Source of the DNA: Mucilaginibacter aquariorum
GTDB taxonomy: Bacteria > Bacteroidota > Bacteroidia > Sphingobacteriales > Sphingobacteriaceae
Reading direction: 5' to 3'
Length of the DNA stretch: 64,000 nucleotides
NCBI RefSeq assembly: GCF_024498135.1
Contig: NZ_JANHOH010000002.1
Coordinates: 682,001 to 746,000 of the forward strand
Made by a program: the position numbers and the translations under genes. Shown here in pieces: positions 1-64,000 of the stretch. Each line of letters starts with the position of its first letter. Position 1 is the first letter of the stretch. The notes below the pieces were generated by a model. The model was not told where the DNA came from. It ran no database searches and saw only the letters and a list, made by a program, of their open reading frames with translations.

Positions 1-707
1 ATACCCCCTGAAATAAACGGATTCTTTATTCCGAACTGATGCCATTCGATAATGGAGGCGATCAATATAGTAGCGGCCAGCATCCAAATCAATTGCCCTG
101 CTGTATCGAACTTTTTAGCGGTAACGGCTACGGTCCCTTTTGGTAATTTGAAACTTAGCAAAAAACCTGCGAGGCAAAACGGAATGTTGACGTAAAAGAT
201 AAAACGCCAGTTGCTGATATGGATCAGCAGGCCGCCGATCAGCGGCCCGGCAGCCAGCGCAGCACTGCCCGCAGCCGTCCAAAGCCCAACAGCCCGGATT
301 CTCGTAGAAGGCTCGTGCGCAAAAGCCTGGTTAAGAATGGCCAGGGAACTGGGGATCATGGTGGCGGCGCCGATACCCTGCAACACCCTGAAAACGACCA
401 GCCAGATCGAACTGTTTGCTAAGCCGCAGCCGGCAGAAGCGATGCAGAATATCATGATGCCCGACTGGAAGATCCTCAAAGCGCCCAAACGATCGCTTAA
501 ACTGCCTGCTGATAACATCAGCACTGCAAAAGCCAGGGTATAAGCATCCACCACCCATTGTAAAGTAGTTATACTTGCATGATAGGATTGCGCGATCTGC
601 GGCAGCGCGAGATTAACAATGGATACATCCAGCTGCGCGACGACAAAAGCTAAGCCGGTGACGGTAACTACTTGTCCGAAATTTGTATGTTTTGACGCTA
701 TATTCAA
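1..707 (-). CDS. MFS drug exporter, DHA2 family (N-terminal part, cut by window start)
   Basis: Reading the minus strand gives an open frame that runs off the left edge, so only about the first 235 residues of a roughly 460-500 residue, 14-TM proton antiporter are present. Visible are an early Asp in TM1 (QLDVSIVNLALP), the motif A loop GSLSDRLG, the motif C-like stretch GSAALAAGPLIGG and NWRFIFYVNIP, all typical of EmrB/QacA-type exporters. There is no ATG at the front of the frame; TTG at 707 (or 731) is the likely start. It is the last visible gene of a run deaminase-AraC-exporter, so it is probably induced with them from the promoter near 2230. The substrate cannot be told from sequence. 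Confidence 0.85.
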   Translation of the reverse strand, partial: MNIASKHTNFGQVVTVTGLAFVVAQLDVSIVNLALPQIAQSYHASITTLQWVVDAYTLAFAVLMLSAGSLSDRLGALRIFQSGIMIFCIASAGCGLANSSIWLVVFRVLQGIGAATMIPSSLAILNQAFAHEPSTRIRAVGLWTAAGSAALAAGPLIGGLLIHISNWRFIFYVNIPFCLAGFLLSFKLPKGTVAVTAKKFDTAGQLIWMLAATILIASIIEWHQFGIKNPFISGG

Positions 708-767
708 CTTTATAAATTTTCTGAGCGCCAAATTAAGCGTTGAATTTTTTAGGAATTTGGAACCTGA

Positions 768-1649
768 TCAAGATGCCCCCCGGTTAAATCCTATCGTATC
801 CCTGTAAAATTGCGGCGAAATATCTGTTTTGCCTTTAAAAACCCGGCTGAAATAATACTCGTCCTCATAGCCGAGTTCCCACGCGATTTCTTTAATGGTC
901 TTATCAGTAAGATATAATTCCCTTTTGGCTTCAATAATGATCCGTTCGGTGATCAGGTCTGATGGTGTTTTATTAAAATGATTTTTGGTGATCCGGGCAA
1001 GTGAAACCGGCGTCAGATTTAAAATATCGGCGTAATCGCTTGCAGAATGTTTTAACCGGAAATTGTCCTCGATCGCATTTTTCAGGTTCTGGATCAAAAA
1101 ATGTTGTTTACTGTTGGTGTTATCAGCATCCTGAAGGGTTTGCTGTTCAAGTTTTATCCTGGTGGCCATCACCAGTAATATTTTCACGTAAGAGACAAGC
1201 ACCTCATCTTTCCTGAACTCTTCGTCTTTTAATTCATTGGCTATTTGTTCGATGAGGTTTAAGATCGTTTTTTTACAACTTTTGTTGATGCAGACAAATG
1301 GCTGTTCATAGATATTGTTAAACAGAAGCCCGTTATTGGCTATTTCTTTATGGTGCCTGTAGATACAGAAAAAGTCATGATGGAACTGGATCGCGATACC
1401 TGTCAAAGTCCCTTTTGACAGCAACATAAATGGCTGGTAAGGATAGAATGCGAAAAGGGTATTTTCCTGGAAAGAATAGTCGCACATATCAACCCTGGCC
1501 AATCCTTCACCGGAAGTGATGAAGATGAGCGTGAAATAATTATTCCGCTGAATATGATCAAAATAGCTGTTATTATCGAACTCAAATAGTTTGAACGACA
1601 AATTTCCGTTCTGCTGATTGACGAGTGTATATACAGATTGAGATAACAT
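768..1649 (-). CDS. AraC family transcriptional regulator
   Basis: 293 residues. An N-terminal cupin-like sensing half (about residues 15-120) precedes a C-terminal pair of helix-turn-helix motifs (about 203-222 and 252-272, with IKEIAWELGYEDEYYFSRVF near the end), the standard AraC/XylS layout. The start codon lies 6 bp after the stop of the upstream deaminase gene, so the two are cotranscribed. AraC proteins bind direct repeats about two helical turns apart, and four promoters in this region, including its own, carry such repeats at 21 bp spacing. I infer that this protein is the activator of those promoters. The inducer is unknown. Confidence 0.93.
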   Translation of the reverse strand: MLSQSVYTLVNQQNGNLSFKLFEFDNNSYFDHIQRNNYFTLIFITSGEGLARVDMCDYSFQENTLFAFYPYQPFMLLSKGTLTGIAIQFHHDFFCIYRHHKEIANNGLLFNNIYEQPFVCINKSCKKTILNLIEQIANELKDEEFRKDEVLVSYVKILLVMATRIKLEQQTLQDADNTNSKQHFLIQNLKNAIEDNFRLKHSASDYADILNLTPVSLARITKNHFNKTPSDLITERIIIEAKRELYLTDKTIKEIAWELGYEDEYYFSRVFKGKTDISPQFYRDTIGFNRGAS

Positions 1650-1654
1650 GGTAC

Positions 1655-2173
1655 TTACGATTTAATAAATGTTTTACTGAACTGTTCGCTGAGGGCTTTA
1701 CACTCATCCGAACAAATTCCCCCGGTGATCTTCGGACCGGTTCCCCATTTTGGTACGTCCGCTGTAGACAGGATATTAAATCGGGAAGTTGAACCACCAA
1801 TATATGGTACAGAGGCCCCATATACCAGTTCAGGGATCTTGTGATGCCGGATCACGTAGGAACACATGATGCAGGGTTCATGCGTAGTATACATGATCGA
1901 TCTTTCCAATTGGTCTGCATGTCCGTTTTTTACAGCATCCCTTACCGCTAATATTTCCGCATGGTTGGTAACATCACCCGAGGACCTCCCTGATTCTATA
2001 CCTGTACCGATCACATTTCCATCAGAAACGATGATCGCGCCCACAGGTGGATTGCCGGCCGCCAAAGCGATCTTAGCAAGCTCTAAACACTGGCGCATGT
2101 AAATATTATATTCCTCTTCCATGATCTCCATTATAACGTTTGCCCCATTGGAAATTGGGATGGCACAATACAT
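1655..2173 (-). CDS. Nucleoside/cytidine deaminase-like zinc enzyme
   Basis: 172 residues with the deaminase zinc site: H71-A-E73 (proton shuttle Glu) and P100-C101-I-M-C104. This is the cytidine/guanine/tRNA-adenosine deaminase fold, which hydrolyses an amino group from a base; which base is not clear. Met15 or Met18 are alternative starts that remove a short hydrophobic leader unlike the family. It is the first gene of the deaminase-AraC-DHA2 exporter unit and is preceded by the AraC-type operator at 2253-2290 and a CATCTTTG box at 2223-2230. A base deaminase leading an exporter operon is unusual and hints at detoxification of a base analogue or of a nitrogen heterocycle; that is inference. 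Confidence 0.85.
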   Translation of the reverse strand: MYCAIPISNGANVIMEIMEEEYNIYMRQCLELAKIALAAGNPPVGAIIVSDGNVIGTGIESGRSSGDVTNHAEILAVRDAVKNGHADQLERSIMYTTHEPCIMCSYVIRHHKIPELVYGASVPYIGGSTSRFNILSTADVPKWGTGPKITGGICSDECKALSEQFSKTFIKS

Positions 2174-2222
2174 AAAATTACTTAAAAATAAATAATCATG
2201 GTGTACGCACAGGTAACCACTG

Positions 2223-2230
2223 CAAAGATG
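2223..2230 (-). promoter_or_regulatory. -7 promoter box of deaminase-AraC-exporter unit
   Basis: On the minus strand this reads CATCTTTG, a one-mismatch match to the Bacteroidota -7 box TAnnTTTG. It stands exactly 23 bp from the proximal ATGG of the AraC-type operator, the same spacing as at the three sister promoters. Confidence 0.7.
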
Positions 2231-2252
2231 TGGTAGTCTTCCTTACCGGGGA

Positions 2253-2290
2253 ATGGATAATTTTTACTTTATGATGGATGATTTTTTAAT
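2253..2290 (-). promoter_or_regulatory. AraC-type direct-repeat operator A
   Basis: Two half-sites, written on the plus strand as ATGGATAATTTTT (from 2253) and ATGGATGATTTTTT (from 2274), start exactly 21 bp apart. The proximal one occupies the -33 position of the deaminase promoter, and no TTG -33 element is visible. This fits a promoter that needs an AraC activator. Confidence 0.75.
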
Positions 2291-2373
2291 TCAAAAGCCT
2301 TGCTGTTTCCTGATATTGCAAATTTAGCCGGGCTGCAGTACTTCAACTGCTGGCAGTTTTTCCGGCACATAAT

Positions 2374-2404
2374 AAGCCGCCCCAACATAAATTGGGAACG
2401 GCTT
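2374..2404 (-). terminator. Hairpin terminator after first old-yellow-enzyme gene
   Basis: Inverted repeat AAGCCG..CCCAA / TTGGG..CGGCTT with a six-base loop, about 80 bp beyond the stop of the gene ending at 2485. Its sequence is nearly the same as the terminator at 3688-3718. The T-run on the minus strand is weak. Confidence 0.6.
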
Positions 2405-2484
2405 TTCTGAGATCAGTCATAGTAAAATCATTTCCTGCCAATATTAACACGGCAGCATAACCCTGCTATAACAGGTGTAATTTA

Positions 2485-3570
2485 TCAGGAGCCCGGGCGT
2501 ACGAAAGTTTGCCATCCCCGCATGGTTTCGATAAAGCGCTCGCTCAGGCCGCCCTGGCGCAGATATTCCGCTGTTACCGGCATCTTTGGGCTTTCGTACA
2601 GCGGATTGGCTTTGACCTGAAGCGGGAAATCCCGCTGAAGAATGCCCGCCCGCGCGATCAGTACGAAGTCACAGCCTTCATCCAGTAATTCGCCCGCACG
2701 CTGCGCACTGTAGATCTTTCCGGCTGCCCCTAAACGGACGCCTTTGCGGGGAAGTTCGGTAAATATGCTGAGCAGGGTCTTTCCCTGGAATGTTCCTTCC
2801 CTGACGACCTGGGCCGAATCCCATAAGGCCAGGTCCAGGTAGTCGATCAACTCACGGTCAAAGATCTCTGCGGTGATCTCCCGCAGTTCCTCCAGGCGCA
2901 GTCCGTAGCGCTCGATAGATAAGCGCCAGCCGATCTGGAAATCCGGTCCGCAGGCCCGGCGAATGCCCTCAATGACCTCGATCGTGAAACGCGCGCGGTT
3001 CTCTACGCTGCCGCCATATTTATCCGTCCGGTCATTCAGATTCGGCGACAGGAATTCCGAAAGGATCCATCCGAAAGCGCCGTGAACTGAGACCCCGTCG
3101 AAACCAGCCAGCTGTGCTCTTTTGGCCGCCGCTATAAAACTGTCCCGGATCCGCTCTACCTCTTCGGTCGTGATCGCTTTGACACCTTTTACCGTTTTGT
3201 CTGACGCAGGTGCGGGAATTCCCCCGACTTCCGGAACGGCCCGATGGCCGGCGTGGTGTAACTGCACTGCCGATAATGCGCCGCCTTCGCGGATCGCTGT
3301 AGCCATACTGGTCAGCCCCGGCAAGTGGTTATCACTGTGGATTCCCAGTTGCCGCTCAAACGCGATACCCCCGGCTTCTACGGTAGCCGCACTGGTTTGG
3401 ATCAACGCGTAACCGCTTTGCGCAAGCTGCTCGATCCAAAATTGGTCGTATTCTGATGCTGTTCCGTCAAATTCACTTTGCTGGCTGGTCAAAGGTGCCA
3501 TCATGAAACGGTTTCTCATTGCCTTGCCGTGCAGCAAAGTAAGGGGTTTGAATAGATCACAGACTGCCAT
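2485..3570 (-). CDS. Old yellow enzyme family flavin oxidoreductase (copy 1)
   Basis: 361 residues, TIM-barrel FMN protein of the NADH:flavin oxidoreductase/OYE family, which reduces activated alkenes, quinones or nitro compounds. I start it at 3570 (MAVCDLFKP), matching its paralogue at 11710-12798; the longer frame reaching 3699 would run through the promoter and operator. The usual catalytic stretch H-x-x-(H/N)-x-Y is here H163-G-A-F166-G-W168, so the second ligand residue and the proton-donor Tyr are both replaced; the common Q-L-x-H-x-G-R motif reads VQLHHAGH. Single-gene unit with its own AraC-type operator. Confidence 0.92.
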   Translation of the reverse strand: MAVCDLFKPLTLLHGKAMRNRFMMAPLTSQQSEFDGTASEYDQFWIEQLAQSGYALIQTSAATVEAGGIAFERQLGIHSDNHLPGLTSMATAIREGGALSAVQLHHAGHRAVPEVGGIPAPASDKTVKGVKAITTEEVERIRDSFIAAAKRAQLAGFDGVSVHGAFGWILSEFLSPNLNDRTDKYGGSVENRARFTIEVIEGIRRACGPDFQIGWRLSIERYGLRLEELREITAEIFDRELIDYLDLALWDSAQVVREGTFQGKTLLSIFTELPRKGVRLGAAGKIYSAQRAGELLDEGCDFVLIARAGILQRDFPLQVKANPLYESPKMPVTAEYLRQGGLSERFIETMRGWQTFVRPGS

Positions 3571-3611
3571 TTCGATTAAGTTTATTGATATTGTTTTTAT
3601 ATACTCTATGA

Positions 3612-3619
3612 CAAAGATG
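3612..3619 (-). promoter_or_regulatory. -7 promoter box of old-yellow-enzyme copy 1
   Basis: Minus strand CATCTTTG, identical to the box at 2223-2230 and again 23 bp from the proximal ATGG of the operator. It implies a leader of about 35 nt before the ATG at 3570. Confidence 0.7.
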
Positions 3620-3641
3620 CCATTGAAATTGCCCCTATAGA

Positions 3642-3678
3642 ATGGATGATTTGCACTATCTGATGGATGATTTTGGAT
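3642..3678 (-). promoter_or_regulatory. AraC-type direct-repeat operator B
   Basis: Half-sites ATGGATGATTTGC (from 3642) and ATGGATGATTTTG (from 3663), exactly 21 bp apart, with the conserved spacer ACTATCTG between them. Same geometry relative to the -7 box as the three other copies. Confidence 0.78.
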
Positions 3679-3687
3679 ATCGTAAAA

Positions 3688-3718
3688 AAGCCACCCCAAC
3701 CGAAGTTGGGAATGGCTT
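3688..3718 (-). terminator. Intrinsic terminator of the RND efflux operon
   Basis: On the minus strand a stem AAGCC..CCCAAC / GTTGGG..GGCTT with a four-base loop is followed by a run of six T. It lies 26 bp beyond the end of the outer membrane factor gene. Confidence 0.85.
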
Positions 3719-3743
3719 CCCTCACATCACTCATCAATAAAGA

Positions 3744-5150
3744 TTATTTCCAGCCACCGCCAAGCGAGCGGTAAAGCTCTGCTACGGCACTTAACTGCTG
3801 GCGCTTAACCGAGGCCAGTTCGAGTTCACTTTGCAGCACATTACTTTGGGCCGTGATCACCTCCAGGTAGTTAGCCATGCCATTTTTAAATAACAGGTTG
3901 GCATTGCCTGTAGCCTGCTGCAGGGTGGTTACACGATTTGCAGCAATGGCCTGCCGTTCTTTCAATTTTTCAATTTTTACGAGGGCATCCGATACTTCAC
4001 CAACGGCATTGAGTACCGACTGGCGGAATTGCAGCACGACCTTCTCGCGCTCAATTTTTGATACCTCGTATTGGGTTTTTAATTTTTTGCGGTTAAATAT
4101 GGGTTGCAAAACACTACCCGCTACCGTGCCGAATAAGGATGCCGGTATATTGAACCAGTTACTGGCCTTTAAGGAGTTTACGCCACCCGCGGCTGTTATA
4201 TTCAGCACGGGATACATGTTGGCTTTATTGAAACCAACATTTGCATTGGCGACATTAAGCGCTAATTCGGCACTCCGTACATCCGGTCTGCGGCTCACGA
4301 CTACTGATGGCACCCCGGTCGGCACGCCCTCTGTTACCCTAAGCTGATCTAAACGCGTATTGCGTCCGATCTGAGCAGGCAAAGCACCGGTAAGGATGCG
4401 CAGGGCATTTTCCTGTATGGCGATGTTCTGCTCAAATTCGGGCACCAGTTGGGCGGCTGCCAGCTGCTGTGCTTCGGCCTGCTGAACAGCCAGGGAAGTC
4501 ACCTGTCCCGCCTGCAACTGCAATTTGATAATTTGAAGGGTACTATCGTTCAGCCTTACATTGCGACGGGCAATGTCCAGCTGTTCGTCCAGCATCAACA
4601 GGTTATAATACCCTTGTGATACCGATGAGACGATATTGGTTTGGATCGCCTTCCTGGCTTCAGCGGTCTGCAGGTATTGCGCCAGCGCGGCTTTACTCTG
4701 ATTACGGATCTTACCCCAGATATCGGCCTCCCATGATAACGAAAGATTAGCGCTGTAATCTTCGATATGGTTAGTACCTAAAAACTGGCCTACGGTTAAA
4801 CCATTCAAACTATTGTTTGACGGGTTGCTGGTATTCGCCGAAACGTTCAGGTTGACCTGTGGCGTGTAATTAAATTTGGTCTGTTTGAACAGCAGCCGCG
4901 AGGATTCGATGTTTTTTAATGCGATCTGCATATCATAGTTGTTGCTGATCGCACTATCGATCAGCTGTTGCAGGGTAGCATCAGTAAAAAAGTTTTTCCA
5001 CTGTATGTCAGCAATGCTGCTTGTATCGGCAGTGGCAACGGCATTCCTGAAAGCAGCAGGCAATGCCGGTTTCGGTGTTTCTATGTTCCTGGAAACGTTG
5101 CAGGCGCTTATGATCATCAGTAAGGTGAGCCCGCTTATTATTTTTTTCAT
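3744..5150 (-). CDS. Outer membrane efflux lipoprotein, NodT/TolC family
   Basis: 468 residues. The N-terminus MKKIISGLTLLMIISAC is a lipoprotein signal with lipobox ISAC, as in NodT-type outer membrane factors. The rest shows the repeated alpha-helical/beta-strand halves of TolC proteins, with SRRPDVRSAELAL marking the start of the second half. It is the exit duct of a tripartite pump: adaptor (8383-9519), permease (5168-8371) and this gene follow each other on the minus strand with gaps of 11-17 bp, and a terminator follows directly. The whole unit is probably repressed by the TetR protein encoded upstream. Confidence 0.95.
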   Translation of the reverse strand: MKKIISGLTLLMIISACNVSRNIETPKPALPAAFRNAVATADTSSIADIQWKNFFTDATLQQLIDSAISNNYDMQIALKNIESSRLLFKQTKFNYTPQVNLNVSANTSNPSNNSLNGLTVGQFLGTNHIEDYSANLSLSWEADIWGKIRNQSKAALAQYLQTAEARKAIQTNIVSSVSQGYYNLLMLDEQLDIARRNVRLNDSTLQIIKLQLQAGQVTSLAVQQAEAQQLAAAQLVPEFEQNIAIQENALRILTGALPAQIGRNTRLDQLRVTEGVPTGVPSVVVSRRPDVRSAELALNVANANVGFNKANMYPVLNITAAGGVNSLKASNWFNIPASLFGTVAGSVLQPIFNRKKLKTQYEVSKIEREKVVLQFRQSVLNAVGEVSDALVKIEKLKERQAIAANRVTTLQQATGNANLLFKNGMANYLEVITAQSNVLQSELELASVKRQQLSAVAELYRSLGGGWK

Positions 5151-5167
5151 TTGTTGAGATATTGATA

Positions 5168-8100
5168 TTATGATAATTCCGGTTCTAACTTTTTGATATC
5201 ATGCCCGTCTTTAGCATCGTCCGGATGTTTTTCAACAGGTGCCCCGCTAACTTTTTCCTGCAGGTGCTGGAATATGATGAACAGGACCGGTATAATGAAC
5301 AAGCCTAATAACACACCGGATACCATGCCGCCGGCTGCGCCGATACTGATAGAATGGTTACCCTGCGCAGATGGCCCTGTAGCAATACTCATCGGAAACA
5401 ATCCGGCCACGAACGCAACCGAGGTCATGATGATCGGGCGGAGCCTGAGTTTCGCTGCTTCTATCGCTGCTGAAACCAGCGACTGCCCGGCCTTTCTTCG
5501 CTGAACGGCAAACTCCACGATCAGGATCGCATTCTTAGCGAGCAAACCAACCAGCATGATCAGGGCGACCTGTACATAGATGCTGTTGGAAATACCCGTT
5601 AACCCGATGGCCACGAAAACACCGAATATTCCGGCAGGTAACGATAAGATTACCGCCAATGGAAGGATATAACTTTCGTATTGCGCTGCCAGCAAGAAGT
5701 AGACAAACACCAGACATAAGATAAAGACAAGTGTTGATTGCCCCCCGGATGCGATCTCTTCACGCGTTTGACCGGAGAATTCGTAGGAATAGCCTTCCGG
5801 CAGTTGCTTTGCAGCTACTTCCTCAACCGCTTTGATAGCAGCACCGGAACTGAACCCGGTCTTCGGTATGGCGTTGACCGAGATCGAATTAAACATGTTA
5901 TATCTGGAAACCGTCTCTGATCCATATACACGGGTTAGTTTCACCAGCGTGTTCATTGGAACCATATCACCCATTTTGTTCTTAACAAAAACACGGTCTA
6001 TGGATGACGGATCCGCCCGGTCAACAATATCCGCCTGCACCATCACGCGGTAATATTTACCAAAACGGTTAAAGTCTGATGCCTGGGCGCTGCCGAAATA
6101 AGCCTGCATCGTTTCCAGAATATCTTTTACGTTGACACCCAATTGACCTGCTTTGTCATCATCGATTTCCATCTGTAACTGTGGATAATCAGCTTTAAAA
6201 CTGGTAAAGGCTACGCCAATTTCGGGGCGTTTCATTAATTCTGCGATAAACTGCTGGGAGATATTACTGAACTTATCCAGTTTACCACCTGTTCTATCCT
6301 GCAGCACCAGGTCTAATGCTTCCACGCTGCTGAAACCCGGAACTGTCGGGAAACTGAAAACGAACGCACCGGCGCCGGTAATGGCACTCATTTTACCTCT
6401 TGCCACATCCATAACCGCATCGAGGTTTCTTACTTTACCCCGCTCTTTGTTCGGCTTCAGTAAAATATAGATGATCCCTTTGGACGGGCTCATGGAGTTG
6501 GTCAATACGTCAAAACCGGAAATGGCGGTCACAAAGCGCACAGCATCCATTTTCTTTAAGCTGATCTCTGCTTCTTTCATTACCTTTTGCGTACCGTCCA
6601 GTGTGGTACCGGATGGTGTATTCACAGCAATAGCGATGAATCCCTGATCTTCGGTGGGTATAAATGCGGACGGCGTAAATTTAATCAATACCACCGTAGC
6701 CACCGTTACCAGTGCTAAACCAGCCATGCTGAGCCATTTATGATTGATCAGGAATTTTAAGCCGCCTATATAACGATTGGTTATGGCGTTAAAACTGCTG
6801 TTGAACCCAATGAAGAACTTTTCTTTAAAGCTTCTGTTGACAGGTGTTCCTTCTACATGATCGTGCGAATGGACATCTTTCAGGAACAATGCAGCTAATG
6901 CCGGGCTTAAAGTTAAAGCATTCACTGCCGAAATGACGATTGCTATGGCCATGGTAAAGGCAAACTGGCGGTAGAACAGGCCGGTTGAACCTTCCATAGA
7001 ACCCACCGGCACGAACACGGCTGCCATCACCAACGTGATAGAGATGATCGCACCGGAAATTTCATGCATGGCTTCATGGGTAGCCGCTTTCGCCCCCAGG
7101 CCTTTATGCTCCATCTTGGCATGGACCGCCTCGACAACCACGATCGCATCATCCACTACGATACCGATGGCCAGGATCAGGGCAAACAGGGTCAGTAAGT
7201 TGATCGAGAAACCAAAGATATGCATGAAAAAGAATGTGCCCAATATCGCCACGGGGACAGCAATAGCCGGGATCAATGTCGACCGGAAATCCTGCAGGAA
7301 CAGGAATACCACGATGAATACCAAAACAAATGCTTCTATCAGTGTGTCTTTAACCTGGTCAATTGATTCATCCAAAGCTATTTTAGTACTAAAAAAGATC
7401 TGGTGTTTGATCCCTGCCGGAAAGCTTTTCGAGGCCTTTTCCATCGCTTTTCTTACCGCGATCTGCGTCTCATTTGCGTTGGCACCTGATAACTGAAGGA
7501 TACCGAGGACCACACCTTTTTTACCGCTTAAACGCGTTAAGCTGTTGTAAGAAAAAGTACCTAATTCCACTCTCGCCACATCTTTTAAGCGAAGTACTGA
7601 TCCGTCGGCATTGGATCTGATCGCAATATTCTCATATTCTTCCGGCTTGGTTAACTTACCTTTGTATTTGATCACATATTCGAATATCTCCTCACTGTGC
7701 TGACCGAATTTACCCGGCGCGGCTTCCAGACTTTTATCCTGGATGGCTCGTGTCACTTCGTCGGGAGTGACCTGGTGGGCCGACATTTGTGAAGGGTTTA
7801 ACCATACCCGCATAGAATAATCCTTGGACCCGCCGTATATGCTTGCCTGGCCCACGCCCGGAATACGTTTTAATTCAGGGAGGATGTTGATCTCTGCATA
7901 ATTGCCCACAAAGGTCTGGTCATATTTTGATTCATCCTCCGTATACAGGCCGATACCCATCATGAAGGTAACGTGTTGCTTGGAAGTGGTGATCCCTTGC
8001 TGGATAACTTCAGCGGGTAAATGACTTAATGCCTGTGATACCCGGTTTTGTACGTTGATCGCTGCCTGGTCCGGGTTAGTGCCCAGTTTGAAGTAAACGG

Positions 8101-8371
8101 CAATCGATAAGGTACCATCATTACTGGCAGTTGAATTCATATAGGTCATATCTTCAACACCGTTGATGGATTCCTCCAGCGATGGTGCTACGGAACGCAA
8201 CACGGTTTCTGCATTCGCGCCCGGATAAAGAGCACTTACCACTACAGAGGGCGGTGCAATATCGGGGAACTGTTGTATGGGCAACTTGATCAAACTGATC
8301 ACACCCAATATCACCAGTATGATGGAGATCACTGTCGCCAATACTGGTCTTTGTATAAATACTTTGAACAT
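5168..8371 (-). CDS. RND efflux permease, HAE1 (AcrB-like)
   Basis: 1067 residues, the full length of an AcrB-type inner membrane pump: 12 TM segments and two large periplasmic loops. The proton-relay pair is present in TM4 (GIVVDDAIVVVEAV, Asp near residues 405-407) and the matching Lys in TM10 (LLAKNAILIVEFA). The start FIQRPVLATVISIILVILG is typical of TM1. It exports amphiphilic drugs or metabolites by proton antiport together with the flanking adaptor and outer membrane factor. Compare the second RND permease at 16218-19457, which lacks the same relay residues. Confidence 0.97.
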   Translation of the reverse strand: MFKVFIQRPVLATVISIILVILGVISLIKLPIQQFPDIAPPSVVVSALYPGANAETVLRSVAPSLEESINGVEDMTYMNSTASNDGTLSIAVYFKLGTNPDQAAINVQNRVSQALSHLPAEVIQQGITTSKQHVTFMMGIGLYTEDESKYDQTFVGNYAEINILPELKRIPGVGQASIYGGSKDYSMRVWLNPSQMSAHQVTPDEVTRAIQDKSLEAAPGKFGQHSEEIFEYVIKYKGKLTKPEEYENIAIRSNADGSVLRLKDVARVELGTFSYNSLTRLSGKKGVVLGILQLSGANANETQIAVRKAMEKASKSFPAGIKHQIFFSTKIALDESIDQVKDTLIEAFVLVFIVVFLFLQDFRSTLIPAIAVPVAILGTFFFMHIFGFSINLLTLFALILAIGIVVDDAIVVVEAVHAKMEHKGLGAKAATHEAMHEISGAIISITLVMAAVFVPVGSMEGSTGLFYRQFAFTMAIAIVISAVNALTLSPALAALFLKDVHSHDHVEGTPVNRSFKEKFFIGFNSSFNAITNRYIGGLKFLINHKWLSMAGLALVTVATVVLIKFTPSAFIPTEDQGFIAIAVNTPSGTTLDGTQKVMKEAEISLKKMDAVRFVTAISGFDVLTNSMSPSKGIIYILLKPNKERGKVRNLDAVMDVARGKMSAITGAGAFVFSFPTVPGFSSVEALDLVLQDRTGGKLDKFSNISQQFIAELMKRPEIGVAFTSFKADYPQLQMEIDDDKAGQLGVNVKDILETMQAYFGSAQASDFNRFGKYYRVMVQADIVDRADPSSIDRVFVKNKMGDMVPMNTLVKLTRVYGSETVSRYNMFNSISVNAIPKTGFSSGAAIKAVEEVAAKQLPEGYSYEFSGQTREEIASGGQSTLVFILCLVFVYFLLAAQYESYILPLAVILSLPAGIFGVFVAIGLTGISNSIYVQVALIMLVGLLAKNAILIVEFAVQRRKAGQSLVSAAIEAAKLRLRPIIMTSVAFVAGLFPMSIATGPSAQGNHSISIGAAGGMVSGVLLGLFIIPVLFIIFQHLQEKVSGAPVEKHPDDAKDGHDIKKLEPELS

Positions 8372-8382
8372 GGTCGTAAAAC

Positions 8383-9519
8383 TTAGTTTTTGTTAATTAA
8401 TTGGGCTGTTTTATCCGCGGCTTTGTCCGGGTGGATCTCCTGCCCGTCCTGCAGGCGGTCAAAACCACTCAGTACGATCTGGTCGCCCGACTTTACACCA
8501 TCTTTAATGAGGTATTTGTCGCCGCTTTTGCCAATGACCGAGATCTGCGTTTTGGCTACTTTGTTATCTTTGCCGACTGCAAAAACAAATACCTTATCCT
8601 GTATCTCTACGGTGGCAGATTGGGGTACCAGGATGGCATCGTCATGTTGGAGGCCCAGCCTGATCTTACCGGTATTACCCGAGCGTAAAATGCCGCTGGC
8701 ATTTGGAAAGCTGGCTCGTAAAGTGATCGCTCCGGTGTTTTTATCGAACTGACCATCGATCATATCAATTTTACCTTTAACCGGATAGGCGGACTGATCA
8801 GCCAGAACCAGTTCAACCGGCGGTAAATGTTTGATCCTGTCAGCAGGCGTTTTGCCTGGGTAATGCAGGTTGAAACTGTTAAAATCATTTTCTGCCAAAG
8901 CGAAGTAAACATGCACCTCGTGGATATCAGACAGCTGCGTTAAGGCGATCTGGTCAGCAGGGGAAACTAAGCTTCCCTGTTTCTTGGGAATGCGGCCGAT
9001 ATAACCGCTTACGGTTGCTTTAACATTGGTATAGCTTAAATTGATCTGGGCCGACGCAACATTTGCCCTGGCCTGTTCTGCATTCGACCGGGCGATCTGA
9101 AGCGTGGTCTTTGCGGTTTTTAGCTGAAAATCTGAAACGACCTTATTCTCTACGAGCGGGGTGAGTTTATCCACTTCCAGTTGCGCGTTCAGGATTGCCG
9201 CTTCAGCAGCGTGCAAGCTTGCTTTGGCATTATTTAACGCCTCTTTAAAAGGCTGGGCATTGATTTGGAATAAGGTTTGCCCTGCAGAAACATAAGCGCC
9301 CTCGTTAACTAAAACACTTTGTAAATATCCGCTGACCTGTGGGCGGATATCAATATCTACCGCACCCTGAATGGATGCCGGGTATTCCTGGAAAGTAGTT
9401 TCGGAAGCACTGGCGATAGTGCCTACCGGCAATGACGGCGGCGGGGCCTGGGGTGTTTGCGGTGTTGATGAACAGCCGTATAATGCAATGGCGACAAGCG
9501 CTAAAATGATATTTTTCAT
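8383..9519 (-). CDS. RND efflux periplasmic adaptor (membrane fusion lipoprotein)
   Basis: 378 residues with a lipoprotein signal (LVAIALYGCSS). The order is beta-barrel, lipoyl half, alpha-hairpin (about 100-150) and the return lipoyl half (VSGYIGRIPKKQGSLV), as in AcrA/MexA. First structural gene of the adaptor-permease-outer membrane factor operon. The upstream gap of 116 bp holds an inverted repeat GTTAACGG/CCGTTAAC that may be the TetR operator. Confidence 0.95.
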   Translation of the reverse strand: MKNIILALVAIALYGCSSTPQTPQAPPPSLPVGTIASASETTFQEYPASIQGAVDIDIRPQVSGYLQSVLVNEGAYVSAGQTLFQINAQPFKEALNNAKASLHAAEAAILNAQLEVDKLTPLVENKVVSDFQLKTAKTTLQIARSNAEQARANVASAQINLSYTNVKATVSGYIGRIPKKQGSLVSPADQIALTQLSDIHEVHVYFALAENDFNSFNLHYPGKTPADRIKHLPPVELVLADQSAYPVKGKIDMIDGQFDKNTGAITLRASFPNASGILRSGNTGKIRLGLQHDDAILVPQSATVEIQDKVFVFAVGKDNKVAKTQISVIGKSGDKYLIKDGVKSGDQIVLSGFDRLQDGQEIHPDKAADKTAQLINKN

Positions 9520-9589
9520 TTGATTAATTTTTTAATGATGTTAATTGGAAGAATCAGTACTGCCTGATGGCAGACAATGAGTTAAATCG

Positions 9590-9622
9590 GTTAACGGCGA
9601 AAAATAAAAGAACACCGTTAAC
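9590..9622. promoter_or_regulatory. Inverted repeat, candidate TetR operator of the efflux operon
   Basis: GTTAACGG at 9590-9597 and its exact reverse complement CCGTTAAC at 9615-9622, with 17 bp between. It lies between the TetR gene and the adaptor gene. A related short palindrome TAACGGCGTTA occurs at 10265-10275 just ahead of the TetR start, so the repressor may control both itself and the pump. A -7-like TATTTTTC lies between the arms on the minus strand. Confidence 0.45.
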
Positions 9623-9635
9623 GAAGGGTCAAAAG

Positions 9636-10244
9636 CTAAGTTGCTTTTGCAATGGAATTGATGATATCGCTTATCGCGACTTTCAGTACCTGGTTATTCA
9701 TTTCATCGGAATACCCTCTTTTTAAGATATTAATAGAAATTAGCCCGTGAACAACAGACCAGAAAGTGTAATATTTTAAGCAGATGACATCCGGGGAAGG
9801 GTTAGCCGAATTCATCAGGCTTAGAATTACTTCCCTGAACTGGTTAAGCGGATTCTTGGACTCCGGCAGTTCTTCGACCACACCACAGCAACAATTGATC
9901 TGGACGCCGAACATGAGCTGGTAGAGTTCCTGGTTCGCGAATGCGAAGTCCCAGTAGGCCAGCCACATCGCTTCCAGTTGACTTGCCGGAAGATCGTGCT
10001 TATTTCGGGCCGCCTGTATATCTTTTGACAGGATCAGGTAGCCGCGCCTGGTGAGCTCAAGCAATATGGCTTCTTTGTTATTGAAATATTCATAGATAAC
10101 GGGCGGCGTATATTCAATTGCATCAGCAATTTTGCGCATGCTTAAAGACTGCCATCCTTCCTCGATCGCGATGCGCAGCGATGCATCCAGGATATTGATC
10201 CGGGTTTCATCTTTTAAGCGTTGAATTCTGTCTTTACTTGCCAC
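9636..10244 (-). CDS. TetR/AcrR family repressor, probable regulator of the RND pump
   Basis: About 202 residues from a GTG start at 10244 (MASKDRIQRLKDE). No ATG is available ahead of the helix-turn-helix; the frame extends further to another GTG at 10343, but that lies in the terminator hairpin of the neighbour, so I reject it. The N-terminal HTH (SMRKIADAIEYTPPVIYEYF) is clear; the C-terminal ligand domain has a Cys pair near CCCGVVEEL. It sits directly upstream of, and on the same strand as, the adaptor-permease-outer membrane factor genes. The ligand is unknown. Confidence 0.9.
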   Translation of the reverse strand: MASKDRIQRLKDETRINILDASLRIAIEEGWQSLSMRKIADAIEYTPPVIYEYFNNKEAILLELTRRGYLILSKDIQAARNKHDLPASQLEAMWLAYWDFAFANQELYQLMFGVQINCCCGVVEELPESKNPLNQFREVILSLMNSANPSPDVICLKYYTFWSVVHGLISINILKRGYSDEMNNQVLKVAISDIINSIAKAT

Positions 10245-10264
10245 TTTTGTGTTATTAAATTGTC

Positions 10265-10275
10265 TAACGGCGTTA
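10265..10275. promoter_or_regulatory. Short palindrome TAACGGCGTTA ahead of TetR gene
   Basis: Perfect 5-bp arms around a central G, 21 bp upstream of the GTG start. It shares the core TAACGG with the inverted repeat at 9590-9622. Possible autoregulatory half-site pair. Confidence 0.35.
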
Positions 10276-10337
10276 CGAAACGGGAACTTTGTTATTTGTG
10301 TTGATTTCCTTAAAGTATTTCGATTAGCCGGGAATAA

Positions 10338-10373
10338 GATCACTGCTCCCGGATCTGGCCGGAAACAGTGATC
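10338..10373 (-). terminator. Hairpin after the DsrE-like gene
   Basis: GATCACTG at 10338-10345 pairs perfectly with CAGTGATC at 10366-10373, with an inner CCGG/CCGG pair. It lies just beyond the stop of the DsrE-like gene. Confidence 0.6.
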
Positions 10374-10383
10374 AGTAATAATT

Positions 10384-10749
10384 TTAGAAGATCAGGATGT
10401 TATACCCCTCATTTCTCAGGTTAAGGAAACTTGGAAGTCCTGGTGTTCCGGGTACTTCGTTATCACCCAACAGGTCGTAACCCGATACTTCGGTTCCGAA
10501 TACAGCAACGCAGCCTTTGGAAAGCCCGTGAACATGATCCTTCACTTCCTTATAAAGCCCGTAAACCGGATGCTCAGGTTTCTCCAGTTGCTCAGGCCAC
10601 CTGATGCCGGCACCCTGGAAAATAATTTTTACATCTTCACCAGCATGTTTGAATTCATATGCCGATGCCAAAGCGTTGAATACGCGTCCGAGTGCTTCTT
10701 CTGAACCAGCCTTGGGATCAGACAGAATTATGATAGCTGTTTTGCTCAT
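10384..10749 (-). CDS. DsrE/DsrF-like small protein
   Basis: 121 residues with the DsrE-fold start (KTAIIILSDPKAGSEEALGRVFNALASAYEF) and a glycine-rich end with GTEVSGYDLL. DsrE-fold proteins often carry sulfur on a Cys or act as small redox partners; here the only Cys is in KGCVAVFG, at the position often used in the family, so sulfur carriage is possible but unproven. It is a single-gene unit with its own AraC-type operator and CATCTTTG box, so it belongs to the same proposed regulon as the two OYE genes and FrnE. Confidence 0.8.
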   Translation of the reverse strand: MSKTAIIILSDPKAGSEEALGRVFNALASAYEFKHAGEDVKIIFQGAGIRWPEQLEKPEHPVYGLYKEVKDHVHGLSKGCVAVFGTEVSGYDLLGDNEVPGTPGLPSFLNLRNEGYNILIF

Positions 10750-10775
10750 ATTATCTTTTGTATTTATTTACAATG

Positions 10776-10783
10776 CAAAGATG
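10776..10783 (-). promoter_or_regulatory. -7 promoter box of the DsrE-like gene
   Basis: Minus strand CATCTTTG, 27 bp ahead of the ATG and 23 bp from the operator. The leader must be about 20 nt. Confidence 0.7.
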
Positions 10784-10805
10784 CCCTGCTATTCATTCGT
10801 CATGA

Positions 10806-10842
10806 ATGGAGGATTCCTACTATCTAATGGATGATTTTTATA
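10806..10842 (-). promoter_or_regulatory. AraC-type direct-repeat operator C
   Basis: Half-sites ATGGAGGATTCCT (from 10806) and ATGGATGATTTTT (from 10827), 21 bp apart, with spacer ACTATCTA. Same placement as copies A, B and D. Confidence 0.78.
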
Positions 10843-10925
10843 AAGCTGGCACCGGTGCGCTAACAGAAATGACCCGTATGACAGACCGGCTTTCATTGAC
10901 CGGCCACATCATTTTTTGAAAATAA

Positions 10926-10958
10926 AAAGGCCTGCAAGTAGAATACTCGCAGGCCTTT
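10926..10958 (-). terminator. Intrinsic terminator of the FrnE-OYE2-Nudix unit
   Basis: AAAGGCCTGC and GCAGGCCTTT form a perfect 10-bp stem; on the minus strand the stem ends in five T followed by ATT. About 45 bp beyond the Nudix stop codon. Confidence 0.88.
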
Positions 10959-11003
10959 CCATATGGTTTGACAGATACTAAGGCGACGGTGAAACAGACA
11001 ATA

Positions 11004-11681
11004 TCACCTTTCAGTGTGCATAAGATCAGCGTTTATAACTGACAATAGTTCACGGATCATTTTAGCCGTGGCGCCCCAGATCTTGTGGCCCTCTACTTCA
11101 TAATGCGGTGTTAAAACCCGGTCACCAGGAATCAGGATTTCGCTGCATCCGACGCTGTTTGGCTCCAAAAAATGATCAATCCGGGTTTCAAAAACAGCTT
11201 TGACTTCTCTGGGATCGGGCAGGAATTCCGGCCTGTAATTGAGGTAGCCGATGACCGGAAGCACCAGAAAATCGCTTGGTGCGATATAGATCTCGGTGAG
11301 CGTTCCCAATATTGTTACGTCTGCTATCTTCAACCCGATCTCTTCCTGCGCCTCGCGGAGCGCGGTTTGGATCAGATCGCTGTCAGTCACTTCGTGCCTG
11401 CCGCCCGGAAATGCAACCTGCCCCGAATGAACGCCATCATAGGAATTCCGCAATATCAAAGGCAAATAGATCCCATCCCTGAAAGGATATAACAACATTA
11501 ATACAGCGCTCTTCCGGGATCCCTCGTTAGGTTTGATACCAAGATATGCCGCGGATGTGGCTTCCATCATCTGGTGAGCCGCTTCACCGGGAAGCTGCTC
11601 TTTCAGGTTACAACTAAGCTTTTCTATAAATGAAGAGAATATTTTTTTTGCAGCCATATCAGGTATTTTAAAACGGTTCAT
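11004..11681 (-). CDS. Nudix hydrolase, CoA pyrophosphatase-like
   Basis: 225 residues with a complete Nudix box, G-G-R-H-E then seven residues later REAQEEIGL, which binds the metal and the diphosphate. The region LPLILRNSYDGVHSGQVAFPGG resembles the NudL/CoAse subgroup, which cleaves coenzyme A or acyl-CoA into 4-phosphopantetheine and ADP. Met9 is a possible alternative start. It is the third gene of the FrnE-OYE2-Nudix unit (28 bp after OYE2). A role in clearing CoA adducts would fit an electrophile-response regulon, but that is inference. Confidence 0.85.
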   Translation of the reverse strand: MNRFKIPDMAAKKIFSSFIEKLSCNLKEQLPGEAAHQMMEATSAAYLGIKPNEGSRKSAVLMLLYPFRDGIYLPLILRNSYDGVHSGQVAFPGGRHEVTDSDLIQTALREAQEEIGLKIADVTILGTLTEIYIAPSDFLVLPVIGYLNYRPEFLPDPREVKAVFETRIDHFLEPNSVGCSEILIPGDRVLTPHYEVEGHKIWGATAKMIRELLSVINADLMHTER

Positions 11682-11709
11682 TGCCGTAGTGAGAGTTAGC
11701 AGCCATTGA

Positions 11710-12798
11710 TCACGGCGAGTTTGGAAAAACGATCGTCTGCCATCCCCGTAAGTGATTGATAAAGCGCTCGGGAAGTCCTCCCTGACGTAAATGTTCTGCC
11801 ATCACCGGCATTTTTACGCTTTCGTATGCCGGGTTTGCCTTTACCTGAAGCGGAAAGTCCCGCTGAATAATTCCTGCCCGCGCGATCAGCACAAAATCGC
11901 AGCCTTCATCCAGCAACTCTCCGGCACGCCGGGCGGTCATGATCTTGCCGGCTACACCCAGGCGAACGCCCTTGCGGGGAAGCTCTGTAAAAAGACTGAG
12001 CATGCTTTTTCCCTTGAATTGTCCTTCGTGAACGACCTGGGCTGAATCCCATAAAGCCAGGTCCAGGTAGTCGATCAGTTCGCGATCAAAGATATAAGCG
12101 GTAACAGCACGCAGTTCTTCCAAAACCAGTCCATATCGCTCGATAGATAAGCGCCAGCCGATTTGAAAATCAGGGCCGCATTCCCGGCGGATGCCCTCGA
12201 TGACCTCGATTGTCAGACGTGCACGGTTCTCCAGGCTTCCCCCGTACTTATCATTACGGTCATTCAAATAGGGTGACATAAATTCTGAAAGGATCCAACC
12301 AAAAGCTCCGTGTACGGCGACGCCATCGAACCCTGCGAGCTGGGCTCTCTTTGCGGCCGTGATAAAGCTGTCGCGGATCCGCTCCACCTCTTCGGTGGTG
12401 ATCGCATCAACTCCAGGTACCGTGTCGCTCGAAGCGGGTGCAGGTATCCCTCCTAAGAGCGGGTTGGCACGGTGTCCGGCATGGTGTAATTGCACCGCGG
12501 ACAAACCGCCGCCCACTCGTATGGTTGACGCTATCCTTGTCAGTCCCGGCAAATGTTCATCGCTGTGAATACCAAGCTGGCGGGCAAACGCAATGCCACT
12601 TGCTTCCACAGTAGTAGCACAGGTTTGGATCAGTGCATAACCGCTTTCTGCAAGCTGTTCGTACCATATATGGTCAAATTCGGATGCCGTGCCGTCGAAT
12701 TCACTTTGTTGATTCGTAAGCGGTGCCAGCATGAAACGGTTTCGCATGGCCGGACCATGTAGCAGCGGCAGCGGCTTAAACAGATCAGATACAGCCAT
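11710..12798 (-). CDS. Old yellow enzyme family flavin oxidoreductase (copy 2)
   Basis: 362 residues, collinear with and very similar to the copy at 2485-3570 over the whole length. It has the same unusual active site: H163-G-A-F166-G-W168 in place of H-x-x-(H/N)-x-Y, and QLHHAGH in place of QLxHxGR. The FMN-binding C-terminal elements (VRLGVAGKI, FVLIARAGI) are intact, so a folded flavoprotein is expected. Middle gene of a three-gene unit; start 38 bp after FrnE, so its expression depends on the AraC-type promoter at 13547-13618. Confidence 0.93.
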   Translation of the reverse strand: MAVSDLFKPLPLLHGPAMRNRFMLAPLTNQQSEFDGTASEFDHIWYEQLAESGYALIQTCATTVEASGIAFARQLGIHSDEHLPGLTRIASTIRVGGGLSAVQLHHAGHRANPLLGGIPAPASSDTVPGVDAITTEEVERIRDSFITAAKRAQLAGFDGVAVHGAFGWILSEFMSPYLNDRNDKYGGSLENRARLTIEVIEGIRRECGPDFQIGWRLSIERYGLVLEELRAVTAYIFDRELIDYLDLALWDSAQVVHEGQFKGKSMLSLFTELPRKGVRLGVAGKIMTARRAGELLDEGCDFVLIARAGIIQRDFPLQVKANPAYESVKMPVMAEHLRQGGLPERFINHLRGWQTIVFPNSP

Positions 12799-12835
12799 CT
12801 TGATTATATTTTACTTTATACATCATTTCTATTGT

Positions 12836-13507
12836 TTAGCTTTCACAAGTATCACCTGAACACGATCCCCCGTTACTTGGCAGCGGAACATGTTGACTGT
12901 TTAACCAATCGTCGACAACGATTTTCAGGCCGTCATAATCCTGAAATCCACGGGTGATGACTTTAATCTTTCCGTTATCGATGGTAAGCAGCGTCGGAAA
13001 GCCCTGAACGCCTAGCTGACGGCTAAATTGAAAGCCCTGATTTGTTTTTAGCTTCGTTTCTTCGGAGTGGAACCGCTCCAAAAAGACCGGCTTCTCAACG
13101 CCGATTTCTGCAGCCAGTTCTGCGAGTACCGCGCCATTGGTAATATCCTTTCCTTCTACGTAGAATGCTTTTTGCATCAGGCTCAGAAACACGAAGTCCT
13201 GATCAGGCAACAATTCCTTTATCACCATTAATGCACGGCTTGACGGTTCGGTATCATAGCGGAAGGTATCAGAGATGAACTTCATCGAGTGATCGAAAAA
13301 CTGTCCGCTCCGCGCGTTTACATTGTTCCAGTGATAAGCCAGGAATTCCTTATATTCATCGTCAACAACTTGCTTGCTATAGGGCGAAAATCCGCCTGAA
13401 ATGATCTCAAGGTCTATATCTTTGTAGTTCTCTTTCAATTTTTTTACGGCAGGACTAAAGCCATAGCACCACGAACACATTGGGTCTGTAAAATAATACA
13501 TTTTCAT
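12836..13507 (-). CDS. FrnE-like DsbA family thiol oxidoreductase
   Basis: 223 residues from the ATG at 13507 (MKMYYFTDPMCSWCYGF). The active-site CSWC follows the first strand directly, as in the cytoplasmic FrnE branch of DsbA proteins, and there is no signal peptide. The tail ends with C-S-G-D-T-C, a CX4C pair like the second thiol motif reported for Deinococcus FrnE. The longer start at 13549 is excluded because it would begin inside the -7 box. First gene of the FrnE-OYE2-Nudix unit. Confidence 0.9.
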   Translation of the reverse strand: MKMYYFTDPMCSWCYGFSPAVKKLKENYKDIDLEIISGGFSPYSKQVVDDEYKEFLAYHWNNVNARSGQFFDHSMKFISDTFRYDTEPSSRALMVIKELLPDQDFVFLSLMQKAFYVEGKDITNGAVLAELAAEIGVEKPVFLERFHSEETKLKTNQGFQFSRQLGVQGFPTLLTIDNGKIKVITRGFQDYDGLKIVVDDWLNSQHVPLPSNGGSCSGDTCES

Positions 13508-13546
13508 AATTCCAACTTTTACTTCTGAATAGTTTTGTTTACTTAG

Positions 13547-13554
13547 CAAAGGTG
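13547..13554 (-). promoter_or_regulatory. -7 promoter box of the FrnE-OYE2-Nudix unit
   Basis: Minus strand CACCTTTG, 23 bp from the proximal operator half-site as in the other three copies. It decides that FrnE starts at 13507. Confidence 0.7.
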
Positions 13555-13576
13555 CCGTGTCAATCCTTTTAATAGA

Positions 13577-13613
13577 ATGGAGGATTTTTACTATCTGATG
13601 GAGGATTTTTTAG
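13577..13613 (-). promoter_or_regulatory. AraC-type direct-repeat operator D
   Basis: Half-sites ATGGAGGATTTTT (from 13577) and ATGGAGGATTTTTT (from 13598), exactly 21 bp apart with spacer ACTATCTG. The cleanest of the four copies. Confidence 0.8.
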
Positions 13614-13950
13614 AAGTTGACAAGTCCGCGTTGACTTATAGCCGGGGGTGATGAAGGATGCTGACCAAGGTATTTGGCATAGGCATTCACACTATTAAAT
13701 TTAATGTGGTGCTGATAAGACCGCCTTATGGTCTGAAAGGTAGCCTTATTCATTAAGAAATCACAGTACCGCTTCCTGAACTAGAACTTTTTGTTCAGCC
13801 GCGATCCGGTACATGTTATGGTTTTTTCCCTGACAGTTTCTTACGAATCCATCGTAGTGGAACGGGTAGAGATCAAGGAAGATTATTATACAGAACTGCT
13901 GGAGCAGCACCTGATCGGCTTTCTTACTTTACAGGCTGAATAGTCGTGAT
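13610..13950. pseudogene. Decayed coding remnants of unknown family
   Basis: Short broken frames on both strands. On the minus strand 13610-13753 encodes 47 residues beginning MNKATFQTIRRSYQHH, and upstream a second frame ending in MYRIAAEQKVLVQEAVL could be its displaced front half. On the plus strand 13818-13943 encodes 41 residues (MVFSLTVSYESIVVERV..). I do not recognise either. The lack of a long frame, with stops splitting otherwise protein-like text, suggests decay. Confidence 0.3.
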
Positions 13951-14366
13951 CAAACAAGGAGCGGGTGGATCTGCCAGCTTCATCTTTGATTTACTTATTC
14001 TTTATAATTTTTGATAGTGTCCTCGAAGCGCAATTTCGCTCTTTCGGGATTATCGATTATCTCCTTTATAATGAGTATCGATATGAGCACCGCGAATCCA
14101 CCAGCAAGTTGTTTTGGCATTATCAAAACGTAACTTACTTTGCCGCTTTACTTCATGAAATATAGGGCGAGTTTAAGGGGACAATTTAAATTGCCTTATA
14201 ATAAGTAAGACTTAGTTTTTGAATTGACCAAAATTTCCGCATAATCAAATTATTTAAGGCTTAATAATTACAATCGAGCCAAAGACAATTTCGCAACTTT
14301 ACTGTTACATTCACATTGCTTGAAAATTTCTTATCAACTTTGAGCAAAAATTGCGTTATTAGACGT
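13951..14366. other. AT-rich stretch without a convincing gene
   Basis: A 66-codon frame from a GTG at 13965 has no family resemblance and no promoter in front. Otherwise I see nothing here beyond the presumed promoter of the small membrane protein that follows. Confidence 0.5.
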
Positions 14367-14735
14367 ATGAGTGCGAAAAAATTCTGTTATCTCTTATTTT
14401 TTGCCGTGTTCATGCTGGCTGCAAAGCCATTTCTGGGCTTTCTTGCCGTTAAGAAAATCAAAGACGGTAAACCTATTGGCATTTGCATAAAGGCTTTCAC
14501 AAAACGGAAGATAGAATATGTTCAAGATAGTGCCTTCGATGTTTCCGCCGTCCAAAAACGTTTAGCAAATCCACTGCTGCCGTTGACTATCCTATTCACA
14601 TTCTTTATCAATGCTTTTTTTCCGTCGATTTTCGGGAAATTACGTCAAATCACGATCGGCTTTTTATCGACTATACATTTAAGTTTGTTCCCTCCGCTGC
14701 ATCGTTATCTACTTTCAGGTATATTGATCATTTGA
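14367..14735 (+). CDS. Small conserved-looking membrane protein, function unknown
   Basis: 122 residues from ATG 14367 (MSAKKFCYLLFFAVFML); the frame also allows a start at 14316. One N-terminal hydrophobic segment, a basic middle (KAFTKRKIEY), a second hydrophobic stretch (LLPLTILFTFFINAFFP) and the end FPPLHRYLLSGILII. I recall similar unnamed proteins in Sphingobacteriaceae but cannot name a family. It precedes the TolC-RND operon by about 100 bp on the same strand; a functional link is not shown. Confidence 0.6.
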   Translation: MSAKKFCYLLFFAVFMLAAKPFLGFLAVKKIKDGKPIGICIKAFTKRKIEYVQDSAFDVSAVQKRLANPLLPLTILFTFFINAFFPSIFGKLRQITIGFLSTIHLSLFPPLHRYLLSGILII

Positions 14736-14770
14736 TATAATATCTCCCCAATACTTCCGGGACATTCTAA

Positions 14771-14790
14771 CCTAGCCAATGACTAGGCTA
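14771..14790. promoter_or_regulatory. Inverted repeat ahead of TolC-RND operon, candidate MarR operator
   Basis: CCTAG-CCAATGA-CTAGG, overlapping TAGCC-AATGACTA-GGCTA, lies 43-62 bp before the TolC-like start. Short palindromes of this size are usual for MarR dimers, and two MarR-like genes end this operon. Confidence 0.4.
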
Positions 14791-14832
14791 TACTGATTTC
14801 TATTTCTTTATTTTTTTCTAACAAATTATCAG

Positions 14833-16212
14833 ATGCACTATCTTAAAAGATATGGGTGCGTGGCAATATTGTGTTTCATTGCAATAAATGTCCATGCCCA
14901 GCAACGGGTTACGCTCAAATACCTGTTAAACAGAGTAGAGCAGAGAGCGCCGGCTTTAATCGCAGATTCAGCTTCAATTGCCGTCAGACAGGCGCAGGCG
15001 GTTGAGACCCGCAACAATTGGCTGCCTAATTTAAAATTGAATTACCAGGCTGATATTGGTACAAATAACAATACCGCCGGCCCTTATTTCGGCTTTGGAC
15101 TAATACCCTCTAACTCGCGCGGGGTGCGTACGGAAAATAATACCTCCGCAGTTTTAACAAACCTCGGCATCGCTGCCCTGGATTGGGAAATTTATAATTT
15201 CGGCGCATATGCGGCACAAAATAAAGTAGCCGGATCTGATATTGCAGTTGAACAAAATCAGTTCCAGCAATCTAAATATAAACTTCAGGCCTACACCATT
15301 GGTAACTTCTTGCAGCTGCTTCGGTTGCAGGATTACATTTCTATACAATCGCGCAATATTGACCGTAACCAGCAGATCAGACGGTCTATTCAATCACTCG
15401 CTAAAAGCGGCATCAGGCCGGGTGTGGATACAAGTATTGCCGAAGCCGAACTTTCCAAAGCACGGCTGATTTATATCGAACTGGATAACCAGCTCAAACA
15501 GACACAGCTTCAATTAGCCGCCGTTAGCGGCTTGCCTTATCAGGCAATTGTTCCCGATACGGTTGCAGAAACCCGGTTGGCACAGGCAAATGTACCTGAA
15601 AGCATTGTTATGGATACAGCCAACCATCCCATTATCAACTATTACAAGTCCATTGTTGACAATAGCCGGCAAAGGGAGGAACTTGTTAAAAAGCAATATA
15701 ATCCGAAGATATTGCTGGAAGCCGCTGCCTGGGGCCGCGGTTCCAGCGTCGATGCTAATGATCAGTTTAACAACTTGTCAAGCGGCTGGGGATTCAGCCG
15801 GAACAACTATCTGGTTGGCGTCGGTATCTCCTATAACCTGTTCGACCTGCGGCATAAGCAGCTAAAGCTTCGTACGCAAAAGGCAACGACAAACTACGCT
15901 ATAAGGGAACTTGATGAACAAAAGTCCCTGCTTGCATTGGGCGTTAGTCAGGCTGATGTGGAACTGAATACAGCAAAACAGCGACTGATGGAAATTCCCA
16001 ATCAATTAAAAGCGGCAAACGCAGGCTACCGTCAAAAATTGTCACTATATAAAAGCGGCTTAACAGATATTATCGAGTTAAATGCCGCCCTCAATATTTT
16101 ATATCGGGCGGAGACAGATTACGCCCGGGCAAGGTTTGCATATGCCAGTGCTTTATTCCAAAAAGCGGTTACCGGTAACCAGGTCGGTTCCATCTTAAAT
16201 CTTTTAAATTAA
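14833..16212 (+). CDS. TolC family outer membrane efflux protein
   Basis: 459 residues with a cleavable signal peptide (MHYLKRYGCVAILCFIAINVHAQQ) and two TolC/OEP repeats (about 25-230 and 250-450). Unlike the NodT-type copy at 3744 it is not a lipoprotein. First gene of a plus-strand operon TolC-RND permease-adaptor, 5 bp before the permease. It forms the outer membrane exit channel of this second pump. Ends with a typical helix of the family (ARFAYASALFQKAVTG). Confidence 0.93.
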   Translation: MHYLKRYGCVAILCFIAINVHAQQRVTLKYLLNRVEQRAPALIADSASIAVRQAQAVETRNNWLPNLKLNYQADIGTNNNTAGPYFGFGLIPSNSRGVRTENNTSAVLTNLGIAALDWEIYNFGAYAAQNKVAGSDIAVEQNQFQQSKYKLQAYTIGNFLQLLRLQDYISIQSRNIDRNQQIRRSIQSLAKSGIRPGVDTSIAEAELSKARLIYIELDNQLKQTQLQLAAVSGLPYQAIVPDTVAETRLAQANVPESIVMDTANHPIINYYKSIVDNSRQREELVKKQYNPKILLEAAAWGRGSSVDANDQFNNLSSGWGFSRNNYLVGVGISYNLFDLRHKQLKLRTQKATTNYAIRELDEQKSLLALGVSQADVELNTAKQRLMEIPNQLKAANAGYRQKLSLYKSGLTDIIELNAALNILYRAETDYARARFAYASALFQKAVTGNQVGSILNLLN

Positions 16213-16217
16213 AAATT

Positions 16218-19200
16218 ATGTCAATGGTCACCTCCGCGCTTAAACGGCCTATTACTGTGGTAGTTATTACCATGAGTTTAATGATCTTCGCCGTGCTCAG
16301 CGCTATCAATATACCCATAGATATTTTCCCGCAGCTTAACTTGCCTACTATCTATGTGATCGAATCTTACGGCGGTATGTCACCACAGCAAATGGAGGGC
16401 TTTTTCAGTACCCGGTTGCAGGATCAGTTCCTTTATGTGAATGGCATCAAAAATATTTCCACCAAAAATATTCAGGGCCTTACCATGCTGAAGATCAGCT
16501 TTTATGAAAGCACCAACATGGCCGAAGCCCAGGCGCAGGTAGCACTACAGGTTAACCGGGCCATGAAGTTCTTTCCGCCAGGGGCGCTGCCACCGCAGGT
16601 GGTCAGGTATGATGCATCATCGTTACCTGTTGGCCAGTTGGTATTATCCGCTCCGGGGCGCAGTCTCAAGGAAATATACGATATGGCCGCTACCCGAATC
16701 AGGCCAATGTTTGCATCGGTACCGGGGTTATCGGCACCGCCTCCATTCGGGGCCAACTCCCGGTCAATTACGGTTAGTGTAGATCCTGCTAAGATGCGCA
16801 GTTATGATCTTACCCCCGACCAGGTAGTGGAAGCGCTGGCTAAATTTAACGCTATGTCGCCATCAGGCAATCTCCGTATTGATAATACGATGTTTACCAC
16901 GACCATCAATTCGCTGGTGCAAAAGTCGGAGGAATTTGGAGATATTCCCATTAAAACAAAGAACGGTGTATCGGTACTGGTTAAAGACGTTGCCCGTGTA
17001 GCGGATGCCTCTGACATTACCGTAGATTATGCCCTGATCAACGGTAAGCGGTCTGTTTATATTCCGATCGTGAAAACGGCAGACGCCTCAACTTGGTCAG
17101 TGGTTCAGGGGTTAAAGGCCAAACTGCCCGAAATGCAAAGCTTGCTGCCTGACGATATAAAGGTGTCCTATGAGTTTGACCAGTCAGTCTTCGTAATTAA
17201 CGCGGTTAAAAGTTTGATGACAGAGGGCGGACTAGGCGCTTTACTGACCGGATTAATGGTATTGCTATTCTTGCGGGATTGGCGAAGCAGTCTGATCGTG
17301 GTGGTAACGATACCGGTGTCCATTCTTTTAGGTGTAATGCTCTTAGGGGCATTTGGTCAAACGATTAACATTATGACGTTAAGCGGATTGGCGCTGGCTA
17401 TCGGGATTCTGGTCGATCAGGCGACAGTAACCATAGAGAATATTCACCAGCATCTGGAAATGGGAAAGTCAAAAAAGCAGGCTATATATGATGCCTGCGA
17501 AGAAATATCTTTTCCTTTATTGCTGATCCTGCTTTGTATCCTCGCGGTATTTGCGCCGTCATTCCTGATGAACGGCGTGCCCAAAGCGATGTTCCTGCCG
17601 CTGTCCATGTCTATTGGGTTAACGATGATCGTGTCCTATGTTCTCGCCCAAACGCTGGTGCCGATCTTAAGCAACTGGCTGATCAAGGCCGAACAATACC
17701 AGCATTACCATCATGGTGAATTGCATGCACATGCTGGGGAAGCATTAAACCGTAAAGAAGAAATACAGGTAAACAAACATCTGAAAGAAGAACAGGAACA
17801 TCCGGAGGATAACGATTTCTTTGAAAAAGTAAAGATGCGTTTCATGGGTATTATCACCCGCTGGATGCCGAATAAAAAGCTGATCGTACCGGTTTACGTG
17901 GTTTTAGTAATCGTATTGGCCGGAATAGGATTTGCCATCATCGGTAAGGATATGATGCCGAAACTCAATAATGGCCAGTTTCTGATCCGTATCAAAGCGC
18001 CTGATGGTACCCGTTTGGAACGGACGGAAGATAAATTCAAACAGGTGTTAAGTATTATCGATAAAACTGTTGATCATCACATCGAGATCAGCTCCGGCTA
18101 TGTGGGTATCATTCCCAGCAGCTATGGCAGCAGCAACCTATACATATTCAATACAGGTACCCATGAGGCCGTCTTGCAGGTCAAGCTCGACGAGAACTAC
18201 AAAGTCAATATGGATGAGCTTAAAGATGCATTGCGTAAAAACATCGGCCATGCCATGCCTGATCTGCGCATCAATTTTGAGCCGATAGACATGACTGAAA
18301 AGATCATGAGCCAGGGTGCTGCCACGCCAATTGAAATAAGGGTGGCTGGTAAGGACATGGCCCAGATTGAAAACTATTCAAACAAAGCAGTCGCAAAATT
18401 GAAAAAGATCAGCTACCTGCGGGATGTTCAGATCGTGCAACCGTTAAAAATACCTGTGATCGCCATTAAGCTTGACAGGCAAAAGGTGTCACAGTTAGGG
18501 TTGAATGTGACCGATATTGCGCGTTCAGTTACCGCCAGTACATCTTCCAGCCGTTTTACTGAAAAAAACCAGTGGCTGGATGAAGACAAACAATATACTT
18601 ACCAGGTACAGGTGCAAATACCGGAATACACCATGAATACGATGGATGAATTAAAGGAAATCCCTTTACTAAAAGGACAAAGCACGCCCACCCTGGCTGA
18701 TGTGGCTGACTTTAAAATGACCTACGCACCGGGAGAATTTGACCGTGCCGGGCCAAGGAGATTTTTAACGGTCAGTGCTAATATTAATAAAATGGATTTG
18801 GGTACGGCAACGGCTGACGTGCAGAAGGCGATTAAAGAAATAGGCACACCGCCAAAAGGCCTGGTACCGGAATTAAAAGGCATGACCAGTTTATTAACGG
18901 AAACAATGGGCAGCTTACAAAGTGGATTAGGCTTTGCGATATTGGTGATCTTCCTGTTGCTGGCTGCGAATTACCAATCGTTTAAGCTATCGCTTGCGGT
19001 ACTTTCTACAGTCCCGGCTGTAATTTTAGGATCCCTGACAGCATTGCTGATTACCGGTTCTACGCTTAACCTGCAATCTTATATGGGTATGATCATGTCA
19101 ACCGGCGTGTCCGTAGCCAATGCGATCCTGATTGTAACCAATGGCGAGAAGCTGCGGTTAGAGTTCAAAGATGCGACCCGTGCTTCGATAACCAGCGCCG

Positions 19201-19457
19201 CAATACGTTTACGCCCGATCCTGATGACGAGTTTAGCCATGATAGCGGGCATGATTCCGATGGCCTCCGGCATGGGAGAAGCAGGTGAACAGACTGCACC
19301 TTTAGGCAGGGCGGTAATCGGCGGCCTGTTCGCCTCTACACTGGCTGCATTATTCATCTTGCCATTAGTGTTTGCTTGGGTTCAAGGTAAAACAACCTAT
19401 GAATCACCATCCCTGATGCCTGAAGAATCAACAGATATTCAAACCTCAACACTATAA
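16218..19457 (+). CDS. RND efflux permease with altered proton-relay residues
   Basis: 1079 residues with RND topology from TM1 (MSMVTSALKRPITVVVITMS) to the last helix (STLAALFILPLVFAWV). In TM4 the classical Asp-Asp pair is D-Q (GILVDQATVTIENI, about residue 399), and in TM10 the classical Lys is missing (GVSVANAILIVT, about 966). These are features of a separate, poorly studied RND branch common in Bacteroidota and Acidobacteria. A His-rich stretch (QHYHHGELHAHAG, about 494-507) sits in the central cytoplasmic loop before a charged segment. Located between TolC and adaptor genes with 5-bp gaps. Substrate unknown. Confidence 0.95.
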   Translation: MSMVTSALKRPITVVVITMSLMIFAVLSAINIPIDIFPQLNLPTIYVIESYGGMSPQQMEGFFSTRLQDQFLYVNGIKNISTKNIQGLTMLKISFYESTNMAEAQAQVALQVNRAMKFFPPGALPPQVVRYDASSLPVGQLVLSAPGRSLKEIYDMAATRIRPMFASVPGLSAPPPFGANSRSITVSVDPAKMRSYDLTPDQVVEALAKFNAMSPSGNLRIDNTMFTTTINSLVQKSEEFGDIPIKTKNGVSVLVKDVARVADASDITVDYALINGKRSVYIPIVKTADASTWSVVQGLKAKLPEMQSLLPDDIKVSYEFDQSVFVINAVKSLMTEGGLGALLTGLMVLLFLRDWRSSLIVVVTIPVSILLGVMLLGAFGQTINIMTLSGLALAIGILVDQATVTIENIHQHLEMGKSKKQAIYDACEEISFPLLLILLCILAVFAPSFLMNGVPKAMFLPLSMSIGLTMIVSYVLAQTLVPILSNWLIKAEQYQHYHHGELHAHAGEALNRKEEIQVNKHLKEEQEHPEDNDFFEKVKMRFMGIITRWMPNKKLIVPVYVVLVIVLAGIGFAIIGKDMMPKLNNGQFLIRIKAPDGTRLERTEDKFKQVLSIIDKTVDHHIEISSGYVGIIPSSYGSSNLYIFNTGTHEAVLQVKLDENYKVNMDELKDALRKNIGHAMPDLRINFEPIDMTEKIMSQGAATPIEIRVAGKDMAQIENYSNKAVAKLKKISYLRDVQIVQPLKIPVIAIKLDRQKVSQLGLNVTDIARSVTASTSSSRFTEKNQWLDEDKQYTYQVQVQIPEYTMNTMDELKEIPLLKGQSTPTLADVADFKMTYAPGEFDRAGPRRFLTVSANINKMDLGTATADVQKAIKEIGTPPKGLVPELKGMTSLLTETMGSLQSGLGFAILVIFLLLAANYQSFKLSLAVLSTVPAVILGSLTALLITGSTLNLQSYMGMIMSTGVSVANAILIVTNGEKLRLEFKDATRASITSAAIRLRPILMTSLAMIAGMIPMASGMGEAGEQTAPLGRAVIGGLFASTLAALFILPLVFAWVQGKTTYESPSLMPEESTDIQTSTL

Positions 19458-19462
19458 AAAAC

Positions 19463-20545
19463 ATGAAAACGAAATTGATCATATTAGCCTCGGCCGTAAG
19501 CTTTTTAGCCGCCTGTTCGGGCAATCAAAAGCCGGTTGACCTGACCGAAAATAAGTCATCGGCCAATAAAAAGTACGAAATCGGTAATATAACTGAAAAA
19601 GCCTTATCCAGTTATGCGCGTTTACCGGGCAAGTTTAAGCCGTTTAACGAAGTAAACCTGTTCCCTAAAGCTAACGGGTTTGTGAAACAGATCTTCGTTG
19701 ACCGGGGTTCGCAGGTAAGCAAGGGACAGTTACTGTTAACACTTGAAGCGCCTGAAATGGAATCAGCTTTACAAGCAGCGAATTCCAGGTATCTCCAGGC
19801 ACAGGAAACCGCGAATGCCAGTAAGGAAAAATATAACCGTTTAAAGCAGGCTGCTGCTGAACCCGGTTCGGTATCACCGCTTGATCTGGATAACGCGCTA
19901 TCGCGGATGAAGTCCGACCTGGCCATCGCTAATTCTGAAAAATCAAACATGGAATCTGTGCGCACCATGCAGGGGTATTTACGCATTTATGCGCCATTTG
20001 ATGGGGTGATCGTGCAGCGGAATGTTTCACCCGGTGCATTGGTTGCGCCGGGTAAAGCGACCGATCAGCCGATGCTAACCTTACTGGATACCCGCAAACT
20101 TCGTTTAGAGGTTGCCATACCGGAGAATTATGTTGACAAGGTTGATCTCAAACAAGCAGTTAAGTTCACCTTTAATGCTATGGCCGGTGTGGAGCATACT
20201 GCTAAAATAAGCCGATCGGCCAACGCTCTGACCAGTATGCGTTCAGAAGCTATCGAAATTGATGTGCTTAATAAAGACGGGCAGCTTAAGCCGGGAATGT
20301 ATGGTGAGGCGAAGATCCCGATGTTATCAGGAGCGAACTCCTTACTGGTGCCGAATACCGCTATCGTCAGGTCTACCGAAAGGGAATATGTGATCGTCGT
20401 AAAAGATGGTAAAGCTAAGCTGGTAGATGTTAAAGAAGGCTTAGCGGGAAAAGAAGATACCGAGGTATTTGGTGCTTTAACAGCTAACGACCGGATCGTG
20501 CTGAACGCCGGAGACGATATTAAAGATGGTGACCCGATCCAATAA
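19463..20545 (+). CDS. RND efflux periplasmic adaptor lipoprotein
   Basis: 360 residues with a lipobox (AVSFLAACSG). Lipoyl half NGFVKQIFVDRGSQVSKGQ, a short alpha-hairpin (about 95-150), return lipoyl half (YAPFDGVIVQRNVSPGAL), beta-barrel and membrane-proximal domains are all present, as in HlyD/AcrA proteins. Third gene of the TolC-permease-adaptor operon. A strong hairpin follows directly and may separate it from the two MarR-like genes downstream. Confidence 0.94.
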   Translation: MKTKLIILASAVSFLAACSGNQKPVDLTENKSSANKKYEIGNITEKALSSYARLPGKFKPFNEVNLFPKANGFVKQIFVDRGSQVSKGQLLLTLEAPEMESALQAANSRYLQAQETANASKEKYNRLKQAAAEPGSVSPLDLDNALSRMKSDLAIANSEKSNMESVRTMQGYLRIYAPFDGVIVQRNVSPGALVAPGKATDQPMLTLLDTRKLRLEVAIPENYVDKVDLKQAVKFTFNAMAGVEHTAKISRSANALTSMRSEAIEIDVLNKDGQLKPGMYGEAKIPMLSGANSLLVPNTAIVRSTEREYVIVVKDGKAKLVDVKEGLAGKEDTEVFGALTANDRIVLNAGDDIKDGDPIQ

Positions 20546-20550
20546 CCACT

Positions 20551-20579
20551 TTACAGCAGCTGTTTAACAGCTGCTGTAA
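20551..20579 (+). terminator. Hairpin between adaptor and first MarR-like gene
   Basis: TTACAGCAGCTG and CAGCTGCTGTAA form a perfect 12-bp stem around TTTAA. The tail TATTATTT is only partly T-rich, so termination may be incomplete, or the palindrome may be a binding site. Confidence 0.55.
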
Positions 20580-20594
20580 TATTATTTACCTTAT

Positions 20595-21020
20595 ATGCAG
20601 TTTTTACTTTCTAAAAAGTTTCAAAGATTAACCAGGCTTTATCATACGATTATTGCCAGGGACTTGCCTGAACTTCCTTTCGATAACCTAATTGAAATAC
20701 TGTTGGTGATCCATCAAAGGTTGACAAATAATACGCATACACAGTTTGCTGAAATACTCAATTTAGACAAATCACGTGTCAGCATACATGTGGAGTATCT
20801 CAATACGCATGGATTTACAAAAACTGAGATCAATCCGGAAGATCAGCGGCAACATTTGACCTTTCTGACACCCAAAGGCGAAGCGGCGGTAGCCAAAATT
20901 GAAGAAGTAATTGCCAGGGTGAATAAGGTAATCAACCAGGATTTGAGTTTGGTCCAGTTAAACATATTCTATACTGTTATTCGGCAGATGGAACATAACC
21001 TTTTAACAAATTTAGATTAA
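20595..21020 (+). CDS. MarR family regulator (first of a pair)
   Basis: 141 residues with a winged helix: helix-turn-helix TQFAEILNLDKSRVSIHVEYL (about 55-75) and a wing with DQRQHLTFLTPKGEAAV. The N- and C-terminal helices that form the dimer in MarR proteins are present but short. It begins 50 bp after the pump adaptor and most likely controls the upstream TolC-RND operon. Ends 10 bp before a second, divergent MarR-like gene. Confidence 0.85.
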   Translation: MQFLLSKKFQRLTRLYHTIIARDLPELPFDNLIEILLVIHQRLTNNTHTQFAEILNLDKSRVSIHVEYLNTHGFTKTEINPEDQRQHLTFLTPKGEAAVAKIEEVIARVNKVINQDLSLVQLNIFYTVIRQMEHNLLTNLD

Positions 21021-21030
21021 TGCCAATCCA

Positions 21031-21441
21031 ATGATTGCAAATGATTTACGCCGGATGAGCAAGCTTTATATCAAAGCGCTCGGTCAGTTTCTTCCGCCTC
21101 CTCATTCAGAGTTCATGGCGGAAACGATGCTTTTAGTTGCCTGTAGCAAAACACCGGTAACCGTTGAAAGACTTATCTATCATCTGGAAAACGACAAGCG
21201 GACGGTTATAAAATTGCTTGAGGAATTGGTTACTATCGGATATGTGTCCGTAATAAAAGTATCATCTGTTAAAAAAGACGATCAGATCGTTCTAACGGAA
21301 ATCGGAAGGCAGCTACTGCCGCAAATTCAGGAAGCCATAACACTCACTGAACAACGGTTAAAAGGAAAATTTAAAGAGATTGACCTAAAAGCCTTTACTG
21401 ACACCTTACTGCGGATGGAAAATAATTTAAAGCCCTACTAA
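21031..21441 (+). CDS. MarR-like regulator (second of a pair)
   Basis: 136 residues, same general layout as the preceding protein (TVERLIYHLENDKRTVIKLLEEL as HTH, then a wing and LTEIGRQLLPQIQEA), but with little sequence identity to it. The match to MarR is weaker. Its start follows the first gene by 10 bp, so they are cotranscribed. They may work as a heterodimer or as two sensors on one pump; this is inference. Confidence 0.75.
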   Translation: MIANDLRRMSKLYIKALGQFLPPPHSEFMAETMLLVACSKTPVTVERLIYHLENDKRTVIKLLEELVTIGYVSVIKVSSVKKDDQIVLTEIGRQLLPQIQEAITLTEQRLKGKFKEIDLKAFTDTLLRMENNLKPY

Positions 21442-22048
21442 AAACATTATTAAACCTGCACGGATAATTAAATTTCTAAAACATTGAATTGGAAAATATT
21501 CGATCATATTCATAAAAGCGATCAAATAATCAACTTTGCCGAATTAAAAGACAAACTATTGCAGGTAAACTCGTATCTATGCTTTCAGGCCGTAACAAGG
21601 AACATATTTTCATTGGAAATTATTCCATTTGTCTTCAAAACGAATACTGCCTTTTCGCCAGTTTAGATTAACCTAAGGCGGGTGACGCTAATGGCCCGTC
21701 GCTGTTTATAGTTACACTCCAACGACGAAAATTCAATTAGCCAATTAAATGGTTCGAAATTTATTCAGTCTCTGTTTCATCAAAGTGTGTTAATTCGCTC
21801 AGAACGCACATTTGCTCAATGAATTGATTCGAAATCTGGTCAGTCTGGGGAGCCACATCGGGCAAGCACGTTAAACGGTCGCTTGCCTAAAATAGAAATG
21901 GGGCGCTATCTGTAAAGGATGCACGTGGGCTGATTATTAATGCCTGATTAAAGGTTAGGCAAGTCGCGATTGTTAACACAAGGCAATTTGCGCCTTAAAG
22001 TTTGCTTGGTTTCGAATGGCTTGAAATGAGCTGGGCAGTTAGCTGCAC
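21442..22048. other. Gene-free stretch, probable decay zone
   Basis: A 60-codon frame opening with TTG at 21484 has no recognisable features. The rest has stops in all frames. An AbiEii toxin gene would be expected here, beyond the antitoxin remnant on the minus strand, but nothing like it remains. Confidence 0.55.
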
Positions 22049-22693
22049 CTAAACGCTGATCTTCAATTTGCTGACAAGGTCGTGAAAGTATGCCGGCGAC
22101 CATATCTCCAGCTTTTTCGCGTCACTAATGAAACGGCTGATATCTGCTTTGACATAATCCATCCTAACGCTGTCGATCTTGTCTGCGAGCAGCCCGCGAA
22201 ACTCTTCCTCGGTGATGGTTTCCTTTTTCCAGTCCCCGCTATCTTGCGCACGCAACAAGCGCCTTTTCAGGTGACGCAACAATCGCGCGCTGATCCCGGC
22301 CGAGAAGTACGGAATTCAAGCCGTAGGCATAATAAGGTAGTGGTAAATGCAGGTAAGTGAACAAACCTAGGGGCATGCGAAAATCACGGCTTGCTTTACT
22401 GGTCATCGAAATGGTAGAATAAACTCGCTCAGGTATCAGCCCGTAATGACTTAAAGCGGTATCCGCCGACAGATAACTAGGCCCGTAAAGGTGGTTGGCC
22501 AATAGCCCGTTTTCCGGCCGGCTGGCACCAATTGCCTTTCCGGGAATATATAATCCGCGCTTAACCGATTCTATCACGCCCTCTTCTTTCAACGCCTTGA
22601 TCTTGTCATTCGGCCGCTTGTAATTCCTTAAAATGTTCGACAGCAACTAGTAAGTCAATGGCTGGCCGCTGCAATAGCTTCCTTCGGTTCCAT
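22049..22693 (-). pseudogene. Broken AbiEi-type antitoxin gene
   Basis: The pieces read in order as an AbiEi family (type IV toxin-antitoxin) antitoxin: MEPKEAIAA from ATG 22693, a frameshift near 22662, then QPLTY, an in-frame TAG at 22647-22649, LLSNILRNYKRPNDKIKALK, the HTH and wing (VIESVKRGLYIPGKAIG), the second domain (LSADTALSHYGLIPE, YSTISMTSKASRDF, VASPEKAL), a frameshift near 22245-22280 and the end EEEFRGLLADKIDSVRMDY. Three or more lesions make a functional full-length protein very unlikely. No partner nucleotidyltransferase toxin is seen on either side. Confidence 0.8.
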
Positions 22694-22706
22694 ATGTAAA
22701 ATAATA

Positions 22707-22735
22707 TAGATTATCGGTTTTAATCCGATTATCTA
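22707..22735. promoter_or_regulatory. AbiE-type operator, inverted repeat 1
   Basis: TAGATTATCGG and CCGATTATCTA (11-bp arms with one mismatch) around TTTTAAT, 14 bp upstream of the antitoxin start. Same core as inverted repeat 2, in reverse order. Confidence 0.6.
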
Positions 22736-22769
22736 ATGCCAAGTTTACAATATATGAATGTAAAAAACA

Positions 22770-22804
22770 ACATGGATAATCGGATTAAAACCGATTATCC
22801 ATGT
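22770..22804. promoter_or_regulatory. AbiE-type operator, inverted repeat 2
   Basis: ACATGGATAATCGG and its exact reverse complement CCGATTATCCATGT (14-bp arms) around ATTAAAA. Its centre is 66 bp from that of repeat 1. AbiEi antitoxins are known to bind paired inverted repeats in their own promoter, and these two fit. Confidence 0.65.
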
Positions 22805-23176
22805 GTAAATTTACAATATGCCTGTTGCTGAACATACTAATGTGCTTATTCAATAATTTTTATTCCATCATTGAATAAAAAAAAACAGCCGTCGCCGATC
22901 CGATTTTATTCAGTCTTTTGACAAGATAGCGGCATAGCATGTTATACTTATGCAATACTGTAAACAAATAGCTCACAACCAAAAGTTGTAAACGGATCTG
23001 GACCGTTTCTCAGTATCTAAAATTTATCGATAGTAAATTGCCAAAAAAAACGCTTCTGGCAGGGCAGTCCTGGTTTGCGATCATATTGTGCCGGTCCCGG
23101 TGCCTTGTTGCTGTTTTTGTCGATTGAGAGAAAAGGTAAATTCGGCAAGCGGTTCAAAAAGCATTATGTAATTGCT
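22805..23176. other. Gene-free stretch with an AT-rich palindrome
   Basis: No coding frame of note. TTATTCAAT at 22846-22854 and ATTGAATAA at 22870-22878 are exact reverse complements, followed by nine A. This could be a weak terminator read on the minus strand or a relic; nothing else is visible. Confidence 0.45.
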
Positions 23177-24943
23177 TTACCTGTAAAGCGAAAGTATAGC
23201 GGGTAACAATTTTTCTTCGGTCAGATAGGGAATTTCAATAGTTCTGTTTGATAAATTATCGGCGATATTTTGGATGATTAGTCTTTCAGCTGATGCTCGC
23301 TTCCTTAAAAGTGGGTCTTGCAAATTTGGTATGGCGGAAAGACATTGATTAATTACCCATGCATAAGGGACAATCCCGGCTCTTTTCAGATCATTTTGAA
23401 GCGCTTCAGCTTCTCTCATCGGCGTTCGTTCCGGTAAGGCGACCAGGAGTATTCTTGCAAAAAAATGGTCTTGCAGCATCATATAGGGCGTGGTGACCTT
23501 ACTCGGATTTGCCACCATTTTTTTTAAGATTTCCTTATGATAACTGCCCGTTGTATCGAGCAGAAGCAGTGTATGGCCGGTTGGCGCGGTATCCATAACC
23601 ACGAACTGCCGTTTTGCGCGCTGAATAGCTTTAGAAAATGCGTGAAATACAGCTACTTCTTCGGTGCAGGGCGACTGAAGGTCTTCAAGCAACAGTTTTT
23701 TACCCTCCTCATCCAAATGTTGCCCCTTTTGTTCGGCGATTTTATCGATGTAATTCTTCGTTTCAATTTTCGGGTCTATCCGTTCAATGCTTAAGTTTTC
23801 CGGAATGGCCGCCAATTGATCCATAAAGTCCCTGATATGTGCTGCCGGATCTGTTGTTGTTAAAAGGACGGTATGCCCGCGTTGGGCCAGCATCGTCGCA
23901 ACGGCTGCCGCTACGATGGTTTTACCCACGCCTCCTTTTCCCATGGTCATAATTAAGCCGCTATGACGATTTCTTTCCAGTTGGTCTACTAATTCTGTCA
24001 AATCAGGCAGCGGCTGGTTAATTTCGTTTATTGCAAATTGCTCCTCCGCCGCGATCTTAGCCTGGAGGGCACTATTGAATACCGAGCGCAGCTTTTCCAG
24101 GCCCAGCACGTTATACGGCAGTAAGGGATAATTGGTAGCGGCTAAACGCTTTAATGTCTCTGGCATTTCCTGTAATTCTTTTTCCGCTATCTTTTCCATC
24201 TCCAGCGCAAAAGTGTCCGTTTGCTCCTTTGCCTGAAATATTCCGTTGATCAGTAAACCTTGATTGGCCATTCCCAAATCGATCAGTTCCTGGCTTGTTT
24301 TCCCGGCTTCTTTCAATGATGGCGTGTCGGGTCGCGTTACGAGGAAAAAAATAGTTTGCAAGGGGTCTCTCAAACTGGACACCACCTTTTTATATCTTTC
24401 CCTGCTGCTTTTCAAGGCTGATGCAGGCCCGATGCAGGAAGCCCCGCTCGGGTTATTCCCCAGGAAATCATCCCAGGCAGCGGGCAATTCCAGGAGACGG
24501 ATGGTATGTCCGGTCGGTGCGGTATCAAAAATGACGGTATCAAATATTTCCGAAAGACCTTCCCCGGTTATAAAGCGTGAAAATTCGTCAAAAGAAGCGA
24601 TCTCCGTAGTACAGGCGCCAGAGAGTCCTTCCCTTATCTTATTGATCATTTCCGTTGAAGCGCTTCCTTTAAGCGGATCTATCACCCGTTTACGGTAATC
24701 TTCCGCAGCGATTTCAGGATCGATATTGACCGTGAACAGGTTATTTAGATTTTGATGCGGAGTTATCTGATCGGTCACAGTGGTGCCTAACACATCTTCC
24801 AGATTGGATGCCGGATCTGTGCTGATCAAAAGTACCTTTTTTCCTTTATCTGCCCTGGCCACGGCGGTAGCACAAGCCAGCGTAGTTTTACCCACACCAC
24901 CTTTTCCTGTAAAAAATAGAAATTTAGGTCCCTGAATAGCCAT
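23177..24943 (-). CDS. arsA: ArsA-type ATPase, tandem two-domain form
   Basis: 588 residues made of two homologous P-loop ATPase halves: GKGGVGKT at 13-20 and again at 335-342, with DTAPTGHT in each half. The three metalloid-binding cysteines of the Escherichia coli plasmid protein (C113, C172, C422) have counterparts here at C111 (GACTTEIASFDEF), C170 (GASCIGPAS) and C426 (SPCTEEVAVF), with the same 59-residue gap between the first two. This points to a true arsenite/antimonite-stimulated ATPase. Yet no arsB/acr3, arsD or arsR lies in the window. A Crp-type palindrome stands 82 bp upstream. Confidence 0.93.
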   Translation of the reverse strand: MAIQGPKFLFFTGKGGVGKTTLACATAVARADKGKKVLLISTDPASNLEDVLGTTVTDQITPHQNLNNLFTVNIDPEIAAEDYRKRVIDPLKGSASTEMINKIREGLSGACTTEIASFDEFSRFITGEGLSEIFDTVIFDTAPTGHTIRLLELPAAWDDFLGNNPSGASCIGPASALKSSRERYKKVVSSLRDPLQTIFFLVTRPDTPSLKEAGKTSQELIDLGMANQGLLINGIFQAKEQTDTFALEMEKIAEKELQEMPETLKRLAATNYPLLPYNVLGLEKLRSVFNSALQAKIAAEEQFAINEINQPLPDLTELVDQLERNRHSGLIMTMGKGGVGKTIVAAAVATMLAQRGHTVLLTTTDPAAHIRDFMDQLAAIPENLSIERIDPKIETKNYIDKIAEQKGQHLDEEGKKLLLEDLQSPCTEEVAVFHAFSKAIQRAKRQFVVMDTAPTGHTLLLLDTTGSYHKEILKKMVANPSKVTTPYMMLQDHFFARILLVALPERTPMREAEALQNDLKRAGIVPYAWVINQCLSAIPNLQDPLLRKRASAERLIIQNIADNLSNRTIEIPYLTEEKLLPAILSLYR

Positions 24944-25020
24944 GTTAGCGTTTACTGGATTATTGAATAACTAAAATTACAGTAAACAGCATGAAAATAC
25001 TGTGACCGTTAACGGCTCAT

Positions 25021-25040
25021 TTAATGATACTCGTCATTAA
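25021..25040 (-). promoter_or_regulatory. Crp/Fnr-type site ahead of arsA (class I spacing)
   Basis: TTAATGA-N6-TCATTAA, perfect 7-bp arms. Read on the minus strand, the TGA-N6-TCA core is followed after 45 bp by TAATTTTA (24971-24978), a -7-like box, so the centre lies near -63. Confidence 0.65.
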
Positions 25041-25063
25041 CCCGATTATGCAGAAGCATACCG

Positions 25064-25549
25064 TCAATCTTTATCTTTTCCATTTTCTTCCTGCGTCGGT
25101 GATACCGGATGGTTTCCGATCTCTGTATGCCTGATCTGTCCTCCTAAATACCCGGTCCAGGCGATGAGCCCAAAGCCAGCTAAAGCCGCTACCAGCGCAA
25201 TTAAAGCAACCGGCCTGATCAGGGAAGAAGTTTTCCATGTCACAAATATCCCAATCGCAGCGATTATGCCTATGACAATCAAACCAATCAAAGATATTAA
25301 GGCTGATTCTTCATGTTCTTCAATAACATTTTTAGATATTCCCTGTATATGTTCAACTGCTTCTTCAGCACCTTCGCCGGTAACATAAGCTATACCGGCG
25401 CCAATAGCGGAAATGATCAAAATGTTGTAAGCAGCGATCAACGTAATATTGCTTTTTCTCCATATCCCGTGGATCAAAACAAAAGCACCCAGTACAGCGC
25501 CGAGGATGGGCAGGTGGGTGATCAGCAGGTGGATGTGTGTCTCGTTCAT
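25064..25549 (-). CDS. DUF2231-like membrane protein
   Basis: 161 residues with four hydrophobic segments (about 5-30, 38-58, 83-105, 110-132). The opening ETHIHLLITHLPILGAV and GAGIAYVTGEGAEE resemble DUF2231 membrane proteins, some of which bind haem or redox centres through such His residues. The C-terminal tail is polar and acidic. It is 120 bp upstream of arsA on the same strand, with its own candidate Crp site, and may form a unit with it. Function unknown. Confidence 0.7.
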   Translation of the reverse strand: MNETHIHLLITHLPILGAVLGAFVLIHGIWRKSNITLIAAYNILIISAIGAGIAYVTGEGAEEAVEHIQGISKNVIEEHEESALISLIGLIVIGIIAAIGIFVTWKTSSLIRPVALIALVAALAGFGLIAWTGYLGGQIRHTEIGNHPVSPTQEENGKDKD

Positions 25550-25613
25550 GACTTTTTTTATCGAAGTTCAGTATTTAACCGTATTATTTAAGTAATTGTG
25601 GTCAGGCGCACTC

Positions 25614-25627
25614 ATGATCTTTGTCAT
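25614..25627 (-). promoter_or_regulatory. Crp/Fnr-type site ahead of the DUF2231-like gene
   Basis: ATGA-N6-TCAT. On the minus strand a GAACTTCG box (25562-25569) follows the 12-bp core after 45 bp, the class I distance; this box has one mismatch to nAnnTTTG. Confidence 0.5.
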
Positions 25628-26179
25628 TTATTTTTCGCGGGTAAACCTCCAATTTTATGATCTAAAACAACGGCCGTGAAGACGATCCTGATGCTCACTA
25701 AGTTTTCCGAAAATGCGAACCACCCTGGGAAAACCACCGCTAAATTTGTTCCCAATTAAAGGCAGACAGATGCTCTACAATGCCTATTATGACCACCCTA
25801 TATTGCCGACCTAGGCCGGCCGCCCTTTGGTAGCCGAAGAATTTGTTTTTTTTAGAGTGAAAGCACCGCGCAACTCAGCCAACCGGCCATTTAATTAAGC
25901 ATACCATGCCCGGCATATCTGAAGTGGACGTAGTCTTTTGCTAATGTTCAGACAATTAGCGCTGGACAGGTCCGGATTGATGCCATCGCCAAAAAAATGA
26001 AATTAGGAAGGCGGACACGGATATCATTATCAGAAAGCACTACCGGGACGAAAGTAATTATCAGGTTGCCGGTTCAATTTTCCATGAAAAAGTGTCGGAG
26101 ATCATCGTCAAACCTGACCCTCGACATCGCCGATTCGACCAGAGCCGTTACCTTTAGCTCATATTTAAGATTGAGCAAT
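25628..26179. other. Stretch ahead of the SDR gene without a clear gene
   Basis: The SDR frame is open back to 25997, and residues RTRISLSESTTGTKVIIRLPVQ there faintly resemble the end of a histidine-kinase ATPase domain, but the extension is not part of a normal SDR. It may be a relic fused in frame. No other coding sign. Confidence 0.4.
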
Positions 26180-26929
26180 ATGAGCAATTTAGCGAACAAA
26201 GTGGCCCTGATCACTGGTGGTGGCTCGGGAATTGGTAAGGCAATCGCCCTATTGTATGCATTGGAGGGCGCAAAGATAGTTATTGCCGATGTCGATAAAA
26301 AAGGCGGAAATAAAACACTCGATGCAATAAAAGTTAACGGTGGCGATGCCATTTTCGTCGAAGCGGATACCGCCCTGCCAAACGAGCACAAGAGATTGGT
26401 TGAGCAAACTGTTCGGCGATACGGAGGCTTACATATTGCAGTTAACAACGCGGGGATCGGCGGTCCGTTAAATACCGTTGGTGAGTATCCGATCGAGGGC
26501 TGGGACAAGGTGATCGCGATCAATTTATCCGGTGTATTTTATGGGATGCATTACCAGATACCGGCTATGCTAACCTCCGGCGGTGGCAGCATTGTTAATA
26601 TGGCATCGATCCTGGGCAAGGTAGGTACCAAAGGTTCTCCGGCTTATGTCGCGGCCAAGCATGGCGTGATCGGATTGACGGAGGCTGCAGCCCTTGAATA
26701 TGCTGATCAGGGAATACGCATTAATGCGATCGGACCTGGTTACATACAGACGCCCATGTTGGATGTGTTGGATGATAGCACGACGAAATTAATTAGAAGT
26801 TTGCACCCGATGGGCAGACTAGGCAAGCCCGAGGAAGTGGCGGAACTGGCGCTTTGGCTGAATTCGGATAAAGCGTCTTTTGTGACCGGTGCTTATTACA
26901 ACGTTGACGGCGGCTACCTGGCCCAATGA
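26180..26929 (+). CDS. Short-chain dehydrogenase/reductase
   Basis: 249 residues from ATG 26180 (MSNLANKVALITGGGSGIG). It has the classical SDR set: TGGGSGIG cofactor loop, D after the second strand (VIADVD, suggesting NAD preference), NNAGIGG, catalytic Ser (VNMASILG), Y-A-A-K form (SPAYVAAKHGV) and GPGYIQTPM. The C-terminal VTGAYYNVDGGYLAQ is typical. The substrate cannot be inferred. The HtrA-like protease gene begins 59 bp downstream on the same strand, but a shared role is not evident. Confidence 0.92.
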   Translation: MSNLANKVALITGGGSGIGKAIALLYALEGAKIVIADVDKKGGNKTLDAIKVNGGDAIFVEADTALPNEHKRLVEQTVRRYGGLHIAVNNAGIGGPLNTVGEYPIEGWDKVIAINLSGVFYGMHYQIPAMLTSGGGSIVNMASILGKVGTKGSPAYVAAKHGVIGLTEAAALEYADQGIRINAIGPGYIQTPMLDVLDDSTTKLIRSLHPMGRLGKPEEVAELALWLNSDKASFVTGAYYNVDGGYLAQ

Positions 26930-26988
26930 CGAATGCTAGTCAAGTTGCACCTAGCAATGCGAAACGGTAAGTTTTACAAAAAGTTTCT

Positions 26989-28092
26989 ATGAAAAAGCTG
27001 ACTTTATATATAATTTGCTTCTCAACAATTCTGCTGTGCAGCCAGGCTTCAGCCCAGCAAACCGACCTGAGTTCCGCTGCTTCCAAAGCGCTGCCTGCTG
27101 TGGTCCGGATTCAGTCTTTTGTGTCTGACAGCCTATATGTGAAACACGCTAAGCTGGCGACGCGAATGGGAATCAGGTCGCTCGGATCGGGCGGAAGTAC
27201 ACTTGCCGGCAGTGCCTCCGGGGTTCTAGTCAGCCCTGATGGCTATATCTTAACCAATGCCCATATCTTAAATGGCGGCGATAGCCTGGTGGTGATCTTA
27301 CCCGACCGCAGGACTTACCGCGCCGTTTTGACCGGGATAGATGACGAAGCCGATCTGGCCTTGCTGAAGATACCTGAAAACGGTTTGGATTTTCTGGAAC
27401 CGGGAAACCCGGACCACGTGAAAATCGGTGAACCTGTACTTGCCGTAGGCAATCCGCTCGATCTTACCTCGACTGTAACTGCGGGGATACTAAGTGCCCG
27501 CTACAGAGCCCTGGACGATCGCACAACTCCGGCCCGGATCAATTCTTATCTGCAAACAGACGCCGCCAGCAACGAAGGCATGAGCGGAAGTGCATTGGTG
27601 GATCGCTCCGGGAAACTGATAGGGATCAATTCGGCGATTGTTTCTCCCAGCGGGACTTTCGCGGGATACGCTTTTGCTATTCCTGGCGGCGTCGTGAAGA
27701 AAGCCTTGCACGACCTGCTGGCGTATGGTATTGTGCGGCATGCTTATCTGGATGCGTTATTCAGCGATATGGATGACGTTCAGTACAAAAAGCTGGATAA
27801 CAAAAATTTAACCGGCGTGCTGATAACCGGCGTTCAGCGTGCCGGTGCGGGTGAGCGAGCCGGGCTTCGCAGGGAAGACGTCATTATAAGGTTTGATCAG
27901 CACCAAATAATTGCCGCTCCCCAATTGCGGGAACTGCTGGCGCAATCCGCCCCTGGCGATTCCGTGAAAATAACCGTCATGCGCGGAAGTATTGCACTCG
28001 AAATTTCCGTGGTGCTTTCGGGTGGCAAGGTGGATCAAGCGAGAAATCTGCCGGGTGGCTGGCCGGCTACACGTACCAACCGCATTCACTGA
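26989..28092 (+). CDS. HtrA/Deg-like secreted serine protease with PDZ domain
   Basis: 367 residues with a signal peptide (MKKLTLYIICFSTILLCSQASAQ). Trypsin-like domain at about 30-230 with triad H92 (YILTNAHIL), D122 (ADLALLKI) and S199 (GMSGSALVD; the family usually has GNSGG). A single PDZ domain follows at about 255-345 (GERAGLRREDVIIRFD). It would degrade or refold damaged periplasmic proteins. Shorter than DegP, with one PDZ, so closer to DegS-like or small Bacteroidota Deg forms. Confidence 0.9.
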   Translation: MKKLTLYIICFSTILLCSQASAQQTDLSSAASKALPAVVRIQSFVSDSLYVKHAKLATRMGIRSLGSGGSTLAGSASGVLVSPDGYILTNAHILNGGDSLVVILPDRRTYRAVLTGIDDEADLALLKIPENGLDFLEPGNPDHVKIGEPVLAVGNPLDLTSTVTAGILSARYRALDDRTTPARINSYLQTDAASNEGMSGSALVDRSGKLIGINSAIVSPSGTFAGYAFAIPGGVVKKALHDLLAYGIVRHAYLDALFSDMDDVQYKKLDNKNLTGVLITGVQRAGAGERAGLRREDVIIRFDQHQIIAAPQLRELLAQSAPGDSVKITVMRGSIALEISVVLSGGKVDQARNLPGGWPATRTNRIH

Positions 28093-28318
28093 TGCGTTGA
28101 ATGAATTCTCCGGGTGCCTGCAGGCTCGCGTTTCCGGAATATTCACTGTGATATTTACCACGCCACTATCTCTTTTACTGGGCAATCTGCCTGCCCGGAT
28201 ATGCTTATCGCCACCGTGGAATATGGACCAATTTAGGCCACCTGATCTTTGCAACCTCAGTTAATCGGCCCGACGGATTTTGTCAAACACCATGCAGACA
28301 ATGCACGTCAAAACAGCG

Positions 28319-28681
28319 CTAGGATAGATATTCTTTTACCTGAAGGAGCAAGTCATTTATATCAAACGGTTTGGAAATATAAGCATCGGCAGCACAGTCT
28401 TTGGCTATTTGGTGCAGGTTAGCTTCGGCGGAAATAAGCATTACCGGCAAGTTTTTGGTTTCATAATTGCTTTTAAGCTCCCGGCACATTTCCGTTCCGC
28501 TTTTATTCGAACCGGCGATACGGATATCCAGCATAACCAGGTCAGGACGGATCTCTTCAATGTGGCCGGCCGCTACGCCTGTATTGGACAAGATGACCTC
28601 ATAGCCGGCTTCCTGAAATATCACGTTGAGAATTTCCAAAATGTCCTCGTCATCGTCAATAATCAGTATACGCTTAGACAT
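28319..28681 (-). CDS. Single-domain response regulator (receiver only)
   Basis: 120 residues forming just a CheY-like receiver: acidic pocket D10-D11, phosphoacceptor D52 (LVMLDIRIAG), conserved Lys in YISKPFDI. No output domain. No histidine kinase gene is adjacent; the nearest is at 58242-59045. It resembles the receiver at 62708-63091. Such proteins act by protein contact or as phosphate shuttles. Confidence 0.9.
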   Translation of the reverse strand: MSKRILIIDDDEDILEILNVIFQEAGYEVILSNTGVAAGHIEEIRPDLVMLDIRIAGSNKSGTEMCRELKSNYETKNLPVMLISAEANLHQIAKDCAADAYISKPFDINDLLLQVKEYLS

Positions 28682-28980
28682 AGTGGTGTTATTTTATGTA
28701 CATAGCCATCATTACAAAAGGTAATCCAATAAATGGTTAATTGGAAAAAAAACTAGAATGAAGTCAAATCATTTGGCGGTAGCGCCAGCCGCAAAAAGCA
28801 GCTATAGACCCATGTTGTCGTTTGAATACAAACTGTAGCTTAAACCATAACTGTCGACAAAGAGGCGATAGAAACGAAGCCTGGACGCTGATTAGCAGCA
28901 TGGGTGGTGTCTCTCACAATTCTTACCGATGAGGTATAAGATTCAATGATTTCACGAAACCAAACCAGATAATTTGTGTT
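28682..28980. other. Divergent intergenic region
   Basis: Separates the minus-strand receiver gene and the plus-strand TraR/DksA-like gene. I find no Crp-type palindrome at the right distance from either start and no small gene. Confidence 0.4.
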
Positions 28981-29385
28981 ATGGACTTCATGGAAAAACA
29001 AATACCCGCGTCAGAAAAAACGAGATATTCAGATAATGAGCTGGCTGAGTTCAGGGCTCTGATCAATAGTAAAATAAAAATAGCGAGGGAAGAGCTGGAT
29101 AGCCTGGTTTCCTCTATGAATAGTACCAACCCTAACGGTACAGATGACACATCGGGCGCTTATCAAACTCTGGAAGACGGTGCCGCGACGCTGGAAAAAG
29201 AGTCACTTCACCAACTGGCTGCAAGGCAAAAAAAGTTCATTGAGCAGCTGGAAGCGGCGTTGGTTCGCATAGCTAATAAAACTTATGGCGTCTGCCGTTC
29301 GACCGGAAAGCTGATTCAGAAAGAACGGTTAATGGCGGTACCGCATACAACCATGAGCATGGAGGCAAAGTTAAGGGGCGATTAG
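28981..29385 (+). CDS. TraR/DksA family protein with degenerate zinc finger
   Basis: 134 residues: an N-terminal coiled coil (about 15-95) and a C-terminal DksA-type finger region (TYGVCRSTGKLIQKERLMAVPHTT). Only one of the four zinc-binding Cys is present, as in other Bacteroidota members of the family, so the fold must be held without a C4 zinc site. DksA-like proteins enter the RNA polymerase secondary channel and adjust stress transcription. Monocistronic by its surroundings. Confidence 0.88.
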   Translation: MDFMEKQIPASEKTRYSDNELAEFRALINSKIKIAREELDSLVSSMNSTNPNGTDDTSGAYQTLEDGAATLEKESLHQLAARQKKFIEQLEAALVRIANKTYGVCRSTGKLIQKERLMAVPHTTMSMEAKLRGD

Positions 29386-30079
29386 ATCCAGTTAGTTTGG
29401 ATGGCGCCGGTTTACTTTATTCGGCAAATAATGAGCCGAGGGAATTCACCGGGCGCTGGCAGCGGTAAAAAGTCCAATTGGGAATAATAATAAAGCCGTT
29501 TTTACCGGCTAATTGCCCCTAACTAGGCATAACGAGAAATGGACATGGCGGTACGGCCTGTTGTACACGTTAAACAGCAGTAAGTGTGGCTGCGGCCACT
29601 TCCTATTTTGACCTTTCCATTAAGTGGATAGAAATTGAATAAATGGTTTCGCTATTCCGTCAAGGATGAAGAATTAACGCTAGGATCCCAAAATATGGAC
29701 CGTCACGGACTGAGTGGAAACCGCTCACGTGAATCCATTTTCAATACATCCTTGCACATGATACTGCGCCGTCCTGATCCTGTTTATGGAAGGCAGGCTA
29801 TTTTGTGAAACAACGATTATATAATCCCAACCGTTTCGCGACAATGTTATAACCATCCTCCAACTGATGACAGATTCCTTCCCGGTCAAATTAAAAGTAC
29901 AATGAGGTTTTCCAATGAAACCCCGACCTTAATTTTCACACCAGGCATTCGACCCTTAACCGCCGGTTCAAATTGCAACGGGTGTGCCAAAATCGTATAC
30001 AATTCGTCAGTTAATGTGATTGACATTGGTTTAACTATAAGATAAATTTGATATATCCTTAAATGTAATTCCCGCCACA
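29386..30079. other. Nearly 700-bp stretch without a supported gene
   Basis: A minus-strand frame of 46 codons beginning MSITLTDELYTILAHP ends at 29886; its longer form overlaps the front of the lipoprotein gene. It is too weak to call. No repeats or terminators of note were seen. Confidence 0.4.
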
Positions 30080-31336
30080 ATGAAAAATCAAAACCGCCTG
30101 CTTGTAATTTTTTTGTTGATCGGATTGGCCGCATGTAAAAAGGAATTTTTGCCAAGCCAGCCAATAGTTGAAAAAGAAGTTTCAGATCTTGCTCCATTTC
30201 CCTCAACCACAAATTTTAATGTGACATTTCCCGGCTACGGTTATAATCGTTTTACCCCGTTTATCAGCGCTTACGCGGATAATGGCTATATTCTGGCCTG
30301 TAACATAGGTGTCGACCAACCTCATATCGCGCTCATTAAAATAAACCAGCAGGGGCAAAAAGTATGGGTAAAAACAATTGCCGGTTCCGGCATGGAAGAA
30401 GCAGAATCTATAATAGCTATTGCAGATGAGGCCTATTTAATAGGTGGGGTAACTTCCAGCAGAGACGGCGATTTTGCTGCTTTAAAGGAGGAGGGCGGTA
30501 TGAGTACAAGTTTTATTATGAAAGTCGATTGTAAAGGAAAGGTTATTTGGGTGAAGAGCTTTGGTGGGATTACGAATTTAATCAGCTCTATAATTAGCAC
30601 CTGTGATAATAATTATGCAGCGGTGGGAGAATCGACCATATTAAAGATTGACAAGGACGGAAAACTGTTATGGAACCGGAAAATTAGTTCCGGCATTGAC
30701 TTAAGCCGGGTGGTGCAGGATAAAAAGGGCAATTTTGTGATAGGGGGAACTACCTTTAACGGGCCATCTCCAGATTTTTTGCTAATAAAATTAACCGACC
30801 GGGGCATCCCGTTGTGGCAAAAATTTTATGGCGGTTCTGGTGTTGATCTGGCTCATGACATGATCATTGATAAAGACAATAATTATATTTTAGTAGGTTC
30901 TACATTAAGTAAAGATGGGGATGTGGTAGGTTTGCACCCCCCATTTGAACCGGGCATTGAAAACGTGGATGGTTGGGTGCTAAAAGCAGATCAGGACGGA
31001 AATAAGTTATGGGCAAAAGTGTTTGGCGGAACGCTCGTTGACGAAATCAGAAGTTTGACAAGCCTTAATAACGGACAATACCTGGCAGTCGGTTTTTCCA
31101 GTAGCTACGATTTTGATTTGGCATCATTTAATTTTACTGAAGTGTTTAGGGGCTGGGCGCTAAAAATCAATACCGATGGAACACTTCATAGCGAACAGGT
31201 TTTTCAGCCCGGAGCTACGATTGGCGGTGAATTATTTTATGTCCTAAAGGGGGATGGCAATAATTATTTAGCCGCGGGCCTTTCGCTTAATACTTCGCCA
31301 TTTTCTCCCTGGTTAATCAGCATACCTAACCCTTGA
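30080..31336 (+). CDS. Lipoprotein with beta-propeller-like repeats
   Basis: 418 residues with lipobox LIGLAACKK. The body consists of six or seven repeats of about 50 residues with the pattern GG(T/S)..S.DGD..L.K....G...W.K..GG....., for example FAALKEEGG, GSTLSKDGDVVG and GNKLWAKVFGG. This is the look of delta-60/T9SS-associated propeller proteins that display one repeat per blade. It is probably anchored to the outer membrane; no enzyme motif is present. Ends 72 bp from the convergent Usp gene. Confidence 0.75.
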   Translation: MKNQNRLLVIFLLIGLAACKKEFLPSQPIVEKEVSDLAPFPSTTNFNVTFPGYGYNRFTPFISAYADNGYILACNIGVDQPHIALIKINQQGQKVWVKTIAGSGMEEAESIIAIADEAYLIGGVTSSRDGDFAALKEEGGMSTSFIMKVDCKGKVIWVKSFGGITNLISSIISTCDNNYAAVGESTILKIDKDGKLLWNRKISSGIDLSRVVQDKKGNFVIGGTTFNGPSPDFLLIKLTDRGIPLWQKFYGGSGVDLAHDMIIDKDNNYILVGSTLSKDGDVVGLHPPFEPGIENVDGWVLKADQDGNKLWAKVFGGTLVDEIRSLTSLNNGQYLAVGFSSSYDFDLASFNFTEVFRGWALKINTDGTLHSEQVFQPGATIGGELFYVLKGDGNNYLAAGLSLNTSPFSPWLISIPNP

Positions 31337-31408
31337 TAAGGGCATGAATTTAACTGTGAGTCAACTTGCCGTGTATTCAATTTAAAGAAAGTCTTCCTGT
31401 CATGAAGA

Positions 31409-32275
31409 TCATTCCGCTGTGAATTTTGGCGGAAAAATAAGCAGTGACTGCCTTTGATTAGCCAGCTCCTTCGTGGTTTGACTGGCGTTAAACAGCCGGG
31501 AAAAGAACCCCTGGTGATAATGGACGACGGCAAGGATATCGGCGCCGCATTCCTCGCAGTAGCGATTAAGTCGCGGAACAACGTCTTTACCACGTATAGC
31601 ATGATAAGTAATATCCTGAAATTTTAGTTCGTTGGCAAACTTCTTAAAATCCATTTCCGCTATGATATCCTTATTGGCATCTTCACCAAACACATTAATA
31701 TGTACAACCTGTATCCGGAAGGTTAAGAGCTTCGCCAGATCGATCAGGTAATTCAGGGCCGCTTTGTCCTTTGCATTGTAGTCGGTAGCGAAAACGACAT
31801 TTTTGATTTTTTCAAGGTTAACAGCCGGCGGAACGATCAGCAATGGCCTGTCTGTGTTCCTCAGCACTGATTGGGTTTCGCTGCCCGCTAAGAAATGATC
31901 CAGATAGCTGCCGGATCGGGCGCCCATAATGATCAGCTCAATATCATTATGTTTTAACAGGTCTTTTATGTTTGGTCCGAGGCCACCGTCGCCCTGAAGG
32001 TGATGTATTGACAGGCGGCTTTCCGGGTTGAGTCTTTTAACAAATTCTTTAAGTTTAGCCGAATGTTTGGTCATTTTTTCTTTGCCTTCTTCGGTATAAA
32101 TGCTGGTTAACTCCCCGGCGTACGGTCCGCCCCCGTCATATGGTGTGATAGGTATCACCTGAGATGTGTGATAAAGCAGTATATCTGCATTCAACTTTAC
32201 GCAAATATAGGCTGCATTTTCAGCCGCATGCTCTGCATTCGCTGAAAAATCGGTTAATATCAAAATTTTTTTCAT
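31409..32275 (-). CDS. Universal stress protein, two Usp domains
   Basis: 288 residues: Usp domain 1 (MKKILILTDFSANAEHAAEN, about 1-140) and domain 2 (about 150-285). The nucleotide loop G-A-R-S-G-S near 115-120 is close to the G-2x-G-9x-G(S/T) pattern of ATP-binding Usp; domain 2 keeps it poorly. A Crp-type palindrome and a well-placed -7 box lie upstream. A second, diverged two-domain Usp is at 54722-55558. Confidence 0.92.
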   Translation of the reverse strand: MKKILILTDFSANAEHAAENAAYICVKLNADILLYHTSQVIPITPYDGGGPYAGELTSIYTEEGKEKMTKHSAKLKEFVKRLNPESRLSIHHLQGDGGLGPNIKDLLKHNDIELIIMGARSGSYLDHFLAGSETQSVLRNTDRPLLIVPPAVNLEKIKNVVFATDYNAKDKAALNYLIDLAKLLTFRIQVVHINVFGEDANKDIIAEMDFKKFANELKFQDITYHAIRGKDVVPRLNRYCEECGADILAVVHYHQGFFSRLFNASQTTKELANQRQSLLIFPPKFTAE

Positions 32276-32561
32276 GACGATAATTTTTAGACTTTATTCA
32301 GGCGATTAATTTGGATCGCCGTTTTGATCAAATATTCAAATAATCTTATAACAGGCGAATGATTCTGATCACCGGATTACATGATTAACGACATATTTAA
32401 TATTTTAAGCAGCTGATCTTTCGCAGTTCAGCGGATTCGGGTAGCATAACTTCACAAGGCCCGGTACGTCTATCAAATTCATCATCTAAAGAGTTCAAGG
32501 ATAGGCAAACGGATAATTTTTGTCCGCGCAAAAGATCGAACAGATATTTATAAGGCGAAGA
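32276..32561. promoter_or_regulatory. Upstream region of Usp with Crp/Fnr-type site at 32360-32371
   Basis: TGA-TTCTGA-TCA at 32360-32371. On the minus strand the box AATATTTG (32329-32336) follows after exactly 23 bp, which puts the palindrome centre near -41, the class II activator position. Confidence 0.7.
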
Positions 32562-34037
32562 CTACAAGGTCGCAGACGATCCCGTGGTGCTCGCAGCTGC
32601 CTGCCCGTTCGCCGGTTGATGAGCGGTGACCGTGTATAAAGGTATTTTTTGATACTGTTCCGGGATGATCACTTTTAGCTTCAACTCGTCTTTGATTTTG
32701 ATCCTTAGCGCTTCCTGCGCGCAGGGTTCGCCATGTACGAGATAAACCTCCGGCGTTTTTTCCTTGAATTGACCTAACCATTCCAATAATTCCGTCTGAT
32801 CGGCGTGGGCCGATAGGCCTTCAATCTCGATAACCTGCGCCCTTACCGGATAATATTGTCCGTGGATCTTTATTTCGTAAGCTTTGTTGAGCAGGGCTCT
32901 GCCACGGGTGCCTTCCGCCTGGTAGCCTATGATCACTATGGTATTTCTGGCATCGCCTATATAATGTTTCAGGTATTCTAAAACGCGCCCCCCTGTCATC
33001 ATGCCGCTTGCCGCCAGTACGATCTTGCTGCCACGCTGATGAATGATCGCCTGGGTATGCTGATGATTATCATTAATGGTTACCCCGCTGAACATCTGAG
33101 CGCATTCTTTTTCACTGATGGTGAACCAATCGGGATAATGCAGTAAAACCTTGCCCGCGGACGCAGCCATAGGACTGTCTAAAAATACAGGTATCGCGGA
33201 TGGTATGCCTTGCTTCTTTTTTAAACGATATATCAAATGCATAACTTCCTGTGCCCGTCCCACCGCAAAACAGGGAATCAAAATATTGCCATGGTTGAAA
33301 ACGGTGTTATTGATCACCATTGCCAGTTCATCAGCTGCATCCGTTTTGGCATGCAGGCGGTCGCCATAGGTAGACTCCATCACTACGTAGTCTGCTGGCG
33401 GAACGTGTGCAGGTGGCGGCAAAAGTTCGGACTGCTGACGGCCAATGTCGCCCGAGAAAACAATGCATTTGCCGAAACAATTCAGGTTCACTGAACAGGC
33501 CCCCGCAATGTGCGCGCTAATATAAAGTGTAAAGTCAATATCTGAATTCACCCTGATGGTTTCTTCCGGGCTGATAACCTTGAAAAAGGCAAGGGCTGCT
33601 ACAGCATCTGACACTGTATACAACGGCCGGGCCGGTTTATGCCTGGAGTATCCGTTCCGGTTGGCTTTCTCGGCATCTTCTTCCTGTAGTTTAGCGCTAT
33701 CCCGCAAAATCAGTTCTGCCAGGTCACGGGTGGGCTGCGTCATATAAATTGGCTTCCGGTAACCGTTTTTGACAAGCAAGGGGATGTATCCACTATGGTC
33801 AAGGTGAGCATGTGTGAGTATCACCATATCAATTGCCGAAGCGGAGACCGGAAGTGGCTCCCGGTTTTTTTCGCGAAGCGACTTGATCCCCTGGAACAGG
33901 CCACAGTCGATCAATATATTCAGTTCAGGGGTGATCAGCAAATGTTTAGAGCCTGTGACCGTTTGTGCCGCCCCCAATGATTGCAAATAAACGGTCTGAT
34001 CCCGTATGCCCGGTTCATTATCTATTAAGCTGCTCAT
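32562..34037 (-). CDS. Beta-CASP metallo-beta-lactamase (RNA-processing type)
   Basis: 491 residues. Metallo-beta-lactamase motif 2 is H76-A-H78-L-D80-H81 (THAHLDHSGY), a later GDIGR supplies another ligand, the beta-CASP domain is central (YRLKKKQGIPSAIPVFLDSP) and the RMMBL end has GLSAHADQTELLEWL. These match the CPSF73/Ysh1-like family that cuts RNA. Homologues sit with Usp, Hsp20 and PEP synthase in low-oxygen stress islands of other bacteria (from memory). Divergent from hsp20, sharing a double Crp-site region. The actual RNA target is unknown. Confidence 0.9.
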   Translation of the reverse strand: MSSLIDNEPGIRDQTVYLQSLGAAQTVTGSKHLLITPELNILIDCGLFQGIKSLREKNREPLPVSASAIDMVILTHAHLDHSGYIPLLVKNGYRKPIYMTQPTRDLAELILRDSAKLQEEDAEKANRNGYSRHKPARPLYTVSDAVAALAFFKVISPEETIRVNSDIDFTLYISAHIAGACSVNLNCFGKCIVFSGDIGRQQSELLPPPAHVPPADYVVMESTYGDRLHAKTDAADELAMVINNTVFNHGNILIPCFAVGRAQEVMHLIYRLKKKQGIPSAIPVFLDSPMAASAGKVLLHYPDWFTISEKECAQMFSGVTINDNHQHTQAIIHQRGSKIVLAASGMMTGGRVLEYLKHYIGDARNTIVIIGYQAEGTRGRALLNKAYEIKIHGQYYPVRAQVIEIEGLSAHADQTELLEWLGQFKEKTPEVYLVHGEPCAQEALRIKIKDELKLKVIIPEQYQKIPLYTVTAHQPANGQAAASTTGSSATL

Positions 34038-34058
34038 ATATTTATTGTTTAATGAATA

Positions 34059-34066
34059 TAAAAGTA
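34059..34066 (-). promoter_or_regulatory. -7-like box of the MBL gene
   Basis: Minus strand TACTTTTA, 22 bp from the palindrome at 34089-34100 and 22 bp before the ATG at 34037. Confidence 0.5.
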
Positions 34067-34088
34067 GGGAGATGAACCTAATAAAAAT

Positions 34089-34100
34089 TGACGAAGATCA
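34089..34100. promoter_or_regulatory. Crp/Fnr-type site 1 in MBL-hsp20 intergenic region
   Basis: TGA-CGAAGA-TCA. Class II for the MBL gene (22 bp to its box) and class I for hsp20 (45 bp to its box). Its centre is 22 bp from that of site 2. Confidence 0.65.
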
Positions 34101-34110
34101 CCTTAAGCAA

Positions 34111-34122
34111 TGATGGCGCTCA
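34111..34122. promoter_or_regulatory. Crp/Fnr-type site 2 in MBL-hsp20 intergenic region
   Basis: ATGA-N6-TCAT form (TGA-TGGCGC-TCA). It is followed after exactly 23 bp by GAAATTTG (34146-34153), the -7 box for hsp20. Confidence 0.75.
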
Positions 34123-34175
34123 TTTGCCTGAAAAATCATTTGCCCGAAATTTGACGGTAAACAAAATTTGAAATT

Positions 34176-34607
34176 ATGTCAACTTTAGCAAAAACAAATG
34201 GCTTTCCGTCATTAAAGTCAATGATGGAAGATTTCTGGAACACCGATGGCTTTTTTAGCCCTGCGGTCTTTAACCGCGAAGTGCTCCCCGCAGTAAACAT
34301 TAAGGACACGAAGAAAGGTTTTGAGCTCGAGGTCGCGGCACCCGGCTTCCAGAAGGAGGATTTTAAAATTACGACCGAAAACGGCGTGCTGACGATTAGT
34401 GCCGAAACAAAGAATGAGCAAAAGGAAGAGACGGATAACTACACCCGCAGGGAGTTCACCCGCAGTTCATTTACCCGCACATTCAGTCTTCCGGATAACA
34501 TCCTGGCAGATAATATTAAAGCCAGTTACAAGGATGGCCTGCTCAGCGTAGAAATGGAAAAAGACCAAAAGGCCGCTGTGAGCCGTAAACAAATTGCAAT
34601 TGCCTGA
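34176..34607 (+). CDS. Small heat shock protein, Hsp20/alpha-crystallin
   Basis: 143 residues. The alpha-crystallin domain covers about 35-140 (PAVNIKDTKKGFELEVAAPG, then FTRTFSLPDNIL and YKDGLLSVEMEK with the signature near G-L-L). It binds unfolding proteins without ATP. The promoter shows two Crp-type palindromes and a matching -7 box rather than a heat-shock CIRCE element, so induction through the Crp-like system is likelier than by HrcA. A strong terminator follows. Confidence 0.95.
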   Translation: MSTLAKTNGFPSLKSMMEDFWNTDGFFSPAVFNREVLPAVNIKDTKKGFELEVAAPGFQKEDFKITTENGVLTISAETKNEQKEETDNYTRREFTRSSFTRTFSLPDNILADNIKASYKDGLLSVEMEKDQKAAVSRKQIAIA

Positions 34608-34613
34608 AAGCGT

Positions 34614-34652
34614 AACGGGATACCTGCGGTAGCCGGCCGCAGGTATCCCGTT
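34614..34652 (+). terminator. Intrinsic terminator of hsp20
   Basis: AACGGGATACCTGCGG pairs perfectly with CCGCAGGTATCCCGTT (16 bp), followed by TTTC. Very stable. Confidence 0.9.
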
Positions 34653-34732
34653 TTCATGCCCGGTCTTTGTCGGGCGAGATACGGCTGAACAATAATTTAG
34701 TTGTATAGGACTTTTACCGGGCTGATGACCAC

Positions 34733-35113
34733 TTACATCCATTTGGAAGCAAATCGGTTGAATTCGTGTCTTAGCTGGTTGATCATGTTTTCTTCTGTAT
34801 GGTACTGTTCCGCCAGCTCATCGTGAACAAGGACTGTGCTTTCACTAACATTGCCGCTGCTTTGCCTGATCTCAGATTCAGCTTTCCGGACATTGGTTTT
34901 TATGCGGTGAGCCAAGCCATCGAGATAGTCCCTGTGAATGATCAGTTGATTCTGATAATGCTCAATTCCCTCCGCCACATCTTTTCCTGTATTATCAAAG
35001 GCAATTTCTTCCAGCCTTTCCTGCAGGATATGAAGCTCCAGTTTATAAAATTCAATTGCCCTTAGCCATGCGTTGTGCGCAAATTGTAAATGTTTGATAC
35101 TTGCTGTTTTCAT
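34733..35113 (-). CDS. Small helical protein, unknown function
   Basis: 126 residues from ATG 35113 (MKTASIKHLQFAHNAWLRAIEFYK). Predicted almost wholly helical with long amphipathic stretches (LELHILQERLEEIAF, HRIKTNVRKAESEIR, ENMINQLRHEFNRF), so perhaps a coiled coil or four-helix bundle. No family recognised. Its promoter has a Crp-type palindrome with a TATTATTG box 23 bp away, which places it with hsp20 and ppsA in the same regulon and suggests a soluble stress role. Confidence 0.7.
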   Translation of the reverse strand: MKTASIKHLQFAHNAWLRAIEFYKLELHILQERLEEIAFDNTGKDVAEGIEHYQNQLIIHRDYLDGLAHRIKTNVRKAESEIRQSSGNVSESTVLVHDELAEQYHTEENMINQLRHEFNRFASKWM

Positions 35114-35148
35114 GAAACAATAATACCTCCTGCAAGCCAATTGAAAAA

Positions 35149-35160
35149 TGATGCCGCTCA
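35149..35160 (-). promoter_or_regulatory. Crp/Fnr-type site ahead of the helical stress gene
   Basis: ATGA-N6-TCAT form (TGA-TGCCGC-TCA). On the minus strand TATTATTG (35118-35125) follows after exactly 23 bp. Confidence 0.65.
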
Positions 35161-35218
35161 TTAATATTTATGACCGGCAACAAGGGCGGCAACTGAAAAG
35201 TGTTCCGAATGAACAATC

Positions 35219-35252
35219 TGACCACTGTCAGTTCTTTAACTGACAGTCATCA
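35219..35252 (+). promoter_or_regulatory. Tandem Crp/Fnr-type sites ahead of ppsA
   Basis: TGA-CCACTG-TCA (35219-35230) and TGA-CAGTCA-TCA (35241-35252), centres 22 bp apart. After the second, 23 bp lead to GAAATTTA at 35276-35283, a -7-like box, with the ATG 28 bp further on. The same stretch contains a perfect 10-bp inverted repeat ACTGTCAGTT/AACTGACAGT at 35224-35247. Confidence 0.7.
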
Positions 35253-35311
35253 TTATTCATACCGGCGATTAACCGGAAATTTACGATGTAAGAACTCTAA
35301 AAACGTTTGTT

Positions 35312-37753
35312 ATGGAACCATATATCAAAAAGTTCAAAGATACCGGCATCAAAGACATTGGACTGGTGGGCGGTAAAAATGCCTCATTAGGAGAGCTCAT
35401 TAATTTTTTGGCACCATCCGGTATCCTGATACCGGATGGTTTTGCGGTCACCGCAGCGGCCTACCGTTATTTTATAAGCGCTAATAACCTGAGTGCAAAA
35501 CTCGGCGGCCTTATGAAAAGTTTGAACAGGACCGATTATTCAAATCTTTCGGAAATTGGCGGCGGGGCAAGAAAACTGATCCTGGACGCCCATATGCCGG
35601 AGGACCTGCAATTGGCAATCTTTGATGCTTATGACTATTTATTCAATTTCAGCGATCAGCCGGTTGCGGTTCGCAGCAGCGCCACTGCGGAGGATCTGCC
35701 TGACGCCAGTTTTGCCGGCCAGCACGAATCCTACCTCAATATTAGGGGCCATTGGCCAATTGCTAACGCGGTAAAAAAATGCTTTGCGTCGTTGTTTACC
35801 GACCGCGCAATAAAATATAGGGAGGATAAGGGGTTTGATCATCACAAGGTATTTTTGTCTGTAGGTATCCAGGAAATGGTCCGGGCGGATAAGGGCTGTT
35901 CAGGAGTCGGTTTTACGCTGGAACCGGAGTCCGGCTTCCGTGATGTCGTGCATCTGACAGGCGTCTGGGGGCTTGGAGAAAACATGGTGCAGGGCACAGT
36001 GGTTCCCGATGAGTTTTTATTATTTAAACCAGCGCTCATCAGGAACAATAAGGCGATCATCCAGAAAAATTTAGGTAGTAAAAGCAAGATGCTCATCTAT
36101 GCGGACGATGACAATGATACACAGTATACCGTCAACCTGGATACGCCATGGGAAATGCGTGGCAAGTTCGTCCTGAACGACGCGGAAATTGAACATTTGG
36201 GGCGCTGGGCGCTTTTGATTGAAAAGCATTATGGCAAACCAATGGATTTTGAATGGGCCAAAGACGGTGTTAACCATCAGCTCTATTTAATACAGGCCCG
36301 TCCCGAAACAGTACATAGCCGCGAAAAGAAGCTGGAGATAAAAACCTTTACTATCGCTGAAAAGGGCGATATCATAACCAGCGGGGCCGCTATCGGAGAC
36401 AAGATCACCGCTGGGTATGCGCGTGTGCTCCATTCTCCCGACCAGGCGGGAAGCTTGAAAGAAGGCGATATACTGGTAACAGATACCACCAGCCCCGACT
36501 GGGACCCAATTCTGAAAAAAGTGGCCGGTATCATTACCAATAAAGGCGGCCGCACAAGTCATGCGGCGATAATTGCACGCGAACTGGGCGCCGTCGCTAT
36601 TGTGGGGACTGAAAATGCCACCTATAATATCAAAGACGGAGAACTGATAACCTTAAGTTGCGCCGAAGGTAAAACAGGGAAAGTCTACCGTGGCAAGCTG
36701 GAATGGGCTGAGAAGGTAACTGACGTCAGCGATATACATTTACCGGCACATCCGAAAGCACAGTTGATTATTGCTGATCCGGGGCAGGCGTTTCGGCTGG
36801 CCCGATTTCCCAATGATGGGGTAGGGCTGATGCGCCTTGAATTTATCATTGCCAACCATGTGCGCATCCATCCTATGGCTCTCGCGCATTTTGATCGGGT
36901 AACCGATGAAATCGACCGCGTGAAAATTGCCAACCTTACGGCTGGGAGCAGCAGTAAAGAACAATATTTTATAGATAAGCTTTCGCAGGGCGTGGCCACC
37001 ATTGCAGCGGCATTCTACCCTAAAGAGGTGATCGTCCGGATGAGCGACTTTAAAACCAACGAATATGCCGGCCTGATCGCGGGTAAGTATTTCGAACCGG
37101 AAGAGGAGAACCCGATGATCGGTTTCAGAGGCGCCTCGCGTTATGATCACGACCGGTACAGGGATGGCTTTAAGCTCGAGTGTGAGGCGATGAAAGTGGT
37201 GAGGAACGAAATGGGTTTTACAAACGTGAAATTAATGATCCCCTTTTGCCGGACGGTGGCCGAAGGGGAGAAGGTAATCAGGCTAATGAATAGTTATGGT
37301 CTAAAAAGGGGCGACAATGGCCTCCAGATATATGTGATGGCCGAAATACCGAGCAATGTTTTACTAGCCGATGAGTTTGCCAGGTCATTTGACGGTTTTT
37401 CAATAGGTTCTAATGATCTTACCCAGCTGACGCTGGGCATAGACCGTGATTCAGCCCTTATCGCCGATCTGTTTGATGAACAGAACGCGGCCAGCAAAAA
37501 ACTTATCGCCATGATGATCACCAGGGCAAACGAACTGCATAAAAAGGTTGGCTTATGCGGTCAGGCACCGAGCGATTCGGAAGCATTTACCAGGCTATTA
37601 GTCACCGCAGGTATCGACAGCATTTCCTTTAATCCGGATGCGCTCATTTCAGGAATAACAAATATCAATAAAGTGGTATCGGAGAACCCCGAATTTCATT
37701 TAAGGAAAATCACTCCGGACGAGGTGGTACTTTATCCGACGACTTTGCCTTGA
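35312..37753 (+). CDS. ppsA: Phosphoenolpyruvate synthase
   Basis: 813 residues. N-terminal ATP-grasp nucleotide domain with VRSSATAEDLPDASFAGQHE, central swivelling domain with the phosphohistidine H417 (GGRTSHAAIIARELG), and C-terminal PEP/pyruvate barrel (IPFCRTVAEGEKV, SIGSNDLTQLTLGIDRDS, GLCGQAPSD with the catalytic Cys). It makes PEP from pyruvate and ATP, with AMP and phosphate as products, feeding gluconeogenesis; with a glucan phosphorylase at 63-64 kb it suggests control of carbon flow under stress. A DUF3943 gene starts one base after its stop. Confidence 0.97.
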   Translation: MEPYIKKFKDTGIKDIGLVGGKNASLGELINFLAPSGILIPDGFAVTAAAYRYFISANNLSAKLGGLMKSLNRTDYSNLSEIGGGARKLILDAHMPEDLQLAIFDAYDYLFNFSDQPVAVRSSATAEDLPDASFAGQHESYLNIRGHWPIANAVKKCFASLFTDRAIKYREDKGFDHHKVFLSVGIQEMVRADKGCSGVGFTLEPESGFRDVVHLTGVWGLGENMVQGTVVPDEFLLFKPALIRNNKAIIQKNLGSKSKMLIYADDDNDTQYTVNLDTPWEMRGKFVLNDAEIEHLGRWALLIEKHYGKPMDFEWAKDGVNHQLYLIQARPETVHSREKKLEIKTFTIAEKGDIITSGAAIGDKITAGYARVLHSPDQAGSLKEGDILVTDTTSPDWDPILKKVAGIITNKGGRTSHAAIIARELGAVAIVGTENATYNIKDGELITLSCAEGKTGKVYRGKLEWAEKVTDVSDIHLPAHPKAQLIIADPGQAFRLARFPNDGVGLMRLEFIIANHVRIHPMALAHFDRVTDEIDRVKIANLTAGSSSKEQYFIDKLSQGVATIAAAFYPKEVIVRMSDFKTNEYAGLIAGKYFEPEEENPMIGFRGASRYDHDRYRDGFKLECEAMKVVRNEMGFTNVKLMIPFCRTVAEGEKVIRLMNSYGLKRGDNGLQIYVMAEIPSNVLLADEFARSFDGFSIGSNDLTQLTLGIDRDSALIADLFDEQNAASKKLIAMMITRANELHKKVGLCGQAPSDSEAFTRLLVTAGIDSISFNPDALISGITNINKVVSENPEFHLRKITPDEVVLYPTTLP

Positions 37754-37754
37754 G

Positions 37755-39218
37755 ATGCAATTAAAAAGCCGTTGCCGCGGACAGGTAGGGAAAGCACAAA
37801 TGTTGCTTAACAGCTATATCAGATTTTTGATCGTGGCAGGGCCTTTATGTCTTTGCATTTGCCGGCTCTGTGGGCAGTCATTTCCCGAAAATCAACTAAT
37901 GCCGGGAAATGACAGCTTAATTAAAAAGGCGCTACCTGCAGCTGATCGAAGGTATTTTCGCCGGGCCGCAGCGCAGTTGCTGCTTGCCGACGCGGTCCCC
38001 TACGCGGTAGACCGGTATGTTTTCCATGCCGACTATGCACGGGTCTCGTTCAAAAGTATCAGCTATAATCTCAACCCCGGAAATTGGGCATGGGATCACG
38101 ATTCGTTCCAGACCAACCAGTTTATGCATCCTTATCATGGAAGTATCTATTTTAATGCCTTCAGGTCAAATGGTTATTCGTTTTGGCAGTCAGTTCCGGC
38201 TGCTTTTGTCGGGAGTTATATCTGGGAAACTGCAGGGGAAAATGAAGCGCCGTCTCCTAATGATTTTATCAATACGAGCTTTGGCGGAATTGTCCTGGGC
38301 GAAATGACACATCGCCTGGCCAATGAAATAACCAATAATCATAGCCATGGATTCAGGCGGCAGTTAAGTGAGGTGTTCGCCTTGCTGGTCAATCCTGCCA
38401 ATGGTTTTAACCGGATATTAACAGGCAAATGGGGGAGAAGGACGCCTTCCCTGACGGAGAAGGATACCTCGAAGATTAATGCGGAATTTAGTTTAGGTTT
38501 TCGCCGGTTTGAAAGTAATAATGCGAATCGGACCAGCGACAGGGAGTTCAGCTGGTATGCACGAGCCAGGCTGAGCTATGGGCTTCCTCATCAGAATTAC
38601 AGAACGCCTTTCAGCAATATCTATATCGGTACAGAGATCGGAATGAATGATAAATCCCGTTTCAATGTTAATCTAATTACCGTATACGGTTCACTGGCAG
38701 GATGGGAAATCTCAGCTAAAAGCAAGTTCAACCATTTAGCCATTCTTTCGACCAATTACGATTATGTGCAAAATGAGGCTTTCTTTTACGGAGCACAAAG
38801 TATAAAAATGAATTTATACTCATCGCTGCAATTACCGGCTAAGGTTCGTCTTACAACGTCTTTAGGAGCCGGACCTGTTATACTGGCTGCGGTACCGAGT
38901 GCCTATCCCTATTATGACAGGAATTATGATTATGGCCCTGGCCTGGGGCTGAGTGCCGGCGGTGAAATAGATGTTGCAGGCAAGGCTTATTTTAGTGTCA
39001 GCTACAGAGGCGGATGGTTTAAGACGGTGAATGGTAACAGGTCCCATTATTTTTTGCATGCCCTATCCGGGGAACTGAGATACAAAGTAATCCGGCAATT
39101 ATCCATATGTGCTGAACCCGGATATTTTACCCTGCGCGGTTATTACAAATATTATCCGGAGGTCAACCGGAATTATCCTTATGTTCGATTTTCCGTCAGG
39201 TATGACTGCAGGCTTTGA
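37755..39218 (+). CDS. DUF3943 outer membrane protein
   Basis: 487 residues. The mature part has the DUF3943 signature (NQFMHPYHGSIYFNAFRSNG, W near the end of it, NTSFGGIVLGEMTHRL with conserved His) followed by many beta-strands ending in an aromatic C-terminus, as expected for an outer membrane barrel. The true start may be ATG 37800, which puts the signal peptide (LIVAGPLCLCICRLCG) near the N-terminus. Begins one base after the ppsA stop, so it is cotranscribed with it. Exact function unknown. Confidence 0.85.
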   Translation: MQLKSRCRGQVGKAQMLLNSYIRFLIVAGPLCLCICRLCGQSFPENQLMPGNDSLIKKALPAADRRYFRRAAAQLLLADAVPYAVDRYVFHADYARVSFKSISYNLNPGNWAWDHDSFQTNQFMHPYHGSIYFNAFRSNGYSFWQSVPAAFVGSYIWETAGENEAPSPNDFINTSFGGIVLGEMTHRLANEITNNHSHGFRRQLSEVFALLVNPANGFNRILTGKWGRRTPSLTEKDTSKINAEFSLGFRRFESNNANRTSDREFSWYARARLSYGLPHQNYRTPFSNIYIGTEIGMNDKSRFNVNLITVYGSLAGWEISAKSKFNHLAILSTNYDYVQNEAFFYGAQSIKMNLYSSLQLPAKVRLTTSLGAGPVILAAVPSAYPYYDRNYDYGPGLGLSAGGEIDVAGKAYFSVSYRGGWFKTVNGNRSHYFLHALSGELRYKVIRQLSICAEPGYFTLRGYYKYYPEVNRNYPYVRFSVRYDCRL

Positions 39219-39228
39219 GCCTGTGTAA

Positions 39229-40224
39229 TTAGTTGCCTGACTTGATTGTATTCTTGCTGGCTTCTTTGGCCTGCTTTTTAAAATAACCTCTGAACAAAAA
39301 ACTGTGCTTCAACGCCTCCATATTTTGATTAAATCCATCGGTTCCTTTTCTGATATTGTCCAGGCTAAGGCTAAAATTTCTGTTCATTGATGTGTCTTTT
39401 AGCAACAAATGGTATATCCCCTGATCTTTGTGCAGGTCATAATTGATCTGCAGGGCCAGGCTGTCCAGATGAACCGTCAGACGATTCGCATTTTGGCTTG
39501 CCAGTTTGAAATTAGTTATAGCAGTTTTCATATTTGCAGCCATGCCTGTATCTGACAGGAATGCACCGGCAACTCCTTTGCCCTTCTTTGCCTGGGTCAT
39601 TAATTCGTTTAACGTCCGGGTCATCAAGCGGGCGTTTGCGCTCGCGCTGTTTACATTATCTAAAGAAGACCGCAATGATCTGCCTATGGTTTTGTCATCC
39701 AGCAGATCTAATGCCGGACTTCGGCTGATGCGCAGGACCGTTTCTCTGAGTGTACCCGAAATGACTGCAATGTCATTATTGGTTTTGGATAACGTTTGCA
39801 GTAAATCATCCGTATTTACCGGCTTTTGAACAGGCAGGATGTCGCCGGCAGATGCAATTTTGCCGTTGCTCTTCGCAGGGGTTATATTAATAATCTTATT
39901 GCCCATCAGACCTTCTGTGCCAATTGACGCAACCGCATTGGACCGGATATGGCTTTTGATATCTTTATCAATGCGAATAGTTACCTCTATAACCGTGTCG
40001 TTTAGCAACTTAATATTTTTTATGGTACCGGCCTGAATTCCGGAATACCAGACATTATTGCCCTCCATTAGTCCGTTTATGTTGGTGAACCTGGCTTTGA
40101 GTTCAAAGCTTCCACCAAAAAGATTTTGATTTTTGCCAATCAGGAACAGCGAAAAGACCAGCACGGCCAGACCACTGATCACTAATATGCCGAGCTTAAT
40201 ATTGTTGATTTCTGTATTTGCCAT
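39229..40224 (-). CDS. MlaD family protein (MCE domain)
   Basis: 331 residues from ATG 40224 (MANTEINNIKLGILVISGLA). One N-terminal membrane anchor, an MCE domain at about 40-120 (FELKARFTNINGLMEGNNVWYSG, VTIRIDKDIKSHIR), then a long helical tail. MCE proteins form a hexameric ring that shuttles lipids across the periplasm. Third gene of mlaE-mlaF-mlaD order on the minus strand. No MlaC-like gene follows. Confidence 0.92.
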   Translation of the reverse strand: MANTEINNIKLGILVISGLAVLVFSLFLIGKNQNLFGGSFELKARFTNINGLMEGNNVWYSGIQAGTIKNIKLLNDTVIEVTIRIDKDIKSHIRSNAVASIGTEGLMGNKIINITPAKSNGKIASAGDILPVQKPVNTDDLLQTLSKTNNDIAVISGTLRETVLRISRSPALDLLDDKTIGRSLRSSLDNVNSASANARLMTRTLNELMTQAKKGKGVAGAFLSDTGMAANMKTAITNFKLASQNANRLTVHLDSLALQINYDLHKDQGIYHLLLKDTSMNRNFSLSLDNIRKGTDGFNQNMEALKHSFLFRGYFKKQAKEASKNTIKSGN

Positions 40225-40228
40225 TTTG

Positions 40229-40999
40229 CTATTCAAAAAATTGTTTAATCTTCGGGTCCTCTGCGTTCTCCAGCTCTTTGTAAGTGCCTTCTGTGTAACA
40301 ACGTCCATTGAGCAGGAGCGCTACGCGATCTGCTGTATTTTTAACGCAATGCATATCGTGAGTGATAATTATAGAAGCCGTATGATACTTTTTCTGCAAC
40401 GCTACGATGAGCTTGTCGATCTCTCTTGCTGTGACCGGATCAAGTCCTGTAGTAGGCTCATCATATAGGATAATCTCCGGCTTCAGGATTAATGTCCTTG
40501 CCAGCGCAACGCGTTTTAGCATTCCTCCTGAGAGCTCTGACGGCATCATTTCTGTTGTATGTGGGAGCCCTACATTTTCAAGGGCTTCCGCAACCAGCTC
40601 GTTGATCTGGTCCTGACTATAGTTCACTGTATGACGGCGCAAGGGGAATTCCAGGTTTTCTCTGACTGTCATCGAGTCATAAAGCGCATTTCCCTGAAAC
40701 AGGAATCCGATCTTCATTCTGACCTGGTCCAGTTTTTCCTCATTCAGGTCAGGGACACTTTCTCCGAGTACGATGATGCTTCCCTTGTCGGGTTTTAAAA
40801 GACCGATAATGCATTTGATCAGCACAGATTTGCCCGAACCGGATTTACCAAGCACGACCAGATTTTCCTGTCTGTGGAGCGTTAGGTTAAAGTCTTGCAG
40901 CACATGGATTTTGCCAAATGATTTATACAAGTGTTTCACCTCGATCATGATCTGGCCGTCTTTAGGTTTCCGTGGTATGGCTGATATTGTTGTGTCCAT
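40229..40999 (-). CDS. ABC transporter ATPase, MlaF-like
   Basis: 256 residues with Walker A (GKSGSGKS), ABC signature (SELSGGMLKRVALART), Walker B (PEIILYDEPTTGLDPVT) and H-loop (IIITHDM). The LSGGM(L/Q)KRV signature is typical of Mla/Ttg2A phospholipid ATPases. Met18 (MIEVKHLYKSF) is an alternative start. It drives MlaE (7 bp upstream in the operon) with the MlaD-like protein encoded 4 bp downstream. Confidence 0.94.
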   Translation of the reverse strand: MDTTISAIPRKPKDGQIMIEVKHLYKSFGKIHVLQDFNLTLHRQENLVVLGKSGSGKSVLIKCIIGLLKPDKGSIIVLGESVPDLNEEKLDQVRMKIGFLFQGNALYDSMTVRENLEFPLRRHTVNYSQDQINELVAEALENVGLPHTTEMMPSELSGGMLKRVALARTLILKPEIILYDEPTTGLDPVTAREIDKLIVALQKKYHTASIIITHDMHCVKNTADRVALLLNGRCYTEGTYKELENAEDPKIKQFFE

Positions 41000-41006
41000 C
41001 TCTTGT

Positions 41007-41777
41007 TTAATTTAGGCCAAGAAGGTCGGTGATTTGAACAGCCAAAAGATCGATCACAAAAATGAGCACGGAGGAGAGTACCACTGCGGAGTTTGCTGAG
41101 CTGCCTACCCCCCTTGTGCCTTTACTGGAAAAATACCCTTTATAACAACCAATAATACCTACGGCGAATCCAAAGAAAAAGGTCTTAATAACTGCCGGAA
41201 CCAGATCGCCATAACTTAAGCTTTGAAAAACCTGGGTGAAAAATAACTGAAAGCTGGTGACTGAGCGAATATTTACCCCGATATACGCGCCAAAGAGCGA
41301 CACGGCATCGCCTAAGACAGTGAGTACCGGGAGCATCAGCGTAGTTGCTATAACCCTGGTAGTGACCAGGTATTTGTAAGGATTGGTGCCGCTTACATCC
41401 ATTGCGTCGATTTGCTCGGTTACCTTCATCGATCCCAGTTCTGCGCCGATACTGCTCGCTATTTTGCCTGCGAAGATCAGAGCAGTAATCACCGGGCCTA
41501 TTTCGCGAACAATAGCGATTCCCACCATTACGGGTAATTGCGATTGCACACCATATTCGACTAGGGAGGGACGCAACTGCATGGTGAGGACAAGCCCCAT
41601 AATAAAGGCGGTTAAGGCAATAAGTGCAAGGGATTTATATCCTATCAGGAAACACTGATTAAAAAACTCAGCGGTCTCAAAGCGGGGTTTGGCCACCGAG
41701 GAAAAGAAGCGCCCGGCGAAATTGCTTATTTTGCCCGTCTGGTCAAAGAATTCCCTGGTGTTTGTGCCGAACTGCAT
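41007..41777 (-). CDS. ABC transporter permease, MlaE-like
   Basis: 256 residues, five to six TM segments. The family stretch (GPVITALIFAGKIASSIGAELGSMKVTEQIDAM) and TRVIATTLMLPVLT are present. Membrane part of the lipid transporter encoded by this three-gene unit. Promoter with Crp-type site about 80 bp upstream of the ATG. Confidence 0.94.
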   Translation of the reverse strand: MQFGTNTREFFDQTGKISNFAGRFFSSVAKPRFETAEFFNQCFLIGYKSLALIALTAFIMGLVLTMQLRPSLVEYGVQSQLPVMVGIAIVREIGPVITALIFAGKIASSIGAELGSMKVTEQIDAMDVSGTNPYKYLVTTRVIATTLMLPVLTVLGDAVSLFGAYIGVNIRSVTSFQLFFTQVFQSLSYGDLVPAVIKTFFFGFAVGIIGCYKGYFSSKGTRGVGSSANSAVVLSSVLIFVIDLLAVQITDLLGLN

Positions 41778-41825
41778 GTTACATGATATAAGTTGATACT
41801 ACTAATATGTCCGATGTTTGTGCTG

Positions 41826-41868
41826 TAAATTTACGGGCGGCGCCGGAGTTTAGATATGATGCCTGTCA
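41826..41868 (-). promoter_or_regulatory. Crp/Fnr-type promoter of the mla operon
   Basis: TGA-CAGGCA-TCA on the minus strand (41857-41868), then exactly 23 bp, then TAAATTTA (41826-41833). Next to it ACGAATAA (41868-41875) pairs with TTATTCGT (41891-41898), an 8-bp inverted repeat whose role is unclear. Confidence 0.7.
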
Positions 41869-41875
41869 CGAATAA

Positions 41876-42175
41876 CGGTGCCCTGTATCATTATTCGTAC
41901 ATTGGTTTCATCGCTTCATCGCGTGGACAGTGTAACCCACTTCTCAAAGCTGGACTGTCAAGAATGAAAAGCCAAACTTTAATGAGTCAAACGATAAAGA
42001 GCTTTATTGTCAGCGAGGCACAGACGTAAGGTCTGTTAAAGGATAGGATAGCGCACAAATTAAATGATGCCTACAGTGAATCAGGCGAAATCTCAAGCCT
42101 TGTCTGACTATTGTTTAATCGCCCGTTCATTATCTGCTGTCAGCTTCTCTATCTAAATCGCCTGGTGGCAAGCTT
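41876..42175. other. Gene-free stretch upstream of mla
   Basis: Apart from the inverted repeat arm at 41891-41898 I see nothing that could be a gene or RNA. Confidence 0.4.
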
Positions 42176-42346
42176 TTAAATGCCGTAATTGGCCCGCCCA
42201 TTTCGATCAAGACTTTCCATGATAATCTTCGCACACTCCTCAGGTGAGTTTATTGAAGTATCCACCTCCAGGTCATAGATGCCGGGGTTGTGAACAGCCT
42301 GTTGCCATAACAATACTGGTTTAATAAAAACTGTATCGTTTAATTC
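42176..42346 (-). pseudogene. C-terminal fragment of a P-loop kinase-like protein
   Basis: An open frame of 56 codons without a start reads ELNDTVFIKPVLLWQQAVHN then PGIYDLEVDTSINSPEECAK and ends RANYGI. The pattern Y-D-(L/I)-E-V-D-T-S-x-x-S-P-E-E-C-A is common at the end of small P-loop nucleotide or chloramphenicol-type kinases. The rest of the gene is missing; a stop precedes the fragment. Confidence 0.5.
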
Positions 42347-42434
42347 TTATACTGAAAATATAATCATCATTAAGCCGGCGGATTTCCCAACAAACCCTGT
42401 AAATCCCATTTCAGAGCATTCATGATTATCACAA

Positions 42435-42848
42435 CTAATGTGGCAGCTTGTTTTTAGTTATTCCGTACAGGTAGGTCCCCAGTAATGCACCCAAAATGAC
42501 AATGACCATCGTCGGGTAACCATAACCGAAGTTAACAAACATAGGTCCAGGGCATGCACCGGCGAGGGCCCAGCCCAAACCGAATATCAACCCGCCTAAA
42601 ATGTATTTCGGCCAACTTTTTTCTTTATGAGGAAAAACGATCGGATGGCCATAAAAATCTTTTATTTTCAATTTTTTGATCAGGAATACGGCTATGGCGC
42701 CTAATCCAACCGCAGTGCCGATTATTCCGTACATATGAAAGGACTGGAAGCGGAACATTTCCTGTATGCGATACCACGATGCTGCTTCCGATTTTACCAT
42801 AATCACACCGAACAAAATGCCGGCAATTACAAATTTCACTCCTTTCAT
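42435..42848 (-). CDS. YeeE/YedE family membrane protein (DUF6691-like)
   Basis: 137 residues, four hydrophobic segments. It carries the thiosulfate-permease-type motif GGLIFGLGWALAGACPGPMF with a Cys in the membrane loop. In TsuA/YeeE proteins such Cys residues pass sulfur species across the membrane. It is the second half of a two-gene, split YeeE pair (next gene ends 5 bp upstream). It lies downstream of the persulfide dioxygenase-rhodanese gene, so import or export of thiosulfate or sulfide is likely. Confidence 0.88.
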   Translation of the reverse strand: MKGVKFVIAGILFGVIMVKSEAASWYRIQEMFRFQSFHMYGIIGTAVGLGAIAVFLIKKLKIKDFYGHPIVFPHKEKSWPKYILGGLIFGLGWALAGACPGPMFVNFGYGYPTMVIVILGALLGTYLYGITKNKLPH

Positions 42849-42852
42849 TTTT

Positions 42853-43410
42853 TCAGAATATTAATGGAAATAAAACATGAGTCATCATCAGGCCACCCGC
42901 AAAAAATCCGATAACGGCCCATAACGAGGGCAGCTGCAAATTAGAGAGGCCGCTAATGGCATGCCCCGAGGTACACCCTCCGGCATAGCGGGAGCCGAAG
43001 CCAACCATCAGACCGCCACCCAGTAGGGTAATCAGTCCTTTAGGGCTGAATGCGAAAGACCAGTTAAAAATGGACGATGGGTTTAACCCGCCATCAAAAG
43101 GCACCCCGAGGGTTTGCAGATCAGCAATGGTGGAAGGAGCGAGTTGTAATGGCTGATCGCTTTTTAACCAGACGGCTGACAGGTATCCACCGAAAACAGC
43201 CCCAGCCATAAACAATAAGTTCCAGCGCTGCGTACGCCAGTTAAAGTCAAAAAAATGATGAGTTTTACCGGCACCGGCTAATGTGCAAAGGGTACGCAGG
43301 TTGGACGAAAAACCAAATGATTTGCCAAAATACAATAGCAACACCATTATAAAGGTTATAGCTGTACCGGAGGCATACCATGGCCAAGGTTGTTTTAATA
43401 ATTCTATCAT
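42853..43410 (-). CDS. YeeE/YedE family sulfur transporter
   Basis: 185 residues with about four TM segments and the motif [19 protein letters not shown], containing the conserved Cys-Thr-Ser-Gly-His of YeeE/TsuA. Pairs with the smaller gene downstream; in other phyla both halves are fused in one protein. Probably cotranscribed with the gene ending at 43461 (51 bp upstream). Confidence 0.9.
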
Positions 43411-43460
43411 GATCCATTAACTGTTGTACATATAAGCGAATTTAAGAAGTATGCTGTCTG

Positions 43461-44870
43461 CTAAAGCATTGTGCCGGGGCAAACGTAGGGGCTTATTTTG
43501 AATTTGCCACTTTCTTTAAGTGCTGTAAAGCCGCCGCTCACATTAATAAGGTTGTGATAACCACGCGTGCGCATAATAGAATTGAAAATCATGGAACGGT
43601 AGCCACCGGCACAGTGTACATATATGGGTTTATTTTTATCGACCTGGCTCATATGCTTATTTATGTAGTCCAGCGGTATGTTTTCGGCACCGATCACATG
43701 CTCGGCAAGATATTCACTTGCCTTACGCACATCTATTAAAGCCGCTTCTGCGTCTGAGTTGGCCAGTTCTTCCGCGCTTACCGATGTTATATGATCCGTT
43801 TCTTTGCCGGCCGCCTTCCAGGCGTTCATGCCTCCTTTCAGGAAGCCAAGCGAATGGTCATATCCAACTCTTGCCAGCCGCGTTACGACCTCTTCTTCCC
43901 GCCCCTCATCAGCTACAATAAGTATAGGTTGCCGGATATCTGTGATCAATGCGCCAACCCATGGTGCAAAGTTGCCATCTAGTCCAATATTAACCGAATT
44001 TGGAATAAACTCCTGTCCGAATACGGCCGCATTTCGGGTATCCAGTATTACGGCCCCCGTTTCGTTGGCAGCCGCTTCAAAGGCTTCCGGAGACAACGCC
44101 CGCGTACCCTGGCCTAACACCGCGTCTATACTTTCGTAACCTTCTTTATTCATTTTCACGTTCATCGGAAAATAAGCCGGCGGCGGCGTTAAACCCTGTG
44201 TAACTTCCCTGATGAATTCCTCTTTTGTCATATTTGCCCGCAAGGCATAATTGTGCTTTTTCTGATTCCCAAGCGTGTCTGTAATTTCCCTACTCATATT
44301 CTTTCCACAGGCCGAACCCGCGCCATGCGCCGGATAAATTGTTACATCATCATTGAGAGTCATCACCTGGTTGCGCAGGGAATCGTAAAGCGTTCCTGCC
44401 AGTTCTTCCTGCGTCATGTGGGCTGCTTTCTGTGCCAGGTCAGGACGTCCAACGTCGCCAATAAAGAGCGTATCGCCGGAAAATAATGCCTTTTGCTCGC
44501 CATGTTCATCTAATAATAAATAGCAGGCCGATTCCATAGTGTGGCCGGGCGTATGTAGCACGCGGATGGTTACTTTACCCAGCTTAAATTCTTCCCTGTC
44601 CTTAGCCACATGAGCTTTAAAACCAGGCTGTGCGGTAGGGCCATAAATAATTCGGGCACCGGTTTGCCTGGAGAGGTCAAGATGGCCGGAAACAAAGTCG
44701 GCATGAAAATGTGTTTCAAATACATACTTGATGACAGCCCCGGCAGCTTTTGCCTTTTTTATATAGGGTTCCACTTCCCTGAGCGGGTCAATTATTGCCG
44801 CTTGGTTTTCCGATTGGATGTAGTAAGCCCCCTGGGCCAGGCATCCGGTATAAATTTGTTCGATGATCAT
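43461..44870 (-). CDS. Persulfide dioxygenase-rhodanese fusion
   Basis: 469 residues. N-terminal metallo-beta-lactamase/ETHE1-like domain (about 1-245) with H54-F-H56-A-D58-F and HTPGHTMES, GDTLFIGDVGRPDLAQ; two rhodanese domains follow. The first rhodanese has no Cys at the active-site loop (LIVADEGREE), the second has it (YVHCAGGYRS, about residue 420). ETHE1-like enzymes oxidise glutathione-type persulfides to sulfite; the active rhodanese moves sulfane sulfur. With TauE and YeeE it forms a sulfide-detoxification cluster. Crp-type promoter upstream. Confidence 0.92.
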   Translation of the reverse strand: MIIEQIYTGCLAQGAYYIQSENQAAIIDPLREVEPYIKKAKAAGAVIKYVFETHFHADFVSGHLDLSRQTGARIIYGPTAQPGFKAHVAKDREEFKLGKVTIRVLHTPGHTMESACYLLLDEHGEQKALFSGDTLFIGDVGRPDLAQKAAHMTQEELAGTLYDSLRNQVMTLNDDVTIYPAHGAGSACGKNMSREITDTLGNQKKHNYALRANMTKEEFIREVTQGLTPPPAYFPMNVKMNKEGYESIDAVLGQGTRALSPEAFEAAANETGAVILDTRNAAVFGQEFIPNSVNIGLDGNFAPWVGALITDIRQPILIVADEGREEEVVTRLARVGYDHSLGFLKGGMNAWKAAGKETDHITSVSAEELANSDAEAALIDVRKASEYLAEHVIGAENIPLDYINKHMSQVDKNKPIYVHCAGGYRSMIFNSIMRTRGYHNLINVSGGFTALKESGKFKISPYVCPGTML

Positions 44871-44890
44871 GACTTAATAGATTTCTTGTA

Positions 44891-44933
44891 CAAATTTCTG
44901 TTAATGAATAATATTAGACGGTGATCAAAGTCA
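44891..44933 (-). promoter_or_regulatory. Crp/Fnr-type promoter of persulfide dioxygenase gene
   Basis: GTGA-N6-TCAC palindrome (core 44922-44933) overlapping the tauE stop codon, 23 bp, then GAAATTTG on the minus strand (44891-44898). Confidence 0.75.
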
Positions 44934-45728
44934 CTTAAGCAAAATTTCTTTAATGATAATGCCAGTTCCTGTTATCAGTACAAACCAGCCAAAGCCACGT
45001 TTTAGCTTTAGCCCTTTAATTCTGTTATTAATTAACCCGCCGGTGAAGACGCCTGTTATCGTAATTGCAGTTATTTTCAAGAGAAAGAACCAGCTGATCT
45101 GAAAATGACCAAGGTCACCGGTAAAACCGATGAGGGAATTAAGCGCAATTATCAATAATGAAGTACCAACCGCCTCTTTCATGGACAGTCCTACCAGCAT
45201 AACAAGGATTGGGATAAGGAGAAAACCACCACCGGCACCCAGTAATCCAGTGGCAATTCCAATAACTGTCCCGAAAAATAACAAGCTCGTCAGGTTCGGG
45301 TTTTTCTTACTAATCCTACCTTCGGGGTCAATTTTACCGCCGCGAATCATGGCAGTTCCGGCAACGACCATAAGAAAAGCAAATAGTGTCATCGTCAGCA
45401 AATTGTGTGTTACCGTGAAGCTACCGATCCTGAAAAAAGTACCCGGGATCAAAGGCAGGATAAATCTCCGGATAAGAAAAACGGTGCTTACAGAGGATAG
45501 TGCAAACAGCAGCGCTGTTCGGACACTCACCAGCCCCCTGCGAAAGTTTTGGACTGCACCGGCCAAACTTGTTGAGCCGACGATGAAAAGTGAATAGGAG
45601 GTCGCTAGCACCGGATCAAAACCGAAGAGGTAAACCAAAACCGGAACGGTGAGTATAGAACCGCCGCCACCGATAAGGCCCAGCGATATGCCGATCAGTG
45701 CCGACGCGATATAAGCTAAAAGTTGCAT
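44931..45728 (-). CDS. TauE/SafE family sulfite or sulfur-oxyanion exporter
   Basis: 265 residues, eight TM segments, with two repeated halves that each begin with a glycine-rich block (GISLGLIGGGGSILTVPVL and GIATGLLGAGGGFLLIPIL). The family moves sulfite, sulfoacetate or similar anions. Next to persulfide dioxygenase, export of the toxic product sulfite is the simplest role. Own Crp-type promoter. Confidence 0.92.
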   Translation of the reverse strand: MQLLAYIASALIGISLGLIGGGGSILTVPVLVYLFGFDPVLATSYSLFIVGSTSLAGAVQNFRRGLVSVRTALLFALSSVSTVFLIRRFILPLIPGTFFRIGSFTVTHNLLTMTLFAFLMVVAGTAMIRGGKIDPEGRISKKNPNLTSLLFFGTVIGIATGLLGAGGGFLLIPILVMLVGLSMKEAVGTSLLIIALNSLIGFTGDLGHFQISWFFLLKITAITITGVFTGGLINNRIKGLKLKRGFGWFVLITGTGIIIKEILLK

Positions 45729-45744
45729 ATTTTTTTATTTACCT

Positions 45745-45787
45745 CAAAAGTGCGACTTGACGCAACCGGCAACGGTGACTTATGTCA
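45745..45787 (-). promoter_or_regulatory. Crp/Fnr-type promoter of tauE-like gene
   Basis: GTGA-N6-TCAC palindrome (core 45776-45787), 23 bp, then CACTTTTG on the minus strand (45745-45752). Confidence 0.75.
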
Positions 45788-45793
45788 CTCCGG

Positions 45794-46441
45794 CTAAGTT
45801 TTTAACCATTCTATGAATTTACGGTGAAGTTTTACATCGCCGCGCTGCTCCATTTTTTTAAGCAGCCTGGAGATTACTTCGCGGGAAGAGTTCAGGTCTT
45901 TTGCGATATCCAGGTGTGACAACACAAGCTTATTGGTTTTTAGTTGCCGGTATTGTTTTTGCAGGTAAAAGAACAGCCGTTCATCCATCGCACGAAAGGC
46001 GACATCATCGATTACCGTCAACAGTTCCTCAAATCTGGCCCGGTAGGTTTCCAGCACAAAATAATACCAGGTCTTGTATTGTTTCATCATATCGTCCATA
46101 AAGATGATGGGTATCATCAATAATACGGTGTCCTCGACTGCCCTGGCCGTAACCTGGCTGGTTTCCTGTTTAATCGCGCAGATCATCGACAAAGCACATG
46201 CGTTGCCCGGTTCGAGGTAATACATAAAAAATTCGCCACCGTCATCACTTTCACGGTACAGTTTAACCCTGCCCTCAAGTACCAGCGCGGAGGCTTTCAG
46301 GTGTTGCCCGGTTTGCATAATTATCTCCCCGGCCATGAACGTTTTAACTTTCCCGTGATCAGCTATGAACTGTCGCAGCCCGGGTTCAAAATGAGAAAAC
46401 AGCTTGTCAAAGTAAGTTGAATCAAAAATTGGAGTCTTCAT
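45794..46441 (-). CDS. Crp/Fnr family transcriptional regulator
   Basis: 215 residues from ATG 46441 (MKTPIFDSTYFDKLF); the frame is open further but the extension is not family-like. Cyclic-nucleotide-type beta-roll at about 20-115, dimer helix at about 120-155, HTH with recognition helix SSREVISRLLKKMEQRG near 180-200. The R-E-x-x-S-R order fits reading of TGA half-sites. There is no N-terminal Cys cluster for Fe-S binding; only C82 and C88 stand in the sensor domain. It is encoded beside tauE and is the best candidate for binding the TGA-N6-TCA sites listed here. Its signal is unknown. Confidence 0.93.
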   Translation of the reverse strand: MKTPIFDSTYFDKLFSHFEPGLRQFIADHGKVKTFMAGEIIMQTGQHLKASALVLEGRVKLYRESDDGGEFFMYYLEPGNACALSMICAIKQETSQVTARAVEDTVLLMIPIIFMDDMMKQYKTWYYFVLETYRARFEELLTVIDDVAFRAMDERLFFYLQKQYRQLKTNKLVLSHLDIAKDLNSSREVISRLLKKMEQRGDVKLHRKFIEWLKT

Positions 46442-46580
46442 TGGCGTAAAGCGAGTTGATAAAATGTTAAAGCAAATTAACGTTAAAAAAGCATCCGGGC
46501 AGGAGCGGCCATGGCGATTTTCGTAGCCACCGCAGCGGCTTTGTTTCCACCATTCAGCTGCGTTCCCTTCTGCGCCGAAG

Positions 46581-47258
46581 TTATAATAGGATCTTTCCGT
46601 CTTCCATCTGAATGATCCGGTCAGCCCGTTTGGCAAAATCGGGATCATGCGTCACTACGAGCGTTGTCTGTTTGTTTTCAAGGCAAATCTCTTTAAAGAT
46701 ACCAAAAACGATATCGCTGTTTTTTTTATCCAGGTTGCCGGTGGGTTCGTCGCCCATAATGATCAGCGGGTCATTAATCAGCGCCCGGGCAATGGCCACA
46801 CGCTGCTTTTGCCCTCCGCTCAGCTGGCTGGCATTTTTCAGGGCCTGGTCGTATATACCTAAGGTTTTTAAATGCTGCATTGCCTTTTGTTCTATCATCT
46901 CGTTGGAAAATTTACCCAGTTTCATTGCAGGGAGCATTACGTTTTTAAGGACATTAAACTCTTCGATCAGGTAATGGAACTGAAATACGAACCCGATCTT
47001 CTGATTACGAACAAGAGCAAGCGCTGCGTTATCTTTTTCCTGAAGAGCTTCATTGTCCAGGAATAACTCGCCCTCATAATCAGTATCCATAGTGGATAGG
47101 ATATATAATAATGTGGATTTACCGCAACCTGATTTTCCCGTAATGGAAACAAAACTACCCCGCCCGATGGAGAAGCTGATATCCTTCAATACACGGAAAC
47201 GGACCGGGTCTAAAAAATACTTATTGATATTGATCGCCTGTAAAACCGGTGTTTCCAT
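46581..47258 (-). CDS. ABC exporter ATPase, LolD/MacB-like
   Basis: 225 residues with Walker A (GKSGCGKST), signature (LSGGQKQRVAIARAL), Walker B (PLIIMGDEPTGNLD) and H-loop (LVVTHD). The Leu-Ser-Gly-Gly and GDEPTGNLD stretch places it in the MacB/LolD/FtsE group. The start overlaps the stop of the permease gene by 1 base, so translation is coupled. Third gene of adaptor-permease-ATPase. Confidence 0.94.
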   Translation of the reverse strand: METPVLQAININKYFLDPVRFRVLKDISFSIGRGSFVSITGKSGCGKSTLLYILSTMDTDYEGELFLDNEALQEKDNAALALVRNQKIGFVFQFHYLIEEFNVLKNVMLPAMKLGKFSNEMIEQKAMQHLKTLGIYDQALKNASQLSGGQKQRVAIARALINDPLIIMGDEPTGNLDKKNSDIVFGIFKEICLENKQTTLVVTHDPDFAKRADRIIQMEDGKILL

Positions 47259-48517
47259 TACTTTCCTCTTATGATGACCACCGGATCAACTTTCGCCGCC
47301 TTACGGGCCGGAAACAGACCGGCCAGATAAGTGGTTATTAGCGCAAAGCCAACGCCAATTAAATAATAAGTAACTCCAAAATTTACCGGATAGGTTTTAA
47401 TCGTAGGCAATGCCGATGTCTCGAACGGAATGTGGCTAATGATAAGCGATAAACCATAACCCAACAGTACACCAACAATACCGCCAACCACACCCAGCAC
47501 CATGGATAACTGAATAAAGATCGTCTTAACATCATTACCGGAAAATCCTGTAGCTTTTAATATCGCTATCGCGTCCATTTTTTCATAGATCAGCATATTC
47601 AATATATTATATATTCCGAATCCGGCAACCACCAGCAAAGTAACACTGACACTATAAGCTATCGTATTGCGTACAGTGGTGCCGGTTTCAAACTGGGCAT
47701 TGGCAGTTTGTACATCGGTGGCATCCATATCAAAAAGACGGGCATATTCTTTTGCAACAACCGGGGCGAGGGTTATATCTTTTAATTTAACCTGTATATC
47801 GGTAATGTAGCCGGCCGGCTTACCCTGCAGCTTTTGCGCCGTTTGGAGAGAAGTAAAACTTTGCACATCGTCTACTTCGGCTATCCCAAACTGCACTATG
47901 CCCACTATTTTAAGCATAGCAATATCGCCATCGGGTGTGGTAACCTGTACCACGTCTCCCGGTTTGACAATAAGCTTGTCTGCAAGTCCTTTGCCAATGA
48001 TTATACTGTTATTCACTGTACCCAGATCGGAAATAGTACCCTGAATAATGTTATCGTTCAGGTGAAACAGCTTCTGCTCCAGCTGAACGTCGACGCCATC
48101 AATCATGCCTGACAGCTGAATGGTGCCGCTGTTAAAAAAAACGGTCGTACTGATTTTTGGGGCAACATCAATCACTCGGCCATCAGCCCTGATGGCTTTA
48201 ATGATGCGACTCGCGTTATAGAGCCGCTTTCCTTCATCCTTTGGTTTCACCGACTGGATAAAATTTCTGAAGCCTGCAAACTCGCCGGCCCGGTCAACAG
48301 GCTGCGTTTTGGAAGGCGCAACAGCGTTGTACAGCCGGATATGAGGCGTACGGTTGATGATCAGGCTGTCCAGCATTTTGTTTAGACCCGTCATGAAACT
48401 GATAAGCGCAATAAACATGGCAATGCCAAATGTAACCCCGGCAGCAGCTACAATCGATTGCTTCAGGCGTGCCATCAGCAGTGCGAGCGCAATATTTAAA
48501 AGCAGTCTTGTTTTCAT
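47258..48517 (-). CDS. ABC exporter permease, FtsX/MacB-like
   Basis: 419 residues with four TM segments: one N-terminal (about 20-45) and three at the C-terminus (about 285-310, 335-360, 385-405), with a large periplasmic domain between, the topology of LolC/E and MacB (mechanotransmission) permeases. The C-terminal end ARKAAKVDPVVIIRGK is typical. Its substrate is not indicated. Confidence 0.92.
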   Translation of the reverse strand: MKTRLLLNIALALLMARLKQSIVAAAGVTFGIAMFIALISFMTGLNKMLDSLIINRTPHIRLYNAVAPSKTQPVDRAGEFAGFRNFIQSVKPKDEGKRLYNASRIIKAIRADGRVIDVAPKISTTVFFNSGTIQLSGMIDGVDVQLEQKLFHLNDNIIQGTISDLGTVNNSIIIGKGLADKLIVKPGDVVQVTTPDGDIAMLKIVGIVQFGIAEVDDVQSFTSLQTAQKLQGKPAGYITDIQVKLKDITLAPVVAKEYARLFDMDATDVQTANAQFETGTTVRNTIAYSVSVTLLVVAGFGIYNILNMLIYEKMDAIAILKATGFSGNDVKTIFIQLSMVLGVVGGIVGVLLGYGLSLIISHIPFETSALPTIKTYPVNFGVTYYLIGVGFALITTYLAGLFPARKAAKVDPVVIIRGK

Positions 48518-49603
48518 TTAATACGGTTTATAAATGGTTTCCTGCGGATTAAGGCCATGCAGTATTTCCACGTTTTTTTCGTCCAGTGCGCCCGTGATCA
48601 CCTTCTTTTTAATATCACCCTTTAACCACACGCAATTATCCTTATCAAGGAAGCTCCTGGGGATGAGTAAGGCTCTTCTCTTCACACTGACGATGATATT
48701 GACCTCTGCTGTTAAGTTCGGATAAAGCTTTGCCGGCGGGTCTGAAAAAACAGCTTCAACGTTAAATGTACGTGACCTTTCGTCCATTATCGGATAAATT
48801 TTACTAACCCTGCCCCGGAAGAGTAGTCCTTTATAACTATCCATGGTAATTTCAACCAGCTGGCCCGGTTTAACCCCCGTAATATCGTTCTCATCGACAT
48901 TCATCTCCAGGTAAAACTGATCGGGCTTCCCTAAAATGCCGAGCGCGGTTTGTGTAGTCACCAGTTCGCCTTTATTTTTAATCGCATCAAAGGCTTTTCC
49001 GTCAATTTCACTTTTGATCAAATAATCGGTTGCCCGCTTTTGAGTAATTAGGTAATTGATCCTCGACAGTTCAAGATCATTTTTTAATTTCTTTTTCAAT
49101 TGCGTTAAATGCTTAACGGCTACATCATAATTTATTTTTGAAGTGGTAAATGCCAATTGACGCTGATCAAAATCTAAAAGAGTACCGATATTTTGCTTCC
49201 ATAAATTTTTTTGACGGCCATAAAAAGCGGAGTCGAGCCGGTATTTATCTTTGGCGGCCTGTACCTCGAACAGGGCTTCCTGCAATTGCTCTGAATTGGC
49301 CTGACTATTTGAAAGGGAAAAATCCAGAACCTGGCGGGCGTTAGCAGCATTTAATGTGGCTTCTCGGCTTTCCAGGACAAAAAGCACATCTCCCGCTTTA
49401 ACCAGGTCGCCGGGCTGAACGTTAATTTGTTTAATGATGCCCGGCACAGTGGATATAACGGTGTACTGGTCTTTGGCTTTGACATTTGCAGAAGCGTATA
49501 GTGAAACGGTGAGATCATGGATAACCGCTTGCGTATGCTCTTTTTTATTTGAACATGCACTGATCAGAAATACCAGCGGAATAGCGTAATTAACCAGCTT
49601 CAT
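48518..49603 (-). CDS. HlyD-like periplasmic adaptor lipoprotein of ABC exporter
   Basis: 361 residues from ATG 49603 (MKLVNYAIPLVFLISAC); the lipobox ISAC sets the start, and an upstream Met at 49681 would bury it. Lipoyl domain around PGDLVKAGDVLFVLE, a long alpha-hairpin (about 85-190) and a beta-barrel domain (KNKGELVTTQTALGILG) follow. Its stop abuts the permease start (no gap). The unit probably exports a lipid, peptide or drug to an outer membrane channel. Confidence 0.92.
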   Translation of the reverse strand: MKLVNYAIPLVFLISACSNKKEHTQAVIHDLTVSLYASANVKAKDQYTVISTVPGIIKQINVQPGDLVKAGDVLFVLESREATLNAANARQVLDFSLSNSQANSEQLQEALFEVQAAKDKYRLDSAFYGRQKNLWKQNIGTLLDFDQRQLAFTTSKINYDVAVKHLTQLKKKLKNDLELSRINYLITQKRATDYLIKSEIDGKAFDAIKNKGELVTTQTALGILGKPDQFYLEMNVDENDITGVKPGQLVEITMDSYKGLLFRGRVSKIYPIMDERSRTFNVEAVFSDPPAKLYPNLTAEVNIIVSVKRRALLIPRSFLDKDNCVWLKGDIKKKVITGALDEKNVEILHGLNPQETIYKPY

Positions 49604-49883
49604 TCGAATGTAAGTTTGCATCTGACCTATGGGCAAGACTATGTGCGTATATCTTATTAAACCCATGGCCTTCTGTGACAATTAAAAAACGGAACCGGGT
49701 CCTCCGGTTCCGTAATGCGCAGGGGTACCTTGAGGGGCTTGTCTGACACACTTACCGAAATTGGAACACGTTCCATCCATCGGGTATACAAATATAGATT
49801 TTGTGTACCCTGCTGAATATGAACTATATCACGTTTTAAGCTGATCCCTGTCATTTTTATCGCAGGCCAGGTTATTCACTTTT
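49604..49883. promoter_or_regulatory. Divergent region of ABC exporter and ftsH with Crp-type site at 49842-49853
   Basis: TGA-TCCCTG-TCA at 49842-49853. For the minus-strand exporter, TATATTTG (49789-49796) follows after 45 bp, the class I distance, giving a leader of about 180 nt. For ftsH a weak CACTTTTA would follow after 23 bp but would overlap the ATG, so that use is doubtful. Confidence 0.5.
49689..49713 (-). terminator. Terminator-like hairpin inside the exporter leader
   Basis: ACGGAACCGG and CCGGTTCCGT, perfect 10-bp stem with a 5-base loop, followed on the minus strand by TTTTTTAAT. It lies between the putative promoter (49789-49796) and the adaptor start (49603), so it could act as an attenuator. 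Confidence 0.6.
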
Positions 49884-51866
49884 ATGATCATGAAACCGCA
49901 AAAACCACAAAAAACAAAAAATTTCCGTAAAGTCCCGGCTAAAGACCGTTTCAGCTGGTTGTGGGTATACATCCTGCTCCTGCTGTTTGCGATTGTTTTG
50001 CCTTATTTTATCTCTTCCAGAGCGGTCAGCGGTCAGCAAATTACGTGGCAGCAATTTCAAAATGATATGCTCCGCCGAAACGCAGTAGAAAAGCTCGACG
50101 TATTAAATAACGAGCGGGTAAATGTCTATATCAAGAAAAGCTTCTCCGCCGAAAAGGCATTTGAAAAAGTATTCAAGCCGCTGTTTGGTGACAGTTTAAA
50201 TACAGGACCTCATTTTTACTTCAATATAGGATCTGTAGATTCATTTGAACGGAAAATGGATGAGGCGGAAAGGGGCACACCGATCCCGCAAAGGATCCCG
50301 GTAGCTTATAATTATAGCAGCGGAAGCAGCGGTTTTTGGAACATTGCCGCCTGGTTGCTGCCTGTTATCCTGCTTTATTTTTTTATCCGGTTCGCGCTAC
50401 AACGAACCGGTGGTTTGGAAGGTGGTGGTTCTTCGGTTTTTAATTTTGGCAAATCACCGGCCACGCTCATAGAAAAGGAAAACAGTAATATAACTTTTGC
50501 GGATGTTGCGGGTCTGGATGAAGCGCAGATAGAGGTGAAGGAAATTGTAGACTTTTTAAAAAGTCCGGAATCATTTACCAAGCTGGGCGCAAAAATTCCC
50601 AAAGGCGTTATTCTTGTCGGGCCTCCCGGAACAGGAAAAACCTTATTAGCGAAAGCGGTGGCGGGCGAAGCACAGGTGCCTTTCTTTTCTATTTCCGGGT
50701 CTGCCTTCGTGGAAATGTTTGTTGGCGTCGGCGCCTCACGGGTGCGTTCTCTTTTCCAGCAGGCTAAAGAAAAGGCGCCATGTATTATTTTCATAGACGA
50801 AATTGATGCTATAGGCCGTTCCAGAGGAAAAGGCGCCTTCTTAGGTGGCGCCAATGATGAGCGGGAAAGTACCCTTAACCAGTTGCTAACCGAGATGGAC
50901 GGGTTTGGAACCAATACGGGCGTCATTGTGCTGGCAGCCACCAACCGGGCTGATATGCTTGATCCCGCATTGGTCCGGACAGGCAGGTTCGACCGGCACA
51001 TTTACCTGGAACTGCCGAATATGAATGAGCGTGCATCGATTTTTAAAGTGCATATGCGGTGCCTGATTTTGGAAGAAGACATAGATACCGTTTTTCTGGC
51101 CGGGCAAACGCCGGGTTTCTCGGGAGCTGATATAGCCAATATATGTAATGAAGCCGCTCTTATTGCGGCCAGAAGAAAAGGACTGAAAATAAATAAACAG
51201 GATTTTATGGATGCTATCGACCGGGTTATAGCTGGTGTGGAAAAGAAAAGTAAGATCATTTCGCCCCAGGAGAAAAAGATCATCGCTTACCATGAAGCCG
51301 GGCATGCGGTACTAAGCTGGTTGTTAAAACAGGTGGACTCCCTGGTAAAAGTTTCCATTATTCCACGTGGTAAATCTTTAGGCGCTGCATGGTACCTGCC
51401 GGAAGAAAAGCAATTGCGCGGCGAATCTGCATTTATGGAGCACCTGAGCGCTACGTTGGGAGGGCGGGCAGCTGAGGAGATTATTTTCGGTGAAGTTTCT
51501 TCCGGCGCACTCGATGACCTGGAAAAGGCGACCAAGGAAGCGTATATGATGGTTGTTTACTACGGTTTTAATAAGAAATTAGGCAATGTCAGTTATTTTG
51601 ATTCAACCGGCAGGACCGAAGGCGCCCTTCAGAAGCCGTTTAGCGAGGATACCGGAAAACTTATTGATGAGGAAATCCGGAAGCTTATTAACGAATGTTA
51701 TATGACCGCCAAAACAGTGCTGGGGGAAAATAAAGTTGCATTAACCAGCGTAGCCGAATTATTGCTAAAAAAAGAAGTCATCTATAAAGAAGATCTTGAA
51801 AATATATTAGGCAAACGAAATGCAAATACGGCAATTGGACAACAGGCTTCTGCGGTAGCCGGTTAA
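49884..51866 (+). CDS. ftsH: FtsH-type ATP-dependent zinc metalloprotease
   Basis: 660 residues (start ATG 49884, or 49890). Two TM segments (about 27-45 and 152-171) enclose a periplasmic domain. AAA domain: Walker A GPPGTGKT (246-253), Walker [16 protein letters not shown] region. Zinc motif H-E-A-G-H near residue 470. It degrades damaged membrane and regulatory proteins. It is probably not the housekeeping copy, because it stands alone in a stress island, but I cannot see the rest of the genome. The next gene begins about 70 bp downstream. Confidence 0.95.
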
Positions 51867-51936
51867 TGAGGAAGACCGTTTGTGTTTAGAAAAATGAAAA
51901 GAAATGACCGCTATAACCTATAATAATGGATTAAAT

Positions 51937-52254
51937 ATGAACAACACCAATAACCCGATCGGGGTATTCCAGCAGGAAGCTCCGGAAGTATCCAAGGCTT
52001 TTGATGCGTTGATCGAAGCATTGAAAAATACGCCCGGCCTGGACGCGAAAACCAAACAGCTTTTGTACATTGGCATTAAAGCGGCCCACGGCGATACAGC
52101 CGCCATCTATTATCATGTAGCTATGGCAAAAAAAATGGGTGCCACCAGGGATGAAATTAAGGATGCTATTCTTATTACCCTAACAGTTTGCGGCTTAACA
52201 GGCGTAGTTACCTGTTTACCTGTGGCATTGAGGGTATATGATGAAACTGTATAA
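51937..52254 (+). CDS. Carboxymuconolactone decarboxylase family protein
   Basis: 105 residues (MNNTNNPIGVFQQEAPEV) with the CMD helical pattern (LDAKTKQLLYIGIKAAHGDT and HVAMAKKMGATRDEIKDAIL). AhpD-type members have a CxxC in the first helix; here there is none, though two Cys occur near the end (TVCGLTGVVTC). So peroxidase-linked redox activity is uncertain. About 70 bp after ftsH, probably cotranscribed with it. Confidence 0.82.
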   Translation: MNNTNNPIGVFQQEAPEVSKAFDALIEALKNTPGLDAKTKQLLYIGIKAAHGDTAAIYYHVAMAKKMGATRDEIKDAILITLTVCGLTGVVTCLPVALRVYDETV

Positions 52255-52858
52255 TGAAAAACTAATTGCGGTGATAAGGATGCGATAGGGCAAAGCAAGC
52301 ATTTTCAACAGCTATCGGGTGGAATGAAAGCCAGCTGCGCTAAAAAAAATAAGATAAGTTCCAACTGGGCTGGGGTGCCGGTTGCAGTTTCTAAAACAGG
52401 AATGGCAACAGATTATACGCTTATTTTAATCAATGTTATATGCGGGCAATCCTTGAAAGATCGTCATGCATTGCTATTCAACAAAACAAGCTAACAGCAT
52501 TCCATCCGGTCAATAAAGATTGCGTCGTTTTTTACCTCACAGCGATTTTCGGGTATTCGTCACCGTAACCCATAGCCATGGTAATTTGCACCCGCTCAGC
52601 CGCGGGGACTTCCAGCTTAATGACGGGAGTCATACTCCTGTATGATTGAGTGCATACATAACCCGAACCCTGTCGCACAACGAAGAGGGATGCTCAGGAT
52701 AGTTTGATAAATGTGTCTATCATCACAAGTTTGCGAAATTATAAGATATTGATTGTGACCACGATCATGCCAGCTGCTGACCGCTATCATATGTAGTTTC
52801 ACGGAGTAATCAGTCATTTGTGGTAAGAAATACTACATCTTTATTTAATTATTAAATT
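52255..52858. other. 600-bp stretch ahead of the BON gene
   Basis: A 56-codon frame at 52324-52494 (MKASCAKKNKISSNWAG..) lacks family resemblance. A strong palindrome TGA-CGGGAG-TCA at 52621-52632 has no -7 box at either expected distance. The stretch otherwise looks non-coding. Confidence 0.4.
52756..52820 (+). promoter_or_regulatory. Candidate Crp/Fnr-type promoter of the BON gene
   Basis: TGA-CCACGA-TCA (52756-52767), then 45 bp, then GTCATTTG (52813-52820), which keeps TTTG but not the second-position A. The ATG is at 52859. Confidence 0.45.
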
Positions 52859-53527
52859 ATGAAAACAGACATTCAGATTCAAAAAGACGTGATGGACGAA
52901 TTAAAGTGGCAGCCATTTTTAAATTCATCAGAAATCGGCGTGGCGGTAAAGAACGGGATCGTTGCTCTTTCAGGTATTGTCGATTCTTATTCCAAAAAGC
53001 TCTCGGCGGAAAAAGCAGCTAAAAAAGTTGCCGGCGTAAAAGCGATAGCGGAGGACATCCAGATCGGCGTATCGCCTGCTTACCGTAAAACGGATGCTGA
53101 AATTGCCGAAGCGGTATTGAATGCGCTTAAATGGCATTCGGTAGTGCCGGATGACAAGATTCAGGTTAAAGTGGAGGATGGCGTCGTGACCCTGGAGGGG
53201 CAACTTGAATGGGAATACCAGCGCACTAGTGCCCGGGCCGCAATCCAGCACCTGGCCGGGGTGCGTTTGGTTGCCAATCTGATCACAATTAAACCGAGGA
53301 CCTCACCTTTTGAACTCGAGCAGAAGATCAGCGCTGCCTTTCACCGCAGCGCCACGATCGATTCGGGTAAAGTGCATGTGAGCGTAACCGGTGATAAGGT
53401 AACCCTTACCGGGAAGGTACGCTCATCTTCAGAAAGTGACGATGCTGAGAATGTGGCCTGGGCTGCACCCGGTGTTTTCCAGGTAGAAAATAAGCTTGAC
53501 ATTGAAGAACCGGAACTTGTTTATTAA
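52859..53527 (+). CDS. Three-domain BON protein
   Basis: 222 residues, no signal peptide. Three BON domains of about 65 residues each (IQKDVMDELKWQPFLNSSEI, EIAEAVLNALKWHSVVPDDK and the third from ELEQKISAAFHRSATID), each with the central V-x-x-G-x-V-x-L-x-G strand pair. BON domains bind membranes or phospholipids. Cytoplasmic three-BON proteins recur in stress islands beside Usp and Hsp20. Followed by a strong hairpin. Confidence 0.92.
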   Translation: MKTDIQIQKDVMDELKWQPFLNSSEIGVAVKNGIVALSGIVDSYSKKLSAEKAAKKVAGVKAIAEDIQIGVSPAYRKTDAEIAEAVLNALKWHSVVPDDKIQVKVEDGVVTLEGQLEWEYQRTSARAAIQHLAGVRLVANLITIKPRTSPFELEQKISAAFHRSATIDSGKVHVSVTGDKVTLTGKVRSSSESDDAENVAWAAPGVFQVENKLDIEEPELVY

Positions 53528-53529
53528 CG

Positions 53530-53570
53530 GGCTATGAGCTGCCCGCTTTTTCGGCAGGCAGCTCATAGCC
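53530..53570 (+). terminator. Hairpin terminator after the BON gene
   Basis: GGCTATGAGCTGCC and GGCAGCTCATAGCC form a perfect 14-bp stem; the tail ATTCTATTTAT is only moderately T-rich. Confidence 0.75.
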
Positions 53571-53594
53571 ATTCTATTTATAAAAATTAAAATC

Positions 53595-54107
53595 ATGAAA
53601 AGATTAAAATTAATTGCAAGTCTTAGCCTGATCCTGTTTAGCTACGCTTCGCCGACGCTCGGGCAGATCAATTTACCTGAAGTTAAAATTGTCGCTACGT
53701 CCTATAAGTATAAATACCTAAACGCCGTAGACAATAAGGAATTACCTCAGCCGGTAAGGATGCTGGAGCGCCTGGCGGCGACCTATGACGTCAGAAAAGC
53801 AGATTTTTATGAAGACGCTTATGATACTTACTTTGTATCCTTTTACATTCCAGACGGTTCCATCCTGGCCTCTTATGATAAAGATGGGAAACTCTTACGC
53901 ACGGCCGAAAAATTCAAAAATACCAAGCTACCTGCAGCGGTAAGAGAGGCTGTTGAAAAAAGGTTTCCACAATGGGCCATTTCAAAGGATACTTACCTGA
54001 TTAACTACTATAGCGAAGGCGGGGCGAAGAAGAAATATAAGCTCCTGCTGGAAAACGGAGATAAACGGATGAGGGTGGAAACGAATGACATTGGAGAATT
54101 TAATTAA
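53595..54107 (+). CDS. Secreted PepSY-like protein
   Basis: 170 residues with a signal peptide (MKRLKLIASLSLILFSYASPTLGQ). Repeats of the PepSY-like beta-alpha-beta type are visible (FYIPDGSILASYDKDGKLLR, LPAAVREAVEKRFPQWAISK). Similar small periplasmic proteins are common in Bacteroidota; function unknown. First of several short genes on the plus strand after the BON gene. Confidence 0.75.
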   Translation: MKRLKLIASLSLILFSYASPTLGQINLPEVKIVATSYKYKYLNAVDNKELPQPVRMLERLAATYDVRKADFYEDAYDTYFVSFYIPDGSILASYDKDGKLLRTAEKFKNTKLPAAVREAVEKRFPQWAISKDTYLINYYSEGGAKKKYKLLLENGDKRMRVETNDIGEFN

Positions 54108-54198
54108 TTGCACAGAAAAAGGGGTACCGGAAAAAACGACTCTTTCATTTTAACTATGTCCTCTATAAGAGCCGAATGACTCCGGTAACTAAAATGAT

Positions 54199-54687
54199 AT
54201 GAATACGCAAAACACATCCCTGCTTCTTATATTCTATGGGTTTTCAAATATTGCAGGTTTACTCATCCTTTGGGCGGCCTTTCGCCAACCCAAACTTGCA
54301 CGGCTAGCGCTTGTAATGATGTTTGGGTCGGCAGCATGGGTCAACTACTCAGCTGCACAGGAAAACCCGGAAGTATATTTGAATTATAGCCGGTATGCGA
54401 TCACATGGTACGCTGATTTCATCAGCGGCTGGTTCCAGGCACATATCACTTTGATGGTTAGCCTGATCGCCGTTGGCCAGGGTATGATCGCCCTGGGGAT
54501 GATTTACAGCGGTATCTGGATGAAAATTGCCTGCCTGGGTGTGATTGTATTTCTAATTGCCATCGCACCGCTGGGTTTTGGGGCGGCTTTCCCGTTTTCC
54601 CTGACTGTGGCATTTGCTGCCTGGAAAATTATTCACAAAGACGATGGCGCTCCTCTCTGGTCACGCGGGGCTTTTTTCTCCGACTAA
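54199..54687 (+). CDS. Four-helix membrane protein, function unknown
   Basis: 162 residues with four hydrophobic segments (about 8-25, 32-50, 85-105, 110-140). Acidic and aromatic residues lie between helices 2 and 3 (QENPEVYLNYSRYAITWYADF). I do not recognise a named family. It is 34 bp before the Usp gene on the same strand and is probably cotranscribed with it. Confidence 0.7.
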   Translation: MNTQNTSLLLIFYGFSNIAGLLILWAAFRQPKLARLALVMMFGSAAWVNYSAAQENPEVYLNYSRYAITWYADFISGWFQAHITLMVSLIAVGQGMIALGMIYSGIWMKIACLGVIVFLIAIAPLGFGAAFPFSLTVAFAAWKIIHKDDGAPLWSRGAFFSD

Positions 54688-54721
54688 AGCGGAGTTATAA
54701 TAAACATAAAAGGATTAAGTC

Positions 54722-55558
54722 ATGAAAAGAATTTTGTTGGCTATTGATACGGAAAAGCTGGATAGGAAAAGCCTTGATTTTGGCTGCTACCTTGCGCAGC
54801 TCACTCATTCGGCATTGACCGGTGTATTTCTAGGGGAGCGTCGGTTTGAACCAGAATCAGGTGTGAAATTTGCATACGGAGGCATTTATGTGGAAACCAT
54901 TGACGCGCGTGAGTTGCCCGAGACGCAATACAGGCAAAAGGTCCGTGAGAAAAACCTAAAGCTTTTCAAAAGTACCTGTGAAGAACTTGGCGTAGCGTAT
55001 CATATTCTCCGCGACCAGACAGATCCTGTTAAAGACCTTATCGCGGAAAGCCGGTATGCTGATTTGCTGGTTGTTGATCCCGAGCTGCTTTCCACATCCC
55101 CGCTTGACCGACCCTCAGCCTTTGTAAAGGATGTCCTGGCCGGGGCGGAATGCTCGGTGATCATTTCACCATATTACTTCAATGAGGTGAATGAGATCGT
55201 GTTCGCTTACGACGGCCAGCCTTCTTCTGTATTTGCGATCAAACAGTTCACCTATCTTTTTCCTCAACTCTTCTGCAAAAAGATCACGGTAATGCAAGCA
55301 AACGAGGCCGGGGTTTTCAGGAAGGAGAGTGAAGAGAAGATCCATACCTATCTAAAAGCACATTACGTGAACATTGAATTTCAGGATCTGGTCGGAAAAC
55401 CGGATGATCAATTATTTGATCATCTATTGAGAAAAAATGACGCATTCGTAATTATGGGCGCCTATGGGCGGACAAAACTCTCCAACTTTTTTAAGCACAG
55501 CACCGCCGAACTACTGATCGAGGTGAATGGTTTACCGATATTTATTGCACATCATTAA
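54722..55558 (+). CDS. Universal stress protein, two-domain, diverged
   Basis: 278 residues: MKRILLAIDTEKLDRKSLDFGCYLAQ opens domain 1; domain 2 begins near 160 (EIVFAYDGQPSSVFAIKQF) and keeps VIMGAYGRTKLSNFF, an ATP-loop-like G-x2-G-x9 pattern. Quite different from the Usp at 31409-32275. Often found with P-type ATPases and PEP synthase in similar islands. Confidence 0.88.
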   Translation: MKRILLAIDTEKLDRKSLDFGCYLAQLTHSALTGVFLGERRFEPESGVKFAYGGIYVETIDARELPETQYRQKVREKNLKLFKSTCEELGVAYHILRDQTDPVKDLIAESRYADLLVVDPELLSTSPLDRPSAFVKDVLAGAECSVIISPYYFNEVNEIVFAYDGQPSSVFAIKQFTYLFPQLFCKKITVMQANEAGVFRKESEEKIHTYLKAHYVNIEFQDLVGKPDDQLFDHLLRKNDAFVIMGAYGRTKLSNFFKHSTAELLIEVNGLPIFIAHH

Positions 55559-55569
55559 AATAATTGACC

Positions 55570-55752
55570 ATGAGTAACACAAGCAACCCAACAGAAATAC
55601 CGGTACCGGCTAAACCGCCGGAGATTATACCGCAGAAAGAGCCGTCACAACCCATGAGCCCACAAGAGGATCCTGCCGGCTATCCAATGGAGAACCCCGA
55701 CCTGCCTTCTCCGGAAGAACTTCCCAGGCCACAAACGAGTGAAGACTGGTGA
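55570..55752 (+). CDS. Small proline-rich acidic protein
   Basis: 60 residues from ATG 55570 (MSNTSNPTEIPVPAKPPEIIP), 11 bp after the Usp stop. About a quarter of the residues are Pro with many Glu; no hydrophobic segment, likely disordered. Similar unnamed proteins occur in Sphingobacteriaceae stress regions as far as I recall. Function unknown. Confidence 0.6.
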   Translation: MSNTSNPTEIPVPAKPPEIIPQKEPSQPMSPQEDPAGYPMENPDLPSPEELPRPQTSEDW

Positions 55753-55785
55753 GAACCCTTGGTTTGACTGCTTAAACAAAACGTC

Positions 55786-55902
55786 ATGATAAAGTATCGT
55801 AGTGCTACCAACTGGAACTTGTTCATCGCCATTGTTCTGATCCTGGTCTTGGTGATAATTATGATTATGGCCGGGCTCAAAGTGTATGTTGCCGATTTTT
55901 AA
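55786..55902 (+). CDS. 38-residue single-TM small protein
   Basis: MIKYRSATNWNLFIAIVLIL then VLVIIMIMAGLKVYVADF: one membrane helix with a short basic N-terminus. Start 33 bp after the Pro-rich gene. The frame, membrane helix and position in a run of short genes support a real small protein, but there is no homologue I can name. Confidence 0.5.
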   Translation: MIKYRSATNWNLFIAIVLILVLVIIMIMAGLKVYVADF

Positions 55903-56599
55903 TAAAGAACCCGAACGATAGACAGGAGTATAGATATGATCGGACCAGGCAGTTTATTTTAATGAAAGTAAAACTGTTTTAATCATTCTAATGATCGCTA
56001 TATTCTGATGAGATTAACACTATGGAATCTCGCTTTGCCATAAGCATGCATCTGAGCTGGTAGCGACGCCAGGACAGCAATTAAAGACATCGAAAAAACC
56101 TGGTGGCAGCTGCCGTTTAAGGGGGACATACCAGTCTTTCAATACCTTGCCTGAAAGGCACCAGGCGTTACAAAAGTGAGGACGTTAATTTGTCCTGTGC
56201 ACTTTCTGCATCTGCTTCGATGATCAGTATAATAAACAGGCAGCAGTAAGGATTTGGTTGGAGGGGATTTGTAATCAGAGCAACAGCATAGGTTTGCAGC
56301 AGACCTGGGTTGTTTTACCCATATTGATTTGCGGACAACCGTAAGGGGGGCTACAGCAGATTAAGGTTCCATGAGGCCGGAATGAAATCTTATTGCAATG
56401 CGGGCCTGGATGTAGATTGTTATTAGCCAAAAAGGATGGACTTTCTGCCGTGCATCACCTTTTATTAACAACGACGGCCCACTGCCCGTATTAAATATGC
56501 CTATGTGTTTTTAATAATAAAAAATATCTTTTGTACGTATATACCTATAATTGTGGTGGAATGCATCCAATCACATGCTTTCTGAAGAAAACTATTAGG
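55903..56599. other. Nearly 700 bp without a supported gene
   Basis: No long frame; TATCTTTTG at 56524-56532 may be the -7 element of the L,D-transpeptidase gene. No Crp-type palindrome at useful distance was found. Confidence 0.45.
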
Positions 56600-58258
56600 A
56601 TGAGGATGTTACAAAGGTCATATAATCAGCCATCTTTTTTATTGTCAACCTCAATCCTGCTATTGCTATGCCTGTCTGCCTGCGGCCAGCAGCAAGCTCA
56701 AAAAGTATCCAGCTCCGATACGACGATCCGGAAATGGAATCAAACGATACCGGGCAACTTCAGCAGTCAAAGTAAAACGACATTTGATAGTCTCAAAATC
56801 GCTGATTTCCTTCGCCTGTACCCGGCCTTTAAGCCTCATGCACAGGAAATCTATACTTTTTACAGCCACCGGCGCTATACATATGCATGGTTTGAAAACG
56901 GGCGTCTGATCGAGTATGCATCTAATTTATCCAACCGTATACTCAACTTTCAGCACGAGGGGGTGCTTGAGAAGCCGCCTTACCAACGGAAGCTGGATTC
57001 GCTGATGTTTGCCGGGGAACCGATAAAAAAGCAGCCGGACACAGAGCTTGAACTGATGTTGACGGCCCAGTATTTTGTACTTTCAAAGCTCGCCTGGTCA
57101 GGTCAGGATGCGACAACGAGCCGCTCCGTAAACTGGAACCTGCCAAGGAAGAAAGTCAATTATGAAGAATACCTGGACAGCCTGATAAGCACCCGTTCGA
57201 CCGATTTTAGCAAGGATGAGCCGGTGTATCGCCAGTATGAGCTTTTGAGGAAATATCTGATCAAATACCATACGTTGGCAACACAAAAATGGCTGCCAAT
57301 AAACATAACGCCGGGGATAAAATATGGCGATACTTCCCTTGTTGTATGCGCTGTGAAGGACCGACTCTTTAAGTTAGGGGATTTCAAAGGCGATACAAGC
57401 GGTAAAAGCTATGATGAGGGATTGAACGAAGCGCTAAAACGGTTTCAGGACCGGCACGGACTGGCGGTAAACGGCGTTTTAAATAAGGAAACCCTGGCAG
57501 AATTGAATGTGCCGATCCAAAAGCGCATCCAACAGATCGTGGTCAATATGGAGCGGAGCCGATGGCTTCCGGTAAGGCTCAATAGTGATTACCTCGCCGT
57601 AAACATTCCGGAATTTAAATTACATGTCTATCATGCCGACAGTTTGCTTTGGAGCTGTAATGTTGTGGTGGGTCAAACGATGCACCGCACCAGTATATTT
57701 TATGGCGATATAAAATACGTTGTATTTAATCCTTACTGGAATATTCCGCCAGGCATTGTCAGAAATGAGGTACTGCCGGCTATGAGCCGCAATCCGGCTT
57801 ATCTGGCTACTCATCATATGGAAATCACCGACTATAGGGATGGACTGCCGGTAATACGACAAAAGCCCGGATCAGATAACGCCTTAGGGCGCGTAAAGTT
57901 CCTGTTTCCCAACAGCTATAATATCTATTTGCACGATACCCCCTCCAAATCACTTTTTGGAGAAACATCGCGTGCTTTTAGCCATGGATGCATACGCGTG
58001 AGCGAACCCGCCCTTCTGGCCGCTTTTTTACTAAAAAGTCGTGAGGAATGGACGCCGGAAAGAATTGAGCAGGGGATGAGGGGCGGGCCGGAAAAAGTGA
58101 TAACACTAAAACAAACGGTGCCGGTATTTATTGCGTATTTTACCGCTTTTATCGACAGGAATAACCGCCTGAATTTTCGCAAGGACCTTTATGGGTTCGA
58201 TGTGCGGTTGTCTGAGGCATTAACGACCTCGGGCAAGACGATTAACCAGCACCCTTAG
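56600..58258 (+). CDS. L,D-transpeptidase, YcbB-like lipoprotein
   Basis: 552 residues from ATG 56600 (MRMLQRSYNQPSFLL) with lipobox CLSAC. The order is a scaffold domain, a peptidoglycan-binding domain at about 265-310 (DRLFKLGDFKGD, RFQDRHGLAVNGVLN) and the YkuD catalytic domain with SHGCIRVSEPA (Cys about 464) and NIYLHDTP. It crosslinks peptidoglycan stem peptides 3-3 or replaces D,D-crosslinks. The gene end overlaps the convergent kinase gene end by 17 bp. Confidence 0.93.
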   Translation: MRMLQRSYNQPSFLLSTSILLLLCLSACGQQQAQKVSSSDTTIRKWNQTIPGNFSSQSKTTFDSLKIADFLRLYPAFKPHAQEIYTFYSHRRYTYAWFENGRLIEYASNLSNRILNFQHEGVLEKPPYQRKLDSLMFAGEPIKKQPDTELELMLTAQYFVLSKLAWSGQDATTSRSVNWNLPRKKVNYEEYLDSLISTRSTDFSKDEPVYRQYELLRKYLIKYHTLATQKWLPINITPGIKYGDTSLVVCAVKDRLFKLGDFKGDTSGKSYDEGLNEALKRFQDRHGLAVNGVLNKETLAELNVPIQKRIQQIVVNMERSRWLPVRLNSDYLAVNIPEFKLHVYHADSLLWSCNVVVGQTMHRTSIFYGDIKYVVFNPYWNIPPGIVRNEVLPAMSRNPAYLATHHMEITDYRDGLPVIRQKPGSDNALGRVKFLFPNSYNIYLHDTPSKSLFGETSRAFSHGCIRVSEPALLAAFLLKSREEWTPERIEQGMRGGPEKVITLKQTVPVFIAYFTAFIDRNNRLNFRKDLYGFDVRLSEALTTSGKTINQHP

Positions 58259-59045
58259 CCGCCGCCTGCAGTTGAGCAGGGAAGACCATTTTAAAGCTTG
58301 TTTTTTGTCCCGGTTTACTTTCAAAAGTTATTGTTCCTTTCATGAGACCTGTATAACGCTGGACGATAGTCAGGCCAAGGCCTGTACCTGGAATGGTCCC
58401 GCTTGAATGGATTCTGTAAAACGGCCGGAACAAATTAGCCTGCTCTGCTTCCTGAATCCCGATTCCATTATCCGTTACCCGAATAACTGTTTTATCTGGG
58501 CAGGTGGATACCTTCAACTCAATTATTGCCGGCGCTCCGGCGTATTTAATCGCATTGGAAATCAGGTTGATGATGGCGTTTTTGAGAAGGTTTCTATCTA
58601 GGTTGACACTCCGTTCTACGTCACAGATCAACCGAAGCTTTTGGTCAGGCAAAGCCATTTCCTGCATCTCTTCGATAATTTCGTTGCTCAACTCCGCCAG
58701 GTCGAATGTTTCGAAGGCAGCTGTTACCTGTCCCGTATCAAGCTTCTCCAACGAAAGGAAATCTTCCAGAATGCTTTTTAGATTTGTGATCGTGTTTTTG
58801 ATTTTCCTGGTTTGTTTAAAAATAAGTTCAGTCTGCTGTTGCTGCGTATACTTTTCAATCAGTGAAACAGAAAGCAAAATCGAACTTAGCGGTGTTCGGA
58901 TCTCATGTGAAGCCACAGAAACAAAATTTCTTTTCAGTTCTATACTGTTCATATCCACCTTGTTTTCTGTATCTATTTTCATCACCATGTAACAATAACT
59001 AAAATTGCGCATAAACAATTCCGTGAAAAATGACCATGGGCACAT
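58242..59045 (-). CDS. Sensor histidine kinase without input domain
   Basis: 267 residues (or 246 from ATG 58982). Phosphoacceptor H47 in SVASHEIRTPLSS, N-box NLISNAIKYA, G-boxes DNGIGIQEAE and GTGLGLTIVQRY. The N-terminus has neither membrane helix nor PAS domain. It must sense through another protein. Not linked to a response regulator gene, but two receiver-only proteins are encoded at 28319-28681 and 62708-63091. End overlaps the L,D-transpeptidase end. Confidence 0.9.
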   Translation of the reverse strand: MCPWSFFTELFMRNFSYCYMVMKIDTENKVDMNSIELKRNFVSVASHEIRTPLSSILLSVSLIEKYTQQQQTELIFKQTRKIKNTITNLKSILEDFLSLEKLDTGQVTAAFETFDLAELSNEIIEEMQEMALPDQKLRLICDVERSVNLDRNLLKNAIINLISNAIKYAGAPAIIELKVSTCPDKTVIRVTDNGIGIQEAEQANLFRPFYRIHSSGTIPGTGLGLTIVQRYTGLMKGTITFESKPGQKTSFKMVFPAQLQAAAKGAG

Positions 59046-59284
59046 GCAGAAGTAACTGATTGCACAAATTCTGATAGTTAAAATAAACGGGCTTTAGCAT
59101 CGGGGATCCTGTCGTATTTTATTCAACAGATACGGAGCAAGCTTTTAATTATTCCGGCCGCCCGCAAACAGCAACCTCATCCGCGCATTTTGCGCGGTTT
59201 AATAAGAGAAAAAAGCAATGGCGGTATGCTTTAAACGGATGTGCGTGATATGACAAATAATATATAATTGAGCGCTGGGAAACT

Positions 59285-59539
59285 TCAGAGCTTTTTTTTG
59301 ATAATCAGATGCATTAAGCCGGGATTGCTTAATAATTTTTCCATTTCCGTTTGAATGATATGTGCCATATCCTTTTTAATGTCAAGATAATTATAATGAA
59401 CGATGGCATTGTCAATCTTACGTATCAACGGCAGTTCTTTATACCCGTTAACCTCCTTTTCAATCGCATGGTGGTCATTGAGGATTTCCGCGTGAAAGGC
59501 TTTCAATTCTATTTTACAATCCGGGTTATCTGCTATCAT
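59285..59539 (-). CDS. Small protein of unknown function
   Basis: 84 residues (MIADNPDCKIELKAFHAEIL), helical, charged, no TM segment. A plausible gene by composition and position, but no family is recognised; an AATTTG box lies close to its start. Confidence 0.45.
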   Translation of the reverse strand: MIADNPDCKIELKAFHAEILNDHHAIEKEVNGYKELPLIRKIDNAIVHYNYLDIKKDMAHIIQTEMEKLLSNPGLMHLIIKKKL

Positions 59540-59724
59540 ACTGACAAATTCGCCCGAATTTAGCGAAGATATCCGCGAGGGCGGTACCGCCGCTTCCAGT
59601 TGTTTGGATTTACTTATTTAGGTATCAGTTAACCCATAATTCATTCTATACGGGTTAGGTGGTATAGTATGATACAGTTTTTAAAATGCTTGTTAGGTTT
59701 TGTTATTAATTTGGCTGGCATGAT

Positions 59725-62235
59725 CTAAGAGATGTCTGTTCTTTTGCGTGTTTGCCATTTAAGCAACTCAAACCAGGCGACTGAAATCAGGCCAATGGTT
59801 ATACTGATCGCCAGTTCTCCGGCATGCAGTGGTTCGAAACCAAAGAACTCTGTTAAGGGGCTAAGATAGATCAGCGTCGTTGAAATCAGCAGGGTGATGC
59901 CGATGATCAGTAACACGAGGTTATTTTGATACCTGATGGTGGTAAACAGCGAGTAGTAAAAAGACCGGTTTACCAAAGTGAGGAATATATTGGCCGCTAT
60001 CAGGCATGTAAATACCATGGTACGGGTGAGCTGTTCATCGGCACCATTGCTTACGGCATATTGATAAGTCGCCAGCGTTCCGATAGTGATCACGATACCC
60101 TGTACAATACTTGTTGTTAATTCCTTCCAGTTAAAGAAAGTGGTACTGAACGGACGTGGCTTTTGCAGCATGGTATTCTTTTCCATGGGCTCGTTCTCAT
60201 AAATGATAGAACAGGTTGGCCCCATGATCAATTCCAGGAAAATAATATGGACCGGAGAAAAAATATTAGGGTAGACCCAGCCGAGGGCCAGAGGGGTGAA
60301 CACGGTCAATATAATAGGTATATGGATGGAAATAATGTACTGGATCGCCTTTTTCAGATTGGCATAAATGCGCCTGCCCATGGCTATTGCATCAACCATT
60401 TTTGAGAGGTCATCTTCCAGCAAGATCAGAGACGCCGCCTGCCTGGCAATTTCGGTGCCTTTTTTACCCATAGCGATACCTATGTGTGCGGCTTTTAAAG
60501 CAGGACCGTCGTTTACACCGTCCCCGGTCATCGCCACTATCTCATTATTAGCCTTTAACGCATTAATGATTCTCAGCTTGGCATCCGGGAACATCCGGGT
60601 AAAAATATTTACTTTTTTTACTTCCTCTTTAAGCTCTTTGTCAGACAGCTTCATCAGCGCATCTCCGCTCATGCAGCTGTCAAATCCGGCAAAACCAATC
60701 TGCCGGGCAATAGCACCGGTGGTTTCCGCGTTGTCACCGGTAATGATCTTGACGGCAATACCCGCCTTATAAAAGCCCTCCAGCACTGCGCCAATGTTCT
60801 TTTTAGGCGGATCATAAAAGGCAACCAATCCTTTAAATGCCCACTGAAACTCCTGTTGTTTTGCCGGGAAATCATCACCCGAAAAATTCGCTTCTCCTAC
60901 AGCCAATACCCGGTACCCTTCTGCAGCCATTGTTTCAATGGCGGATGCCACCTGCTTATTTTCCAGACTGCTTAGATTACTGATGCTGATCAGCGCTTCG
61001 GGAGCGCCTTTGCCCGCGATAATGCGCTGTCCGCCTGAATTTTCGAAAACATGGGTCATCATAGGCGGCTTACCACCCAGCGGGTATTCATGGATCATTC
61101 GATAATCAGCACGCTCGTCAGTGACAACTGTTTTTACATAGGCATCATGCAGGGCGATCTCCATGGGATCGAAAGGTATTGGTTCACTGGCCCACATGGC
61201 CAGCCTTATCAGTTTCCATTCCGGATCATTTGTCACCTTTTCCGTAGTATCAGTGATATGGTTCTCCTGCAATGTAAATACCTTCGCCAGGCTCATCCGG
61301 TTCTCGGTCAGCGTGCCGGTTTTATCGGTGCATATTATGGAGGCGCTGCCCAGGGTTTCCACTGTTTTTATTTGTTTAACCACGATACCCATTTTCATCA
61401 TCCGCCAGGCGCCCAGGGCCATAAAAGTGGCGAATGCCACCGGAATTTCCTCAGGCAGGATGCTCATAGCCAGTGTCAGCGCTTTAATAAGGCTATCTAA
61501 AACATCTGCTGAATGAAAATAGTTGATAATCCACACACCCAGGAACACGACAAGGCCGGCAATAACCATTTTCTTTACAAAATTGTTGATCTGTAATTCC
61601 AGCGGTGTTTTTTCCTCATCGATTGACTCCAGGCTCTTGCCGATTTTGCCCAACCGGGTTTGGTTGCCTATTGCGGTTATCGTGGCGATGGCCAGGCCGC
61701 TCGCTACGGTGGTCCCATGAAAAATTAAATTGTCTGCCGAAGAACGGTCTTTATAAACGGGCAGGGATTCCCCGGTAAGAATGCTTTCATTAACAGAAAA
61801 ATCGTTGGAGTGTACAATAATCCCATCTGCAGTTATGGAAGTTCCTTCCTCTACCATCAGACTGTCCCCAACTACAAGTTCTTCACTTTTTATGTCCAAA
61901 ACTTCCCCGTTCCTGATTACTTTGCATTTGGGTTGCGAGAAATCCTTCAATTTTTCGAGCGCGTTGCGGCTGCGGGAATCCTGGTATAAAGAAATGCCGG
62001 CAACCAGCACAATGGCCGAAGCCAGAAAAATGCCATCGCCTATATTTCCGCTAATAAAGTAGATACACGAGGTAACCAGCAGCAGGATCACCATCGGCTC
62101 TTTGGCCAGTCCTTTCAGGGCATCGGTAAATCCGTTTTCCTTTTTAAACGACAGGCTGTTTACTCCATATTTTGACCTGGCGTCTATTACCTCCCTGTCG
62201 CTGAGTCCCTGTACGTCAAAATTATTTGTTGCCAT
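59725..62235 (-). CDS. Cation-transporting P-type ATPase, Ca2+-type (P2)
   Basis: 836 residues. N-terminal cation-ATPase domain, TGES at 154-157, phosphorylated D304 (CTDKTGTLTENRM), PEEIP in TM4 (261-265), GDGVNDGPALKAA hinge and six C-terminal TM segments. This is the PMCA/SERCA-like branch found in bacteria as Ca2+ exporters. The PEEIP form replaces the usual PEGLP. No Crp-type site found in front. Confidence 0.94.
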   Translation of the reverse strand: MATNNFDVQGLSDREVIDARSKYGVNSLSFKKENGFTDALKGLAKEPMVILLLVTSCIYFISGNIGDGIFLASAIVLVAGISLYQDSRSRNALEKLKDFSQPKCKVIRNGEVLDIKSEELVVGDSLMVEEGTSITADGIIVHSNDFSVNESILTGESLPVYKDRSSADNLIFHGTTVASGLAIATITAIGNQTRLGKIGKSLESIDEEKTPLELQINNFVKKMVIAGLVVFLGVWIINYFHSADVLDSLIKALTLAMSILPEEIPVAFATFMALGAWRMMKMGIVVKQIKTVETLGSASIICTDKTGTLTENRMSLAKVFTLQENHITDTTEKVTNDPEWKLIRLAMWASEPIPFDPMEIALHDAYVKTVVTDERADYRMIHEYPLGGKPPMMTHVFENSGGQRIIAGKGAPEALISISNLSSLENKQVASAIETMAAEGYRVLAVGEANFSGDDFPAKQQEFQWAFKGLVAFYDPPKKNIGAVLEGFYKAGIAVKIITGDNAETTGAIARQIGFAGFDSCMSGDALMKLSDKELKEEVKKVNIFTRMFPDAKLRIINALKANNEIVAMTGDGVNDGPALKAAHIGIAMGKKGTEIARQAASLILLEDDLSKMVDAIAMGRRIYANLKKAIQYIISIHIPIILTVFTPLALGWVYPNIFSPVHIIFLELIMGPTCSIIYENEPMEKNTMLQKPRPFSTTFFNWKELTTSIVQGIVITIGTLATYQYAVSNGADEQLTRTMVFTCLIAANIFLTLVNRSFYYSLFTTIRYQNNLVLLIIGITLLISTTLIYLSPLTEFFGFEPLHAGELAISITIGLISVAWFELLKWQTRKRTDIS

Positions 62236-62707
62236 TTTATATATCGGTCTAAAATTGAAGGCTTGATCGGGCTACTCCATATGGGAATGCCACTAAAGGG
62301 AAACGTGGTTTTCCATGCTGCCGTTATTCTAATCCAGCCGAATAGTGTGGCAAAGAAAACGCTTAGTAATGAACCAACGCCCCCATAGCGAACGAATGTT
62401 TTTGCACAACCCGGTTAATCGCTTAGAAGATACCTCCCCTGATTTGAAGATACGTTTTATTATCTTTTTGATAACATTATTATTGGACTGATTTTACAGG
62501 GCTATTGCGTCAGCGAAGAACATTTGAGGGCTGGTACAACTTAATTATCGAAAAACAGACGCGACCGAAAATAGTGCCGGCTGAAAAAAGTTCAGCATCT
62601 ATTCGGATCATGTCTTAGCAGCAGAGGCGCATGGCCTGCATATGCGTTCGACACCATGCGTAACTCAGGTGTCACTGTAAGCCTAAACTGATGTCTTCCA
62701 ATGAATA
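62236..62707. other. Intergenic, no gene seen
   Basis: Stops in all frames. A search by eye for the TGA-N6-TCA and -7-box pair found none, so the ATPase is probably under other control. Confidence 0.4.
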
Positions 62708-63091
62708 CTAATAACTCAATGACTGATCATTCACAAGCCCTATCACTTTGTCGACAATTTCACGGCCATCAAAAGGTTTGCGGATATAACCGTTGGCCTG
62801 GCATTCGGTTGCGATGAGTTCAATATCGTTCGCCGTGGAAAGAACAATCACCGGGATATCCCTTAGCCCGCTTACCTGTTTGATCTTGTGGCACAAACGG
62901 TGCCCGGGCTTGTTATTGATAAATTCATCGATGAGGATGAGGTTGGGGCCAAATAACAGGATCTGTTCGAGGTTTTCAGGTTCCCGGGTGCTCATCGTGT
63001 TAAACCCCTCAGCCTCCAAAATATAAGTGACCAGTTCCCGTATATCCTGGTCATTTTCAATGATCAATACTTTTTTTTTCACGCGCCGCAA
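62708..63091 (-). CDS. Single-domain response regulator (receiver only)
   Basis: 127 residues, basic start MRRVKKKVLIIENDQD, phosphoacceptor D55 in LILIDEFINN, Lys in YIRKPFDGRE. The acidic pair normally before the phospho-Asp is E-N-D here. A TACCTTTG box (63112-63119, minus strand) is a perfect Bacteroidota -7 element. Partner unknown; see the kinase at 58242-59045. Confidence 0.88.
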   Translation of the reverse strand: MRRVKKKVLIIENDQDIRELVTYILEAEGFNTMSTREPENLEQILLFGPNLILIDEFINNKPGHRLCHKIKQVSGLRDIPVIVLSTANDIELIATECQANGYIRKPFDGREIVDKVIGLVNDQSLSY

Positions 63092-63288
63092 TTTAATCTG
63101 TCAGTGTTATTCAAAGGTATTGATTTTTCTTTAACTGGCGGAGCCCCACCACCTGGGAGCAACACTATTCCCCCGTGCTACAGATGAAAACGGCTGGCGA
63201 AGCTTCTGATAAAGAACGAGTGCTAATTGAGCTGGATATTCCATGAGTTCGATGCTTACGTCACAGAAGGCACCAGATTACACTAATT

Positions 63289-64000
63289 TTAGCGATACCA
63301 CAGGATATGATTGTCTTCAAGCGGTACCGAAATGCCTTTATAAGCCGGAACGACCCTTGGTGTAAAGTCGCCCACCGGGCGTTTGGTATTAATTGATGCC
63401 AGGTATATATGTGCGCCATCCGCTGCCCGCTCCACTTGTAAAAACATAGGGGTAATCATGGGGGCGCCACCGTTCAGATCGTCAGCAAATAATTCTACTT
63501 TTACATATTCCGGATTTATGCCGTTGATCCAAACACTGATATGGAACTTATAGGCATCATTCGCGTTGTCGATTTGCAAGGTTCTGAATGCCACCTCAGC
63601 CCATCTGTTTTTTAAATCGCGTTGAATGGCCCTGATTGACCATCCCTTTATTCGTTCGTTAAAACGGGAGGCCGCAGGTATATAATATTGTTCGGAATAT
63701 TGCCTGACCGTGCGGTTGGCGGAAAATACCGGCGTGAGCTTAGCCATGCTTTGACGGACACGTTCCACCCAACGGACCGGTATCCCGTTGCTATTTCTCG
63801 TATAAAATTCGGGAATTACTTTATTTTCCAATAACTCGTAAAGCTCATTTGCTTCGGTTGCATCCCATCCGAAATCCTGGTGTTCCCGTCCATCACCCAG
63901 CGCCCATCCGACGGATGGCGAATAAGCCTCGGCCCACCATCCATCCAGTTCCGAAAGGTTAAGCCCCCCGTTAACAAGCACTTTCATTCCGCTGGTGCCG
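63289..64000 (-). CDS. Alpha-glucan family phosphorylase (C-terminal part, cut by window end)
   Basis: The open frame continues through 64000. The visible about 237 residues start with G-T-S-G-M-K, the loop whose Lys carries pyridoxal phosphate, then NGGLNLSELDGWWAEAYSP and the C-terminal RFNERIKGWSIRAI part, as in the short alpha-glucan phosphorylases. It releases glucose-1-phosphate from glycogen or starch. With PEP synthase it marks storage-carbon use in this island. Confidence 0.9.
   Translation of the reverse strand, partial: GTSGMKVLVNGGLNLSELDGWWAEAYSPSVGWALGDGREHQDFGWDATEANELYELLENKVIPEFYTRNSNGIPVRWVERVRQSMAKLTPVFSANRTVRQYSEQYYIPAASRFNERIKGWSIRAIQRDLKNRWAEVAFRTLQIDNANDAYKFHISVWINGINPEYVKVELFADDLNGGAPMITPMFLQVERAADGAHIYLASINTKRPVGDFTPRVVPAYKGISVPLEDNHILWYR

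Follow-up and report, generated by a model that had tools for sequence, protein, structure and literature searches.

Four minus-strand promoters in the window, by which we mean the whole 64,000-nucleotide stretch of Mucilaginibacter aquariorum DNA analysed, share a direct repeat with a 21-bp period, TCCAT-N16-TCCAT, whose distance to the -7 box never varies (Table 1). Comparison of sequences strongly supports the neighbouring AraC-family protein as the cognate regulator of these operators, and we propose that it is probably the class II activator of all four units, likely for thiol-reactive stress.

Table 1. Positions of operators, -7 boxes and genes of the proposed regulon and its surroundings
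Feature	Position	Strand	Basis
Operator, deaminase-AraC unit	2251..2284	-	pattern scan of window and genome
Operator, OYE1	3640..3673	-	pattern scan of window and genome
Operator, DsrE	10804..10837	-	pattern scan of window and genome
Operator, FrnE-OYE2-Nudix unit	13575..13608	-	pattern scan of window and genome
-7 box CATCTTTG, deaminase-AraC unit	2223..2230	-	promoter sequence
-7 box CATCTTTG, OYE1	3612..3619	-	promoter sequence
-7 box CATCTTTG, DsrE	10776..10783	-	promoter sequence
-7 box CACCTTTG, FrnE-OYE2-Nudix unit	13547..13554	-	promoter sequence
DHA2-type exporter, 463 aa, gene after AraC, extends beyond window	1..731	-	sequence reading, without profile
AraC-family protein of 293 aa, candidate cognate activator	768..1649	-	HTH_18 2.5e-18; predicted structure
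Nucleoside/tRNA-deaminase-like enzyme (dCMP_cyt_deam_1)	1655..2173	-	PF00383 4e-25
OYE-family flavin oxidoreductase 1 (OYE1)	2485..3570	-	PF00724 5.5e-57
TetR gene within cluster	9636-10343		profile search
DsrE-like protein, 121 aa	10384..10749	-	PF02635 6e-4
Nudix hydrolase, CoA-pyrophosphatase-like	11004..11681	-	PF00293; NF007980 7e-25, below cut-off
OYE-family oxidoreductase 2 (OYE2)	11710..12798	-	profile search; 83% identity to OYE1
FrnE/DsbA-like thiol oxidoreductase (CSWC)	12836..13507	-	PF13743 1.3e-14, PF01323 1.8e-12

The two-half-site pattern, with up to three mismatches, occurs four times in the window against a mean of 0.01 in shuffled sequence, with none of 100 shuffles reaching four, and at the same tolerance the 34-mer matches only these four sites in the entire genome (5,965,450 bases; reversed control 0). 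This bears out the repeated element that the first-pass annotation had reported at four minus-strand promoters, as well as its period of exactly 21 bp, found in all four sites. The operators are, however, not identical as had been claimed, since the 34-mers share 79-88% identity pairwise; ATGGAKGATTT is exact in both half-sites at OYE1 and FrnE, and the deaminase and DsrE units each depart from it at one position. All four sites do stand at the same distance from the -7 box, although this is 22 nt from the ATGGA half-site to the octamer rather than 23, the gap from 34-mer to octamer being 20 nt. A looser form of the operator including the -7 box gave four perfect matches genome-wide, the window sites, plus ten with one mismatch, where its control gave nine at up to one mismatch.

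The enzymes encoded in these units were compared across 41 ortholog loci, namely those of the 80 AraC loci kept in which the AraC is at least 73% identical. The deaminase is probably not the housekeeping TadA, the NF008113 score being 90.4 against a cut-off of 150 bits; it has three further homologs in the genome (32-37% identity), and its HAE and PCxxC motifs are invariant in 39 of 39 sequences. OYE1, of the family to which NemA also belongs, has the chromate reductases 5ogt, 5nux and 3hf3 as its best PDB matches. The DsrE-like protein scores 20.4 bits with PF02635, below the gathering score of 22.7, and a sequence search of the PDB to E = 1 gives nothing for it; its Cys80 is invariant (40/40). 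The CxxC of FrnE is likewise invariant (10/10); we placed the FrnE start after its promoter. In several relatives FrnE and Nudix adjoin a different AraC with a related operator, so that their membership, as first annotated, holds only in part. The DHA2 exporter (full ORF L227 5341-6732) had been counted as a core member, which is not supported, as the 246-aa part in the window has no homolog of at least 50% identity in the 41 ortholog loci; it appears to be a peripheral member of the regulon.

The AraC protein has the C-terminal double helix-turn-helix domain (PF12833 over residues 206-284, above cut-off), with the DNA-binding domains of MarA and AraC among the structure matches of its model (mean pLDDT 82). 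Residues 6-170 of the model match the regulatory domain of RhaR (Z 15.8, rmsd 3.0 over 153 residues), consistent with an N-terminal cupin-like regulatory and dimerisation domain. The top Foldseek matches, ToxT, Rns and CsvR, reached whole-chain TM scores of only 0.3-0.4, and the domain matches were used in their stead. We compared 112 AraCs, comprising that of the window, those of L005-L084, and 31 from L146-L154 and L173-L195, with L085-L145 and L155-L172 left out. Cys95 is invariant in all 112, and position 56 is Cys in 31 of 42 ortholog-clade sequences, whereas Ser prevails there in the sister clade (L046 and L047 assigned to neither). With a single cysteine invariant, there is little sign of a conserved disulfide switch between two cysteines like that of RclR.

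The first-pass annotation had tentatively read the gene set as defence against electrophiles or quinones. Given the invariant cysteine and the thiol and flavin enzymes, we infer that the most likely signal would be electrophiles (quinones, enones) or oxidants (HOCl), that is, thiol-reactive stress, perceived in the N-terminal cupin-like domain via Cys95 and the residues around it, and that the enzymes would then detoxify the electrophile by reduction and restore or buffer thiols. Two known systems offer partial parallels. RclR, the HOCl sensor of E. coli rclABC and P. aeruginosa rclX, is also an AraC-family protein adjoining redox enzymes. According to PMC7950407, an AhpD-type gene is among the targets that RclR activates in P. 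aeruginosa, and HOCl induces the oxidoreductase XenB there; the sister clade here may likewise activate AhpD-type genes. The genes regulated by RclR differ from those here, and RclR is described in PMC7464077 as employing the pair Cys21 and Cys89, whereas here only Cys95 is invariant. For the NemR-nemA/gloA electrophile regulon, PMC7464077 describes a quinone/ketone/aldehyde reductase gene induced by thiol-reactive compounds, resembling the proposed regulon, but NemR is a TetR-family repressor and the regulator here is of the AraC type.

It is also conceivable, though unlikely, that the same AraC/operator pair senses a particular small aromatic or heterocyclic ligand in its cupin pocket, and that the genes serve catabolism or the conversion of a xenobiotic instead of a response to thiol stress. 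Ligand-binding AraC proteins, namely RhaR, BgaR and AraC itself, share the fold, and the deaminase and ene-reductases could act sequentially on one substrate. The best NCBIfam match by score is HpaA, regulator of 4-hydroxyphenylacetate catabolism, although the likeness is weak and HpaA identity was rejected (TIGR02297, 94 bits, 9e-27, against a cut-off of 274.65). Against a ligand of this kind, DsrE, FrnE and the CoA-type Nudix would seem to form no evident pathway, Cys95 is invariant, and the sister-clade operons, profiled on representatives, encode AhpD/CMD and thioredoxin, together with PNPOx and DUF1348 proteins.

The promoters themselves speak to the mode of regulation. In all four, the proximal TCCATTY half-site of the 21-bp repeat overlies the -33 slot, which is the arrangement of a class II site. 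It had been noted that a TTG -33 element is missing and the half-site stands in its place, and this extends to a set of 83 operators, in which the slot holds TTG in none and TTC or TTT in 78, the set having also required at most six mismatches to the 34-mer, which has C as the slot's last letter; a TTG lies within a few bases of the slot in 5 of the 83. The -7 box begins with T in only 3 of the 83, and T comes first in 116 of 306 NAnnTTTG sites upstream of ORFs of at least 150 aa (41 loci, operators included). Since the operator sets (the 83, and those of 98 of the 112 AraCs) were chosen by the pattern TCCAT, TCCAT, TTTG with at most one to two mismatches, the invariance of these letters is partly by construction; that pattern does not include the -33 slot, the letters of the spacer or the base with which the -7 box begins. 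In both promoter elements the departure from consensus is conserved, which fits activator dependence and parallels class II promoters that need an activator, XylS/Pm among them. A scan for canonical sigma-70 promoters stayed at chance level (23 versus 23.6).

We propose that the AraC protein would bind as a dimer, one monomer per 21-bp unit, each unit comprising TCCAT and presumably a second box that follows at a distance of about 10 bp. The proximal monomer would cover the -33 slot and recruit RNA polymerase with the Bacteroidota primary sigma factor to promoters with an off-consensus -7 box and without a proper -33, driving OYE1, DsrE and FrnE-OYE2-Nudix in addition to the unit that encodes the protein. 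Such a scheme would be class II and like that of XylS at Pm in Pseudomonas putida, where a direct repeat pair is also read by the two HTH motifs of a dimer. The XylS repeats have a period of 21 bp. PMC5481539 has XylS binding two 15-bp direct repeats which, on one reading of an ambiguous sentence, are 6 bp apart and so give that period, and its reference list holds a title on the overlap of the XylS and RNA polymerase sites. The half-sites differ, with TGCA and GGTA boxes there and TCCAT here, as do the sigma factor, here that of Bacteroidota with its -7/-33 promoter, and the regulated genes. From the -33 position the protein could instead block RNA polymerase and repress the four promoters until a signal releases it; we regard this as improbable, since the off-consensus elements fit activator dependence and XylS activates Pm from direct repeats placed at the promoter.

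That the activator would be this AraC and no other had been argued from its being the only one in the window. It is the sole HTH_18 match there but one of 65 across the genome, which makes this a weak argument alone. An operator lies near the AraC gene in 41 of 41 ortholog loci at up to six mismatches; because that scan has no control of its own and also matches 14 of 39 sister loci (L046-L084), the argument is carried by the controlled scans of 40 genomes and of the 112 AraCs. A 62-nt pattern loosened on the ortholog sites has one to four matches in each of 40 genomes (40 of the 41 ortholog genomes, L028 left out; reversed control 0/40). The first gene after 79 operators in the 41 loci is DsrE in 37, OYE in 33 and FrnE in 3 (73/79), the remainder being a 293-aa gene in two cases (in L029 an AraC of ExsA_N type, the other in L033), the deaminase and a 305-aa gene in one each, and none found in two. 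Among 149 congeneric genomes, the strict operator and the orthologs of AraC (at least 80%) and OYE (at least 83%) all occur in the same three. The motif was also sought in genomes lacking the AraC ortholog, and the strict operator (at most one mismatch) is present in none of these 146 congeners, including the 58 that have only a paralogous AraC. The family-wide scan at up to three mismatches is noisy, with a match in 29 of 151 genomes (own included) and a control match in 13 of 151; in G017, G096 (by coordinates only) and G054 (two of its three), the matches precede an AraC paralog that the genome itself encodes. The scan includes one-mismatch matches in G040 and G082. Taken with the diverged operators of sister AraCs described below, the ortholog loci and genus co-occurrence strongly support the assignment of the operators to the neighbouring AraC. 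Another AraC-type protein, or the TetR encoded inside the cluster, would be a very unlikely user of the sites, since operator and this AraC go together in the 41 loci and the same three congeners, genomes with only paralogous AraCs are without the strict operator, and TetR homologs occur in only 4 of the 41 loci. The four sites might instead be mere copies, devoid of regulatory meaning, of a dispersed repeat or of one recently duplicated promoter. The paralogy of OYE1 and OYE2 might point that way, but this reading is contradicted and has next to no likelihood, since the genome holds no further copy, the spacing is kept in other bacterial families, and the flanks (60 nt upstream, the 20-nt spacer, 60 nt downstream) are only 20-45% identical pairwise, which makes the operators islands of conservation and not part of a copied block.

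Sister AraCs appear to employ a diverged form of the same operator, with TCCAT-N16-TCCAT-N26-TTTG at up to one mismatch found within 4.5 kb upstream of 98 of the 112 AraCs (control 1/112). The operators of the two AraC clades differ in having a GCG box in one and an AGT box in the other. It was not found for the other 14, which include all five at 37-39% identity; upstream sequence was shorter than 2 kb for L058, L078 and the 3.8-kb loci L147, L152, L175, L185 and L187 among them. The AraC tree was built on 53 of the 112. Co-variation was examined in 97 of the 98 pairs, one being dropped for HTH gaps. K215 and CG agree in 91 of 97, representing only about 2.5 informative independent pairs, K219 follows no such trend with the operator, and the N-terminal domain co-varies with the operator as much as the HTH1 helix. 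Clade structure dominates the mutual information that AraC residues share with operator columns, independent pairs are too few, and co-variation of the HTH1 helix with the operator cannot be told apart from common ancestry, so we claim no AraC-operator contact.

More speculatively, it is possible, if somewhat doubtful, that these proteins form a large Bacteroidota AraC subfamily with a shared promoter code and sensor motif, a counterpart of RclR and NemR. The code would be TCCAT-N16-TCCAT-N26-TTTG, with an activator site replacing the -33 and an off-consensus -7, and the sensor F-H90-x2-F-[FY]-C95-I-x2-H99-x2-E102, perhaps a site that works through a metal or a thiol. Members would guard differing enzyme sets, OYE-DsrE-deaminase versus AhpD-DUF1348-PNPOx. 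OYE and DsrE would make up a cassette that moves horizontally as a 'regulon in a box', broken in M. aquariorum into four units, each with its own operator, and FrnE-Nudix would have been acquired from the regulon of a related AraC. Carriage on plasmids was considered and rejected, with just two relatives of the AraC (42%) located on plasmids, those of Hymenobacter.

While the promoter architecture is already known, neither the regulon and operator code nor an oxidant or electrophile response of this type in environmental Bacteroidota is described in the literature searched, most subscription journals lying outside it. To our knowledge, few Bacteroidota transcription factors have known operators. 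Here the regulator, its operator and the diverged operators and gene sets of its sisters can all be read from sequence, and the 98 protein/operator pairs provide a test set for AraC recognition and for activation with the unusual Bacteroidota sigma factor. Since regulator, operator and detoxification-type enzymes recur together in relatives, the system gives the impression of a genuine switch for a stress response, in other respects of a familiar type, and if the cysteine hypothesis is true, it would supply an oxidant/electrophile response for environmental Bacteroidota.

The four promoters named in the first-pass annotation do carry the operator, which on the minus strand reads AAATC(A/C)TCCAT-N5-AGT-N3-AAT(C/T)(A/C)TCCATTC, followed by 20 nt and then CATCTTTG or CACCTTTG, and the 21-bp period and constant distance are exact. 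To call the operators identical was an overstatement, as they share 79-88% identity pairwise. Since the sequence immediately outside them is only 20-45% identical, their likeness is, on this comparison, maintained by selection and not due to recent copying. Four operator matches were obtained in the window against a mean of 0.01 in shuffled sequence, and the 34-mer comprising the whole double site, allowing up to three mismatches, found these four sites only in the whole genome. They were also the four perfect matches of a much looser form, whose ten one-mismatch matches resemble the background (nine control matches at up to one mismatch).

Of the 65 HTH_18 matches in the genome, a single one lies inside the window, the 293-aa AraC protein. 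The choice among them was decided by the conservation of AraC together with the operator in relatives. A scan of the species genomes of GTDB, with AraC as the query, found 129 loci (L numbers denote loci), of which 80 were kept; 41 of these had at least 73% identity (the ortholog loci), coming from Chryseobacterium, Flavobacterium, Pedobacter, Mucilaginibacter, Chitinophaga, Niastella, Taibaiella, Xanthocytophaga and others. The proposed motif search in related genomes bore the pairing out: at least one operator, usually two (up to six mismatches), was found near the AraC gene in all 41, mostly at OYE/DsrE cassettes. A 62-nt pattern, loosened on the ortholog-locus sites and scanned across 40 of the 41 ortholog genomes, gave 1-4 matches in every genome (reversed control 0/40). 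By manual count, 66 of its 86 matches belong to OYE or DsrE cassettes, which leaves 20 at other places. Thirteen of these 20 read as in the sister clade of AraC paralogs (12 GCG, one GTG), and the four examined (L156, L158, L160, L161) are upstream of a 53-54% AraC paralog. Five of the other seven head either a 204-aa gene (L155, L157; PNPOx-like by profile in L155) or, next to or close to FrnE-Nudix, a gene of 293-294 aa (L159, L033, L169; an ExsA_N-type AraC by profile in L159).

Occurrence of the motif in genomes lacking the AraC gene, named beforehand as a refuting result, was looked for in 149 genus genomes, and the strict operator (up to one mismatch) was present only with the AraC ortholog, in three genomes including its own (control 0). 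AraC at 80% identity or more and OYE at 83% or more occur in the same three, and 58 other congeners have only AraC paralogs of 37-58% identity (E up to 1e-60). A hand calculation puts the probability of this coincidence at about 2 in a million on the assumption, which does not hold, that the genomes are independent. Since two of the three positive genomes (G581, G611) match those of L006 and L009 (M. conchicola, M. pedocola) in their contig coordinates, this test overlaps the 40-genome search. It is very probable from these comparisons that the operators and the neighbouring AraC protein form a cis/trans pair.

The promoter set comprised 83 operators, four from the window and 79 from the 41 loci. 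Their -33 slot reads TTC in 44, TTT in 34, TGT in three, TTA in two and TTG in none. The absence of TTG is by itself unremarkable, since only 18/128 ordinary TAnnTTTG sites have TTG at the proper distance and 5/83 operators have one close to, but not within, the slot. What is remarkable in these alignments is its exact replacement by the TCCATTY half-site. The -7 octamer begins with C or G in 80/83 operators, although the sigma-A consensus is TAnnTTTG (PMC9723704). Among all sites that precede ORFs in these loci, the operators being counted with them, T is the most frequent first base (116/306). A proximal half-site on the -33 slot is, by its position, the class II AraC-type activator layout, and it is likely that the AraC protein activates transcription. 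XylS is described in the cited passage as binding two 15-bp direct repeats, which we read as 6 bp apart and hence of 21-bp period, as in the window operators (PMC5481539).

At the set identity limits, the genes within 10 kb in the 41 loci are DsrE (39), deaminase (38), OYE (36), Nudix (10) and FrnE (9). The first gene behind the 79 operators is DsrE in 37, OYE in 33, FrnE in three, a 293-aa gene in two, deaminase and a 305-aa gene in one each, and none was found in two. Relatives commonly have OYE as one unit and DsrE, AraC and deaminase as the other. In the window the deaminase-AraC unit is apart from DsrE with its own operator, OYE is doubled (copies 83% identical) and FrnE-OYE2-Nudix is added. 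FrnE is also headed by the operator in Chitinophaga YR627 and two Mucilaginibacter (L005, L006, L009). Since FrnE-Nudix in L159 follows a different AraC with a related operator, the window unit may represent one regulon taking over another's genes. The DHA2 exporter, proposed as a member, directly follows AraC in the window; its core membership is not upheld, as none of the 41 loci has a homolog of at least 50% identity. In 4/41 loci, homologs (at least 70%) of the RND pump from the efflux set between OYE1 and DsrE are no more than 10 kb away from the AraC ortholog, and in L159 TetR and MFP homologs adjoin an OYE. A variant cassette (L041, L045, L046, L047, L022) has DsrE (64-77%) ahead of a protein of 305 aa, which in L022 is PNPOx-like, with OYE absent from the locus. 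In Flavobacterium L020, L023 and L027 a 163-aa gene lies downstream of AraC, in L020 a peptide methionine sulfoxide reductase.

Features in and around the regulon
Feature	Position	Strand	Remarks
DHA2 gene	731 downwards	minus	
AraC gene	768-1649	minus	
Operator, deaminase-AraC unit	2251-2284	minus	
Operator, OYE1	3640-3673	minus	
TetR-MFP-RND-TolC efflux set	3744-10343	minus	between OYE1 and DsrE
Operator, DsrE	10804-10837	minus	
Operator, FrnE-OYE2-Nudix	13575-13608	minus	
Second TolC-RND-MFP-like efflux set	14833-20545	plus	beside regulon; ORFs of 459, 1079, 360 aa; ORF reading
Candidate sulfur-related cluster	42853-46648		YeeE/YedE-like membrane protein, MBL-rhodanese fusion, sulfite-exporter-like protein, Crp-type regulator; ORF reading only

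The sister AraCs have their own operons headed by a diverged operator, e.g. AAATTGTCCATCACCTTGCGTTAATCCTCCATTT, which shares its 21-bp period and its distance to TTTG with the window operators. Allowing one mismatch in the operator's named letters, 98/112 AraC proteins have an operator upstream, on the gene's own strand and no more than 4.5 kb away (reversed-sequence control 1/112). These extend down to 40% identity; all five AraCs at 37-39% lack one in that range. How the second box differs between the clades tracks the first HTH recognition helix (K215 versus other residues, 91/97 concordant). Since this agreement is nearly all one tree split, with about 2.5 informative independent pairs, and other AraC positions co-vary equally with the second box, the correspondence holds only at the level of clades. 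A third operator type (TAATTATCCAT...AATTGTCCATTT; L159:5724, L155:5682, L157:5171) heads either a 204-aa gene or an ExsA_N-type AraC with FrnE and Nudix behind it, and may mark a related second regulon in Flavobacterium. In L172 (2641 and 6092), TCCAT-N16-TCCAT promoters precede a DUF5107/TPR protein and the 1012-aa ORF next to it, beside a distant AraC (31% identity); the operator code may thus reach past redox genes.

In a quick tree of 53 AraCs, the window protein lies within a starred 18-row set from Chryseobacterium, Chitinophaga, Taibaiella, Pedobacter and Mucilaginibacter. Sphingobacteriaceae require six changes (four forced by starred branches) and Chitinophagaceae seven (five). Together with the occurrence in only 3/149 congeners, this suggests horizontal spread, although the tree method itself cautions that it gives no proof. 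No AraC above 57% identity was found among 150 other family genomes sampled, and the best outside its own genome in a 395-genome phylum sample was 56%. L046, labelled a Williamsia MAG, has a Bacteroidota-type cassette in an Actinomycetota-labelled bin and is perhaps a misbinned contig.

Cys95 is invariant in all 112 AraCs (F-H-x2-F-[FY]-C-I-x2-H-x2-E), and H90, H99 and E102 are conserved at 97% or more. Directly after Cys95, residues 97-106 have pLDDT below 50 in a model averaging 82, a low-confidence stretch with conserved residues that might resemble a switch or metal site. One cysteine is kept in 40/40 DsrE proteins and CSWC in 10/10 FrnE proteins, and sister-operon representatives are AhpD/CMD, DUF1348, PNPOx and thioredoxin proteins. 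XenB is an OYE, and the OYE matches include a 'xenobiotic reductase B'. In P. aeruginosa, RclR activates an AhpD-family gene in response to HOCl and HOSCN, and HOCl induces XenB (PMC7950407); NemA has a role in the electrophile response (PMC7464077). The suggested electrophile or quinone defence thus fits Cys95 and the thiol and redox enzymes, but is weakened by there being only one invariant cysteine and by a weak HpaA-like score. No description of the regulon itself was found in the literature searched; its architecture is already known, and it is very probably a real regulon with a cis/trans pair, for which the cysteines, the sister-operon enzymes and the RclR, XenB and NemA parallels make thiol-reactive stress a slightly favoured candidate for the inducing signal.
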